From assembly GCF_002775205.1 (NCBI RefSeq), contig NC_036443.1, positions 30,257,717 through 30,321,716 of the forward strand: DNA of 64,000 nt, given 5' to 3'. The position numbers were made by a program, and so were the translations under genes. A model generated the notes under the pieces. It made no database searches. It saw nothing but the letters and a program-made list of their open reading frames with translations, and was not told the DNA's origin. Positions 1-64,000 of this stretch are shown here, piece by piece (within the stretch, counting starts at the first letter, position 1; the number at the start of each line of letters is the position of its first letter). The stretch is from Xiphophorus maculatus (Eukaryota > Chordata > Actinopteri > Cyprinodontiformes > Poeciliidae).

Positions 1-272
1 TCAATGTAATCAGAAATCTCCCTGCTTCTCTCATCAGCTACCCAGAAGCCTCCAGTTGCAAAAGTTGCTCCCAAGTTGGCTCCTGCTGGGACCCGAAAAC
101 CGGGAATGGGAGGCGGCGATGAAGAGAGGGCAGAGCTTATTAATGAGGTTTGATTTGATTGGCTTGTTACTGGTGGGCATTCATCAAATCGTTTATCATA
201 AAAATGTTCTTGTCATAAGAATTTAGATTTCTTGATAAATTTTAATTAGAGATGTTAAATAAAAAAGGAAAC

Positions 273-741
273 TGGGCTGGACAATATGACAGAAAAACAT
301 ATCACAGCGTTTCATATCAGACGATATCAATAATTATTGACTAGTTTTTTGTTTTAAGTATTTGAAGTACAGCCACACTGGTGGAGTGACCTTCCTGTTC
401 TCCACAGTTTTAATTCATGTTGTTTTTTATTTTTAAGCTTTTTAAGAAACCTTATAATTCCCTACCCTGTGGAAGTTACTCAGCGGGGTAGGTTGCTAGG
501 TAACTGAAGTTTGGGGGAACTTGAAACTGCTTCTTACTCAGCAGGCTGTTGCTAGGTAACCACAGAACGAGTGGGTTAAAGCCACTCTCTTTGCTGATTG
601 GCTGATTCTCCAGAATGTTCTGGATCAAAGTTCAGTGAATATTCTATATGATGAATATTGAATTTTCTGTCAGACTTATTATCTATTGATATTGATCCAT
701 GTGTATCTAGATGTATATTATTGATTTTTTGTCCAGCCCTA
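273..741. mobile_element. MITE with GGGCTGGACAA termini, in a mapre1 intron
   Basis: The left end reads gggctggacaatat and the right end ttttttgtccagccct, an inverted pair of about 11 bp. The interior has no frame. Part of the same sequence (tatcaataattattga, then acagccaaactggcggagtgac) recurs at about 12930-13030 in an acss2 intron, and a right-end fragment (ttaattgtccagcc) at about 18173-18187, so this is a dispersed non-autonomous DNA transposon family. Confidence 0.6.
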
Positions 742-983
742 CTGACAGTTTAATCAGAAATATAGTTTTACTATTTGTTTCACGAGCTAGTTGGTTAAAA
801 AATATGATTAAATTGAGTTACTGTGTAACTTATTGGTATAAATCACACTTTTTTAAGTAAGTGATGAAGTTTATTTGAAATGGGAATGTTTTTGTGTTTG
901 TGGTATGAAAACTGTGCTGTACAGATGAGATGATATTTTATTCATCCCCTTAAAAAAACAGAAATAACTTTCAGAAATAACTT

Positions 984-1199
984 TTTTTCTTTTTTTTTTT
1001 TTTTACCCCTCCAGGGGGTCTTTTGTGGGCTCTAGTGTGCCTTATGTAACAGTAGGCTGACAGGAAACGGGGAAGGAGAGGGGGGAAGACATGCGGCAAA
1101 TTTCGTCGGGTCCGGGAGTCGAACCCGCGACGGCCGCGTCAAGTACTCAAGGCCTCCAAATACGGGTTGCGCTAACCGCTACGCCACCACGGCACGCCC
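984..1199 (-). mobile_element. tRNA-derived SINE
   Basis: On the minus strand the element begins with a tRNA-like head: an A-box-like stretch (GGCGTAGCGGTTAGCGC) and a B box (GGTTCGACTCC, within 1113-1125). A body ending in GACCCCCTGGAGGGGT and a poly(A) tail (the T run at about 984-1004) follow. The flanks carry an imperfect repeat (gaaataacttt versus gaaatatcttt) that fits a target duplication. SINEs with this head and tail are common in percomorph fish genomes. It is a SINE and not a tRNA gene: the tail and body are attached and the acceptor stem does not close. Confidence 0.8.
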
Positions 1200-1495
1200 C
1201 GGAAATATCTTTTTAATTTGCATCGTTATCACAATAGTACCACAAAATATGGTGATAAAAGTCTAGTTCCACATCACCCAGCGCTACTTCCACCCACATT
1301 TCCACTTTTATTAATATTAATTTTATCAATATTTATTATTTAATTTTCCTTTGGGATCAATACAGTATTTTTGAATTTGAATTTTGAATCAACTAATATT
1401 TCTGAGTCTTTATGACGCTAATAATTTAATTTTAAAATGGCTGATATGTGCTTTTACAGTAAATCTTTTACCTTTTTCTCATCCTGTACCCACAG

Positions 1496-2738
1496 ATAGA
1501 GATTCTGAAATCTACCATTCAGGACATGGAGAAGGAAAGAGACTTTTATTTTGGTAAGTTGAGGAACATTGAGCTGATTTGCCAGGAGAAAGAAGGCGAA
1601 GGCGACCCGACGCTGCAGCGGATCGTCGACATCCTCTACGCCACAGACGTGAGTTCAGCTCTTCCACCAATTCATATTTTAATTTCTTCACACAAATTAT
1701 TAACACAAATCCAAACTAAAACAAAACAAATCTGTTTCACAACTGTTTAGATCCATAACAGCTACAAATCCATCCTGAACCTGACCAGATAAACTGGTTA
1801 TTAACCAGTGGAATAACTGGAAAACTGGCTAAAATCTGATGGGATTCATGTAAAAATATTACATATTTTCCTATCTAAGGAGAAGATTGCAGTGGAAAAT
1901 GTACCTGTTAATACATTTTCCACCACAGAACTCATTGCCAATTCAGAAGAGGCAAAATTTATGCTAAATAAATGTTAAAATTGTTGAATAGTAAATAAAA
2001 GTAAGGAAAAAAATAATAATGCAAGTACATATTATCTAATATCAAAAATGTTTTAATTGTTAAGTAACATTTTACACTGCAACTGCATTTAACTATCCAA
2101 AATACATGAACAAAACATCAATAATTGAAATGGATTGTGCAATCTCTGTAAGCAAAAGTCAAAAATTAGCTAGAAAAAAATCTGAAATTTAGAATTTTTG
2201 ATTTTCTACAAAAATCATGAAAATTTCAGTTTTAAAAGTAGAAAATGTTTAACTATTGAAGCCGAGATTTTTTTTCTGGAAAATTCCTGAGATTAATTCA
2301 AATTTTCTGAGTTTTTTCAGCAAATTTTTGATCACAAACTGAGATCAATAATAATGTTTTCATCTTGGACACCAGTTTCAACTAATATAAAAGTAGTGCA
2401 GGCACATCCTCTCAAATACAGCAAAAACATTTAACTGTAGAAGATAAACAAAACATCAATAATTAAAATGGATTCCGAAGTCTGTTAAAAAATTGACTGG
2501 GAAAACAGGCAAAAGAGGCAGGTGGTGCAAACCGTTTTTTAACAACATTTAAAGCAAGTAACAATATGGAAGTTATTGATCTCATGTCAATTAATCGTGT
2601 GACAAATAGATTTATTGCTGTTTCTGAGGCAAAATGTCACGGGATCGTTTGGGATCTAACCGTTCGACTCTTTCCTGTCGCCGTTTCCTGCAGGAGGGTT
2701 TTGTAATACCGGACGCCGAAGAGCAGGAGGAGTTTTAA
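1496..2738 (+). CDS. mapre1: EB1 microtubule plus-end protein, last two coding exons (partial)
   Basis: Two exons join in frame: 1496-1648 (51 codons, opening IEILKSTIQDMEKERDFYFG) and 2694-2738 (EGFVIPD...EEF, then TAA). They are flanked by a cacag acceptor, a gtgagt donor and a cctgcag acceptor. The first exon contains the FYFGKLRNIE signature of the EB1 C-terminal homology domain, the coiled-coil and four-helix part that dimerises and recruits SxIP-motif partners. The second gives the acidic tail bound by CAP-Gly domains. EB1 autonomously tracks growing microtubule plus ends in the cytosol. The N-terminal calponin-homology domain must lie left of the window. The tail ends EEF where mammalian EB1 ends EEY. 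MAPRE3 or a teleost mapre1 duplicate is possible, but FYFGKLRNIE followed by ILYATDEGFVIPD fits MAPRE1 best. Confidence 0.93.
2036..2640. repeat. Dispersed AT-rich repeat related to the 10.7-11.6 kb MITEs
   Basis: The words taacattttacactgc and aaaacatcaataattgaaatgg recur in diverged form at about 11280-11370 (aacattttgcactcc, aaaattaaaatggg) and at 13700-13760. Copies in several introns indicate a transposon-derived repeat. Ends are unclear in this copy, which lies in the last mapre1 intron. Confidence 0.4.
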
Positions 2739-5700
2739 TCCGAGCGTCTCCTCCACCTTATCAAGCCACGGCGGTTTGGTTTCGCCAAGCCCTCTCTATA
2801 ATCAACGAAGCCTCTGTCTCCAGAACCAGAACCCAACCCCCAGCACTGCCCTGTAATCCAGTCCTTCCCAGAACCAGACCCACGTCGGGAAACACCTGGT
2901 TTTTGCTCCGGACTCGAGTGTAAAAAGCATAAGCGATGTTGTGTGCGTGTGTGTGTGTGTGTTTAAAAGCCTGTTGGATGCAAATGAAGAATCTCGTCCT
3001 GATGACCCGGTCGACCCGCCGGCGCTTTTCTCCAAACTAACCCTGAATGTTTCATTTCTGACCATAAAACTCTTGAGTTTCATGTCGTATTTTATTTCCT
3101 ACATGTTTTTTTTTTTTTCATTGTTTTCTGTTCGTTTCGAACCAAAACAAATTATTGGTACGACGGCATGTTTGGGCCGCTGTAAATTAAAAGAAAAAAG
3201 AAACAGTAAATTTCTACCTAAACATCTAGACATTTTGAGATTAATCTCAGAAATTTTATAAAAAGAAAATAATGAATGAGTTTCAAAAATGTAGCATTTA
3301 CTAGAAAGAAACCTGAAATTTTCTCCAAAAAAAAGAGAAAAGGAAAAGAAATACATGGAAACGTCTGAGTTTCAATAGTATAAAATTTCCAGCTATTGAA
3401 ACTCAGAAGTAAGCCTTTTGTAGAAGATTTATGACATTAGTCTGAAATTTATTTTTTTTTTTCCTAGAATATTTTGGACACTTTTGGAACTAAGAAATTT
3501 CGCCTTTTTTTTGTTTGTTGTTTTTTAAGAAATCTTTTGTTTTTTGTCGTAAATTTACCCTTTTTATCTTTAAAGTCTTGCTCGCCGCCATGGATTTGGA
3601 TGTTTTGATGATGAAATGGATTTGGTTTCCCTGAACCTGCAGTACTAACGCGGCCACCAGGGGGCAGCGGTGGGGCGCTATCTGGCTGCTTTAATTTCAT
3701 TCCTTCATGTCTGCTGGTTTTGACCAAAGCGCCCTCTGGTGTCCTTTCCAGGTATTGCAGCTTCTTGTAACCCGAATCAAACCTGAATTTGCCAGGAGGC
3801 TTTCTCCTCCTGGATTGTTTTGATTCCTCCATGAAGTAAAGATAAAAGAACACGCTCTGCGTAAATTCAGACTGAAAATCTTCACGTTTAGTTTGGCACA
3901 AAGCAACAGGCTTGTCTTCATTTGGTGCAAAAATCCAGTCTTCTCGTTTTTCTTCCTTTCATGCCTTTATGTGTTACTGCGTGTTTGTTTTTACAACCCA
4001 CCAGTTCTCTCAAAACGCTCAAAATTTCTCAGTTTTAAAAATGTGGAATTCCTAAATCCAGGAACAAAATGTGGCTTCATCTTTTGTTTAAAGTTGAAGG
4101 AGACGGTGGAGCTGAACTTAGTAGAAAGTGCTGACCGCTCCTGTTCACCTGTAGCCTTTAAGATGGCCTCCTCCATAAAATCTGGGAATATAATGTAGAA
4201 AACAACCAGTTCTAATCATATTTAATCTGCATTCTGGGTTCAGTTGGAGACCGTTTCTTTAGACTAATGTAACTTTGTCACATTTCTTTCTAATTTAACC
4301 AAAACACTGGTGTTTAGTCCTGTTAGTGGAACGTTTTTCTTTTCAATGGCCTTATTCACAAAAATATGTTTGTCAAAAAAAGTTTTTTAGGTTTTTTTTT
4401 CTGAATAAATGTGTGGTGTTGAAGCTCCAAACACTGCCAAGAGGAGTGGATGCAGCCCAGAGGCCTTGATTTTCTCTATTTATTACTACTTGCCTTCACT
4501 ACGAGCAAACCGTATGAAATTACAGAACAGTTTTTTAAATTCTTTTCTATCAAAAATGTGATTTTTTTAAACCCGGTTTGTAAGCAAAGTAAATTTTGTC
4601 TTGTTAGATTTTCATTTGTTTACCTGGTTACGATATTCAAGCTGTATTTTGGAGAGAAAAAGTCGAGCAGTTACACTTTTGTCGGACCAAACATGAAGCC
4701 TGAAGGAAAAAATTTAAACTCAGAAACATTTCAGGCTGCAATTAAAACCTAATAAAGAATCTCAATAATTTACAAAGACTTTTATTTTTCTGATAAACGG
4801 TTTAATTTTCTGTAGACGTCTTAAGCTGGCAGGTCTGGAGCAGCCACTAGAGGGCGGTAGCCGTACTTTGAGTAGGAGTGCACCGATTTCTAAAATCCTG
4901 ACCTACTGATACCGATTTTTCTTTTTTATGACAAACAATTAGGGAATTGCAGGTAGAAGGGGGGGAAAAAGAGTAATTTTTCACCAAAAAAGTTGTTTAG
5001 AAATGCTAAGGTTTGCTAGAAAAAAAATCCAAAATTTTGATATTGATCTTTGAAATTTTTAAAACAAATTCTGAGATTAATCTAAAACATTTTCTAGAAA
5101 ACGTGAACATTTCTGAGTGTTAAAAGTAGGAAATGTTTAACTTTTGAAATTCATAAATTATGGGGGGGTTTTCTACAAAACTTTTCAAAATAGAAAAATT
5201 TCCAAAAAGAGAATTTTTTCTAATTTTGAAACTCAGAAATTTGTGAAAATTCCCATTTATTCTAGAAAATTTCCAAGATTAATCTAAAAATGTTTTAATA
5301 TGTTAATTTGTCACTAAGTTTTTTCTAGCAAATTTTTAATTCAGACAATTTTATTTTAGTGAAAAGTCACTAAATTTAGTGACAAAGTTGCAAAGTGAAG
5401 GTAGAAAATATTGTTTTCCCAAAGGTCCCAAATTTTGAGGCAGTTCAAACTCTTATCACGGTCACAACAGATTTAACAAATGTTAAAAAGCATCACTTTC
5501 AGGGTTCAAAATTAAATCAGTGACTTTTATTTCAATCAGTATCAGGGCCAGGATACAAAATGTTTTGTTTAATTATGAAAATATAATTACATTAGCGGAA
5601 TAAAGATGCAATTTTACCAGAAGAAAGTCAAAAAGTTCTCTTTCTATATGGATTCAGTTTGAACAATCGCTCTGACGTCACTCTGAACTGCAGAATGGAT

Positions 5701-7690
5701 TTTAGATATTTGTTTAAATTGTCATCAGTTTGTTATGAGAGATAATCTGTGAAAAGATCAATTCAACAACCAATCAGAGCCAGGAGGCGGGTCTTAGCGC
5801 TGTCAATCAATCAAGATGCTGCAAAATGCGCTAATGGCAGTGAAAGAACTCACTGTTGCAGGAAAAACGTCCATCATCAGTGGCTATGCTAACTAGCCTA
5901 GCGTTCACAACATGCTACGCTAGCTGCAACTTACCAGAGAGCTAACCAAGACCCGCCTCCTGGCTCTGATTGGTTGTTTATAGTTAGCTCAACCAATCAG
6001 CAGAGGAGCTTAATTTTTTTCACAGATTTTTTTGTCTCATTCCAAACTGTCACAAAATAGTGACAGTTTCAACAAATGTATAAAAATATATTTCTATAAA
6101 AGTTACGCGCTGCAGCTTTACGACTCGGCTCCAGACTGTTGATCCAATCCAAGTCCAGCTCTGATTCTCTAGTTCAGGAAGCAAAACCGTAATAATCCTG
6201 CAGCATTTTGGAAATTTTACTTCAATTGTTAGATTTGCAAACAAGAATCAGTTTCTGTTGTTTTTCCTCTGCCTTCTCGCCCTCTCTGCTGCCTCCACCG
6301 GCTTTCTTCATTCAAACATGTCAACCAACCACCCTCACCTTCATGAAGTCAAGAAAATTTGCTGTCAATCAACTATATAGTCAATGTTTGTTTTGACTAT
6401 ATAAATGAAAATCTGCTGTAAAAATCAGTGGCGTCTAAACTTTTCGCGCCAAATTTAAACTACACACATGCCACAGAATTCATTAAATTAAGAGCAAAAC
6501 ATGACTTAATTTTTTTACTTGCTTGACAATAAGCTAATTCTTTTAATGAAATCTATAAATTCTTAAGCATCCAGACATTAAAAAAGCTTCATACTGTCGC
6601 TTTAAGAGAAAAAGACAATTTCCAAATTATTGGGGTTTATCAGCTGTTTTCTATTTTGTTTACCAGATTTTTACCATTCTTGACTTGTAGACTGAGGACC
6701 AACCAATATCCTTTTGAAGGCCACAAACGGCCCTCATACCACACTTTGGACCCCCCTAAGTTATTTTGTTTGTTAGCAGGCGGACTTCTGGAAACTTTTA
6801 TTATTTGTCTTTTAAAAGCTATGAATGTTTGCCACAAGTTTAGTTTGATTTAGGTGATGTAGGGAGATTATTTGACTTTTAAACTTTCATTAATTTCTTC
6901 AAAACAAAAGCATCACAAATGTAGCAAAGTTTATTTACACCAAATTTACTCAATAAGTGTGGAAGGTTTTAATATCTTTAAAAGTTAGTTGACTTGAATA
7001 TTGATTTGAAGATTTTGAGGGCATTTAACGTTGTAAAATAGTCACTGAAACTTCTTCAGTGCTTTGCCACTGGTGAAGCAACAGGCAGGAATCTAAATTA
7101 GATAATTTCTAAACAGAAGAGTTTGAGATGAAGGCTACTTTTTGTAGCCCTGTCTGTCCACTGTGACCTCCCCAAACCCAGGAAAACCTGCAGCAGACAG
7201 AAAGGAGGCTTTCCTCTTCAGAAGTGCTTTTCATGATGCAACATTTGATACTGTGGCCTTTTCGTACCAAATCAACCAAGTGCTAATCTCACTTCCTCCT
7301 CCTACTGCTGGAAAATCTCTGAATGTTTTCAGTTTTATTCATTTCCCCCTCCTAGCAGCAGAATGTTGACTTTTCTCCGCTTCTCATTTTTCTGCTGGTT
7401 GAGACTTTTTCTGCTCCACAGTTCTTCCAAATGCTTGTTGTAGTATATTGGAGTGTTTTTTTTTAGTTTAATTAAATATTCCTGAGCAGAATGAAGAAGT
7501 GGCTTTAAGGGGTTTTGTTGGTAGCAGCCGCAGACCTTTATGTTTTCAACAATCAACGCTGATTAGTGTGTTACACTGTGACTTCTCCGCCATCTTTTCC
7601 TCTCTGGTGTGTTAAACTCCGCTGAAGTTGATCTTTTTAAATCACGTTTTGTACTATAACAATAAAACAGTATTTCATTGTCAAATGCTG
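2739..7690 (+). other. mapre1 3' UTR and downstream spacer
   Basis: No coding signal follows the mapre1 stop. Possible poly(A) signals on the + strand are AATAAA at 4751-4756 and near 7660 (in caataaaacag); which one is used cannot be told by eye. The stretch includes a short (TG)n tract at about 2941-2961. It also has AT-rich blocks built from the words GAAACTCAGAAATTT, CTAGAAAATTT and AGATTAATCT, at roughly 3225-3480 and 4990-5345, with a related block at 2190-2335 inside the last mapre1 intron. A fold-back element lies at 5640-6117. Open frames of 60-145 codons here show no recognisable protein and overlap on both strands. Confidence 0.5.
5640..6117. mobile_element. Fold-back MITE, copy 1
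   Basis: Long inverted arms read caatcagagccaggaggcgg (from about 5770) and the complementary ccgcctcctggctctgattg (ending about 5974), around a centre containing gctatgctaactagc. The right flank (tgacagtttcaacaaat, then the gctgcagcttta end) matches copy 2 at about 19984-20475. No frame. The outer left border is approximate. Confidence 0.6.
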
Positions 7691-7699
7691 CCTGTTATT

Positions 7700-9760
7700 T
7701 TATTTCTCCTTTTTTTGTGCTGTTCAAAAGAACAGAATAAAATATAACATTTAAAAATATAACATTAGCTTCCGGACTGGAGTCACATTAGCAAATCCAC
7801 AACAACACTACAAAATATCTAAAGAAACATTGACTTAGACATTTCCCCCCCTCATATTTATTCACTTTTCAATATTTATTACATGTGCTTAGCATAAATA
7901 CTCCTTCGGTCTTTTTCTTGTCAGAAACTTTTCCATTTCGCGCTAGCTATGCTATGCTAGCAAGCGCGATGGAGCAGTCGGAAAGACGAGCATAGCAAAT
8001 AACATTTAATATTCTTTTATCATTAAAAAAACAAAATAGATTTAATTATAATAAAACACAATAGATTTCTTCAACTTGCTGAAACTCCCACAGCGCCCCC
8101 TGGCGGGCGCCATTTTGATAGACGTTGCTTTGCGTCTCATTCTTCTGAAGGAGGCGCCATAAGGTTAAAATATGTGCTCAATGTTTCTGGATCTGTTTTT
8201 TAGCAGGGATTCTGCACAGCTGTAAAAAGGTACTCACCCCCTAATTAATTTCATATGATTTTACATTTTTGTTACACTTCAGTGTTTCTAATCTACTAGC
8301 AGAACTCGTATTAAAGTAAGAATAGCACTATTTGAACATATTTTACAAGGTAACCCGTCCAAGAAGTTAGGCAACAAAGAGTCAAAAATTATTTGGTAAA
8401 AAGGTGACTCGAGTACTTAGTAACTAATCAGAACATCTGACAGACAAAAATATAAAGTTATGTCCAAATTCTGGGTATTTTGATTAGTTCAGGCAGAAAA
8501 AATATTTTCCAAATCCATTTTTTCCTCCTAAAAGTAAATTAATTACACAAAGTTACTCCACTAAATATATAATTAATACCCACTCTTTGCAGAATTGTTT
8601 AATTCAGCCACCTTGAAAGCGTGATGGTTAAAGTTTTCTGCAACCTAAACTTTGCCTAAATCACCGCTAAACTTTTTTTCAGCTATGTTCGTTCTAAAAA
8701 CATCGAAAACTTTTAAAATGCTTCTAGTATAACGGAAAGAAGAAGAGAGGTTAAAACTATTCATCTGGAACTTATGAATAAAATTTTAAAACATTTTTAT
8801 TTTATTTTACTTTTTTATTTTATCATTACTTCGCACCGGTTTTGCTACTCGAAAGTGGGTGTGACGCCTTAGCATGATCTAAGTTTCAATTTCCGAGTTG
8901 ACCTGAACGCAGCGTTTGCCCTTGCTTGTCACTGGCATGATGCCAATAAGAATATTAACGGGAAGTTGACGAATATTTGGACAAAATATAGATTATGTGG
9001 TAAAAAGCAAAACATCTTAAATGTATATTATTTAGTGTAATTTTAACTTGTTTTGACTGTAATGATTTAACAGGGCAACCGAAGTTGAAGTTGGCTTCCT
9101 ATTGTCGGTTGCGAGTCGGGAAATGGTTAAAGGGCAAATCCACCTCATTTTTCACACACCAAAGCAGCTTTATCTTGCTTAAATTTAAAAGCTACATTAC
9201 TTAGACTATTCAAATCTAGGCTAGATTATTCTACACTAGTAGTAAAATAATTAAAACTTAGTTAAAAATCAGTTAATGAATGCAATACTTTGTGATTTGG
9301 TTTGGTTTCCCAAATCACAAAGTATTATAGTTTTTAAACTATAGCATATTAAAGATACTCAAGGTAGGACAAAAATAGATGGAAGTGCTTTATAGGAAAT
9401 TTCTCGAGTCGGAAGCTAGTCAGAAGCCAACTTCAGTTTTGTATGTGGGAAAACACTGTTAATTCGGAGCTTTCAATGAGCACGTGAATGCCCCCCTGAG
9501 CTCTGATTGGCTCTGACTCAGAGCCAAACAAGCAGCAGCAGAACACGCTTGCAACAAACAGTGAAGAAGAGACGCACAAAGAGTTAGCGCTACGGCTAAA
9601 AACACTTTATTTTCGTTACATAGAGCTATGCTGAATGAAAGCATGTTTTTATGTAATGATTAAACATAACGTGGTTCGTTTAGTGTAACACAGAGCGGGC
9701 TTTTTAACGCATGAACTCAACCTGCCTTTTTCTCCTTAGCTTAGCTGGTTAGCTTAGCTG
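7700..9760. other. Spacer between mapre1 and acss2
   Basis: AT-rich, with no coding exon I can support. Features visible: a GC-richer patch at about 8090-8160 (cagcgccccctggcgggcg), a perfect 17-bp inverted repeat at 9284-9325 followed by a second small palindrome at 9326-9341, and an inverted pair gaagttggcttcc (about 9087) / agaagccaacttc (about 9420), which suggests a degraded fold-back element spanning them. Confidence 0.5.
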
Positions 9761-10128
9761 GTGTCAAACCTTTTTACGTCCGCGTTCACCCAGGAACGAC
9801 GAGACGCTGAAGCTGCGTAGAAGCTACAGCTGACTTGGGTTTTGTTTTATAAATCAAACAGCGTGTGTTTTTGTGGTCAACGGCTACAGCTTTTGAAGAA
9901 AAAGCGTCATAATTCGCCCTGCGAAACAAGGAAGTCTGAATGAAATCTGCATTGAGTTTGTTCGAATTTTTGCACTTCGCGCGAGATTTGACACTTCGCC
10001 CGATGAGTTAAGTTTGTTTCTATGAAAGTACACCAGAACAGGGTGCTTGAAACTGGATTTCCGTGGAAATATCAGGCCGACCTGTCCACACTTTGACTTG
10101 TGTTCGTGGGGAATAAATTGGAGCCAAC
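9761..10128 (+). promoter_or_regulatory. Probable acss2 promoter and 5' UTR region
   Basis: The stretch ahead of the acss2 start codon is richer in CpG (tttttacgtccgcgttcacc, acgacgagacgctgaag, cacttcgcgcgagattt) than the AT-rich spacer upstream. No convincing TATA box is visible. The transcription start cannot be fixed from sequence alone; the call rests on position and base composition. Confidence 0.4.
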
Positions 10129-13100
10129 ATGATTCCCGATAAAGCCCCGCAGGAGAACGTCTTCCACTGCTCCGAGGACCTAAAGAAGGAGTCCCACATC
10201 CCCAGCTTTGAGAAATACAAGGAGCTCTACATCCGCTCCATAGAGAACCCAGATGGTGAGTATTAATTTAAGCTACAGAATAGATGAATAATTAATGCTA
10301 AAAGTGAAAAATCTCGTGAGAAGATGTAAAAGATAGCAGGGGTGTCGCAACCTGCAGGATTGCATCTCCACACCCAGTAATACATCCGCATTGCTCTGGT
10401 ACCAGACAGGATCAGTGAAAGGTCGGAGTTTCTCCAGGAATTTCCCAGTTTTCACACTGAAACGTTTCAGTTTACACTGAGGCGAGAATCAAACGCAGAT
10501 TTCTCAGTAAATTTAGCTCCTATTTCAGTACAAACACGGAGTTATGCTTTGATAATTGGGGCTTTACAACAGAATGTATTAAGCATGCATATTCACACAG
10601 AGGCAAACATAGAAATAATACTAACGATATTATTATAATATTATATTTCTAATAATTATAATATGTAGGATTCCCTGGCTGTAGCCTTTTGAATGAACTG
10701 GTCCAACCTGTCTTATGTTAATAGTAATTATTAGTCTTGTCACAATGACACATTTTCACATTGTCCCATTGTAATAAACGATGATATTGTTTTGAGTCCA
10801 TTTTGAAGTAATATGATAATAATAGTGGCATAATAATGGAAGAAAACAAAACATTCTCAAAGATCAATAAACTTTAAATTTTATTGAACATTTAACTCTG
10901 GATCTGGAGGACATAAACAAATCCAAAATATATAAACAAAACAACAAATAAAATGAATTATGAAGTTGTTGTAAGCAAGATTGTCCTTAAAAAACAAACT
11001 ACAACAAAAAACGTCTAGTTGAGACCAAAACACCAAACTGAAGACTTTTATCATCCAGTTTGTGATAGAAAGAGAAAAACAATAAATCATGCAAGTTGAA
11101 ATTATTGAGTTGTTTTAATTTATCATTGGATTGATTTATTTCTCATTGCAACAGGCTTTTGTAGTCCTGTCACAATAAGACGATAAATTGTCCCAGAAAT
11201 GATTGTGATAAATGATAATATTGTCATTAAATAACAATAATGGCAAAGTTCACACTCTTAAAGATTGAAAAAACTTTTATTTCTAAATAACATTTTGCAC
11301 TCCAAATGAAAATGTTTAAATAGATAAAATAAACAAACAAAGCAAAAATTAAAATGGGTTATAAAGTCTAGCTAACCAACATTTTAAAAAAAATTAAAAA
11401 TTGTCTGTTTTCAATTCGACAGGGAAAACAGGCAAAAGTTTCAGGTAGTTCAAACTAACTAGTTTGCTCTGGGTGCTAAATGTTTGCAACATTTTTCAAA
11501 ATGGCGACTTTTCAATGAGGGTAAAAAAGAACATCTTTTTAACGATTGTTATTGATTTCATTTGAACTCATCTATTGATCGGCTGATTTATTGCTTATTG
11601 TGACAGGGTTAACTGGGCTTCCATCCATTTCTTCCTGTAGTTACTGTTGGTTCACATTTAAAGCCTGACGACCGCTGAAAGATTTGTCATGCAGTTACAG
11701 AGAGGTTTAATATTTACTTTAAAATAAACAATAAAGTTAATGGGATACTTTTTGGCTGGTTATTATGTCTCATATCTTACATTAGAACCAAAGGAAATGT
11801 TGCCGATGACTTGTTGAGAAAATCTTAGATACCAACTGGTTTCATTATTTTGCAGAACATGATACATCCACTCTTCCTCTTGCAAACCCATTTTAAAGCC
11901 TCACATAAAGTTTGAAATGTTGCACGTATGCAGTTATCCCAGCTTTCTGTTTTATTTTTTTATTTTTACCCAGTTACTTCCTGGTTCAAGGCTCAGTGTG
12001 TCTTTATTGTCTCCACAAAAGACCGTTTGATTGCGCTAACTCATAAACGTAAAACGCTCTTTGGCAGTGATATACACTTTACTCCTGTGCACATTTACAA
12101 GGCAGATGATTGCAGGAAGAAATAAGTGTGAGCCATTTTCTTGTGTTTTACTACAGACATGCAACCTGTTGGGACTTTATCACAAACTTGCAGCTTTAAG
12201 GAATCATTGATCTCTGCCCATTGCTGTTCAAACTACTGAATTAACTCAACTATAAAAATCAGCTACACATTCAGAAAACCTTCTCAAAGATCAATAAACT
12301 TTCAGTTCTAATGAACATTTATCTCTGGTACCGGAGGACATTTTAAATATCCAAAATAAATAAACTTCCTGTCATTTGATTATGATTTCATCCAGGTATT
12401 TGCATTTCCTGAGAAATTAATTATATATCCAACAGTCATGCTTTGTATTTTTGAAAAACACAAATATTTATATTTTTACCCAAATTCCTGGACGTTGTGC
12501 ATAAAGAGCAGGATGTCCATTTGTCTTGTCCCATCAGGTTATGGTTCTGAACTGAACCGGAATAATATTTTGTTAATAACTATGATACATTTTTCTGTAT
12601 TTCAAATGTGAATTTCTTCAAAAACACAGCGGTGCCTTTCTGTAATTGTCCTGTTTCTGTGCCGCAGAGTTCTGGGGTGCCATTGCTAAAGATTTCTTCT
12701 GGAAGACCAAACACACCGGTCAGTTCCTGGACTACAACTTCGACGTTACCAAAGGAGAAATCTTCATCAAGTTCATGGAAGGAGCCACCACTAACATCTG
12801 CTACAACCTGCTGGACCGCAACGTCCACGAGAGGAAGCTCGGAGACAAGATCGCCTTCTTCTGGTTAGTGGAGCGCAGCGCTAAACGATACGGCCGAAAA
12901 ACGGATCGGAATATGAGAGTTTTATAACTGATCATATCAATAATTATTGATTATTTTTGGTTTGTTTAAGTATCTAAAATACAGCCAAACTGGCGGAGTG
13001 ACCTTTCCTGTTTTATACACAGTTTTCTCTCCATTCTGTAAGAAACGATAAAAGAAACCGGTCAGATGTTGGTATTTATTTTTCTTTACTGTCTCTTACT

Positions 13101-16100
13101 TCAGGGAAGGCAATGAACCCGGAGACGACTTGACCGTCACCTACAAAGAGCTGCTGCAGAAGGTCTGCCGGTTCGCTAATGTCCTAAAATCCCAGGGTAA
13201 GTCCCGTCTACCTGCTTTAAACATCTGATCTGCCACTGGGCCTTTCAGGGGGTTTTCACACCAGTTTGATCGGGGACCAAAATTGCAACATTTGTTAATT
13301 TTTTTCTGTCAAACAAACAAAACCCTTTGGAACCTGTTTCCCTCCTGGCCTGTGGGGGCGCTGCACCAAGATATACAGAAGTAAATGACACAAAGACCTC
13401 TGAAGACACTGAGCATAACTTCCTTCTTTACCAAATGTGACAAAAATGGAGTGGCATCAGATGAATGGTTGGAGGATTTCTCTTTAGTCTTTGGTAATAA
13501 AACACAAGTCATTTCTCCTGCTATAGCTAGGCTAACACATTTGGATTTACCCAGAATGCCCTGCACTGTAGTTCACTTCCTGCTTAGCATTCACATATAA
13601 TATACGATCACCTTTCCAGCTCCTGGCATAATGACATAGTAATGCAAGTTCACTTTCTCGAAAATCAGTAAACTTAATATCTGACAAACACAACACTAGA
13701 AGTGGACGACATTTTATATGTCCAAAATAAACAAAGAACGACAATTAAAATTGCTACTAAAGTCTCTGAAAAGTGGCCAGTTGAGACCACAGAACCAGTT
13801 TGACTGAGATGTTTTTAAACCCGAGGATAAAACCATGTATGACACAGACATCTGCCAAACTGGGCCGTTGTAACCAATGGGAAAATACAGCTGGAGTTAA
13901 ATTGTCCCGAGACCTCAGCCTTGAGGAACCCCAACTGCTTTACAGTTACAGTCACTGAATTACCCAAATGTATCCTTTTGCAGTTTCTCTGTGTGTAAAA
14001 GTTGTATTTTCTGACCTCCATTATTGAACACATAATCAGTTTCTTTCCAGTAAATTAGTGTTAAATTCATTTAATGTACGAACTTGTTACATTCTGTAAA
14101 GTCCCAGCGGATTTTGGCAGGAACCTACTTCTATGGTTTTCTGGCTCTTTAACGGTTGTCTCTCATGCAATGAAGTTGCTACACCATCTGCAGAGAGCAT
14201 GATGAGGAAATTTACTGAAATGTTTGCGTCCTCACAGATTATGAAAGCTGGTTTCATCACAGTGACAGTTTTTTTAAGCTGCTGTAGGAAATAAACTGTT
14301 GCTGTTCAGAGACTTTCTGCTTCAAATCACCAAAATCCTGCAGTTGGTCTTAAAGGTTTCTAAGAGGGAGAGGCTGGGCAGTCTGCTCTAATAAAAAGCT
14401 GAATTTTATTCTGTCCCAAAGTTTTTCTTCCATCCAACATGTTTTAAATTAGTTTTGACAGAATAATGAATAATAACCTGTTTGGTGTCTCTCACCACTT
14501 TCTGCCTTTCTGTCTGTTTAGGGCTGCAGCTAGTTATTATTTTAGTAATCGATTATTAAAATATTCAATCACTCAGGCGATTAATCGGTCATACTGGTGA
14601 TTAATCGGAATAATCAGACATGGCTGCAGCTAGCTATTGTTCCTCAGGCAGTTGATCAATTATTTTGATGATTGATGAATTAATCTGATAAAAAAAATGC
14701 CACATTCTGCAGGTTTTCATCTAACTGCTAAAGTCTTTTTATACAAAATTGGAAATACATTAAAAAAATAAATATACAAAAATAAATAAAATTCCTTTTT
14801 ACATAAAACATGTTATTGCCTAAAATGCAGTAACATAGCAAAGGATGCATCTTCAACTAAGTACTTAAATCAGCTCTTTCTGATTCACTTACAGTCTGTT
14901 GATCGTTTCTCCAATTGACCAATTAATAATTGGATAGCAAAAATGCTTAATTCTCAAAAATGAGAATTGTACAGAATTTGACCCATTTGAAGCTGAAACT
15001 GTGGCACTAGAGGATTCTGGGTAGAACAGCTTTACAGACAAAGAAGATCTTTTTTACAGTTCATAAAAATGTATATATTTTTGGAGAGTTTTGGTTTAAT
15101 TACTGCCACGTAACTGTTGATTTTTCAGCAAATGGGCTTTTTTTGAGTCTGCATACTTGATCATTGATCACTAAATGATCGATTAATCACGATTAATCGT
15201 TTCAACTTTTGTGTTCTTGTGTGCAGGAGTGAAGAAGGGCGACTGCGTCTCCATCTACATGCCCATGGTGGTGGAGCTGGTGGTCGCCATGTTGGCGTGC
15301 GCCCGCATCGGAGCCATCCACTCCATCGTCGTGAGTTTACGAAACATTCCTGCGAAGTTCGGCTTTGTTTGATCGTAGAACGTGTGCGTAATCCCACCGC
15401 TGCTCCCAGTTTGCAGGTTTCTCCGCCGAGTCTTTGTGCGAGCGGATCATCGACTCTCAGTGCTTGCTGCTCATCACTGCAGGTCAGTTTGAACCAGAAG
15501 AATCCAGTTTAAGCCAGAACCAGAACCGGCTAACTTCAGGGAGCCAAGTCGCTGCTGAAGTGCTGATTCTGAGTCTGTAATCAAAGCCTAATCTGCCAGA
15601 TTAGTCTGGGGTGAAAAACTTAATCCAGCCTGCAGAAGCTCATTTATTCTTATGTTTTCATTCATAAATAATGTTTTGGTTTTATAAAAGAAATAAAGAA
15701 ATTACTGACCTCAGGACACAGAAATTTGCAGCCAGCTACTTTTTCACAGTTTGTACGGGAGAGTAAATTAATTACGTTCCCTTTTGCTAACCTAGCGACT
15801 TTTCAGACCAAAATAATTGGTACCAGCTAAAATCTGAATTCATTCATGCTTTTTAAAGATCAGTAATCGTCCGTAAAACTGTAATCGTAGTAGTAACTAA
15901 ATACATTTACTCAGTTACATTTATTTGAGTAACTTCTTGGGAAAAAAATTACTTTTAGGAGATTCTTTTCTGTATTTTTACTTGAATAAAATTTATGGAT
16001 CTTCTAATTATAATTTTTTTGTCTGATTTTATTTTGTAATTATGTTACTTATATGAATTGTTTTCATTTGAGTCTTTAAAATACCAAAATTTCCACTTAA

Positions 16101-16488
16101 CTTTAATTTTAGTACGACTGATGTAAATTTTAAACATTAAATTATTGATAATTTGATCAGTTACTGGAGTAGACTTTTTACCAAATGTTGTTTTACTCTT
16201 ACTTGAGTAAAGATATGTTGAGGTAGTGCTACTCTTGAGTGTAATTTTCAGCTCTTGTACTCTCCTCTGCATGTGAAATGTTTGTCTTTCTGTAAAAAGT
16301 CTCAGCTGGAGTTAAAAGTTTTGTGTTTCTGGTTCGAACGGAGCGTAAACCTTCTGGCTCTTTGTGTTTCCATGTCAGACGGTTTCTACCGAGGAGATAA
16401 GCTGATCAACCTGAAGCTCTTAGCTGATGAAGCTCTGCAGAAATGTAGAGACAAGTAAGCGGCAAATCCCCTTATTCACACCCCAGCA

Positions 16489-16573
<85 letters not shown>

Positions 16574-19500
16574 TAAGCTGCAGCTCTGTTGAACTGTTAA
16601 AATTTCTGTTGATTTTTATTGATTATTCTGACAATTAAATGGTTAATCTGCTAACTTTTCATTTAATACAATATTAGAAATACAAATACTGAACAAACAT
16701 ATAATTAAAATAATTTTTTTAAATAAGAAAACAAACATTTTACATACAAACATACAACATCATACTTCTTTGTGTTGTTTATGCCATGAAAAAAGTCTAA
16801 TCTAGCAGATTTTTGATGCTGTTGCAAGGCGCTGCATGCTCACAGTGAGAGGGTGAAGTGAACATTTAGTTGTTGTGTTTTTGCAGAGGATTTCCACTGA
16901 AGAAGTGCATAATGCTGAAGCACTTATCGAAGGAGCCGGAGGCGGCGGGAAGACAGTCTCCTCCCGCCAAGCGAGTGTGTCCAGATCTGGAGGTGAGGAA
17001 ACGACGGATCGTTTATCCAAAACAAGCCTGGCTGCAGCAGAAGATGCTAACTTTATGGTCTTTTTTCCTTCTGCATTCGTCCTAAAAGCTTCTCAGTCTT
17101 CATCTGCCATGATTTTATTTGGTGTCCCTGGTTTTAATTATTTTTGTTGGCGGGTTTCCTTTCCCCATTAACCTCTCATTCCTCCTGTTTTGCCTTCCCC
17201 TCCCTCACTCCCATCCAGCAGGAGAAAAGGAAAGTAAAGAAAACGCATCCTGTTCTTAAGGTATTTCCATCTCCATAACTAAAATCCTCCATGTCATCTT
17301 TTGGGGTTTTGTTTGTTTTGTAACAACATCTCTTTGGTTTCAATCAAACGCTTCACTGTTTTTGCATCACTTTGTTTCTCTTTAGCTTGAGATCAGATAG
17401 AAACGTTTATCAGTTCATCTCAATAAATCAGAACACCGTTAAAGTTTTTTATTTCCACAATTCAGCTTAAAAGTAAATCTCAGAAATGTTATATTTGGCC
17501 TGTAGTCATTAGCGAGACCACTGACTGTCATTGGGGGCTGCATCCCATCATGACAGTGGAAAGTTTAGTGGAGTAAATTTTCATAAATGTAAATAAAATA
17601 CATAGCCATGTTGTTTACGCTTCAATGCATCCTGGTAGATGAAATATGCTAGGTGCTAGCAGTGCTAGTCAGAGCAGTAATTCCTGCGCAGTGAGTAACG
17701 TTCAGCCCTTTCAGTTTGATCCGGAGCGAGAGCAGATGAAGATGAGGATGACCAAACGGAGGAAGAGGAGAAAGTCGGATGAAAAATCTGATGTTTGTTC
17801 TGCTGCTGCTTGGAAATGCTAGAAGAGCAGGTGCTAAAAAAGCTAGCTGTGAACTCAAGCTGTTTACGGTTAGCATTGGGATCAAAATATTTTCTTAAAT
17901 ATGTCAAAATGAAAGATTGAAAAAGACTGAAAGATTCCTCATTGTCACTTTAAATATTCATTTATCTTCCAACTTGTTTTGATTTTGTGTTAGTTAGCTC
18001 CTGCTAACTATATTAGCTCCTGCTAACTATGTTAGCTCCTGCTAACATAATAAACAGAAGCTCACAAACTGATCACGTTTGTTTTTCAATTCAGTTTAAT
18101 TAAATAAAAAAGATACTTTATTGATACCAAAGGTTATTGATCATGTGTCCATTGTGAAATATATTGTTATTGATTAATTGTCCAGCCTTAAAGATACACA
18201 ATTTTAGAAACAATTCATGTTTTTTACGTATCATTTTACTACCATTTTTGTATGATTAAAAACAAGACCAGATTAATTGTATTGCAATTTTTAATGTGTT
18301 AAAATTGGTGTAGTTTATTAATCAAAATTAACATGTTTATGCCCGAGCACACAGAGCCAAAAGGAAGTAGAAGATCATAAACCAGTTAATCAAAATAGTG
18401 AAAAGAAATCAGAGTAAGAACATGTAGTTACTTTTTTCTGGAGTTTCTCTTCGTCTGAAAAGCAGCTGGAGAGAAAAGCTTTTCTTATCCCCGTTATTAA
18501 GTTTGGCCCATTAAAGAGAATGACACGAGTCCACAGAGCCAATAATTTAATCGTTCTTTGGCGTTTGACCTTTTCACGTAATTTTAATAAAACATGTTAC
18601 CCAGCCTGGGAGGAAGACTGCGCCATTAGCAGATTGAAGAAATCCCAGTAATGACTGAGGACTGAAGGTCGCTGCAGAGGTCGTCCTCATGAGACGGACG
18701 TTTCTGGAGATTTACTCTTTAAAGGAGCAGCGCTTCTGTTCTCCTCCTGATTGATTTGTGGCTTTGCTACAAACTCGACAATCAATGAGGTGAAGCCATA
18801 AACTCTGCAGGCTCCTAACGCCGAACTGGCCCACTTAAAGTAATGAGAAATGCAGCCTAAACCATTGCTGTGTCATGCTTGTTTTAATGTCATTTTTCCT
18901 CATTTCTGTTTAATTTCCTTAAATTTTGTTTCTGTGGCTGAGCTCTGGTGTTCACTAACATTAACTAATGAGGTATTTGTAATTTCAGTCACTGCTTCCC
19001 ACTTATTGAATGCAAATATTAGCTGCTAATTTGTAACTTTCACTTGTTTTCTTCTCGTCCAGGGTTGTTTTTCCTCATTTCTGTTTTGTTTTCTGCTCCA
19101 GGTGCCCTGGAACCCAGACGTTGACTTGTGTTGGCACTCTCTGATGAGTGGAGCTGCAGACGAGTGCGAACCCGAGTGGTGCCAGTCTGAAGACCCGCTC
19201 TTCATTCTCTACACCAGCGGCTCCACCGGCAAACCCAAAGTAAAGGAAGCAGACACAAAACAATCCCTCTTTTTTTATTTTAGATTTTTAGAATCAAATT
19301 CAATACACTAGAACAGAACATTTATTTCTTTGTCTCATTTGATGTTTATAATAACAGAGTAAACAAAAATTAGTTGGGGTTCCTCAAGGCTGAGGTCTCG
19401 GGACATTTTAATTCAATATTTGTATGTGTCCTATAGCACAGATTAAAGAGCAACTGCACCACAAATCAACAATAAGAGCCAGAAAGCCATAAAATTAGGT

Positions 19501-22500
19501 CCCTGCCAACATGACCTAAAGTTTTACAAAATATTTGTACATATGCTTATAAAGTAATAAGCTTAAGTTGGCCATCATTTACTGAAATTAAACTTTTTTT
19601 TATGTCCAATAATGGAGGCCAGTAAATGTAAAAATTACACACAGAGAAACCAAAAAATGTGTTTCTTGGTGTCATTTGGCGATTCTTACTGAGGAAACAG
19701 CAGAAATCTGGGGTTCCTCAAGGCTGTGGTCTCGGGACACTTTAATTGAATCTCTGCATGTGGCCTATAGTTCAGATTTACTGATGTTGCTGCCAATATA
19801 TTGTGCATCTCTACACTGCAAAAATCTTACCACGAATCTTTGTCTAGTTTCTTGTGCAAATATGTTATTATACTTTGCATAAGATAAAAGCAACTTTTCA
19901 GAAAGATCAATTTTTTAAAGTAAATTATTGAATATTGATTTTTTTTAAAGTGCTAGTTTCAGAGGAAGATTGCTTCACGTAAAAGCTGCAGTATGTAGCT
20001 TTTATAAGAAAAAAACAGTTACATAAATATGTTCTTTAGATATTTGGAACAGATACTCAGTGAAAGGACCAATCTCCTTCACTGCCTCCCTGAACTGCTG
20101 AAGAAATTCAACTAAAGCAACCAATCAGAACCAGGAGGCGGGTCTTAGCGCTGTCAATCACCCCATGTATGAGCAGGAAAACAACTTATTGTTACTGAAA
20201 ACCTGTTTATCCACAGTCATTGGTGGCTATGCTAACTAGCATTAGCATTCATAACAGGCTTTGCTAGCTGTAGCTTAGTAGAGAGCAAGGGGAGATGGAA
20301 ACAGGTGATTGACAGCACTAAGACCCGCCTCCTGGCTCTGATTGGTTGTTCCTAGTTAGGGGAAAAGGCAGATGAGCAAATTTTTTCCAGTTTAATTATC
20401 TCATATGGTACCATTATGACACAATGACAGTTTCAACAAATATGTAAAATATACTGTGTATATATATAAAACATTAAAAATAAAATCTGCCAGTGGAACT
20501 AGTTTTTCTTAATCTATACTCTAGATTTATAAGCTCATTTATCTTGCTGAAAAGTTACTTTTGTCTTATTTAAGGTACTAAGATATTTGCAGTATAAACT
20601 AGACAAAAATACTTAGTTGGATTTAGTGTGTTTGTGTTTTTGCAGTGTAACGCAGCTGCGCTGGTTTCCTCTCTGCAGGGCGTTCTTCACACGGTCAGCG
20701 GATACCTGCTCTACGCCGCCACCACCTTCAAACTGGTGTTCGACCATCAGCCCGACGACGTCTTCTGGTGCACGGCGGACATCGGCTGGATCACCGGCCA
20801 CTCCTACATCACGTACGGACCGCTGGCCAACGGCGCCACCAGTGTGTTGGTGAGGAACCGTTAATTTATCTCACTTTTTCCACCCTTTAGTTTGTAGAAA
20901 CAGTAGCAAGGCTTTCAGTTTCCTGTGATGGCAGCTGAACTTTTATCGTTCACTTTGATAAGGAAGTTGCTCCAATGTTAATGATTTATTTCTCGTTATC
21001 GCCATTCCTGCTAACGCCGCGGATTTCATTCTGAGAACAAAGAGTTTAATACATTATATTAAGGAAATCACTTGTTTTTATTTAGATTTGACTCAGTTTA
21101 AGCCATTTGTTTATGAGAACAGAGTATCTTTTTGAAATTATGAAAATAAAGTCATTAATAGCAGTAGAATAAAGTTCCAATGTTACAGAATAAAGTCATA
21201 AAATTACATTTAATTTAATGAGAGCAAAGTTTTGAGAAATTATCAACATCTGATGTGAACAGCTCAATAAGTTTTAATCATTTCTTTAAAATGGAAAGAT
21301 GAAACAGTTTGTAAAATTTATACCCCAGTAAAACTTCACAAGATGACCAACATTCCCCATTTAAAAAATAAAGTTGCTACTTTATTCTGCTAATATTACA
21401 GCTTTATTTTGGAACACTGGGAGTTTATTCTCGTATTATTACAACTATTTTAATACGATTTTTTTCTTGTTATTACAACTTTATTGTGGAATATTCAGAG
21501 TTTATTCTTGTATTATTACGACGCTATCCTGAAATTATAACGTAAATCTTCTACGTTTTCTCACATTATTATCAGTTAATTCTCATAATATTCTGACTTT
21601 TTCTCATATTATTGTGACTTTACTCTCAATATCATATATTTCTCATAATGTTATTACTCAATTCTGTTTAGTTTGTAATATGAACATTTATTACACGTCC
21701 AGTTAGTTTTTTTTTCTCTCGTTATTTTATTTTGGAGAAATGTTTTTCCTCTTCCTGTTATGTTGTTGCCATGGTGACGTGACCTCCTCTCTCTGCTTCC
21801 AGTTCGAGGGTTTGCCTACGTACCCCGACGTCGGCCGCATGTGGCAGATCGTGGACAAATACCAGGTGACGAAGTTCTACACGGCGCCGACCGCCATCAG
21901 GCTGCTGATGAAGTACGGCAGCGACCCGGTGCAGAAGTGAGCGACCCGTTTCCGACCCGTTTCCGACCCAACTCGGAGACATGAACGCGTCCTGAATCGG
22001 CTTTCTTTGCTTTTTTTAAAGGCACAAACGCAAATCGCTGAAGGTTCTGGGAACGGTGGGCGAGCCCATCAACCCGGAGGCATGGCAGTGGTACCACGGC
22101 GTGGTGGGGGAGAAACGATGTCCGATCGTCGACACCTTCTGGCAGACTGAAACCGTCAGTACTGACCCGACCTGTCGGGCTGCGTCGGTGTCGCCATGAC
22201 GACCCAGTTCAATCCCTCTCTGTGTCTTTGGCTTTCAGGGTGGACACGTGCTGACTCCTCTGCCGGCGGCGACGCCCATGAAACCCGGATCCGCTGTGAG
22301 TTAACGACCCAGTTTGTTTACTCTGTAACTATACATATATATATATATATATGTATATACAGTATATGTGGGTGTGTGTGTGTGTGTTTTTAATAAAATG
22401 TCTAAACATGTGACTTTCTGTCCTCAGACGTTTCCGTTCTTCGGCGTGTTGCCGGCCATCTTGAACGAGTCTGGAGAAGAGCTGGAAGGGCCATGTGAAG

Positions 22501-24593
22501 GATACCTGGTCAGCATTAAATATGTTGTTGTCTTGCCGTATATTTTCCTCCGTCGCCTTGTGTTGATGGCGCTCCGCTTCTCCGCAGGTGTTCAAGCAGC
22601 CGTGGCCCGGCGTGATGCGGAGCGTTTACAGGGACCACGAGAGATTCGAAGCCACGTACTTCAAGAAGTTCCCGGGATATTACGTCACCGGGGACGGTGA
22701 GACGGTTATTTATATCTGCATCAGCCGTTCGGGAGTCATCCTACTCTGTCCTCATCACCTGTTTCTACCGTAAGGTTGCCGTAGAGACAAGGACGGATAC
22801 TACTGGATAACAGGGAGGATAGACGACATGTTGAACGTCTCAGGTACGCTAGCCGATCAAACTTGCTCTCATCAGAGCGGTCATAATGATTTGGAAGACC
22901 CTGGAGTCTTGAAATATGTGGAATTTAAGTTTGGATAATTAGCTGCTGATACTAATGCTAGCATAACTAGCATTGCTAATGATAGCATTAGCAGCAATAA
23001 TTGTTATTATGTTAGCAGGATAGCTGATATTATCATATTTAATGCTAGGAAAACTAGTGATTTAATGCTATTGTTAATTAACATTGGCAGTGTTGCAGAC
23101 CCAACTAGTTAAGTTAGCATGACTAGCATTAGCATTGACAATTGGATAACTAGCTAATGCTTGAATTCTAATCCTATGATAACTAGTATTAGATAGTTAA
23201 TGCTAATGCTAGTGCTACCAGCATGATTAGCATTACCTATGCTAATGCTGTTATAACTAGGACTAGCTACTTAAGGCTAATGTCATTACCGCTCTTCCTG
23301 CTAACTTAATACAGTTTGTCACGTAAATATTTAATTCTTAAAGAAATAACTTAGTATTTGAGAACGGGATCAGGACAAAGGTTAATGTTAATGCTAACTA
23401 GTCTTAGCATCGGTAATGCTAATACTAGATTACTAGCATTAGTTAGACTAGCTAATGCTAATGCTATTTGGGTACACAAATGTTCAAATATAATGATGTT
23501 TCTTTTTTTAAAATTCAGCATACAATGCTACATTTTACCTTCATGTTATAGCAAGGCGGTCGGCCATCTTGATAGAGCAGAAAACTTATTAATCGCAGCT
23601 TATCGATTAATCATCTGACTCTGTTTTACCGTGGTCTGACGGTATATTTCCTGCTCCTCTCCCTCCAGGTCACCTGCTGAGCACGGCGGAGGTGGAGTCA
23701 GCCTTGGTGGAGCACAAATCGGTCGTCGAAGCCGCCGTGGTGAGCCGCCCTCATGCTGTGAAGGGAGAAAGCCTCTACTGCTTCGTCACGCTGAACGACG
23801 GCGTGGCGTACAGCAAGGCGCTGGAGGCCGAGCTCAGGAAGCAAGGTGGGTCTGAACCGGGCCGAACCAGACAGGACAGGGGCAGAACCAGGGCGGAACC
23901 AGACAGGACAGGGGCAGAACCAGGGCGGAACCAGACAGGACAGGGGCAGAACCAGGGCAGAACCAGGGCGGAACCAGACAGGACAGGGGCAGAACCAGGG
24001 CGGAATCAGACAGGACAGGGGCAGAACCAGGGCAGAACCAGTCTGATCTGTTTCTGTTGTGTCTGCAGTGAGGGAGAAGATCGGCGCCATTGCCACTCCA
24101 GACTACATCCAGAACGCGCCCGGACTTCCCAAAACCCGATCCGGTAAACGCTCCCCGCACAAAAACACAAAAGTTCAAATATTTCTGTTTATTTTTCATT
24201 GGAAATATGTTGAAATAAAACAAAACTAACCTACAAGTAGCTTTTCAGCCACATAGAGGAGTTTGTTTTACATTAATGATTCAGTTGGCAGTTAAATTTA
24301 CTGAGAACAATAAATGTTCCCCACATTACAAGTGAAATAATCTGTCACTGGAACTTTTTCATCAATATCAAACAATTATTTACTTGGTAAGACTTTGTGT
24401 TTTTGCTAGTTTAGCTTAGTTTTGCAGTGTAATCTGTGTGTAAACAAACTTTGTTGTGTTTGCAGGAAAGATCATGCGGCGGGTGCTTCGTAAAATCGCC
24501 TGCGACGATAATAATCTGGGCGACATTTCCACGCTGGCCGACTCGTCTGTCGTTGACGAGCTTTTCAGGAACCGATGCACCACCACAGCGTGA
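10129..24593 (+). CDS. acss2: Cytosolic/nuclear acetyl-CoA synthetase (ACSS2), complete, 19 exons
   Basis: Makes acetyl-CoA from acetate, ATP and CoA through an acetyl-AMP intermediate, for lipid synthesis and histone acetylation. Exons: 10129-10255, 12668-12863, 13105-13196, 15227-15330, 15410-15482, 16379-16454, 16887-16992, 17219-17260, 19102-19239, 20679-20849, 21803-21936, 22022-22154, 22239-22295, 22428-22508, 22588-22696, 22775-22843, 23669-23845, 24069-24143, 24466-24593. All junctions are GT-AG and in frame, giving 695 codons (human about 701). Landmarks: N-terminal ACAS_N region; adenylate-forming motif [11 protein letters not shown] at about 309-319; [10 protein letters not shown] near 458-466; YYVTGDG near 541-547; hinge [14 protein letters not shown]; catalytic lysine in SGKIMRR at about 655. 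There is no mitochondrial presequence, which argues for ACSS2 over ACSS1. Exon 8 (14 codons, Lys-rich) looks optional. The start codon follows gagccaac and opens [14 protein letters not shown]. Confidence 0.97.
10733..11155. mobile_element. MITE, diverged TTGTCACAATGA-type end
   Basis: Begins cttgtcacaatgacac and ends ctcattgcaacaggc, weak inverted ends. The interior aligns by eye with the neighbouring element at 11166-11607 (ttaaattttattgaacattt, aacaaataaaatgaat). It sits in acss2 intron 1. Confidence 0.45.
11166..11607. mobile_element. MITE with CCTGTCACAATAAG inverted ends
   Basis: The left end cctgtcacaataag and the right end cttattgtgacagg are perfect inverted complements over 14 bp. 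The interior is non-coding and AT-rich. Diverged relatives occur at 10733-11155, about 12270-12365, about 13660-13790 and about 2036-2640. Confidence 0.7.
14521..15209. mobile_element. MITE with GGGCTGCAGCTAGTTATT start, ending at the acss2 exon 4 acceptor
   Basis: Starts gggctgcagctagttatt and ends cgattaatcgtttcaact, with several AATCGATTA-type words at both ends. Elements of the form GGGCTGCAACTAACGATTA are very common non-autonomous DNA transposons in fish. The right end lies about 17 bp before exon 4 (15227). Confidence 0.6.
15880..16262. repeat. Degraded DNA-transposon fragment (ACTTGAGTAA type)
   Basis: Contains the words tttacttgaataaaatttat, acttgagtaaagatatg and cttgtactct. A related stretch is at 44690-45110 (cttgagtaaaatttctgg, ttgatcagtcgctcagtag). 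No frame and no clear ends. It lies in acss2 intron 5. Confidence 0.45.
16493..16570. repeat. (CA)n microsatellite
   Basis: About 39 uninterrupted CA units starting 39 bp after the exon 6 donor in acss2 intron 6. Long enough to be length-polymorphic. Confidence 0.98.
17219..17260 (+). other. acss2: acss2 exon 8, 42-nt Lys-rich probable cassette exon
   Basis: Reads [14 protein letters not shown] in frame between exons 7 and 9, both of which meet it in phase 0, so skipping keeps the frame (681 instead of 695 residues). The acceptor is a tandem NAGNAG (ccagcag), so one Gln can also be gained or lost. I recall that human ACSS2 has a longer isoform with about 13 extra residues at the same linker; that is from memory and was not checked. 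Confidence 0.75.
17990..18050. repeat. Three tandem copies of a TTAGCTCCTGCTAACTAT unit
   Basis: The unit, about 21 bp, repeats three times with small changes (ctatatt, ctatgtt, cataata). It lies in acss2 intron 8, a long intron otherwise without recognisable content apart from a fragment of the GTCCAGCC-ended MITE at about 18173-18187. Confidence 0.8.
19814..20647. mobile_element. MITE with CACTGCAAAAA ends, filling most of acss2 intron 9
   Basis: Left end cactgcaaaaatctta, right end gtttgtgtttttgcagtg: inverted CACTGCAAAAA termini. It is interrupted by fold-back element copy 2 at about 19984-20475. Its right end lies 31 bp before exon 10 and carries a pyrimidine run followed by CAG, a potential 3' splice site at 20645. 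Confidence 0.7.
19984..20475. mobile_element. Fold-back MITE, copy 2, nested in the CACTGCAAAAA MITE
   Basis: Inverted arms of about 43 bp at 20118-20160 and 20306-20348, with two mismatches by eye (both begin or end in the caaccaatcaga word). Outer ends gctgcagtatgtagctttta and tgacagtttcaacaaatatg match copy 1 near 6 kb. Insertion inside another MITE dates it as the younger of the two. Confidence 0.65.
22930..23480. repeat. Dense GCTAAT/ATTAGC direct and inverted repeats
   Basis: acss2 intron 16 (22844-23668) contains dozens of short words of the type gctaatgctagc, agcattagc and gctagcat in both orientations, without a fixed unit length. This looks like a decayed simple repeat that could fold into many alternative hairpins. 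Confidence 0.7.
23858..24041 (+). repeat. 32-bp G-rich minisatellite in acss2 intron 17
   Basis: About five units built on gacaggacaggggcagaacc followed by agggcggaacc, with an extra partial unit in one repeat. It occupies most of the 223-nt intron 17 (23846-24068). Both strands stay open for about 130-150 codons here because the array is nearly stop-free; those frames are not genes. Confidence 0.95.
24152..24429. mobile_element. MITE of the CACTGCAAAAA family filling acss2 intron 18
   Basis: The right end ttagttttgcagtg matches the family terminus, and near it is gactttgtgtttttgc. The left end gcacaaaaacacaaaa is a degraded form. Intron 18 runs 24144-24465, so the element covers about 85 percent of it, from 8 nt after the donor to 36 nt before the acceptor. 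Confidence 0.6.
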
Positions 24594-24995
24594 CGACGCC
24601 CCCTGGAGACTCACCACAGGAAGTGCAGAAGAAGAGCCGGCGCTGCTGGAAATATTTCCTTCTGACGTGGCGGTGGCAGAACGCTGCAGCCAGTAACTCA
24701 GTAACAACTCAGAGGTAGCAGCTCAGGGCGTTCAGAACCACCGGGGCGGCTTCTTCTTTATTCCTGGTTTCTGCTAGAAAACAGTCGAGTTTCTCTAACG
24801 GTCCAGTCAAATCCAAGCCATAATACCATAAATACCCTGAATAACGTTTTTAGCAAGCTTTATCTGTTATTTTAAGAACAAAATGTGTCTGTAACCATTT
24901 TTCTTCTTGTTTTTATTTGAACTGAATTTAATCACATTTTGTTGGGTGTTTCTGAGTGTGACCCTGTGTCTACGTCCGTTGGCTGGCAGAAACTA

Positions 24996-25321
24996 CACTG
25001 CAAAAACACAAAAAGCAGTTTTGCAAATATGTTAGTTCACTTGAAATATGAAAAAAAACTTTACAGGTAACTTTTCAGCAAGAAACAGTAGCTTATTAAA
25101 GCAAATAATTCCTTAATATTTCTAAAAAAGAACTACTTTAACTGGCAGATTATTTTACTTAAAACGAAGTGTCATTTTTCCCACCGATATTAAGGAATTA
25201 TTTACTTAAAACAAGCATCTAAAGTTAACTTATAAGTTAGTTTTGTCTTATTTCAAGTGTACTAACATATTTAGAATAAAAACTAACCAGAATTACTGGG
25301 TGGGATTGTGTTTTTGAAGTG
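24996..25321. mobile_element. MITE of the CACTGCAAAAA family downstream of acss2
   Basis: Begins cactgcaaaaacacaaaa and ends gattgtgtttttgaagtg. The interior (tttgcaaatatgttag, taacttttcagcaagaaa) matches the 19.8-kb and 24.2-kb copies by eye. Non-coding. Confidence 0.65.
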
Positions 25322-25852
25322 TAGGGAAGAAGTCTATCTTAAAAATAACAACAAAACTCATCTTGGAACAAATAAAAATAAACCTTTAAAAGTTTAACCT
25401 TTCACTCTGAAATCAGACGTAACAAATTAAATGTGTGTTGTGTGAGGAAAGCTGGTGAATTCAGTAGCTTTAGTTGTAAATATTTGCGTGATTTAAACTC
25501 AAATTTAACAGAATTGTCGCTGTGACTGCTGAATGGGAAATGTTTATTTCCATAAAATATCCACTCATGTTTTATTTCATCTGTTGGTTTGAAAGCTGTT
25601 TAAAAGCAGCTGGAGAAATTAAACTACACACACTGTACATGCACGTCGTTGTGGATTTTTATTTTTTAATATTTGGTTTCATGTGCAGCCAGGTGTGATG
25701 TTTGCTTTTAAGGCGAACCAGAACGGCCGTTGGTCTGTGCAAACTTTAAATATGCAGTTATTGACTCACATCCAACAACCCAAAGACACACAAAACTAAA
25801 CCTACAAACCTCAGACAAAATGACGGAGCGTCTTTTTGTTCCAGACGATCCA

Positions 25853-25931
25853 ACAAACATTCAGTGGTTACAGAAAGAATATGAGATTAAATAAAGGTCT
25901 CATATTCTTTCTGTAACCACTGCATGTTTGT
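25853..25931. other. 79-nt near-perfect hairpin with AATAAA in its loop
   Basis: Arms 25862-25886 and 25898-25922 are perfectly complementary over 25 bp with an 11-nt loop. After a 2-by-2 mismatch the stem continues for 7 bp (ACAAACA at 25853-25859 with TGTTTGT at 25925-25931). The loop contains AATAAA (25890-25895). Its size is like a pre-miRNA hairpin, but there is no other evidence of a miRNA gene. Confidence 0.85.
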
Positions 25932-27139
25932 AATATGCAGTTTGTTTACAAACAACAAAAAATAAAGGGATATTTCGGTTTTTCCTTTTTAATTTACAAA
26001 CATTTCTATATTTCAGCTTTTCTCTGTCGAGATAAGACAGTGAGTGTACATTCATGAGAAATAATATGAACTTTTTTGATTTTAGAAATTGGCTCCAATG
26101 AAACAGTGAAAATTTTAAATTGGTCTGAATGCTTTCTGTACTCAATTAAACCTGAATAAATACAACAGGCAGTTTTAAAATCATGGTTTTATTTATAAAC
26201 TACTGTAAAACCGCCTCCTTTAAGTCATGAATTTAATTTTGATTATTATTGATTATAAATCATGATTTGGGTCATGATACAATTTCAATTAAATTACAAA
26301 AACTTAGAAATAATAAAACTTAATCTCATGTCTCAGTAAATGTTTATGACTATTCAGTCATAAACAAACTGAATAAATGTGGAACTTTTATTAATTCACA
26401 AGTTATTTATTTTTATTTACATTCCAACAGAATTTAAACTTTTACCTTTTTTTAGTGACTCCAACATTTTAACTGAACTTTGCTCTGTGGCGTCCAAACA
26501 TGAACCAGAATCCTAAAGTTTCAAGTCTTTGGGGTCCTTATTGTTTTTCTCAGGAATAAATGAAACACCTGGGCCAGGGGCGCATCTCTGTTTTTTTCTC
26601 ACAGGGGCAAGCAGGGGCACAAACCTTCATCATGTGACTTTGCATTTTTGAGAAATAAACCAATTTTGATGCAAATAAAAAATCCTAATCCTAAAACCTT
26701 TTATTGAAAAAACTGCCGTGTTTCCATTGAGCAAATTTATTTTCAAAATGTCAAATTGTGCAATTATTGATGCAAAGTTCCAGGATAAATGTAACTTTCA
26801 ATAACTTCTTCCTTTTTGTGAAAACCAAACATTTTAAAACTATTTAGCGGTTTTCCGTTTCTTCCTGGATGATTTCTGAAAGTTTCCTGATTCTGTCGTC
26901 GCTTCAAGATTTAAACTTTCCATCCATCAGATGTACGGCAAGCCCTTTCTGATCTTATGCAGGCTGCATGCGTGTCAGGAGATGACAGAAGTTGTTTGAC
27001 TGTGAGAATGGTACACAAAGCAACACCAAGTTAAACAGAGTATCAAATTTACCGAGCAGTTTGTTTTGGTGGAGAAAGTGACGGAGGATTATGGGATGGA
27101 TTTCCTCCTTGGGGGCTGGGAACAGAGAACGGCTTAAAT

Positions 27140-30100
27140 ATGAGCGACCAGCTTCTCCCAGCATCCATCCAGCTCTCCGTCATGCTCTACTCCGCGCTCT
27201 GTGAGTACCCCGACGTTTTAATTCAATCTGCTTTAACTATTTCAATTCTACGGACTGCGGGAGAGAAACACACACGAGGGAAAGTTAAGAGTTTGAAATA
27301 TTTAATGAAAAGTTGTTTATTTTTAACTGTTACTGCACTTCATGCTTTGTTTTGTGGGAATAAGATTTCCCAGTGAAAACTGGGAACTCTGGTCTGTAAC
27401 TGGTGGGTGAAATGTGCAAAGAAGCACAGCTGGAGCTGTTTCCTTCTCAGATTATAAAACTAATAGATAAACAGATCAGTTAGTTTTTAAAAACAAAATT
27501 GTTTAAAAAAGGCGAAAAGAATAACATTTATTATATTTAGCATAAATATCCTGAATTTAAAATGTTCATAAAATCTTTAGCAGTTACAGCAGGATGTCAT
27601 CAGCATACAGTTTATTTTGGGGAACGTGTGCATATATAATAATATAATTTAATTTGATCTAATAAAGAATTCATATCTAATTAGCTTCCTTGACTTTCAT
27701 AGACGATTATAGCAGGACGTCATCAGTATACCAGCTTATTTTAGGGAAGATGTATATAATGTATAATATAATATAATATTGATTTCAAAATGTTAATTCA
27801 TTTGCCAGATGGACATTATTTTGGTTTGGTCATGTGCAGTGGTTTCAGCTCACCACCCTGTGGAACACCACACATTGCTACAATACAAACTAAAAGATAC
27901 AAACAACTTAAATTGGTCATAATTAATCAATTTTAGTGCAATAAACTTTAATAGTAGGATCTAGTGGAGGGGAACTCAACTCTCAGGTCCAATAAAGCAG
28001 GACAGAACATTTTTTCTGCTTTAAATCCCGACTGAAACTCTGGTTGGTTATTGAACATAATCTTTAAAATAAGAATAAATCTCTTTATCAACAGTTCAGT
28101 TTATCATTAATCGATTAACCAAAGAATAAAGGAATTTTATTCTCTAGTCTTCACAACAAATAATTCTTACTATTGGGATCATATGTACATGAATTTATAA
28201 CTAAACTGTCAGCCTGAATGCAGATAGAATATTTTTAATAATTTCCACTGAATCCTGCTGAACTTTCAGCTCATTATGAAAAATCTCACAGCTTTAATAA
28301 AATTTTTTCTCTTCTAGTCCTGGCGGTATCATGTGTGCTGATAACTTCAGGTAAAAAGATGCTCTAAGGCGCGTTGCTCGTTAGTTTTAATTCCTGGTGA
28401 CTGACGGTGTTTTATTTGCAGCTGGCTCCCAGAAGCTTCATGTTGTGGCGTGTGAAGGATCAGTGGCTCAGCTGAAGTGTGGTGAGATCACCGGGTTTGT
28501 TGGTTCTGCTTCTAACTGGAGTTATTATCTTTAGAACGATCCAGAATCAACGCAGCTTCAGTTCTTACAGCTGGAAACCAGAGATCAGGATGAACTCCGA
28601 GCCTTCAGAGCCACATAAAGATGGTTCCAAAACCAGCCTCCTATCACCTGAAGAACATTTTCAGCATTAAAGGACCAGCTGACCCAGAACGCTGCTGCTG
28701 GCGTTCTGACTAAAACCAGGAAGATGGAGCACCTCACCTAGTTCTACATCACCCAGTTCTACAGTCCTTCACTGAGAGAACAGACTTTAAACTACTGCTG
28801 GTAGTTTATAAATCACTGAACGGATTAAAGGCTGCTGCTGGATCAACCTTCCAGACCTCTCAGGTTCTGGTGGTGGTTCTGGAAAAGCAGCATTCAGCTT
28901 CTATGCATCACAAATCTGGAGCAAACGTTCAGAAAACTGAAAAACAGCTGAAACGCTGAGATTCTTTAAATAAAGGCTCAAACCTACCTGCTCATAGTTG
29001 CTTTTGAAACATAATAAATTAAATATTGACCATTATATCTGACATGTATTGACGATTTTGATGATGGCACTCGACAAAATGTAAATTTGTTACTGGCTTC
29101 TTAATTGGTGACTGCATGATGGTTTCATAACTTTTTATTTTTGTATTTTATGATGTAAAGCACTTTGAACTGCCTTGTTTGATTGTTTGGAGCTTAAAAC
29201 GTCCAATGTTTCCAATCCTCTCTGTCAGAGAACGGTGAGGTTATATCTGTGACCAGTGCTACATACGGACGCAGAGACCAGCAGACATGCATCGCTGGAC
29301 GACCCACCAACCAGATAACCAACGTCCAATGCTCCAGGAGCTCAGACAGCGTTGGCCAGAGGTACAGAAGTTCACCTTTTTGTGTAGCAGATAACCAACG
29401 TCCGATGCTCCAGGAGCTTAAGCATCAACCCATTTGGACGTTTTAGAAAATCGTTTGGTACACACATGATCTTTGGGAAGGTGTTTCCCAAAGGCAGCGG
29501 CTCAAATATAGTTGCTGAGAAGTTTAAATGTTTTTGTTGGGGTCAAATTGACTTCCAATGAGATGATTGTGGATTAAATCTCTAATCCTCCTTCACTTGA
29601 ACATCCATCCTCAGCTGCAACGGGAAGCAGAGCTGTTCTATCACAGCATCAAACTCTGTGTTTGGAGATCCCTGCGTTGGAACCTACAAGTACCTGGAGG
29701 TGGAGTACAAATGTGAAAGTAAGTAAAGGTTGAAACACTTGAGATTGGTCAAAATCTCCAAGCAGAGGAGGAAAAATTAAAGTTGTCAATAAGAAGCAAA
29801 GCTCTGAAAATGGAGCTACAAGAACCACGATGTCCTCTGTTAGCTCTCATAGTTAATGTATTTATTTCAATCTGAATGAAAGACGAGAAACAAAATAAAG
29901 CAAGTTTACAATCCTCCTTTCATATTAGAAAACCCCATATTTTAGATTCCTATCCAGTCTTTTTATTACAACTAAAGTCAACTAACATTGTTCTGTGATA
30001 AGATGGAAAAATTGCAATTAATTAAAAAAAAGTCTAATATTATTGTTAGAGTCAGAAAACGCCAGAGAGGGGAGAATGTCACAAGATATCCAGAACAGTG

Positions 30101-33100
30101 GATCCTGACTATTTCTGGATTTTTCGGAGGAACGCTCCAGATAATTTGTGGAAAATTCGCCTGTTGACGTTTTTAATTGTTTCATGTAATATATTTATTT
30201 GAAAGAAAATACAGTTTTGGAAGTTGAAATGCCGAGGAGCAACGCTGCTGGGAGGAAGGATCTTTGTTAAAGCTACTTTGTGAACTTAGGATGGAGACTG
30301 ATCTCTGAGACTCAGTCTGACGTTTTCTAGCATCTGGCTATCATGTTGTTATTTATACATTAATTATTATGATGAACATTCTAAAATCTAGAAATTAATA
30401 TAAAGAAAGTTAATATTTTGTCAGGTAATGAGGGTTTTTGTTGATTGCTTTCTGAACAAATCTGAATAAATCTGTCATTAACTGTGTAAGTGTAAGGTGT
30501 GACCAGAGAGCAAAGCATCATGTGTTTTCTTTACTGTGTTAAAGAACACATGTCGGCCATGTTCCCCATCAGCACCAATGTTTTAACAGCTGGATTATAA
30601 GCAGCTGCCTTCAACCAATAAACCAGTTCAAACATGTGAGAACTGAAGGTGCTGCTGAACGGAGGGCCGGGCTTTCTCCATCCTGTCCATCTCTAACTTT
30701 CTATTCAGGGTCATTAATGTGACCTGGATCTCTCTTATGACAGACCCTGAAAAAAAACCTCAGAGCGGTCCCACTGTGGCATGTGAGGGATCAGTGGCTC
30801 AACTCCAGTGTGGTAAGATCACTGGTTTTACTGGTCAGTTCTGGAGCCTTAAACCAGGAAAATGTCTCTCCAACGTTTCCTCTTCTCTTTGCCAGACGGA
30901 GGAAAGGTTATATCTGTGACCAGTGCTACATACGGACGCAGAGACCAGCAGACATGCATCGCTGGACGACCCACCAACCAGATAACCAACGTCCAATGCT
31001 CCAGGAGCTCAGACAGCGTTGGCCAGAGGTACAGAAGTTCACCTTTTTGTGTAGCAGATAACCAACGCCCGATGCTCCAGGAGCTTAAGCATCAACCCAT
31101 TTGGACGTTTTAGAAAATCGTTTGGTACACACATGATCTTTGGGAAGGTGTTTCCCAAAGGCAGCAGCTCAAATATAGTTGCTGAGAAGTTTAAATGTTT
31201 TTGTTGGGGTCAAATTGACTTCCAAAGAGATGATTGTGGATTAAATCTCTAATCCTCCTTCACTTGAACATCCATCCTCAGCTGCAACGGGAAGCAGAGC
31301 TGTTCTATCACAGCATCAAACTCTGTGTTTGGAGATCCCTGCGTTGGAACCTACAAGTACCTGGAGGTGGAGTACAAATGTGAAAGTAAGTAAAGGTTGA
31401 AACACTTGAGATTGGTCAAAATCTCCAAGCAGAGGAGGAAAAATTAAAGTTGTCAATAAGAAGCAAAGCTCTGAAAATGGAGCTACAAGAACCACGATGT
31501 CCTCTGTTAGCTCTCATAGTTAATGTATTTATTTCAATCTGAATGAAAGACGAGAAACAAAATAAAGCAAGTTTACAATCCTCCTTTCATATTAGAAAAC
31601 CCCATATTTTAGATTCCTATCCAGTCTTTTTATTACAACTAAAGTCAACTAACATTGTTCTGTGATAAGATGGAAAAATTGCAATTAATTAAAAAAAAGT
31701 CTAATATTATTGTTAGAGTCAGAAAACGCCAGAGAGGGGAGAATGTCACAAGATATCCAGAACAGTGGATCCCGACTATTTCTGGATTTTTCGGAGGAAC
31801 GCTCCAGATAATTTGTGGAAAATTCGCCTGTTGACGTTTTTAATTGTTTCATGTAATATATTTATTTGAAAGAAAATACAGTTTTGGAAGTTGAAATGCC
31901 GAGGAGCAACGCTGCTGGGAGGAAGGATCTTTGTTAAAGCTACTTTGTGAACTTAGGATGGAGACTGATCTCTGAGACTCAGTCTGACGTTTTCTAGCAT
32001 CTGGCTATCATGTTGTTATTTATACATTAATTATTATGATCAGTGTTGTATAAAGTACTGAAATCTCAGAGTCAAGTAAAAGTACAAGTACCTCTCCAAA
32101 ATATGACTTTGGTAAAAGTCCAAGTCACTGACTGAAATGTTACTTGAGTAAAAGTCTTAAAGTATCTGAAACTTCTTGTACTTAAGTATGGAAATTACTG
32201 TAAAAATGGATGTACTCAAGTAATGTAATGAAAAGTACAAGTAAAAAGTAAAACAAGGCAAATGCAGTTTGAATGACATTTTTTATATTTTGGTAAACTT
32301 GTCAAATACACTTAAAATAATGTACCCAACCAAGTGCAGGCAAAATTAAACCTGCTAATAGATATACCTGCAGGCATCATTTAGTTAAGAAAATTAGGTG
32401 CTTTACCTATAGCACAAGGTTAACTTAACCTGCTTTACAACTGAACCAGCTTCTTAGTAAACCCTCCAGGACAGAAAATACAAAGTTTTTGTAAACCTTA
32501 AGTTTTCCCTTCAAGTAAGGTCAGTGCTGAAAATGAGAAAAATAAATAGTACAGAAAATGAGGCCAACATGAAGAAAAAGAGCTGTTACGATTACTCTAC
32601 TTCACAAATCAGTGAATCAGTCAATGCTACAGTCAGTAGGTGGTGCACACAACTGGTCATTATGCAAAAGAAAAAAAGAATTGGGAGGGAAATGCAGCTT
32701 ATTGGCATCTGTAAACCTGGTTTTGAACTTGCATGCATTTCCTATATTCGTTAAATTTAGTCTAAATTGCTATCGCTATGGCTTCTGTCCCCCTTGAACA
32801 GAGGAGTCTAGGTAGCCTGTGTTAAGGAAGGAAGTTATTAGGTTAGCTTAAACTTTTGGAAAAAGCATGGCTCTCCTCTCCTCCTGTTAGCCGGGTCGCA
32901 AGTGGATCTCGTCACAGCTGGCAAGGAGACGGCAAGGCACAATGACGTCACAGATCACAGAGTTTAATTCCATACCAAGCAATGAACAACAAAACTGCAG
33001 AGGAACAGAGATATGCATTTTCTCATAAAAATAAAAACACACACAAGGGGTAGACAGACAAACACAGAGACAGACAAAGGCGCCCACGTGGAGAAAAGAT

Positions 33101-36100
33101 GAAAAAACTCTCCCTCTCCGGTGATGACCTGAAACTATAAACCAAAAGGGTGTTTCCCTATTTAATATATGCAGTCAAGGCGTTCCGTTCTTTGACCTAT
33201 TAGAAACTCCGTAGGGACTCAGAAAACTTGGACAGTCCCCTCATTATGGCAAAGGTGTCTGTTTTTTTTTTATCTAAGTAAGAGGGCGGACCACTTCGTG
33301 CCCATCGCTGCCTGATACGGAAGATCCCTGGCGCCAAACGTCCTAAGATGAGATTTCACAGACACCTCCGTAGCCCCCACTCCCATTGGAATGCAAATTT
33401 ATTGCTCTGTTGTGTCAATGGGGGAGGAAAAGGCCCTACTTCCCCCATGCTCCACAGAAAACTGTTCCAAATAAAGTGTTGGCTATCCCTTTACACATGT
33501 CGTAAGATTAAGTGTATTTTTAGCATTAAATAATCATTTTCCTTAACAATCCCCCTTTTGAGGTCTTAATCAAAAGACCTCAATAAAAATTGATTAAGCC
33601 TTCTAATACAGAACCAAAACTATGTATGAAAAAACGAAAAAAACCGAAAAATAAAAAGACAAAAGAGTGACGTACCCTAATTACATACAATCCCCCTTTG
33701 AAACAAAACCCAAGGTGTAGAAAGACTTATCCTTAAAAATGTAAAATCATAAAACAAAATTATCACAATACAACCAAAACACAAGACAAACCAAAAACCC
33801 AAAGTATACAATAAAAAATAAAGCAGGGACATACATATAAAAAACTAGTAAGAAATGCTCTGCAACTTCAAAGACAACATTCATCACAAAATTACAAACG
33901 TCGAACCAAGAAACACACAAAATTACAATCTGCTGCACGTCTTTTCTGTTTTTTTTTTTTTTTTTTTTAATGTCCATCGACAGTCTCTCAAAAAATATGA
34001 AGTCTTCGTCAGAAATTGTTCAAAAAATGCGCGCAAAAAACAAAACGACAGTCCTTTTCAGAGTTCACAACTAACGAAAAAAACACGCAATAAAAGTTTA
34101 TGATGATCCTCTTGCAGCTTGATCTTCTTCGGTCGAAAACCTCAGGCTTCCACCTGAGCGTCCGTTGCTCACTGAAAATGGGATTATTAGGTCAATATTA
34201 CAGAGAGATGTCAAGGAGAAAATGAAATCTCCTCGTGAGGAAACCAAATCTCGTGAAGCGACCTGTCACAGGTTATTAAACAGACATTTTGTTTCAACAT
34301 GAATTTCATTAGCATCAGAAACCCAATTACAACATTCTTTAATATCATCTTCATTAATGTCAGCATAATCAAACGATGGTTTCACCTAAAAATAAATTTG
34401 TTTTGTTATCTTCCATCCAGGGAAATTATTTTAATCCTTTTATCAAAGAACGCAGATTTTGAATGAGACCACATCCGCAGGGCACCAGGAAACCAAACTG
34501 AAACGACAAAACAGAGATCAGATTTGTCCAAGGGCATCATTCATTTGTGTAATCATCACAAACATCTTCAATTCACTGTGTGTTCAAGTGAATCCTCCAA
34601 TGCTCGTGACTCTGTGGCTGCTATCCTCGTAATAAGTGTGAAACCGCTTCTCCAAGCAGCCCCACCCCTGCCTCGCATGACAACAGCTTGTGTGACAGAG
34701 TCCAGAGTCCCACCTGGAGCTTGGAACTCCAGGGCAGTCTGCGTGTAAAACCATGAGCAACACATCACTTGAAACCTTATCTCCTAGTTTGTCCAATTCT
34801 GCTCATCAAATGGTGGATGTGATCCCTTCAATGTACGTTGCTATTATTATATACTATAGCTCCAACCGATGAAAAATACCAAAACCCTGTAATCATTTGC
34901 TTCAAAAGACATGTTTCCAAAGTAACGTTTTCCCAGAATGTTAAACAAATGCAGATCTTTTCTTAAACCAATCTTGTAAAAATAGGATCAAACAAACGAA
35001 ACAAAACAAACACAAAAACCTAAAAATGTAGTTGTAAAGCTTACATTTACCATCAAAAATGAAAATCGCTGTGAATTAAACTGTCCCATTTAAATTACTT
35101 TTATAGAACAAACTAGATCTTATTGGTTATTTATCTAAATCATTTTACATGCGTTCCTTAAACAAAATTCAAAAGAGTTAGACCTGGAGAAATTATAATG
35201 TAAATGTATGCCTTAACAAATCCAAACATTTTCAAAATATACCAATTTTTACCTCGGCTTTTACTTGTCGTCGAATTTAAAGTTTTATTCAAAATCGTTT
35301 TAAATGGATGTAAATCAAAAAATCAAAATCAAGTTTAGAAAAATCATTATAATCCCACCTGTGTACTTTTAGTGATTAGTGATAACTTTAATCAAGAACA
35401 GATTCTTCAAAACATTTCTTAAAACATTCATGCTCCATTAAATTAATGCTCTGAAAATGGCTGACACAATAATATTTTAATTTCTATAGTTATTTTCCCA
35501 AGGTAATTAACCAAAATATGCTTCATTATCACTATAAATTTATCTATTTTCTCAAAATATGTTAGCCCATTGTCAGAAAATCTTTTAATGGAGAACAACT
35601 CAAACCTATTTAAAATAAGCACATATATTACCAGAGAATATCTTTTCCTTTCACTTTTATGTGTAGCACAGATCAGACATGTTCTTCAAAAATTTGTTTA
35701 AGTATTATAAAAGATGAACCCATACATCTTCTCCCCCTTTGATACATTACTGACTAATGTATCACTATTTCTAGTATGTGAAATAACGATGTCGATGAAG
35801 CAGGGTCATTATTTTACTGAGAAATTCTACCCAATACTGCCCCGTCCTAACAGGCAAACTGTCAAAACAAACAGAACAATTTATTATAGCATGCTTTAAA
35901 CCTTCAAGATTGCTATTTTCAAAAAACATTTCACATTACAGTTTTAAAACTCAGTATTCAATTTTACTCTCATGATTATCAAATAATTCGTTGTAGAAAA
36001 CTTCTCAAAAATTTTCTGCAGTGTTTGACAAAGCATGTGTACCAATTAAGACTCTGCGAAGGTTTTGCATAACGAACCAGAGAGACGTTGAAGAAAAAAA

Positions 36101-39100
36101 AAAAAAATTCAAACACAGTTAACAAAGAAAATCCAAAAATAATAAATTGGGCCCCTACTGAAATCAACATAACAAAAAACAACACAGGTAGTAACAGAAC
36201 GACGTAAGCACAAACTGACCTAACAAGACATGAGGGGAACTTAGATAACGGCTGATCAGACCATTAACACACTAAGGGGTAATTAAACACAAAATCCTAA
36301 AATACTGGTCAGTATATCACTAAATCTACAAATGAAAAGAAAGTAAACTAAAGATCAAATTTCCCCCTCCCCCTTTCGGAACAAAATAAGAGGAAACTGG
36401 TAACTCAAAATGAATTCGTGATATTTAACAAAATATAGAAGAACTGACACTTAAAGTTAACTAAATGAGTGCAGAACAAATAGCCAACTAAGGAGTCAGA
36501 CTAATGAAAACAAATTTAAAGATATAAATCTAAACTACTCACTACTCACTATATAAAAGTAATATGAAAGGAAACCAGAAAATCATTACCAAGAGTGTCA
36601 GCGTGTGACAGTTGACTCAGTGTTTTGATGCTAAAAACTTATATTTAACATTTTCCACATTATTCCTTACTCACTATGTATTCGCTTGTTTAAACTATCT
36701 ACTTTAAAGAGAAAATGTTTCACTAAAGCTAGGAAACCAAACCGCATCAAACATCCTGTCTTATGTGATGAGAAAAAACTCTCTACTCCTTCCTATAATC
36801 TATAATGTGAAACAATACCCTAAAATTTAAACAGCCAATCTCTATGTTCCTTAGGAAAAAGAAAAATTAAATCCTTTTGTACTTTTAGATTTCACAATTT
36901 AAATTTGAAAGTCACTACACCAGTCTGAGCAAACTCCATTGTCAGACCATAAAACAAATTCCTAAGCCCACCATAAAACCCCCTTTTCACCTCTCGGAGG
37001 AACTATTTGTATGGCAGGAAAAAGAGCCAATAAGGATTTCAGGAAGAACTCCCAATTCTTTAAATTTATTAGTAGGCTTTGTCAGTGAAAGCATCAGATA
37101 TGTTTTAGTCTCCTTTAATTGTAAAATTTGAACTTAAAAACCCTTTTGTCGTACCATTACAAAAATTGTAAGTTATATTCAGAGAGTTTGTCAGAAGGTA
37201 CTTTAAATGATGGGAGAGACAATGATTTGCCTCACAGCTGCTTGTTCTCCCGTGATGAACTTCTGTGAATGGGGTTGAAACTCCTCCTTGGGCTCCATTA
37301 GTCTCATGTCTAAATAAACATACTTGTCGCTTCTTCTTGTTTTTTGCTATTTATTTATTTTCCTTAATTTTCTTATGTTATTTGCAGCCCTCTCGTCTGT
37401 CTACAGGCACTATTTAATCATCTCTTATTACAGTTTAATATTGATTCTCTACAATAATTCCATATAATGTTTTTTATTAACCAATAAGTTATTTCAAACT
37501 TAATGTTATCCTTCAACAACAAATCTTGTAAATTTTAGCAAACTTTTCTATATTTAACCAATTTCTATTTAACAAGAGAGTGACTTCCAATTTATCCTGT
37601 CTAATTATCCGTAAGTCCTGTAGATTTAACAATATTTTATCTATCTTAAAGTTTTGGTCTGTTTGAAAAAGACTGATTGTGAAAATATCTAGAGTCAGTT
37701 GCATATTGCAGTTTGTTGTTATCTGAACAATTACCGCTTACAGTTAGAGCCTGTTTCTCTAAAAATCTACGTTTTTTCTTATCCTCAACTCATGAAAAAA
37801 GTCCTATTTTACTCATTGTATGTTATTCCATTTTCCTACTACCTTCACAGCCTTAGAAGGAATAATTAACATTATATCCACTATGTAGTTCTCAAGTCTA
37901 TATAAATTTTTATTTAATTTATTTCATTGCTGTACCTAATCAGTTATGTATTTATCTATTCACCCATTCACCATATTTATGTAGTTAACTATTAATTTGC
38001 CAAGACAGCATTTCTACAATCCTCTGTGACCTCATTTTCTTGGCTTATTCTTTCTTATTTTATTTATTTATTTATTCATTTATTTAACCTTAGAACCCAT
38101 AATTTATTTTCAATTTGTTCAGATGATTTATTTTATCAAAATTCTATCCTTTAATCACCTTCCAAACTGTACACTGCAGGTCACACTGCTGTTAATGTTT
38201 AATTTTAATAATTTAGTCCAATTTAACACAGAGGATGTTTGTAAAAACTAGAAATTTTGCACCATAAAACAACACTAAAAATTTCTCTGTATTTATAAGA
38301 CATGAAATACCCAGTGATATTTCATCTCCAATCACACACACTTTCACACCAAAATGAATTGCAACACAATACAAAAACACAAAACATGTTACAGAAAACA
38401 CAAAACACACATCCGGCCAGGTTTCATAGTCAGTCAGAATTTCATCAGTCCCCAAGTGTCAGTCTGTGGTCATTATTCTATCAAATTTTACTGTAATTTA
38501 TATCAATTTTACTAAAGTTTATATGAAATTTACTGAAGCTTCAGGAATTGTCCAATGTTTTATTAACATATTTTCATGTGTCAATTTAATTAATTTTAAA
38601 CTCCAATCGTCAGGAACCTTTTAATTCCCCGTGCACGTTTAAAAAAAATCTCAAAGTTATGTTAAAATCAAACCACAACCAATAATTTTGTTTTCTGGTA
38701 CCAGTTTAATTTACTTAACTGTTATTTTTATTTTATTTATTTATTTTTTAAACTAAACGACCACGTTTTCGCCATCGTTCTACTTTCCCCGTTAAGACGA
38801 ACCCCGACCATAAAATAGCGTATAGCACGTGTCGCAACTCAGTGTCCATAATAACTTCACAATAAAACGCAGCCCAATCAATGCAAATTCACACAAACAG
38901 CGCTATTCAAACAACTTAACACTCTGCTGAAACACACAGCCAGCCCGAACTCGTGCACGCGCACACACACGACCACATACACACATACTCACACAGATAC
39001 ACACGCAAATACACACGCAGATACACACGCAGATACACACGCAGATACACACGCAGAGCTCTGCACGCACACTTCACCCAGAAGAGCCGCTAGCTTCAAA

Positions 39101-42100
39101 AACACCACAAACAGACAAATACAGATAACACTAAACAGAATGATAGACAAATTAGAAAGACAAGAGGAGAAGGAAAACAAAAATACAAAGAAGGCGCCAG
39201 CTAAAAATAAAAATGCAACCTCAAAGCTTACCGCAAGCTTATAATAAGAATTTACCACAAATTCTATCCGTCGGTCTACCCCAGACCTATCTAGTGTACC
39301 ACACACTCAAAGTTTACCACAAACTATAATAAGAATTTACCACAAATTCTATCTGACGGCCTACCTCAGACCTATCTAGTGTACCACACACTAATACTTG
39401 ATTACTATTTCTCAAAATCTAAAGCCTACCCCAGGCTATTTTACCGTAACAGTCTACCTCAGACTATTCAAAGTGTACCACACACTCAAACTAAATTTTA
39501 ATACACAATTTCCTTTCAATTTAGAGGTACAAGACTAAATCCTCAGGGCAAAAGAACAATAATGAAGAAAAACCCAGCCTTTTTGACAATAGGGTAGCAA
39601 ATCCTATGTCCGGAACCGCCACGATCCTCTTGTTTCCTGTGTATTGCAATCCAATCAGTAATTCACTGGCTATTTTAAAGACACAATCTATCTATCTCTG
39701 CAGCTCCGAAAACTCCGCGCGGCTGGATACAGCCACAACAATCCAGCTCGCCTTTTTCCCAGCACACGGCGGTGCAAACAACAAAAGAATAATGAAAAGT
39801 ATCTCACCTCACCGAGCCGAACCAGGCCAACGCGTGACAGAGCCGCCCGCTCAAAATCCGCAACCGAACGAGCCCCCAAATTGTTAAGGAAGGAAGTTAT
39901 TAGGTTAGCTTAAACTTTTGGAAAAAGCATGGCTCTCCTCTCCTCCTGTTAGCCAGGTCGCAAGTGGATCTCGTCACAGCTGGCAAGGAGACGGCAAGGC
40001 ACAATGACGTCACAGATCACAGAGTTTAATTCCATACCAAGCAATGAACAACAAAACTGCAGAGGAACAGAGATATGCATTTTCTCATAAAAATAAAAAC
40101 ACACACAAGGGGTAGACAGACAAACACAGAGACAGACAAAGGCGCCCACGTGGAGAAAAGATGAAAAAACTCTCCCTCTCCGGTGATGACCTGAAACTAT
40201 AAACCAAAAGGGTGTTTCCCTATTTAATATATGCAGTCAAGGCGTTCCGTTCTTTGACCTATTAGAAACTCCGTAGGGACTCAGAAAACTTGGACAGTCC
40301 CCTCATTATGGCAAAGGTGTCTGTTTTTTTTTATCTAAGTAAGAGGGCGGACCACTTCGTGCCCATCGCTGCCTGATACGGAAGATCCCTGGCGCCAAAA
40401 GTCCTAAGATGAGATTTCACAGACACCTCCGTAGCCCCCACTCCCATTGGAATGCAAATTTATTGCTCTGTTGTGTCAATGGGGGAGGAAAAGGCCCTAC
40501 TTCCCCCATGCTCCACAGAAAACTGTTCCAAATAAAGTGTTGGCTATCCCTTTACACATGTCGTAAGATTAAGTGTATTTTTAGCATTAAATAATCATTT
40601 TCCTTAACACCTGCTACAGTCAACATTAGGCCTAAGCTAAATACACCACGTATGGAACTGAAACAATGCCAAACAAAGTTCATTTATGGTCAACGTTTCA
40701 CAATACAGTAGTACCTAGTGACCAAGCTATAGTTACTGAAACAGGAGGATTATAACCATTTCATAAGACGTTACCTCGATGTGTTTCTTCAAGTTGGACG
40801 GGGAGTTTTTGTAAGATAGAATTTCCGCATCTTCGGGCAGGAATAACATAAACTGCATGCGGTACGACGAATCTTTAACACCCACGAAAGAGTATATTGT
40901 GTTTAAATAAGGCCATGGGCTCTCATCACCAGCTGGTGGTTCCCCTGGAGCCGTGTCCGACGTAGTTGCAGTCGTTGTGGTCTCCGTCTCCTCCTCCATG
41001 TGGCTGCTGCTGATTGCGAGACTTGCTTTGTGTTTAATGGGAGAAGCGAAACAGGTGTATCCTATTGGAGGTGATGAACAAGCCCAGGCAAGTAGGCGAC
41101 CTACTTTGTTCGGTAGCCTACTTGCTACTTGCTAATCAGTAGGTGGGGTCAAAACACTTTGCGTTTCTCTCTCTCGCTTTTTTGTAACGAGTAACTAAAC
41201 CACACATTGAAAATGTATCGGAGTAAAAGTACGCAATTAAGTTCGGAAATATAGTGAAGTAAAAGTGAAAGTCATCAAAAATTTTCATACTCCAGGAAAG
41301 TATGAAGTACTCCAAAATATACTTAAGTAAAGTAGTGAAGTATTTTTACTTCGTTACTATACAACACTGATTATGATGAACATTCTAAAATCTAGAAATT
41401 AATATAAAGAAAGTTAATATTTTGTCAGGTAATGAGGGTTTTTGTTGATTGCTTTCTGAACAAATCTGAATAAATCTGTCATTAACTGTGTAAGTGTAAG
41501 GTGTGACCAGAGAGCAAAGCATCATGTGTTTTCTTTACTGTGTTAAAGAACACATGTCGGCCATGTTCCCCATCAGCACCAATGTTTTAACAGCTGGATT
41601 ATAAGCAGCTGCCTTCAACCAATAAACCAGTTCAAACATGTGAGAACTGAAGGTGCTGCTGAACGGAGGGCCGGGCTTTCTCCATCCTGTCCATCTCTAA
41701 CTTTCTATTCAGGGTCATTAATGTGACCTGGATCTCTCTTATGACAGACCCTGAAAAAAAACCTCAGAGCGGTCCCACTGTGGCATGTGAGGGATCAGTG
41801 GCTCAACTCCAGTGTGGTAAGATCACTGGTTTTACTGGTCAGTTCTGGAGCCTTAAACCAGGAAAATGTCTCTCCAACGTTTCCTCTTCTCTTTGCCAGA
41901 CGGAGGAAAGGTTATATCTGTGACCAGTGCTACATACGGACGCAGAGACCAGCAGACATGCATCGCTGGACGACCCACCAACCAGATAACCAACGTCCAA
42001 TGCTCCAGGAGCTCAGACAGCGTTGGCCAGAGGTACAGAAGTTCACCTTTTTGTGTAGCAGATAACCAACGCCCGATGCTCCAGGAGCTTAAGCATCAAC

Positions 42101-45100
42101 CCATTTGGACGTTTTAGAAAATCGTTTGGTACACACATGATCTTTGGGAAGGTGTTTCCCAAAGGCAGCAGCTCAAATATAGTTGCTGAGAAGTTTAAAT
42201 GTTTTTGTTGGGGTCAAATTGACTTCCAAAGAGATGATTGTGGATTAAATCTCTAATCCTCCTTCACTTGAACATCCATCCTCAGCTGCAACGGGAAGCA
42301 GAGCTGTTCTATCACAGCATCAAACTCTGTGTTTGGAGATCCCTGCGTTGGAACCTACAAGTACCTGGAGGTGGAGTACAAATGTGAAAGTAAGTAAAGG
42401 TTGAAACACTTGAGATTGGTCAAAATCTCCAAGCAGAGGAGGAAAAATTAAAGTTGTCAATAAGAAGCAAAGCTCTGAAAATGGAGCTACAAGAACCACG
42501 ATGTCCTCTGTTAGCTCTCATAGTTAATGTATTTATTTCAATCTGAATGAAAGACGAGAAACAAAATAAAGCAAGTTTACAATCCTCCTTTCATATTAGA
42601 AAACCCCATATTTTAGATTCCTATCCAGTCTTTTTATTACAACTAAAGTCAACTAACATTGTTCTGTGATAAGATGGAAAAATTGCAATTAATTAAAAAA
42701 AAGTCTAATATTATTGTTAGAGTCAGAAAACGCCAGAGAGGGGAGAATGTCACAAGATATCCAGAACAGTGGATCCCGACTATTTCTGGATTTTTCGGAG
42801 GAACGCTCCAGATAATTTGTGGAAAATTCGCCTGTTGACGTTTTTAATTGTTTCATGTAATATATTTATTTGAAAGAAAATACAGTTTTGGAAGTTGAAA
42901 TGCCGAGGAGCAACGCTGCTGGGAGGAAGGATCTTTGTTAAAGCTACTTTGTGAACTTAGGATGGAGACTGATCTCTGAGACTCAGTCTGACGTTTTCTA
43001 GCATCTGGCTATCATGTTGTTATTTATACATTAATTATTATGATGAACATTCTAAAATCTAGAAATTAATATAAAGAAAGTTAATATTTTGTCAGGTAAT
43101 GAGGGTTTTTGTTGATTGCTTTCTGAACAAATCTGAATAAATCTGTCATTAACTGTGTAAGTGTAAGGTGTGACCAGAGAGCAAAGCATCATGTGTTTTC
43201 TTTACTGTGTTAAAGAACACATGTCGGCCATGTTCCCCATCAGCACCAATGTTTTAACAGCTGGATTATAAGCAGCTGCCTTCAACCAATAAACCAGTTC
43301 AAACATGTGAGAACTGAAGGTGCTGCTGAACGGAGGGCCGGGCTTTCTCCATCCTGTCCATCTCTAACTTTCTATTCAGGGTCATTAATGTGACCTGGAT
43401 CTCTCTTATGACAGACCCTGAAAAAAAACCTCAGAGCGGTCCCACTGTGGCATGTGAGGGATCAGTGGCTCAACTCCAGTGCGGTAAGATCACTGGTTTT
43501 ACTGGTCAGTTCTGGAGCCTTAAACCAGGAAAATGTCTCTCCAACGTTTCCTCTTCTCTTTGCCAGACGGAGGAAAGGTTATATCTGTGACCAGTGCTAC
43601 ATACGGACGCAGAGACCAGCAGACATGCATCGCTGGACGACCCACCAACCAGATAACCAACGTCCAATGCTCCAGGAGCTCAGACAGCGTTGGCCAGAGG
43701 TACAGAAGTTCACCTTTTTGTGTAGCAGATAACCAACGCCCGATGCTCCAGGAGCTTAAGCATCAACCCATTTGGACGTTTTAGAAAATCGTTTGGTACA
43801 CACATGATCTTTGGGAAGGTGTTTCCCAAAGGCAGCGGCTCAAATATAGTTGCTGAGAAGTTTAAATGTTTTTGTTGGGGTCAAATTGACTTCCAAAGAG
43901 ATGATTGTGGATTAAATCTCTAATCCTCCTTCACTTGAACATCCATCCTCAGCTGCAACGGGAAGCAGAGCTGTTCTATCACAGCATCAAACTCTGTGTT
44001 TGGAGATCCCTGCGTTGGAACCTACAAGTACCTGGAGGTGGAGTACAAATGTGAAAGTAAGTAAAGGTTGAAACACTTGGATTTGACAAAGTCAGGGATG
44101 CAATCAATTAATCAACTGATTAGGTTTATTAGATTTAAATTAGTTAGATTCTTTTAACTCATAATATCCGTTTAGACCAGGGGTGCCCAAAGTGGGTCCT
44201 GGAGGGCCGGTATCCTGCACGTTTTAGTTCTCTCCCTGGTTTTACCAACAACCTTTTCAGCAGGTCAGTGTTCTTCTTAGGCCTCTAACGAGCCGCCATT
44301 GGATCCAGGTGCGTTAAACCAGGGAGAAAACTAAAACATGCAGGATGCCGGGCCTCCAGGACCCACTTTGGTCACCCCTGGTTTAGACCTTCTTTAGTGT
44401 TGTAGTTTGGCCGCCGTCCAGCAGAGGGCGCCGCTGGTCTTCCTAAAACAGCCTGTTGAAAACAGAATTAAAGATGGCGGCCATATCAGAACGGGTAGCG
44501 GTTAAAACACTTTAAATCTGACAGGATCGCAAAAACCTTCACAAAACTTTTAACTTTTTCTCATTTTGTCACACTAAGACCCTTAGGCAACAGGAATCGC
44601 ATCCATTCAGCTTATTGATGAATAAGATTAATAATCTTTAAAGTTTTATGGCACTATCCGGATTACCTGGATTCATTAGCTAAACATGCTAGCAGACGTG
44701 GGTAGTAACTAGTTACATGTAGCTGAGCAACCTTTTGGAAAAGATTTATATTAGGAGTATATTTTTCATTTTAACTATTTTTTATGAGGTTTACTTGAGT
44801 AAAATTTCTGGATCCTCTGCCCTCTGGGAGTAACTTCACTGAATGAAGAAAAAAATTATTCTAAACAAAAATTCACCTGCAGTTTTTCATTAGTTTTTAA
44901 TTTTAGAAATTTGAAAAAATGCTTATTTTGCCTGACTTTGTTATTTTGTAATTATGAATTATATTCATTTTTTATCTTTAAAACACCAAACTTTCCCTGT
45001 AACTTTTGTTTTGGACCGTCTGATGGTGTAATTTTTAAACATTAAATAATCGATGTTTTGATCAGTCGCTCAGTAGTTGAGTCGCCTTTTACCAAATGCA

Positions 45101-47097
45101 GTTTGATCAAAGTTTCATGTGTTTAATTTGGGTTTTATTTGCAACAGAAAAGCAGAAATTAGTGCATAATTAGCAGCGGGTTTATTTTTGGAGTATCGTA
45201 GTAAATGGGGTTGAAGACAAATGTGTGCCACAATTTCAGAAAAACAATGCTCTAAACTAAATAAAATAAAAAATAATTAACAAATGAGAAAATTTATCAG
45301 TAAATCATTTTACTCCACTAAACTTTTGTTATTAGATATAACTGCTCGTTGTTGATGTTTTCAGTTAAAAGCAGAAAAATACAATAAAAATATTAGCTTT
45401 GAATTTAACAATCATTAGCTGTTTGCGTGGTAAGAGTGGACCAGAGAACAAAACATCATGTTTTCTTTGTTGTGTTTAAACATGTCGGCCATGTTCCCGC
45501 TCACTCACTAACGATGTTTTATCAGCAGCTGGATTAAGAGCAGCCGCCTTCAACCAATGAACCGAGTCAAACACGAAGGTTCTGCTGGACCTCCACTCTG
45601 TTTTTAACTCTAATGAAAGCATGGAGGGCCGGGCTTTCTCCAATTCCACCTCTAACTTTGTATTCAGAGTCCTGACGGGTCATTAATGTGACCTGGATCT
45701 CTCTTATGACAGACCCTGAAAGAAAACCTCAGAACGGTCCCACTGTGGCATGTGAGGGATCAGTGGCTCAACTCCAGTGTGGTAAGATCACTGGTTTTAC
45801 TGGTCAGTTCTGGAGCCTTAAACCAGGAAAATGTCTCTCCAACGTTTCCTCTTCTCTTTGCCAGACAAAGGTGAGGTTATATCTGTGACCAGTGCTACAT
45901 ACGGACGCAGGGATCAGAAGACGTGCATCGCTGGACGACCCACCAACCAGATAACCAACGTCCAATGCTCCAGGAGCTCAGACAGCGTTGGCCAGAGGTA
46001 CAGAAGTTCACCTTTTTGTAAATGTTTATAAAACTGGATCTAAATGTGTGAACTAGGAGGTTCACAAAGATAAAAATCTAATTTTATTGGAAACTGACTT
46101 GATTTGAATCCACAGATGCAACGGGAAACAGCTTTGTAACGTCGAAGCCAGTAACTCGATGTTTGGAGATCCCTGCGTTGGAACCTATAAATACCTGGAG
46201 GTGGATTATATTTGTTACGGTGAGTTTAGCCTCTAAGGTTTGTGCATAAACTAAAATTAGTTCAACTAGAGTTAGCTAAAAGCCTATGAATAGCATGTAT
46301 GCTATCACTACCATGTTGGCCAACACTGATTTACTCCTTGTTAGTTTGTTAGGTTGAGGTTTTGTATCAAAGTTAGCTTAAATGCTATGTGAACTAAAAT
46401 TCTAACATCAGAATAGTGGCTGTTGGTAGCATGTTGACCTACAGCAAACAAATAGACCTTAATTTGGGGATATTTACAGCGACATACTCCATCTTGATGG
46501 CAAACTACGTTGCATAAACTAAAATTAGCTAAGCTAGTTAGCATACGTGCCATTTATAGGATTCTAGCTATCATTAGCACATGACCTACAGCAATAGAAG
46601 TGTATGAGCTACAATGTTAATATTAGCTTAAATACTACCATTACCATGTTGGTCATCAATCACTAGCATATTGGCTAACTTTGGCTCCCTTCAGTGTACA
46701 AACGTTGGTGTATGAGCTGAAACTACATGCTAACATTAGCTTGTGGGCCCAGTCGGGAGACATTATCCACTCAAAATGTGAAATACTGAAACACTTCTTC
46801 CAAAAAAACATTTTATTCTGAGAAAATCTGCTTTAACAAAGATGTAGTTTTGGGGTCTGAACATTTATGCAGCCAGGTTGTTGCAGCTTTTTTTCTTCGA
46901 ACAGATTTTAAATTTAATTTAAAATATTTTTAAAAAAAATAAACTTCAAACATTTTATTAAAGAACATTTATTTTTCTTGGCCCTTGAGTGTTTTCAGCT
47001 CAACAATTTTGCTTCTAATGGAAAAAAAAGTTTCTAAAGTGTTTAAAAGTTATATTGATATTTTCTTTTTCTTTTTGCAGCTTTTCTGACTGGGTGA
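27140..47097 (+). CDS. L-rhamnose-binding lectin with five tandem CRDs, 18 exons
   Basis: Secreted fish lectin of the SUEL/Gal_lectin family; such proteins bind rhamnose or galactose on microbial and egg surfaces. Exons: 27140-27200, 28318-28350, 28422-28481, 29229-29361, 29615-29718, 30744-30812, 30896-31028, 31282-31385, 41748-41816, 41900-42032, 42286-42389, 43415-43483, 43567-43699, 43953-44056, 45713-45781, 45865-45997, 46116-46219, 47081-47097. All join in frame: 543 residues. A signal peptide ([15 protein letters not shown]) is followed by five CRDs, each about 102 residues in three exons, with [17 protein letters not shown], an [14 protein letters not shown] segment and eight Cys (four disulfides expected); the tail is AFLTG. 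CRDs 2-4 are nearly identical; CRD5 is more diverged. The second Met (27182) gives a more compact signal peptide and could be the true start. A poly(A) signal lies at 47289-47294. The intron between CRD2 and CRD3 holds a 9.3-kb nested insertion. Confidence 0.93.
28660..29195 (+). mobile_element. Decayed LINE 3' fragment (L2/Rex-like reverse transcriptase C-terminus)
   Basis: The + strand gives [17 protein letters not shown], which matches the conserved tail of fish non-LTR retrotransposon ORF2 (usual form NAAARVLTKTRK..HITP). It continues with frameshifts and stops through regions resembling the usual VYKSLNG and PSRPLRS segments, and ends in the 3' end typical of these elements (tgtaaagcactttgaactgc). 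It lies in the lectin intron before exon 4. The clade assignment is from memory. Confidence 0.7.
32820..33548 (-). repeat. 3' LTR of the retrovirus-like element (729 bp)
   Basis: Begins and ends with the inverted pair TGTTAAGGA / TCCTTAACA. In element sense there is a TATA-like ATATATTAAATA (33160-33171) and, downstream, a poly(A)-signal variant AATTAAA (32963-32969), which gives a plausible U3-R-U5 order. A TGACGTCA palindrome (32943-32950) matches a CRE. Confidence 0.93.
33549..33560 (-). promoter_or_regulatory. Polypurine tract next to the 3' LTR
   Basis: In element sense CAAAAGGGGGAT runs directly into the LTR start TGTTAAGG. Near copies of the tract lie inside the element at 33689-33700, 35731-35741, 36362-36376 and 36979-36987. 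Confidence 0.85.
33561..38994 (-). other. Non-coding AT-rich interior of the retrovirus-like element
   Basis: No frame longer than about 80 codons, and none that I recognise. It holds four extra polypurine-like tracts on the element strand. A 39-codon open stretch (34386 down to 34267) follows a good acceptor (TTATTTTTAG) and could be the remnant of a spliced 3' exon, but a chance frame is just as likely. With near-identical LTRs, the lack of genes predates this copy's insertion. Confidence 0.7.
38995..39054. repeat. Five 12-bp tandem units (AGATACACACGC)
   Basis: Five consecutive copies with one variant (AAATACACACGC), inside the retrovirus-like element about 170 bp from the hairpin array. 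The minus-strand frame reads a repeated SACV tetrapeptide, a consequence of the 12-bp period. Confidence 0.9.
39224..39486 (-). ncRNA. Array of eleven short hairpins with a shared GNGGU loop
   Basis: Each hairpin is a 5-7-bp stem around ACCNC (+ strand; GNGGU in element-sense RNA). Positions on +: 39224-39240 AAGCTT, 39247-39265 AGAATTT, 39273-39287 GGTCT, 39293-39307 AGTGT, 39311-39325 AGTTT, 39332-39350 AGAATTT, 39358-39372 GGCCT, 39378-39392 AGTGT, 39423-39437 AGCCT, 39451-39465 AGTCT, 39472-39486 AGTGT (5' arm given). Seven distinct stems, all closed by T-A. A degenerate twelfth (ttaccgtaa) lies at 39441-39449. Three stems recur through an 85-bp tandem duplication. The 39358 stem has a C-A mismatch on + but a G-U wobble in the element strand, so the element RNA is the likely folded molecule. 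It sits about 375-640 nt inside the 5' end, where retroviral packaging signals lie. Confidence 0.8.
39861..39878 (-). promoter_or_regulatory. Primer-binding site, proline-tRNA type
   Basis: Three bases inside the 5' LTR, the element strand reads TGGGGGCTCGTTCGGTTG. The first 11 bases match the start of the tRNA-Pro primer site of murine leukaemia-type retroviruses, and the remainder matches in part. A candidate splice donor GAG/gtgaga follows about 55 nt further on (near 39807). Confidence 0.8.
39882..40609 (-). repeat. 5' LTR of the retrovirus-like element (728 bp)
   Basis: Differs from the other LTR by A for G in agccaggtcg, A for C in gccaaaagtcc, and one T fewer in the T run near 40324. 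Same terminal inverted pair TGTTAAGGA / TCCTTAACA. Confidence 0.93.
40775..40999 (-). pseudogene. hAT transposase first exon (BED-like N-terminus), orphaned
   Basis: 75 codons from [10 protein letters not shown] through [15 protein letters not shown] to [13 protein letters not shown], then a GTAACG donor after position 40775. The WPY...YKNS.SNL..HI pattern is that of the BED-type zinc-finger N-terminus of hAT transposases, usually with two Cys in an MQCxLC-like segment. Here that segment reads MQFMLF, so both expected Cys are missing. No downstream RNase-H-like transposase exon exists in the element. Confidence 0.65.
44176..44382. mobile_element. Palindromic MITE with CCAGGGGTG ends
   Basis: The left arm starts accaggggtgcccaaagtgg and the right arm ends ccactttggtcacccctggt. 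The arms are complementary for about 65 bp with a few mismatches. Flanking tttaga words on both sides suggest a target duplication. It lies in the lectin intron between CRD4 and CRD5. Related termini occur near 58026-58328 and 59948. Confidence 0.75.
44690..45110. repeat. Degraded DNA-transposon fragment (ACTTGAGTAA type)
   Basis: Shares cttgagtaaaatttctggat, and words such as ttttgtaattatg and aacattaaataatcgat, with the stretch at 15880-16262. Non-coding, borders uncertain. Confidence 0.4.
46220..47080. other. Last lectin intron, GCTAA/TTAGC-rich
   Basis: Repeated words such as ttagctaa, tagctta and ctagcat fill about 46250-46760. It ends in a strong pyrimidine tract and ctttttgcag acceptor before the 17-nt last exon. 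Nothing else was seen. Confidence 0.6.
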
Positions 47098-47288
47098 AAC
47101 CGTCATCAGGTCTCCTGTGTTCTGGATGAAATTCATAATAATCAGGAACATCTACAGCATTGATTAGCAGCTTAATGTCTCTTCAAATTAAATTTAAATA
47201 CTTTATTGGTCTCAAGGGGAAATTTTCTACTCTTCTCTTTCTTTAAGATTTCTCAACCTGTTTTGCTTTTTTATTTCAATTTTTCATG

Positions 47289-47294
47289 AATAAA
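47289..47294 (+). terminator. Lectin poly(A) signal
   Basis: AATAAA in catgaataaacctgac, 192 bp after the stop codon. The atp6ap1 signal on the other strand lies about 150 bp further on, so the two genes are tail to tail. Confidence 0.7.
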
Positions 47295-47442
47295 CCTGAC
47301 TTGCATTTACATTTTCTGGATAAAAACTCTTCCAAAAACCTTCCTAAACTATAAATTCAGTTTTTAAATTCTTCCACTCTGAACAGGAAGGAACTTTGAG
47401 TTTAAAGATGGCCGCCAACCAGGAGTGACACCTTTAGGATGT

Positions 47443-47448
47443 TTTATT
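47443..47448 (-). terminator. atp6ap1: atp6ap1 poly(A) signal
   Basis: TTTATT on + (AATAAA on the gene strand), 299 bp beyond the atp6ap1 stop codon. The 3' UTR would run from 47746 to about 47425. Confidence 0.65.
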
Positions 47449-47746
47449 GGAGTCACAGCAACAATACAACAACAATGGAATGTCATGAACATAATCCATA
47501 ATCCAAGTTTAATGTTTCCAGTAATAATCTCACATATCTACAACAAACCAAATGTAAACTGGAACTTCACAACAATCACAGCAGTAACAATAATAAATAG
47601 CATCTTTTATTCCATTTAATAAATAATCAGTAATTATCTCTGGATGTTTCAACCACCTAAACTTTGACTCGTCAGTGCTGGGATTCACATTAAGGTTTCA
47701 GTGATGATGATGGAATGGGAGGGCTGGTTGTGGTGGGAGGACTGCG

Positions 47747-50700
47747 TCACTCCGTCTGGGGCACGGAGATGCCGGGGCTTTTGGGGTCGTCGAAGCGGTC
47801 CATGGTGAGCAGCTGCATGATCATGTGCAGGCCGTAGGTCAGAACCAGAACCATGAGCAGGCTGGTCAGCAGGCCCATCCAGATCCCAGCCGAGAAAAAC
47901 CCCGCGCAGTCGCTGGCGTACGAGAACTCGCTGCCGCTCAAGCTGAAGCCCTGGATCTGGGAAAATATTAAAATAAAATTATAATCACAATCTGTAAAAA
48001 GATTGATCTCCCTGAGCTGCTATTGCTGCCTGAAGGTGAGCGCCGCCCTAATCTCCAATCTTCAACGTGAAGCCTTTAAAACCACAAAATTAAATCTGAA
48101 TATTTTTCTAGAAAACTCTGGTGCTGACCTTTAAGTTTAAGTTATGATACTTCCAGATCTTCAGTTTCTACATATTTAAAGATTCTCAGCCATCCAGGAC
48201 AAGAAACCCCCCAAAATAAACAATAATAAAAAAGTTTAAAGCAACTTAAGTTATCATTTAAATAACATGACTTGTATTGAAAACCACTGCAATAAATCAA
48301 TATTTATGAGGAATTTTATTAAGTGGAGTTACTCATTAAAACTTGTTTTTATTTAGAGCCTTATGTTTTTTGTAAAGGTGTAGCAGAGATTAGATCTGTG
48401 ACTCTGAACTAAACTCGTATCTAAGCAACATTTGAATGTTAGTTTGACTTCTATGGGTCTCACCAGCTTGTTTACTGAGAAAAACACTCCATTGCTACTT
48501 ACTAGTTATAGTGGCGATTGTTTGTCAAACCAAACATCCAATAAAAAGTTCCAACTGCCACTATGAGGTACTGGGGTCCAGATTCTTCACGCAGGCACAA
48601 AAGTTTAATGTCCAAACTTCTTGATTTTCTTGGTTGCTTTTATTTTCCTTTTCAGCAAAACACTTATAACATTCAAACTTTCCTTTGTTACTCCTATCTA
48701 CTTCTGTCTCTGGTGCCCTGTTGCACTGGTGCTCTGGTAAAAACCATAGGCCCCAAACCCATATGCCTACTTGTCTCTACCAGGCCCCTACACTTATAGA
48801 AAAAATGGACTGATCCACCACACTTCCTGTCTTCAGAAATCAAATAAATAAGAACAAATAATAAAAACAAAAGATAAATAGAATTGACAATTATTAACCT
48901 GCAAATAATACAAAAAACTAGAAATGTAAAAAATAAACTAACAAAATTCAGATGCATAAAGAAATAAAGAATAAATAGCTCCAACACTCCGGCCCCTAAT
49001 TGGGAATACTGTCACAATTACTTAAAAGGAAAAAAGGAGCTATTCCCTCAAACATCTCCTTAATTCCTCAGGGTGATGCTTCCAGCAGCAAAAGAAGTTT
49101 GGTCACAGGTCTTTCCAAAACACTGGTCTTGGTTTGTAATCGCACAGAACGCACCAAGCCTTTTGCGTCCTGGTTTACACTCAAGACTTTGGCCATCATC
49201 CACGATCCTCTTGGGGCTGTAGAGTCTGCAATTAAGACAACATCTCCAGGAGTGAGACATCTTTTAGTTCTTGTCCATTTTTGTCTTTCCTGCATCAAAG
49301 GTAAATACTCAGAAAGCCATCTTTTCCAGAACAGCTCTGCCATGTATTGTACCTGTTTCCACCTTTTCCTGACATACAGATCCTTTTGGTTGAACAGTCC
49401 TGGTGGCAAAACTGGTTTGTTTTTCAGCAACAACAAATGGTTGGGTGTGAGTGACTCAAGATCATTTGAGTCATCTGAAACTTTGGTAATAGGTCTGTTG
49501 TTTAATATGGCTTCAACTTCACAAAAGATTGTTTGAAGTCCTTCATCATCCAAAACTTGTTCTTTAAGAACTGAGACTAAAATGCTTCTTATGGAACGAA
49601 GCAGACGCTCCCAAACTCCACCTTGGTGAGAGGCTGCTGGGATGTTAAAGTTCCATTTGATTCCATCATGCACAAAAGCATTTTGAATTTTAGCATGGTT
49701 CAGTTCAGCCAAACTCTCTTTCAGCTCTCGATTTGCACCAACAAAATTTGTGGCATTATCAGATCTGATGGTGGAAACTGGGCCTCTTCTACAGATGAAC
49801 CTGCGAACTGCATTTATACAGGAATCTGTATCGAGGGTGTATGCAATTTCCAGATGTACTGCACGGCTGGTGAAACAAGTGAACAGAACTCCATACCTTT
49901 TCAGGAGACTTCGTCCTCTTTTAACACTTATAGGACCAAAATAATCCACTCCAACATTTGTGAAGGGAGCAGTGGCTGGCAGAACTCTTTCTTCTGGCAG
50001 ATCTGCCATCTTTTGTTCAATAAACTTTCCTCTGTTACGTCTGCAAACAACACAATGAGAAATTATTTTTCTGGCAGCTGAATTAGCATTTATTATCCAG
50101 TATTTTTGTCTTAACCTTGACAGCATATGAGCTCTTCCTGCATGTCCCAACTGTTGATGAATATGGTGTAAAATGAGGGTAGACATATACATATCCTTTG
50201 TCAAAATTACAGGATGCTTTGCTTCTACAGGCATGGCTGTTTTATTCAACCTGCCACCCACTCTGAGGACCCCAGCATCCAATACTGGGTCAAGTTTGTA
50301 GAGAGAACTTCTCTTGGATACTGTTTTAAGGCCACTAGTGATTAAAGCTATTTCAGTTGTAAATTTCTGTTGTTGTGCAAACTGAATAATAGATAGTTCT
50401 GCCTTGGCCAAGTCTTCAGGAGTCAGATTTTCTTTCTTTAGAGTGGTCTTGAACCTTTCCATCTGCTTTTCCAGTTCCTTCTTTTGGTTTTCTGGATCAT
50501 TTTTATTCAGGTTTGCAGCAGCAAACTCTTTCCTTTTCTGTTGCAGCAACATCAGGATGTTTTTCAACTTTAAAAACCAAGCAACAGAGGTTTTAAGCTT
50601 TGTCCAAGCTGAAAAATAATGAATCAGATAGTTTGTAGCATTTTGTGATTCATTCACAATAACACTCACTGTTAGGTCCCTTTTGACTTCTGGGTCATCT

Positions 50701-53700
50701 GCAGGAATTACATGGTGATCCACCTCCAGTTTAGGCCATTCCTCTTCTGATCTGTGGAGAAATTCAGGCCCATTTATCCATCTCTTGCATTTGAGGAACT
50801 CCTCAGCTTTCATGCCTCTGGATGCATCATCTGCAGGATTCTCCTTGGAGGAAACATATCTCCACTGATTCACATCTGTTGCCTCTCGGATGACAGAGAT
50901 CCTGTTTGCAACAAAGGTGTGAAATCTTCTGGTTTCACTGGAGATGTACTTTAGTACAGTTGTACTATCAGTCCAGAAAACAGGTTTTTCTAACTGTATT
51001 TGCAGCTCTTTTTGCAGCAATTTATTCACTCGGACAGCCAGAACAGCAGCTGTCAATTCCAACCTGGGGATTGTGGTTTGCTTCATAGGAGCAACTCTTG
51101 CTTTTCCTAAAATGAAAGTAACATGTGAGATGTTATTCTTTTCCAGTTTTAAATATGACACTGTTCCATAGCCATCTTGACTTGCGTCAGAGAAATGATG
51201 AAGTTGTGCTTTGTCTGGTTTTCTGATGCAGCTTGGTTTGATGCAACGGTCCACTTTAAAACTGGATATCAGCTGGAGATCCTTCAGCCAATCAAGCCAC
51301 TTCCTAGAAATGGAGTGGGGAATAACTTCGTCCCACTTCAAATTTTGTCGACAAAGTTCTTGTAGCAACAGTTTAGCTGGCATACTGAAGGGAGCCAGGA
51401 TTCCCAAAGGATCATACAATGAGCTGACCACAGACAAAATGCCCCTTCTGGTGTGTGGGCGGTCCTGTGCAGACATTCTGAACTTGAACTCATCTGTTTC
51501 AATGCTCCACTGTAAACCCAGTACTCTCTCAACTGGAAGTTGATCTTTGTCCAAATCCAAATTCTTAATTTCTTTTGCTCTCCTTTCCTCTGGGATTGAC
51601 ATGAGCACCGTGCGACTGTTGCTGACCCATTTTGAAAGCATGAATCCTCCTTTAGAGCAGAGCTCTGTCAGCCTCTTCACCATCTGCACTGCATCTTCTT
51701 CTGTGGGAACAGATTTTAAACAGTCATCCACATAAAAGTTATTTTTGATTGTATCAATCACTTCAGCTGGAAACTGTTGTGCGTTATCATCAGCAGTTCT
51801 TTGCAGAGCATAATTTGCACAGCTGGGTGAAGACACTGCTCCAAATAAATGAACCAACATCCTGAACTCCTGTGCAGGTTTTGAAGCGTCACCATGATGC
51901 CACCACAGGAAACGGAGAAAGTTGACATGTTTTTCAGAGACATAAACTTGGTGAAACATAGCATCAATGTCGGCCATTAGTGCAACAGGTTCTTTTCTAA
52001 ATCTGATGAGAACTCCAACCAGAGAGTTTGTGAGGTCAGGTCCTTGTAGAAGCTGACAGTTCAGTGATGCTCCTTTATAAGTTGATCCACAATCAAATAC
52101 AACTCTTAACTTGCCTTTTGTGGGATGATGCACTCCATGATGAGGAATGTACCACAGTTGTCCATCACCTTTCTGTAGCTCATCTGCTGGTACGGCTTCA
52201 GCATGTCCTTGTTGCAGCATGTTGTTTACACAGGCAGTATATTCCTCTTTGTACTGAGCATCCTTTTCAAATCTCCTCCTGAGACTCTGGAGGCGCTGCT
52301 CTGCAACACAGATGTTATTTGGCAAGCTGGGACTTTCACTCCTGAAAGGTAAGTCAATATGATAATGACTTTCAATAAGTTTTGTTGAGTTATTAACAAT
52401 GTTCATGAAATGCAGATCCTCTCTGGACATTTCAGTTTTCTCCTCTGAGGATCTTTCGTTAAAATCATGATTGTACTGTTTAACCAGCATTTCTTTAAGA
52501 TGCTCAACAGAGATCCTGTTGGCTGTTACAGTAGTGCAGACATTTTTATTTCTGTTGTTGCTTCTAGTGCGTAGAGGACCATTTATGACCCAGCCAACTT
52601 TAGTTTTTACAGCATAAGGCCCACCATCCACACTGTTTATCACCTCCCAGGGCTCTAAAACATTTGAAGCATCAGTTCCTATCAGTAGTTCCACATCTGC
52701 ATTGATGTTATGAAGATTAACAGGTTTAAGATGAGGCCACTGATCAATGTCCTTTTGCTGGGGAATATTCAATGTAGAAACTGGCATGGTACTTTGAGTC
52801 AAAACATCTGGCAACGCTATGAAGTCATTTGTTTTCAATTCAGAGACTTCCAAACCAGACAAAACTTGTACATTAACAATCTTATTTTGATTCATTGTTC
52901 TCAGCAGAATATTTGTCCTTTTGCCCTTTAAGTTCAGACTTTTTGCCAGAGTTTCTGTACAGAACGTACCTGAACTTCCTGGATCAAGAAATGCATATGT
53001 TTGTACAACTTTGTTGCTCTTTTGACTTTTAACTTTAACTGCAACAATAGAAAAAACAGCATCATCATTATGACTGGCCCCAATATGCCCACATGTTTGA
53101 GTGGTTGCAGTTGAAAAGTTGACATGAGACCTTGTTGTCTGTTGGGTTTGTTCTGAAGAGGCTCCTGGCTCCTTTTGCTCTATATGAAGAACCTCTGGAT
53201 GCTTTTGGTGACACACGTTGCAATCCAAACGACTCCTGCAGTCTTTGCTTGTGTGACCAACTTTCAGACAACCAAAACAAATCCCCTTTTGTTTAATGAA
53301 GGTCAACTTGTCCCGATGCATTTTAGCTTTAAACTGCATACAGTTTTCCAATAGATGATTTCTCTGTAAACAAAACAAGCAGCTGTGAAGAACAGTAGAC
53401 TTGATCTTGTTTTCAGTTGAGTGAGTTCTGGCTTCTGGAATTGTGCTGACATTAGTGGCAAAACTGCTTCCTTTTTTCCTTTGCTTGCTGGAACTTGAAA
53501 CTTTAGAGTTGCCCCCAGTTTGTGGGTCTTGGATGTTGCCAAACACTGGATCTGATGCTATTTTTACTTCTTTTATTATAAAAGCAACCAGATCAGTAAA
53601 CAATGCTCGGTGGCCATTTTGTTCCTGCAGCTCATAAGCAGTAACTCTCCATTTTTCCCTCAGTTTGTATGGAAGTTTCAGGACGATCGTTCTCATATTT

Positions 53701-56700
53701 GAAGGTAAGTCCAATTCTTTCATATAAACAATTTGTTGTGTTAAATTTGAACATCCTTGAAGGAAAAGAGAGAATGACTGAAGACTTTTCACATCATCAC
53801 CTTTTATTGGTGTCCAACTCATAATTTTCTCCATATATGCAGAAGCAATTTTATTTTCATTTCCAAAATGTTCTTCAAGAAGATATTTGGCTTTGGAATA
53901 ACCTTGATCAGGAGGTAAGTGCTGACAACTATGCACCAAATCTTTAGGCTGCCCCCTAGTGAACTGCTCTAAGAAGTGCAAACAGTCGTTCCAGTTGTCA
54001 GTTTTAGCTTCCACTCCGTTTTCAAAGGCGTTCATAAATGATCTGTACTGCAGGGGGTCACCATCAAACACAGGGATGTTTCTGGATGGGAGAACAGACG
54101 ATAAGTTTTGTTTTACAAGCAAGGCAGTTATGTCATTTTGTCTCTGCATGATGTTCACAATATCATTCTGACAGTTCTCAGTCAAAGAGGGAGATTGCAA
54201 TTGCTGTATTGCTTGAGTTGAAGAATCAACTTTTACTCTCATCTGATCCATTTGAAGTTGTTTCTGCCTCTGTTTAGGTCTGACGACAGGAGAGTCAGAT
54301 GAAAAATTTGCTCTTTCTTTCGGAACAAACTCATCAGCGCCAGGATTTAGCAGAGGCGTGTCCTTTACTTGGGCTCTTTCAAAATAAGAGTTCATTCCAT
54401 CAGATCGTTGAGAACTAGCAACTGAGTTTATGTTCAAAACATGAAGTTTTGCATTAGTTGCTGCCAACTCTGTTTCCAAGTCAAATTTTTCCTTCTCTTT
54501 TCTCAGTTTTTCCTTTTCTTTTCTCAGTTTTTCCTCTTGAGCTTCGATCAGATGTTTTTTGTCCAACGCGGCCAATCTCTCCATGAGCGCTGCCTTTTCA
54601 GCCGCAGCTTTAATGCGTGCAGAAGAGGTAGATGAAGTCCGAGACTGCTGTGAAGATGTTTTTGAACGTGGCTTTACACTTGAAATATTAGAGACACTGT
54701 CTTCAGGATTTATTTCATCCAGATCTGCAACCTGATCATCATCAACATTATTTTTCCGTTCAGTATATGAATCTCCTGCTTCATGCAACCAAACCTTTAC
54801 ATTGTCCATAAAATCAGAGAATGTCGTCACCTTGGACTGAAAATACACAGATTGCCTTTTCACTTCTTCTTCTGGTAATGGCAAGCTTAAAAAGGATTCA
54901 TGTAAATCGGTTGCATCTTGATAACATTTAATAAACTTGACAAAGTCAGAAGACACTTTCTTAACATTTTCTTGTGACGTCATTAATGCGGAAATTTTCT
55001 CCACTAATTTTGAAGCTTGTTGACACTTTAAACTTCGTTTTTCTTGACATGTTTTTATGTAAAACTCCAAACCCTTTGGTGTGAATTTGATGTTTCTTTT
55101 CTCTCGCGACATCTGAGTGTCATCCTCTTTGCTCTTTATGCTCTTTACATCAGACATTTTTAGCGATTCTTTGAATTATTTCAAACATTTAAAAGCAGCA
55201 TAATCCACAAGGAATCCACAGGACAAAGCACAAACGTGTCTCTTTGTTTAAAGAGGTTGATTCGTGTGAACAAACATTTCCATGATGGGCGTCGGCACAC
55301 GTCTTTATCCAATTAAGCGTCAACTTGTCACATCAAACTCATCTCATCAGTCTTTGCAGTGAAATAATGTCTTTAAACTCCAATAGTTTCACCGTTTTCC
55401 TTTACGGCTTGAACAATATTGCCACGTACCAGCTTGATGAATGAGTGACGTGTCGATCCAGGCCTGACGCTTGATTTCAACGACGATCCAAAACTTTTTG
55501 TTTGATGGTAATCCTTGAGATCCATACATCCAACATGTCCATTAATGCGGGATTATTCCTTTTAGTCCACGAGTTGGTTCCTTACTTGATCCATGGGGAG
55601 GTTTTTACTTGATATAGTGGCGATTGTTTGTCAAACCAAACATCCAATAAAAAGTTCCAACTGCCACTATGAGGTACTGGGGTCCAGATTCTTCACGCAG
55701 GCACAAAAGTTTAATGTCCAAACTTCTTGATTTTCTTGGTTGCTTTTATTTTCCTTTTCAGCAAAACACTTATAACATTCAAACTTTCCTTTGTTACTCC
55801 TATCTACTTCTGTCTCTGGTGCCCTGTTGCACTGGTGCTCTGGTAAAAACCATAGGCCCCAAACCCATATGCCTACTTGTCTCTACCAGGCCCCTACACT
55901 TATAGAAAAAATGGACTGATCCACCACACTTCCTGTCTTCAGAAATCAAATAAATAAGAACAAATAATAAAAACAAAAGATAAATAGAATTGACAATTAT
56001 TAACCTGCAAATAATACAAAAAACTAGAAATGTAAAAAATAAACTAACAAAATTCAGATGCATAAAGAAATAAAGAATAAATAGCTCCAACACTAGTCAT
56101 TTTTGATGGTGCAGCTTGAACACACACAAAGAATTAAACCACATTTTACTGTAACTTTGCCGACCCCCCCAAAAACTTTATGGTTTATGGTCCCCCAATA
56201 ATGAGATGGGATTTACGGCCTCAGGTAAGAGGTTAGCATTTGTGCTAAATAAATGTAATAATTGTGAATAGTGAGTTGATGTTTCTGTATTCTGTAGCAT
56301 TGATGGAAACGTTTGGGAATCTGCGGCCAAACCGACTGAAACTCACCTGAAAGTCGTCGAAGGAGACCCTCCACTGGTTGGCCGGGTCTTTGGCGGAGCG
56401 CGGGACGAGCAGCGGCCAGCGGAAGCTGCTGACGGACTTGCAGCGGTAGGAGTACTCAGCCGGGGCGTAGATGTTCCTGCTGCCGTTGAACGTGGCTTTG
56501 GTGCCGTCGTACTCCAGCTCCACGGCGTCCAGAGTGAACCAGCGGCGCGCCGACACCGTGTAATGGCGCTGGCTCATGACGAAGCTGGAACCAACCGCAA
56601 AACGCGTTTAAAAAAAAACAAGCAAAAAAACAAAATAAAGAATAAAACACAGGCGATCTCAGTCGGGCTGTAACGATTCATCGAATGAGTGGAGAGACTC

Positions 56701-59700
56701 AGTTATTAAAATTCCTCAAATCAAATAATGCGCCTCGAAGCGTCGTAATTACGTTTTGCTACGTAGCGCCGTGTGTTCCGGCCCGATACGTGCTGCGTGA
56801 CGCCCTCACTTCCGCCAATGAGTCGCTGATGAATGCTAACTGCTATTAGCATAGCAGAGAGCTTTTCCCCGGACATGTTCGGGTTTTCATCGTTTTTCGG
56901 GGAACATCGACAAATGTGAGCATGTGGTAAAAGAAATACTTCCAGGGAATGCATTTCTGTTTCTTTTTTAATGTCATTGTAATTATAAAAATTGTTTATG
57001 ATTTAAAGAGAATAACAATAAAAATGGTTTAACCGCATTTTGCAAAACTGAGTCAAATGTAACCTTGTACAATAATATACATGAGGAAAGAACTTATTAA
57101 AAAATGTTTCCCATCCGTAATCAGATGAACACATTTAGCTAATGTCATAAAATGTGAGATTAAATTTTGTCCTGCTGTGATGAATCCACCAGAGGACGCT
57201 ATAATCGCGATTTATTGCAGCAGTATTTTATTTTTTAAAATATTTTATAAGACCAATTGTCATAATAATCAGTAGATGGAAAATAATCGTTTACATCACA
57301 GCCCGGTGAAACACTTACATCAGCTTGAAGCTGCGGTGGGCGAGGACGTTTTCATAGTTCAGAACCAACCTGGAAAGAAATCAAGCAGGAATGAAGGAAG
57401 CGTCCGGCTGGAAGCTCCTCCATCGCCTCCGTTTTAGCTGCTAAACCTAAAATTCAGCCTTTTCCACCTCGATTTGCTCTGGTCGCAGTCGGAGCCGTGT
57501 AGCTTGGGGCTAACTCCCTCTCCGAAGGTGGCTGGCGTCAGGTCGTGCTCCTCCCAGTGGTTGTTCCGCAGAATGCTCACCGTCAGGCCTTTGGCCCACA
57601 GCATCATGCAGGTTTTGTCGTCCTCCTGCAGAAAACAAAGCAGAAAACTGAAGCGATTCATCAAATTCATCAATTATTGAAATAACTGTCAACTAATTTA
57701 GTAACCAATTAATAGTTAAATGGAGTAAAATGACAAAAAAGGCAATTGTTATTCTGAGTTGTAATTAAGCCAAAACTGAGCAAAAAATTTGCATACAAGA
57801 TAAAAAACTTCTTTGTCTATAAATCTGTTCTACCCAGAACTTTTCATGCAGCAGAGTTCTGGCTTCACCTGATTCAAACTCTCAAGTTATTAAAATAAAT
57901 AATCTCTGTTTAATTAAAGTAAAATAAGAATAGTTTAATGAGATGTTTGTTGTAGATTTGTGCCTTCAGAAAGTATAGAAACACGGTGGCGGCCGCATCA
58001 TGCTGTGGGTTGCTAGTAAAAGGACTCCGATCAAGGGTGCCCAAAATCAGAAAATTTAAACTACTGGCCTGCTAAATTAAAAATGCAAAAATTGTTTAAT
58101 GTTTTAATTATTATTTTTTGTTTGTTTTTCCTGCTTAACAATAAAACAGATTTTTATAAAAAAATATTTATATTATTAAAGAACCAAACCATAAAAAGAA
58201 TGATTTCCAAATTTATTGTTTCTGTTTTGTTGGCCAAATTTGTACCATTCTTGACTTGTTTTCAGGGGCCAAACAAATCCATTTCAAGGACCACAAATGG
58301 CCCCTGGGCCACACTTTGGACCCCCTGACAGACAGATCTAATTCCCTGGACTAAAGTTTGTTTTGTTTAACACATAAAACCTCAAGTTTTGTAGATGAAA
58401 TGTGACAAAATGTGAAAACTTCTGAATGATTATAACCATTCAACGGAAATTTTTTAATTCTGTACTGTCCCTTTAAGCCAGAGAAAGACAGAAAAAGCAC
58501 CTTAAACTCCACAGGAGGGTAGACTCCGGGCCGCTCCTTGACGCGCTGCTGGCGCTCCCGGTCCCTCCACCGGTCCCTGTATCCGCCTCTGGACTGCAGC
58601 AGGGAGCGTCCTCCACCAAGCCCCGCCTCCAGAGACATGGACGCCGCTTCCTTCTGCCGACAGGAACAAAACAGGAGGAACGGGTTGGGCCAAACCTCAT
58701 GAAGATCAGCGTTCACCATCACCACGGCGGGCTCACCCTGGAGGGCTGCAGGCCGGTATAAACGGCCGTGAAGGGGATGGACTGGGACTTCATGATGCTC
58801 ATCACCTGACCCATGACCTCATCTAAACAAAGACGGATAAATGTGTCAAAAACATATCAATTTGATGCTTTGATGAATGAAAACTGACCACAAGGTCTCA
58901 CCGTTTCCACTGAGAATGTCTTTAGCAGACAGCAGATCTGACCTGCAACACAATCCGGTGAGAAAACAGTGAGATCCGGCTGGGAGGATGGAAAGTTATC
59001 AATTAATTATCTAGAGTTAATTTTCTTATCAATCGACTAACAGTTCATAAGCAGACATTTTATATAAAAAAAAAAACAACAACCGAGTTTTCTCTTGTAT
59101 CAAGAGGGCCGAGCGACTTATAACACGAAGGGCTAAATTTTTCATTTTCTATCATTATATTTGAACATTACTTTGTCAGATATGTTAAATACTGACTGCA
59201 TAAACAGAAAATTGTGTTATTCTCACATTATTATACTTGGAAAAATCTCAAACTCAACCGTGAAATGTTAAATTTTTCTGCATTGTGTTCTCCGTTTTTC
59301 TGTCATCACCACATCCTCCCTTCGAAGCATGTCAGTATTTTAGACCGATAAATTCACGCTGCTCCGCCATTCAGCTCGACTGAATGAGATATTATAAAGG
59401 TGATAATATAAGGAGTTTTGTCGAGTGTTTATGTTTCAAAGGAAGAACCGCATAAAGTACATTTTTCATCCGGCACCGGACTCCGTTTGGACCGTTTCTC
59501 TTTGCTGAGCTGGGATATTACCGCCATCTTTAATTTTTGTTATCAACAGGGCGCCCTCTGCTGGATAGCGGCCGCACTACAACACTGAAAGAAGGTCTAA
59601 AAGGAGTTATTAGTTAATCGAATGGAAATAATTTTAATCTAATAATCCATTAATCGTACGTAGATGAATTGTTTGCATGCTACACCAGCTCACCCGGTCC

Positions 59701-62034
59701 CATACGGCAGCCTGAACACCAGCAGAGCCGGAGACGAGGCGTTCAGTCTCAGCTGGCTCAGCGTCTCCGGGTCCATGTACAGAGGGGACGTTTCCAATTG
59801 GTCCTGAAGCTGACCAATCACAGCGTTGGAGGCGGGCCAAGACACCGCAGGAAGAACCAGAGAAGAAGAGGAGGCCTGAAGCGCTCCCTGGGACAGATCA
59901 GAGAAATAAATAAAGACAAGGGATGAAATGAATATTATTCTTTATAGCAAGGATGTCCAAAGTGGGGTTCTGGGGATATTTGCGGCCATTTAACTGATTT
60001 TGTGAAGCCCCTAACTTCAATTCAAGAATAGTCCAAATCTCTCCCGATAGCCCAGCCTATCCAGTTAACTTCCTGTTCTAAATTGGATCTTTAACAATTA
60101 TGTTTTTATTCTTTAATTCATTTTAGAACAAAAATGTTTAATGATAATTTATCTGAAGAAAGACCATATTCAGCATAGATTATATGCTTTGTTTACTGAA
60201 CCATGATATAAAAACTGAGGTATATTTCTCATATACTACCACCCTGAGTGTCTGACTGTAATATTTTACCTCAAGATTAGGAAAAACACCATCTTGCTTG
60301 TTTCCAAAGGCTCCTCCATACATGGTAAAATCTTCAATACTCATCTAGAGAACAAAAACAGAAAACAGAGGTTAGGGAGACAAGAAAGCCAAACAAGAAA
60401 TGTATTGACTGAAGCTTTGGGCCCAGACACGAGGAAAGAACCATCAGGACAACATTTCTCCTGTGTCTGTGTTATGCACAAACACACTCAAACCTACGGA
60501 GAATTTAGAGAGACCAATTAACCTAACAGTCATGTTTTTGATTTAATTATCAACAACTGATAATTAAATTTACATTCACCGCATTTGAAAAATACTTTAT
60601 TTCTCCCAAAGGAAAATTAAAACTTGTCTTAAGTCATATCATCCAAGTATCTTTAAAGAGTCGATGCTGTTGGCAGACAGGATCTCCAGTAGCAGTCAGT
60701 CTTGCAACTAATCAGAAGACTCCTCTGAGCAAAGACTGTTAGCATCAGATGCTAACAGCTCAGTATCTGGGCAGCACAGACAATATTCCACAATAACATG
60801 TCCTGGATCAGTGGCTAGCTAGCTCTGCTAATCCGCCTCATTTGCTTTTGCCGCCCCTCTTTAAATCTCTGAGTTAAACTTTAACTAATAGGTTAAATTA
60901 AAAGAATAATCCCCATGTGAATCTAACGGAGAAAGGCCGTATTTTATTTTACAGCATTAATCATTTTATTTTTGGTTCTTTTTCAGTAAATTAAGCGTTG
61001 TTAATTTGTGTGCGTTCTCATAGAGGGGGGAACTGTTAAGCGTCTGTGTTTTGTACCTTATCCTGAAGGAACAGCACCAGGTTTCGGGGCCCGACGTTCA
61101 GAGTCTTCTCCAGGTAGGAGGAGAGCTGCTGGTGCCCAACGATGTGACCTGCAGTGGGTGGAGCCTGCCGAGGGATGGAGACCCTTCAAAAAAAAGGAAA
61201 CATCAAGCAGGTGGACAACCAGAAACTAACTAAGACATATAAATATCTGATTATATGGAAAAAAACATGACTTGCAGGCTCATAATTTAGCTGGAATATT
61301 TTCCAGAAGCTGAACAAATAAATGTAAATATCTTCAGAACAGCTGTAATGTATGACTATTGTCCTGTTTTATTATTTTAATTACATTTTTAATGTACTAA
61401 TTATGTAAATGTTCTTCTTTGATGATTTTATTTGGTGTTCGGTTTGTAATTTTGCTTGATTCCTATGAAGGAATCAAGGAATCCTATTTGAATGTTTAGA
61501 TTATCTGAGGCAGATAGTAACTAGTTATTTACGATTAAAGCTCAACATTGTAACAACATTAAATATAATTTTATATAATCCAATAGTCTACTTTTATGTA
61601 TACACATTCGTCAATCTTAAAAGCGTATTTATTTAATTGAAAACTGATATTGAAGATGATTAGAGCCAATGGAAAAAAATATTTTAATTTGTTTTTTTCT
61701 TAGTGGCCCTCATCCTCTTCCGTAGGCTGAGGTGACACTAAACGCATAAATGAAATAATGCGCGATCATTTTAGTTAAATTGAGACCAAATTTTGACATC
61801 ACAGCTAACATTTCTCCTCCTCCGACATCAATACACTGCTAACGGTTAGCGGACAGTCCAAGCCCCGGTAGAACCCCGAACCCTGGGGCCCACTCACCCT
61901 TCACTGGTCCATATGATGACCGGGACCTGCTCATCGCACTGCACCGTGATGAGAACACTGAACACGGCCAGAAACACGGCCATGGACCCGGGAATCCGCT
62001 GGAGGAAGAGGCTCGCTGTCCCTGACGACGCCAT
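47747..62034 (-). CDS. atp6ap1: V-ATPase accessory subunit S1 (Ac45), complete, 11 exons
   Basis: Type I membrane glycoprotein that helps assemble the vacuolar proton pump in the ER, endosomes and lysosomes. Exons (gene order): 62034-61898, 61183-61057, 60344-60270, 59887-59694, 58942-58902, 58822-58737, 58653-58501, 57625-57468, 57369-57319, 56584-56347, 47956-47747. All are GT-AG and in frame, giving 489 residues (human about 470). Landmarks: signal peptide ending near [52 protein letters not shown]; glycosylation sequons such as LNASS and [17 protein letters not shown]; Cys in [11 protein letters not shown]; and in the last exon [11 protein letters not shown], one membrane segment ([20 protein letters not shown]) and a short cytosolic tail. 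An insertion relative to mammals is Arg-rich ([12 protein letters not shown]). The last intron, 8.4 kb, carries an intact BEL/Pao element in the same orientation. The reading starts at 62034 because that Met gives the signal peptide. Confidence 0.96.
48507..48986 (-). repeat. BEL/Pao 3' LTR (480 bp)
   Basis: In element sense it begins TGTTGGAGC and ends CCACTATA. By eye it is identical to the other LTR, offset by exactly 7106 bp. It carries AATAAA in element sense (in ggaaaataaaagc). Confidence 0.95.
49068..55157 (-). CDS. BEL/Pao Gag-Pol polyprotein, intact, 2029 codons
   Basis: Encodes the particle protein and all enzymes for retrotransposition. Order, approximate residues: charged N-terminus and a coiled coil ([20 protein letters not shown]) near 210-230; DUF1759-type gag region about 365-530 ([20 protein letters not shown]); Cys/His knuckles near 600 and 626-660 ([14 protein letters not shown]); aspartic protease about 720-830 ([19 protein letters not shown]); reverse transcriptase about 950-1150, with [10 protein letters not shown] near 1060 and YVDD near 1141; RNase H/peptidase A17 region about 1200-1420 ([22 protein letters not shown]); integrase zinc-binding [11 protein letters not shown]...CVVCRR near 1664-1700; integrase core ([27 protein letters not shown]) about 1735-1850; C-terminal DUF5641-like part. 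No stop or frameshift. The catalytic YVDD and the visible integrase D and E positions are kept, so it is probably active. Confidence 0.96.
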   Translation of the reverse strand: MSDVKSIKSKEDDTQMSREKRNIKFTPKGLEFYIKTCQEKRSLKCQQASKLVEKISALMTSQENVKKVSSDFVKFIKCYQDATDLHESFLSLPLPEEEVKRQSVYFQSKVTTFSDFMDNVKVWLHEAGDSYTERKNNVDDDQVADLDEINPEDSVSNISSVKPRSKTSSQQSRTSSTSSARIKAAAEKAALMERLAALDKKHLIEAQEEKLRKEKEKLRKEKEKFDLETELAATNAKLHVLNINSVASSQRSDGMNSYFERAQVKDTPLLNPGADEFVPKERANFSSDSPVVRPKQRQKQLQMDQMRVKVDSSTQAIQQLQSPSLTENCQNDIVNIMQRQNDITALLVKQNLSSVLPSRNIPVFDGDPLQYRSFMNAFENGVEAKTDNWNDCLHFLEQFTRGQPKDLVHSCQHLPPDQGYSKAKYLLEEHFGNENKIASAYMEKIMSWTPIKGDDVKSLQSFSLFLQGCSNLTQQIVYMKELDLPSNMRTIVLKLPYKLREKWRVTAYELQEQNGHRALFTDLVAFIIKEVKIASDPVFGNIQDPQTGGNSKVSSSSKQRKKGSSFATNVSTIPEARTHSTENKIKSTVLHSCLFCLQRNHLLENCMQFKAKMHRDKLTFIKQKGICFGCLKVGHTSKDCRSRLDCNVCHQKHPEVLHIEQKEPGASSEQTQQTTRSHVNFSTATTQTCGHIGASHNDDAVFSIVAVKVKSQKSNKVVQTYAFLDPGSSGTFCTETLAKSLNLKGKRTNILLRTMNQNKIVNVQVLSGLEVSELKTNDFIALPDVLTQSTMPVSTLNIPQQKDIDQWPHLKPVNLHNINADVELLIGTDASNVLEPWEVINSVDGGPYAVKTKVGWVINGPLRTRSNNRNKNVCTTVTANRISVEHLKEMLVKQYNHDFNERSSEEKTEMSREDLHFMNIVNNSTKLIESHYHIDLPFRSESPSLPNNICVAEQRLQSLRRRFEKDAQYKEEYTACVNNMLQQGHAEAVPADELQKGDGQLWYIPHHGVHHPTKGKLRVVFDCGSTYKGASLNCQLLQGPDLTNSLVGVLIRFRKEPVALMADIDAMFHQVYVSEKHVNFLRFLWWHHGDASKPAQEFRMLVHLFGAVSSPSCANYALQRTADDNAQQFPAEVIDTIKNNFYVDDCLKSVPTEEDAVQMVKRLTELCSKGGFMLSKWVSNSRTVLMSIPEERRAKEIKNLDLDKDQLPVERVLGLQWSIETDEFKFRMSAQDRPHTRRGILSVVSSLYDPLGILAPFSMPAKLLLQELCRQNLKWDEVIPHSISRKWLDWLKDLQLISSFKVDRCIKPSCIRKPDKAQLHHFSDASQDGYGTVSYLKLEKNNISHVTFILGKARVAPMKQTTIPRLELTAAVLAVRVNKLLQKELQIQLEKPVFWTDSTTVLKYISSETRRFHTFVANRISVIREATDVNQWRYVSSKENPADDASRGMKAEEFLKCKRWINGPEFLHRSEEEWPKLEVDHHVIPADDPEVKRDLTVSVIVNESQNATNYLIHYFSAWTKLKTSVAWFLKLKNILMLLQQKRKEFAAANLNKNDPENQKKELEKQMERFKTTLKKENLTPEDLAKAELSIIQFAQQQKFTTEIALITSGLKTVSKRSSLYKLDPVLDAGVLRVGGRLNKTAMPVEAKHPVILTKDMYMSTLILHHIHQQLGHAGRAHMLSRLRQKYWIINANSAARKIISHCVVCRRNRGKFIEQKMADLPEERVLPATAPFTNVGVDYFGPISVKRGRSLLKRYGVLFTCFTSRAVHLEIAYTLDTDSCINAVRRFICRRGPVSTIRSDNATNFVGANRELKESLAELNHAKIQNAFVHDGIKWNFNIPAASHQGGVWERLLRSIRSILVSVLKEQVLDDEGLQTIFCEVEAILNNRPITKVSDDSNDLESLTPNHLLLLKNKPVLPPGLFNQKDLYVRKRWKQVQYMAELFWKRWLSEYLPLMQERQKWTRTKRCLTPGDVVLIADSTAPRGSWMMAKVLSVNQDAKGLVRSVRLQTKTSVLERPVTKLLLLLEASP
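55613..56092 (-). repeat. BEL/Pao 5' LTR (480 bp)
   Basis: Same 480-bp sequence as the LTR at 48507-48986, with no difference seen. Frames read within it (78 and 97 codons) occur identically in both LTRs and are chance frames. Confidence 0.95.
58026..58328. repeat. Repeat with GGGTGCCCAAA ... TTTGGACCCCCT ends
   Basis: Starts gggtgcccaaaatcag and ends cacactttggaccccctgac. The segment with gaccacaaatggcccctggg resembles 6690-6750 (ggccacaaacggccctcat). Probably a degraded hAT-type MITE in an atp6ap1 intron. Confidence 0.5.
60440..60545. repeat. Fragment of a dispersed fish repeat
   Basis: The words gaatttagagagacca and ttaacctaacagtcatgttt recur at 62228-62268 (gaatttagagagaccc, ttaacctgacagtcatgttt). 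It lies in an atp6ap1 intron. Confidence 0.65.
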
Positions 62035-62080
62035 CTTTCCTCCGATATGACAGCAGGTGCCGAACGTGACGTAAAGGAGA

Positions 62081-62089
62081 TCACGTGAC
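62081..62089. promoter_or_regulatory. atp6ap1: CLEAR-type E-box in the atp6ap1 promoter
   Basis: TCACGTGAC lies 47 bp ahead of the atp6ap1 start codon and matches nine of ten positions of the CLEAR motif GTCACGTGAC, which is bound by TFEB/TFE3 at lysosomal genes, V-ATPase subunits included. A CRE-like TGACGTAA lies at 62067-62074 (tgacgtaa). Binding is inferred from the motif and the gene's role. Confidence 0.65.
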
Positions 62090-62149
62090 TCCTGAGGAGC
62101 ATCTCTGCAGGAGTGCGCTAGAGTCCGGTGTCTTATGGCAAAACAACTT

Positions 62150-62365
62150 AACACATAATCATCCAGCCATTTTCTAACATCCTTGTCCCTAGTGGGGTCG
62201 GGAGGGTTGGTATCATACATGCACAAACACAGAATTTAGAGAGACCCATTAACCTGACAGTCATGTTTTTGGACTGTGGGAGGAACCCGGAGAACCCGGA
62301 GAGAACCCACCATGTACAGGGAGAACATGTAAACTCCATGCAGAAAGACCCCAGGCCGGGGGAAT
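62150..62365. repeat. Dispersed fish repeat (CAGGGAGAACATGTAAACTCC type)
   Basis: Contains gagaacccaccatgtacagg, gagaacatgtaaactccatg and agaaagaccccaggccgg, a combination very common across teleost genomes. Frames read through it are not genes. Confidence 0.75.
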
Positions 62366-64000
62366 AGAACCTTTTCTCTGGTTAACTTTGTTTAAGCTTT
62401 CCTTCAACTAAAAGAGTGACACATAAGTAACTAAGATAAGTTATAAGCTAAACTATATTATATTAGGCTGGAGGCCTGGCTTAGTGTCTACACATATTTA
62501 AAGTATTTTCTGTGTTTTTGTTCAGTTTTATAAACTCTGACATCAAAATACCTTAACTGAGTCGTAAAATTAAGCTTAAGTTTTGTTTTCTAAAATATCT
62601 TTTAGAAATATATGATTATCCTGGGGCTAGAATGGAAACAAGGGTACAAAACAAAGACAAATCACAGCTTTAAAAGTCAGACGCTTTATTGAAAGCATAC
62701 AGGAGGAAAGAGTAACAATGACAGGAAGGTGATTCACTTAAAATAATGGGAAATTAATGTTCTGTTTCCCTTAGAAAAGTCAGTAATCTTGGGATAAAAT
62801 ACTCTCTATTTATACAAAATATGCATTAAAGTTGGGGATAATTTCAAAAACTTAGTAGATCTACAGAAAATCCAGCATTTTCCAAACATCAATACTTTCC
62901 CAAAACCTTCACATAATGGCCATAAAAAACCCATCAAGAATATGACAAATCAAGTGTTTGGTGTTGAACTGCCAGGCTGTAAAAGCGATTCAGCCACAAC
63001 TGTGATAGTGATCGGTGCTGCAGCAAAGAGATGAACGAAAAACCGAGCAGGAATCAGAAACCAGAGGACAGAAAACAGATTAAAGCACCTCTGACCTCAG
63101 ACAGAGACCAGAAATCAACCAGACGGTTCCCTAACCGACATGTGGCACAACGTTGAGGTAAACGAGCGTGAAAAGTTACCTTATAAAAGATAAAACAGGC
63201 TAAAGACGTCAGTTTGTAGCTTTGATGGAAAAATTAAGAGTTGAACATATAAGAGGAGTAAAATTAGAGTTATGGGTTTGCAGAGCAACGTATTATTCTA
63301 AATCTAAATCTAAAAACTGTTAGATTTAGATGCTAACAGAGTCAGAAAAAGTCCAACTTTTAGAGAAAACTTGATGGAAATGGAAAGATATAAACAGAAC
63401 CAGGCGTTTAGCTGCTGATGCTTTGGCACGTTAACGAATCAGGACTGACATCAGTTTATAGATGCTTGTAAATCCACAGGCGCTTTAACTGCACAACACT
63501 TCCTGGTCACTTACAGAGCAGCTTTACGTCGAATTCTCCATCAGAATCAACATCAAAACACAACAGTGAAGAAAGATCGTAAATGTATTTTAAATTACCG
63601 CCTTCGTAAACTGCTAGCCTGACGTAGCTAAATCAAAGCTGAAATGATTTTAAATTAAATATGAGAATTAAAAATTAGGAATAACAAATGTAAAAACAAG
63701 TGAGGTGAACAGAGGCACAGGTTGGATTTGATCTGAAAACTAGGAACAGAAATGATTAAAAATCCACAGCAGAAACATTTTCTGGATCGACATACATTCA
63801 GAACGATCAGCCATCAACCTGCATCACAGCAGCTGTTCGCTAATTCACTTTAAAACATGCTTTTTATTTAATAACTGGAGATTCTGTTTCTTCAAAATAC
63901 AGAAAACAATCACTGATGATCGTCGTTTTCTTCATAATTTAACTGAAAATCCAGCATGTCGTCCAGAGCAGAAGGTTAGTGACCCGACCCAGAGTCCAAA
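62366..64000 (-). other. Spacer, then probable 3' UTR of a minus-strand gene beyond the right edge
   Basis: TTTATT at 62685-62690 (AATAAA on minus, in caataaagcgtctgac) is the kind of signal that ends a transcript. From there to the window end the sequence is free of long frames and of obvious transposon ends, as in a long 3' UTR. No coding exon is visible, so the gene cannot be named. Confidence 0.4.

What the first reader, a model, noticed from the sequence alone, without database searches (positions are those of the whole stretch)
39224..39486. Tandem hairpin array: seven different stems around one invariant GNGGU loop
Seen: eleven hairpins in 263 bp; stems AAGCTT, AGAATTT, GGTCT/GGCCT, AGTGT, AGTTT, AGCCT and AGTCT each pair with their own complement, while the loop is always ACCNC on + (GNGGU in element RNA) and the closing pair is always T-A. 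Stem sequence changing on both sides while the loop stays fixed is the signature of selection on RNA structure. The GGCCT/AGACC stem is mismatched (C-A) on + but pairs by G-U in the element strand, and an inner G-U could leave an NGG triloop there. The array sits in the 5' leader of a recently inserted retrovirus-like element with no coding capacity. Inference: repeated binding sites for a helper retrovirus nucleocapsid (packaging or dimerisation), or for a host protein. I know of no described array of this form.
Basis: partly seen in the sequence, partly recalled or inferred. Interest (0 to 1): 0.9.

Follow-up and report, generated by a model that had tools for sequence, protein, structure and literature searches.

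The report
Fixed-loop hairpin array in retroviral leader
The untranslated front part of a fish retrovirus-like element carries a row of small RNA hairpins whose stems change but stay paired while the loop stays the same, most likely repeated docking sites that get its RNA packed into particles made by a related, gene-carrying element.

Summary
In detail: eleven hairpins with seven stems surround one U-GNGGU-A loop, in the leader of a young, noncoding LTR element (32820-40609, minus strand). Across 60 leader stretches of the same genome, 62 distinct class A hairpins (loop UGNGGUA) have 92.7% of stem cells paired, against 72.9% after shuffling. Among hairpins pairable on either strand, non-Watson-Crick pairs are G.U 19, A.C 0, pointing to the sense RNA. 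In the same slot other copies carry a second class (B, loop UGNAUC) with equally covarying stems, or alternating B/A arrays. Of 62 complete leaders, 61 were scored with one or both classes; the exception is a scoring error. A-only arrays lead into a noncoding interior in 17 of 17 complete leaders; one set-aside A copy encodes a short Gag-like frame. Gag-bearing relatives are gammaretrovirus-like. Best explanation: a multi-site packaging signal bound by Gag nucleocapsid. Function was not tested; RNA export is the main rival. The closest known thing is the GACG hairpin pair of MLV-type leaders, not found here. Ten literature searches listed no such array.

The parts
39224..39486 (-). Array of 11 class A hairpins (sense loop U-GNGGU-A; + strand motif TACCNCA starting at 39229, 39253, 39277, 39297, 39315, 39338, 39362, 39382, 39427, 39455, 39476)
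   Evidence: covariation; local folding
39882..40609 (-). 5' LTR (728 bp)
   Evidence: 99.6% identical to 32820-33548
32820..33548 (-). 3' LTR (729 bp)
32816..32819 (.). Target site duplication CCTG (other copy 40610-40613)
39861..39878 (-). Primer binding site TGGGGGCTCGTTCGGTTG (tRNA-Pro type; the tRNA name is recalled)
39800..39812 (-). Splice-donor-like GTGAG|GTGAGATA; a site of this kind was found in 37 of 41 loci
   Evidence: sequence; splicing not tested
39201..39218 (-). Splice-acceptor-like U-rich tract ending in AG just downstream of the array
   Evidence: sequence; not kept in all copies (e.g. L020 reads TTGG)
38748..38849 (-). 33-codon open frame MDTELRHVLYA..., start shared with the gag start of coding relatives
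33549..33560 (-). Polypurine tract CAAAAGGGGGAT

Best explanation
The array is a multi-site cis-acting RNA signal of a gammaretrovirus-like fish element family, most likely its packaging signal. Each hairpin presents one fixed loop on a stem whose sequence hardly matters as long as it pairs, and Gag, through its single zinc knuckle, binds the loops. The array sits between a donor-like and an acceptor-like site, so only unspliced RNA would carry it. The noncoding window element would be packed by Gag of a gag-bearing relative with a similar LTR. Shown: hairpins, covariation, strand polarity, family distribution, relatedness of Gag knuckle and RT to MLV. Inferred: splicing, Gag binding, packaging, identity of the helper.
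For: Covariation: A 92.7% of cells paired against 72.9% shuffled, score 0.734 against 0.346; B 87.7% against 58.2%, 0.846 against 0.274; sliding the partner drops pairing to 50.0% or less (A) and 50.9% or less (B). Polarity: among 51 A hairpins with all four pairs standard or A.C, G.U 19, A.C 0, shuffled expectation 29.7:17.3. A tally blind to the loop, of stems of at least 5 Watson-Crick pairs with loops of 3-8 nt in the leaders, is led by GTGGT 81, GGGGT 39, GAGGT 30, apart from re-countings of the same hairpins. The slot holds one of the two classes in 61 of 62 complete leaders, the exception mis-scored. Noncoding copies keep and vary the array, so it need not serve translation of gag. Gag-bearing relatives: one CCHC knuckle, nearest solved relatives the NC p10 entries 1a6b and 1u6p (E 8e-4 and 9e-4), gag-stop-pro in one frame, RT nearest 4hkq, E 2e-75 (XMRV by recall), then other p80 RTs and MMLV RT 1mml. 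LTR end: 87-91% identical over 90 nt to the six B/A gag-bearing copies, 78-85% over 61-67 nt to the other gag-bearing copies. One A-array copy (L011/L090) has an open Gag-like frame with the knuckle. In MoMLV the single knuckle binds UCUG (PMC7599994, passages); all exact A and B loops begin with U-G.
Against: No binding or packaging data. Global folding of the sense array is no better than shuffles (z -0.84) while the antisense strand folds better (z -6.34); with pairing limited to 30 nt the sense z is -3.15, antisense -6.57, and one control stretch reaches -2.03. B and B/A arrays do not beat shuffles in sense energy (z -0.87 to +1.79). The 330 nt after the PBS are 73-74% identical to the B/A gag-bearing copies but 77-79% to the other gag-bearing ones, so the leader does not point to the same helper as the LTR end. 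Knuckle type does not track hairpin class: a B-class copy (L034/L091) and an A-class copy (L011/L090) have the same knuckle, CFYCGEDGHWVRQC. MoMLV NC did not bind isolated packaging hairpins (PMC7599994, passage).
Confidence: 0.52

Rival explanations
1. RNA export or intron-retention signal: repeated hairpins bind a host protein that takes unspliced element RNA out of the nucleus.
For: The array lies between donor-like and acceptor-like sites and is kept in elements that encode nothing; repeated sites for one protein fit a loop-reading host factor.
Against: Swapping between two loop classes within one host genome fits a fast-evolving viral partner better than a constant host protein; no Rfam family matched in the three loci given.
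Confidence: 0.22
2. Dimer linkage: loops pair between two RNAs.
For: GACG loops of gammaretroviruses may take part in dimer formation (PMC516450, passages). Class B loops with N = G or C contain a 4-nt palindrome (sequence).
Against: GNGGU holds no 4-nt palindrome, nor do B loops with N = A or U (sequence); N in class A takes all four letters.
Confidence: 0.1
3. Splicing decoy: loops UGNG|GUA mimic the donor site and hold U1 snRNP or mask cryptic donors.
For: A loops resemble the nearby donor-like TGCG|GTAAGA.
Against: B loops (UGNAUC) lack the donor core G|GUA yet fill the same slot and alternate with A loops in one array.
Confidence: 0.06
4. No function: tandem duplication of a palindrome, spread by reverse-transcription slippage.
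For: Unit number varies between near-identical copies (4-9 units in B/A arrays).
Against: Slippage does not explain paired changes on both sides at every stem position, nor 19 G.U against 0 A.C.
Confidence: 0.04

Closest known systems
GACG hairpin pair (SL-C/SL-D) in the packaging signal of MLV-type gammaretroviruses
   Same: Small hairpins with a conserved loop in the gammaretroviral leader upstream of gag, with related Gag knuckle and RT
   Different: A pair of hairpins, not up to 24; GACG tetraloop, not found in the 60 stretches scanned; different loop sizes and sequences
VL30 elements packaged by MLV (recalled; VL30 papers seen only as reference-list entries and one passage)
   Same: Noncoding retrovirus-like element likely mobilised by a gammaretroviral helper
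   Different: Here the leader carries an array of many fixed-loop hairpins
Packaging-signal hairpins with a shared loop motif, e.g. HBV core (-RGAG- loops; start of abstract)
   Same: Many hairpins, one loop motif read by the capsid protein, free stems
   Different: Those are dispersed over the genome; here they form one tight array in the leader

Membership tests
Gammaretrovirus-like ERV (class I) | TG...CA LTRs and 4-bp target duplication | tested here: met
Gammaretrovirus-like ERV (class I) | MLV-type reverse transcriptase in the family's gag-bearing members | tested here: met
   4hkq E 2e-75 (XMRV by recall), 1mml MMLV RT 1e-47; one copy (L072) searched
Gammaretrovirus-like ERV (class I) | Gag with a single CCHC knuckle, stop, protease in the same frame | tested here: met
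   protease not seen in the L045 stretch
Gammaretrovirus-like ERV (class I) | env gene of class I type | not tested
   env region not read
MLV-type packaging signal | GACG-loop hairpin pair | tested here: not met
   no GACG tetraloop with 4 or more Watson-Crick pairs in 60 leader stretches
MLV-type packaging signal | Lies downstream of the splice donor, absent from spliced RNA | tested here: inconclusive
   donor-like site found in 37 of 41 loci and 8 of 19 (the L047 group has another one, seen by eye); splicing not observed
MLV-type packaging signal | Binds nucleocapsid and directs packaging | not testable with these tools
   needs binding and packaging assays
Non-autonomous LTR element with helper (VL30-like) | No coding capacity, LTRs intact | tested here: met
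   no Pfam family at its cut-off in the 10 sense ORFs searched (one search counts 61 ORFs of 45 aa or more on both strands)
Non-autonomous LTR element with helper (VL30-like) | Coding relative sharing LTR end and PBS | tested here: met
   L047, L051, L052, L053, L057, L065 at 87-91% over the last 90 nt, same PBS; but only 73-74% over the next 330 nt
Dispersed packaging signals (HBV-type) | Sites spread over the genome | tested here: not met
   all TACCNCA of the window element lie in the array

The most novel reading that the evidence does not exclude
A packaging-site code under rapid turnover: one retroviral lineage has two interchangeable loop 'words' (UGNGGUA and UGNAUC) in a dedicated leader slot, read by the element's own Gag, and noncoding parasites of these elements build long A-only arrays to win packaging against their helper. 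(Odds lowered from 0.22 after one search showed that knuckle type does not track hairpin class.)
Probability: 0.18. Interest if true: 0.88.

Novelty: new variant of a known kind. Interest (0 to 1): 0.73.

Why it matters
Retroviral packaging signals are usually compact and hard to dissect. Here evolution has run the experiment many times over: dozens of hairpins with free stems and a fixed loop, in two classes that swap. If Gag reads them, the loops define the recognition element directly, and noncoding copies show how a parasite could compete for packaging.

Tried and rejected
Rejected: DNA-level palindrome or mere tandem duplication (paired changes and G.U polarity). Antisense-strand function: the antisense strand folds better, but the 19 non-Watson-Crick pairs of the 51 fully pairable A hairpins are all G.U in sense, i.e. 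A.C in antisense. Known RNA family: no Rfam match in the three loci given. Exact array patterns in the viral contig collection: none; Gag relatives there: five stretches matched a pattern, none confirmed. A public protein search gave four fish proteins. A link between knuckle type and hairpin class, which looked possible, failed. Spacer-versus-stem variability in the 83-nt unit (spacer 26 of 308 minor cells, stem 15 of 448, loop 13 of 392) is weak, because the search expression fixed part of the stems. The B sets include about 17 TGNATC occurrences that do not look like array hairpins; they were kept in the counts. L015's array zone was set by hand, and so were the class labels of the tree. 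Of the papers only search listings, openings of abstracts and the passages or section named in the report were seen.

Full report
What is there. The element spans 32820-40609 on the minus strand: LTRs of 728 and 729 bp at 99.6% identity, target repeat CCTG, a proline-type primer binding site at 39861-39878, a polypurine tract at 33549-33560, and a 6333-bp interior whose longest sense ORF (105 aa) is at chance level. Ten interior ORF translations gave no Pfam family at its cut-off. All TACCNCA of the element, 11, fall in 39224-39486, with stems of seven sequences.

Relatives. The window lies in an unnamed 704-Mb genome. Blast with the array gave 37 matches, in 21 places (L001-L021). Blast with a related leader gave 46 matches (20 further places fetched). 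Hairpin patterns led to 19 more loci. A 901-bp piece of the noncoding interior matched 40 copies in 41 pieces (40 of 220 candidates scored, so a lower bound); 16 more leaders were read from these. In all 76 leader stretches were read. The fish nature is inferred from the Gag hits (Xiphias, Xiphophorus, Nerophis, Echeneis); the species is not identified.

Class A. Selecting on the loop alone (TGNGGTA, from 120 nt after the PBS, or after the start of the stretch where no PBS was found), 300 occurrences in 33 of 60 stretches give 62 distinct 19-mers. In 51 of 62 all four stem pairs are standard; shuffling the 3' arms gives a mean of 17 and a maximum of 27 in 2000 shuffles. The pair counter gives 92.7% paired cells against 72.9%, 55 cells changed on both sides against 16, covariation 0.734 against 0.346; partners slid by 1-3 columns reach at most 50.0% and 0.216. 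These are related repeats, so shuffles are not probabilities. Non-Watson-Crick pairs in the 51 hairpins whose four pairs are all standard or A.C: G.U 19, A.C 0; random re-pairing would give about 29.7 to 17.3. Over all 62, broken ones included, G.U is 23 and A.C 1. In the set with one loop mismatch, which holds many chance sites, it is 8 to 6. Loop variants inside arrays are GAGGC, GCGGG, UUGGU and a few others; the GG is the most constant part.

Class B. Gag-bearing relatives L022-L026 lacked class A but showed, in the same slot, GAGU-UGNAUC-ACUC; other copies had GAGC-UGAAUC-GCUC, AGGU-UGUAUC-ACCU and others. 57 distinct 18-mers, about 17 of which are not array hairpins: 87.7% paired against 58.2%, covariation 0.846 against 0.274; G.U 22, A.C 2, expectation 15.6 to 8.6. 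In the loop-blind tally, with its cut at 5 Watson-Crick pairs, B loops come up only 4 times each for N = A, C and T, since most B stems are shorter. Genome-wide, two neighbouring B hairpins match 146 times against 2 in the control, two neighbouring A hairpins of RRYY type 113 against 0; both lists were cut, and the A places shown lie in L001-L021 or L039. A further subfamily has a 43-nt unit that alternates a B hairpin with UUC-UGUGGUA-GAA.

Distribution. Of 76 stretches, 62 had both PBS and gag-start motif; 14 were set aside. Of the 62: A-only 17, all with the noncoding start (3-24 hairpins); B 32 (22 noncoding, 10 with a gag-like start); B/A 12 (5 noncoding, 7 gag-like); none 1. Three of the gag-like ones (L027, L028, L034) have frames of only 35-111 aa there. 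The 'none', L056, was mis-scored because its gag start was missed; one search counts five B hairpins in it. Among those set aside, L011 has an A array (11 hairpins) followed by a gag-like start; its neighbouring stretch L090 holds an open frame of 265 residues, with the knuckle CFYCGEDGHWVRQC, and then noncoding landmarks of the family. So class A does occur with a short Gag-like frame. The 16 later stretches were those not yet read; A-array copies had been read before, so that none of the 16 is A-only says little. Ten of the 16 were complete, all B or B/A. By position, 16 of the 40 interior copies have an A array within 10 kb (two of them at 6.7 and 9.3 kb may be other copies). On a tree of the 330 nt after the PBS (54 rows, class labels set by hand) the three classes need 7 changes where 2 is the least possible, so classes seem to swap between leaders.

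Helper. Gag-bearing copies have one CCHC knuckle: CLYCGEEGHWVRQC in six stretches of B-class copies, CFYCGEEGHWVQQC in six stretches of B/A copies and in L045 (from the B/A-like locus L033), and CFYCGEDGHWVRQC in L090 (A array) and L091 (B leader L034); no knuckle was found in the stretches read for L027 and L028. So knuckle type does not track hairpin class. Gag, stop and protease are in one frame; the nearest solved NC sequences are 1a6b and 1u6p (E 8e-4 and 9e-4), the nearest RT 4hkq, then MMLV-type entries. The window's last 90 LTR bases are 87-91% identical to six B/A gag-bearing copies, but the next 330 nt only 73-74%, less than to the B copies (77-79%). The helper is therefore likely but not settled.

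Folding. Global folding of the sense array does not beat shuffles (z -0.84), the antisense does (-6.34). With span 30 the sense z of the window array is -3.15 and 9 of 11 hairpins form; four other A arrays give -1.69 to -4.87; antisense z is lower still in all five. B and B/A arrays have ordinary sense energies (-0.87 to +1.79); three control stretches give -0.90 to -2.03. The sense strand is rich in G and U, which makes shuffles fold well; I rest the case on covariation and polarity, not on energy.

Mechanism. Noncoding copies keep and vary the array, which argues against a role in making Gag. Its place after a donor-like site fits a signal of unspliced RNA. In MoMLV the single knuckle binds the UCUG linker, its guanosine in a cleft (PMC7599994, passages and section 18); both loop classes open with U-G. 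MLV-type leaders carry a GACG hairpin pair (title of Konings 1992 in a reference list; passages of PMC516450), which was not found here. Packaging is therefore the best reading, export the main rival.

Novelty. Ten literature searches listed no paper whose title or abstract opening speaks of a fixed-loop hairpin array in a retroviral or retrotransposon leader; besides listings, only passages of PMC4977317, PMC7599994 and PMC516450 and one section of PMC7599994 were seen.

Noticed in passing
window 48499-56094: A second LTR element (490-bp ends, 99.6% identical) with one open frame of 2035 aa; Pfam finds Pao peptidase, RT and integrase, so a BEL/Pao element that looks intact. Unrelated to the finding.
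   Followed up: partly
L011 and L090 (G000:C7:911600-915100): An A-array copy with a short open Gag-like frame (265 residues stop to stop) that keeps the zinc knuckle and is followed by noncoding landmarks of the family: perhaps an intermediate between gag-bearing and noncoding elements.
   Followed up: partly
window 29202-32040 and 41358-44093: The ERV sits between two stretches of a tandem 1667-bp duplication at about 99% identity.
   Followed up: no
13 leader loci; also L074 at PBS+415: A second conserved hairpin GGAGA-CUGACUCA-UCUCC beside the first B-like hairpin; role unknown.
   Followed up: no
window 33688-33700: A second polypurine tract, CAAAGGGGGATTG, about 140 bp upstream of the 3' LTR, like the main one.
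   Followed up: no
class A loops with N = A: UGAGGUAG equals the start of let-7 (recalled), so the antisense strand reads as let-7 sites; probably coincidence because N varies.
   Followed up: no
L047-L054, L057, L065, L084: Similar copies differ in number of 43-nt units (4-9), so the array seems to expand and shrink quickly.
   Followed up: partly
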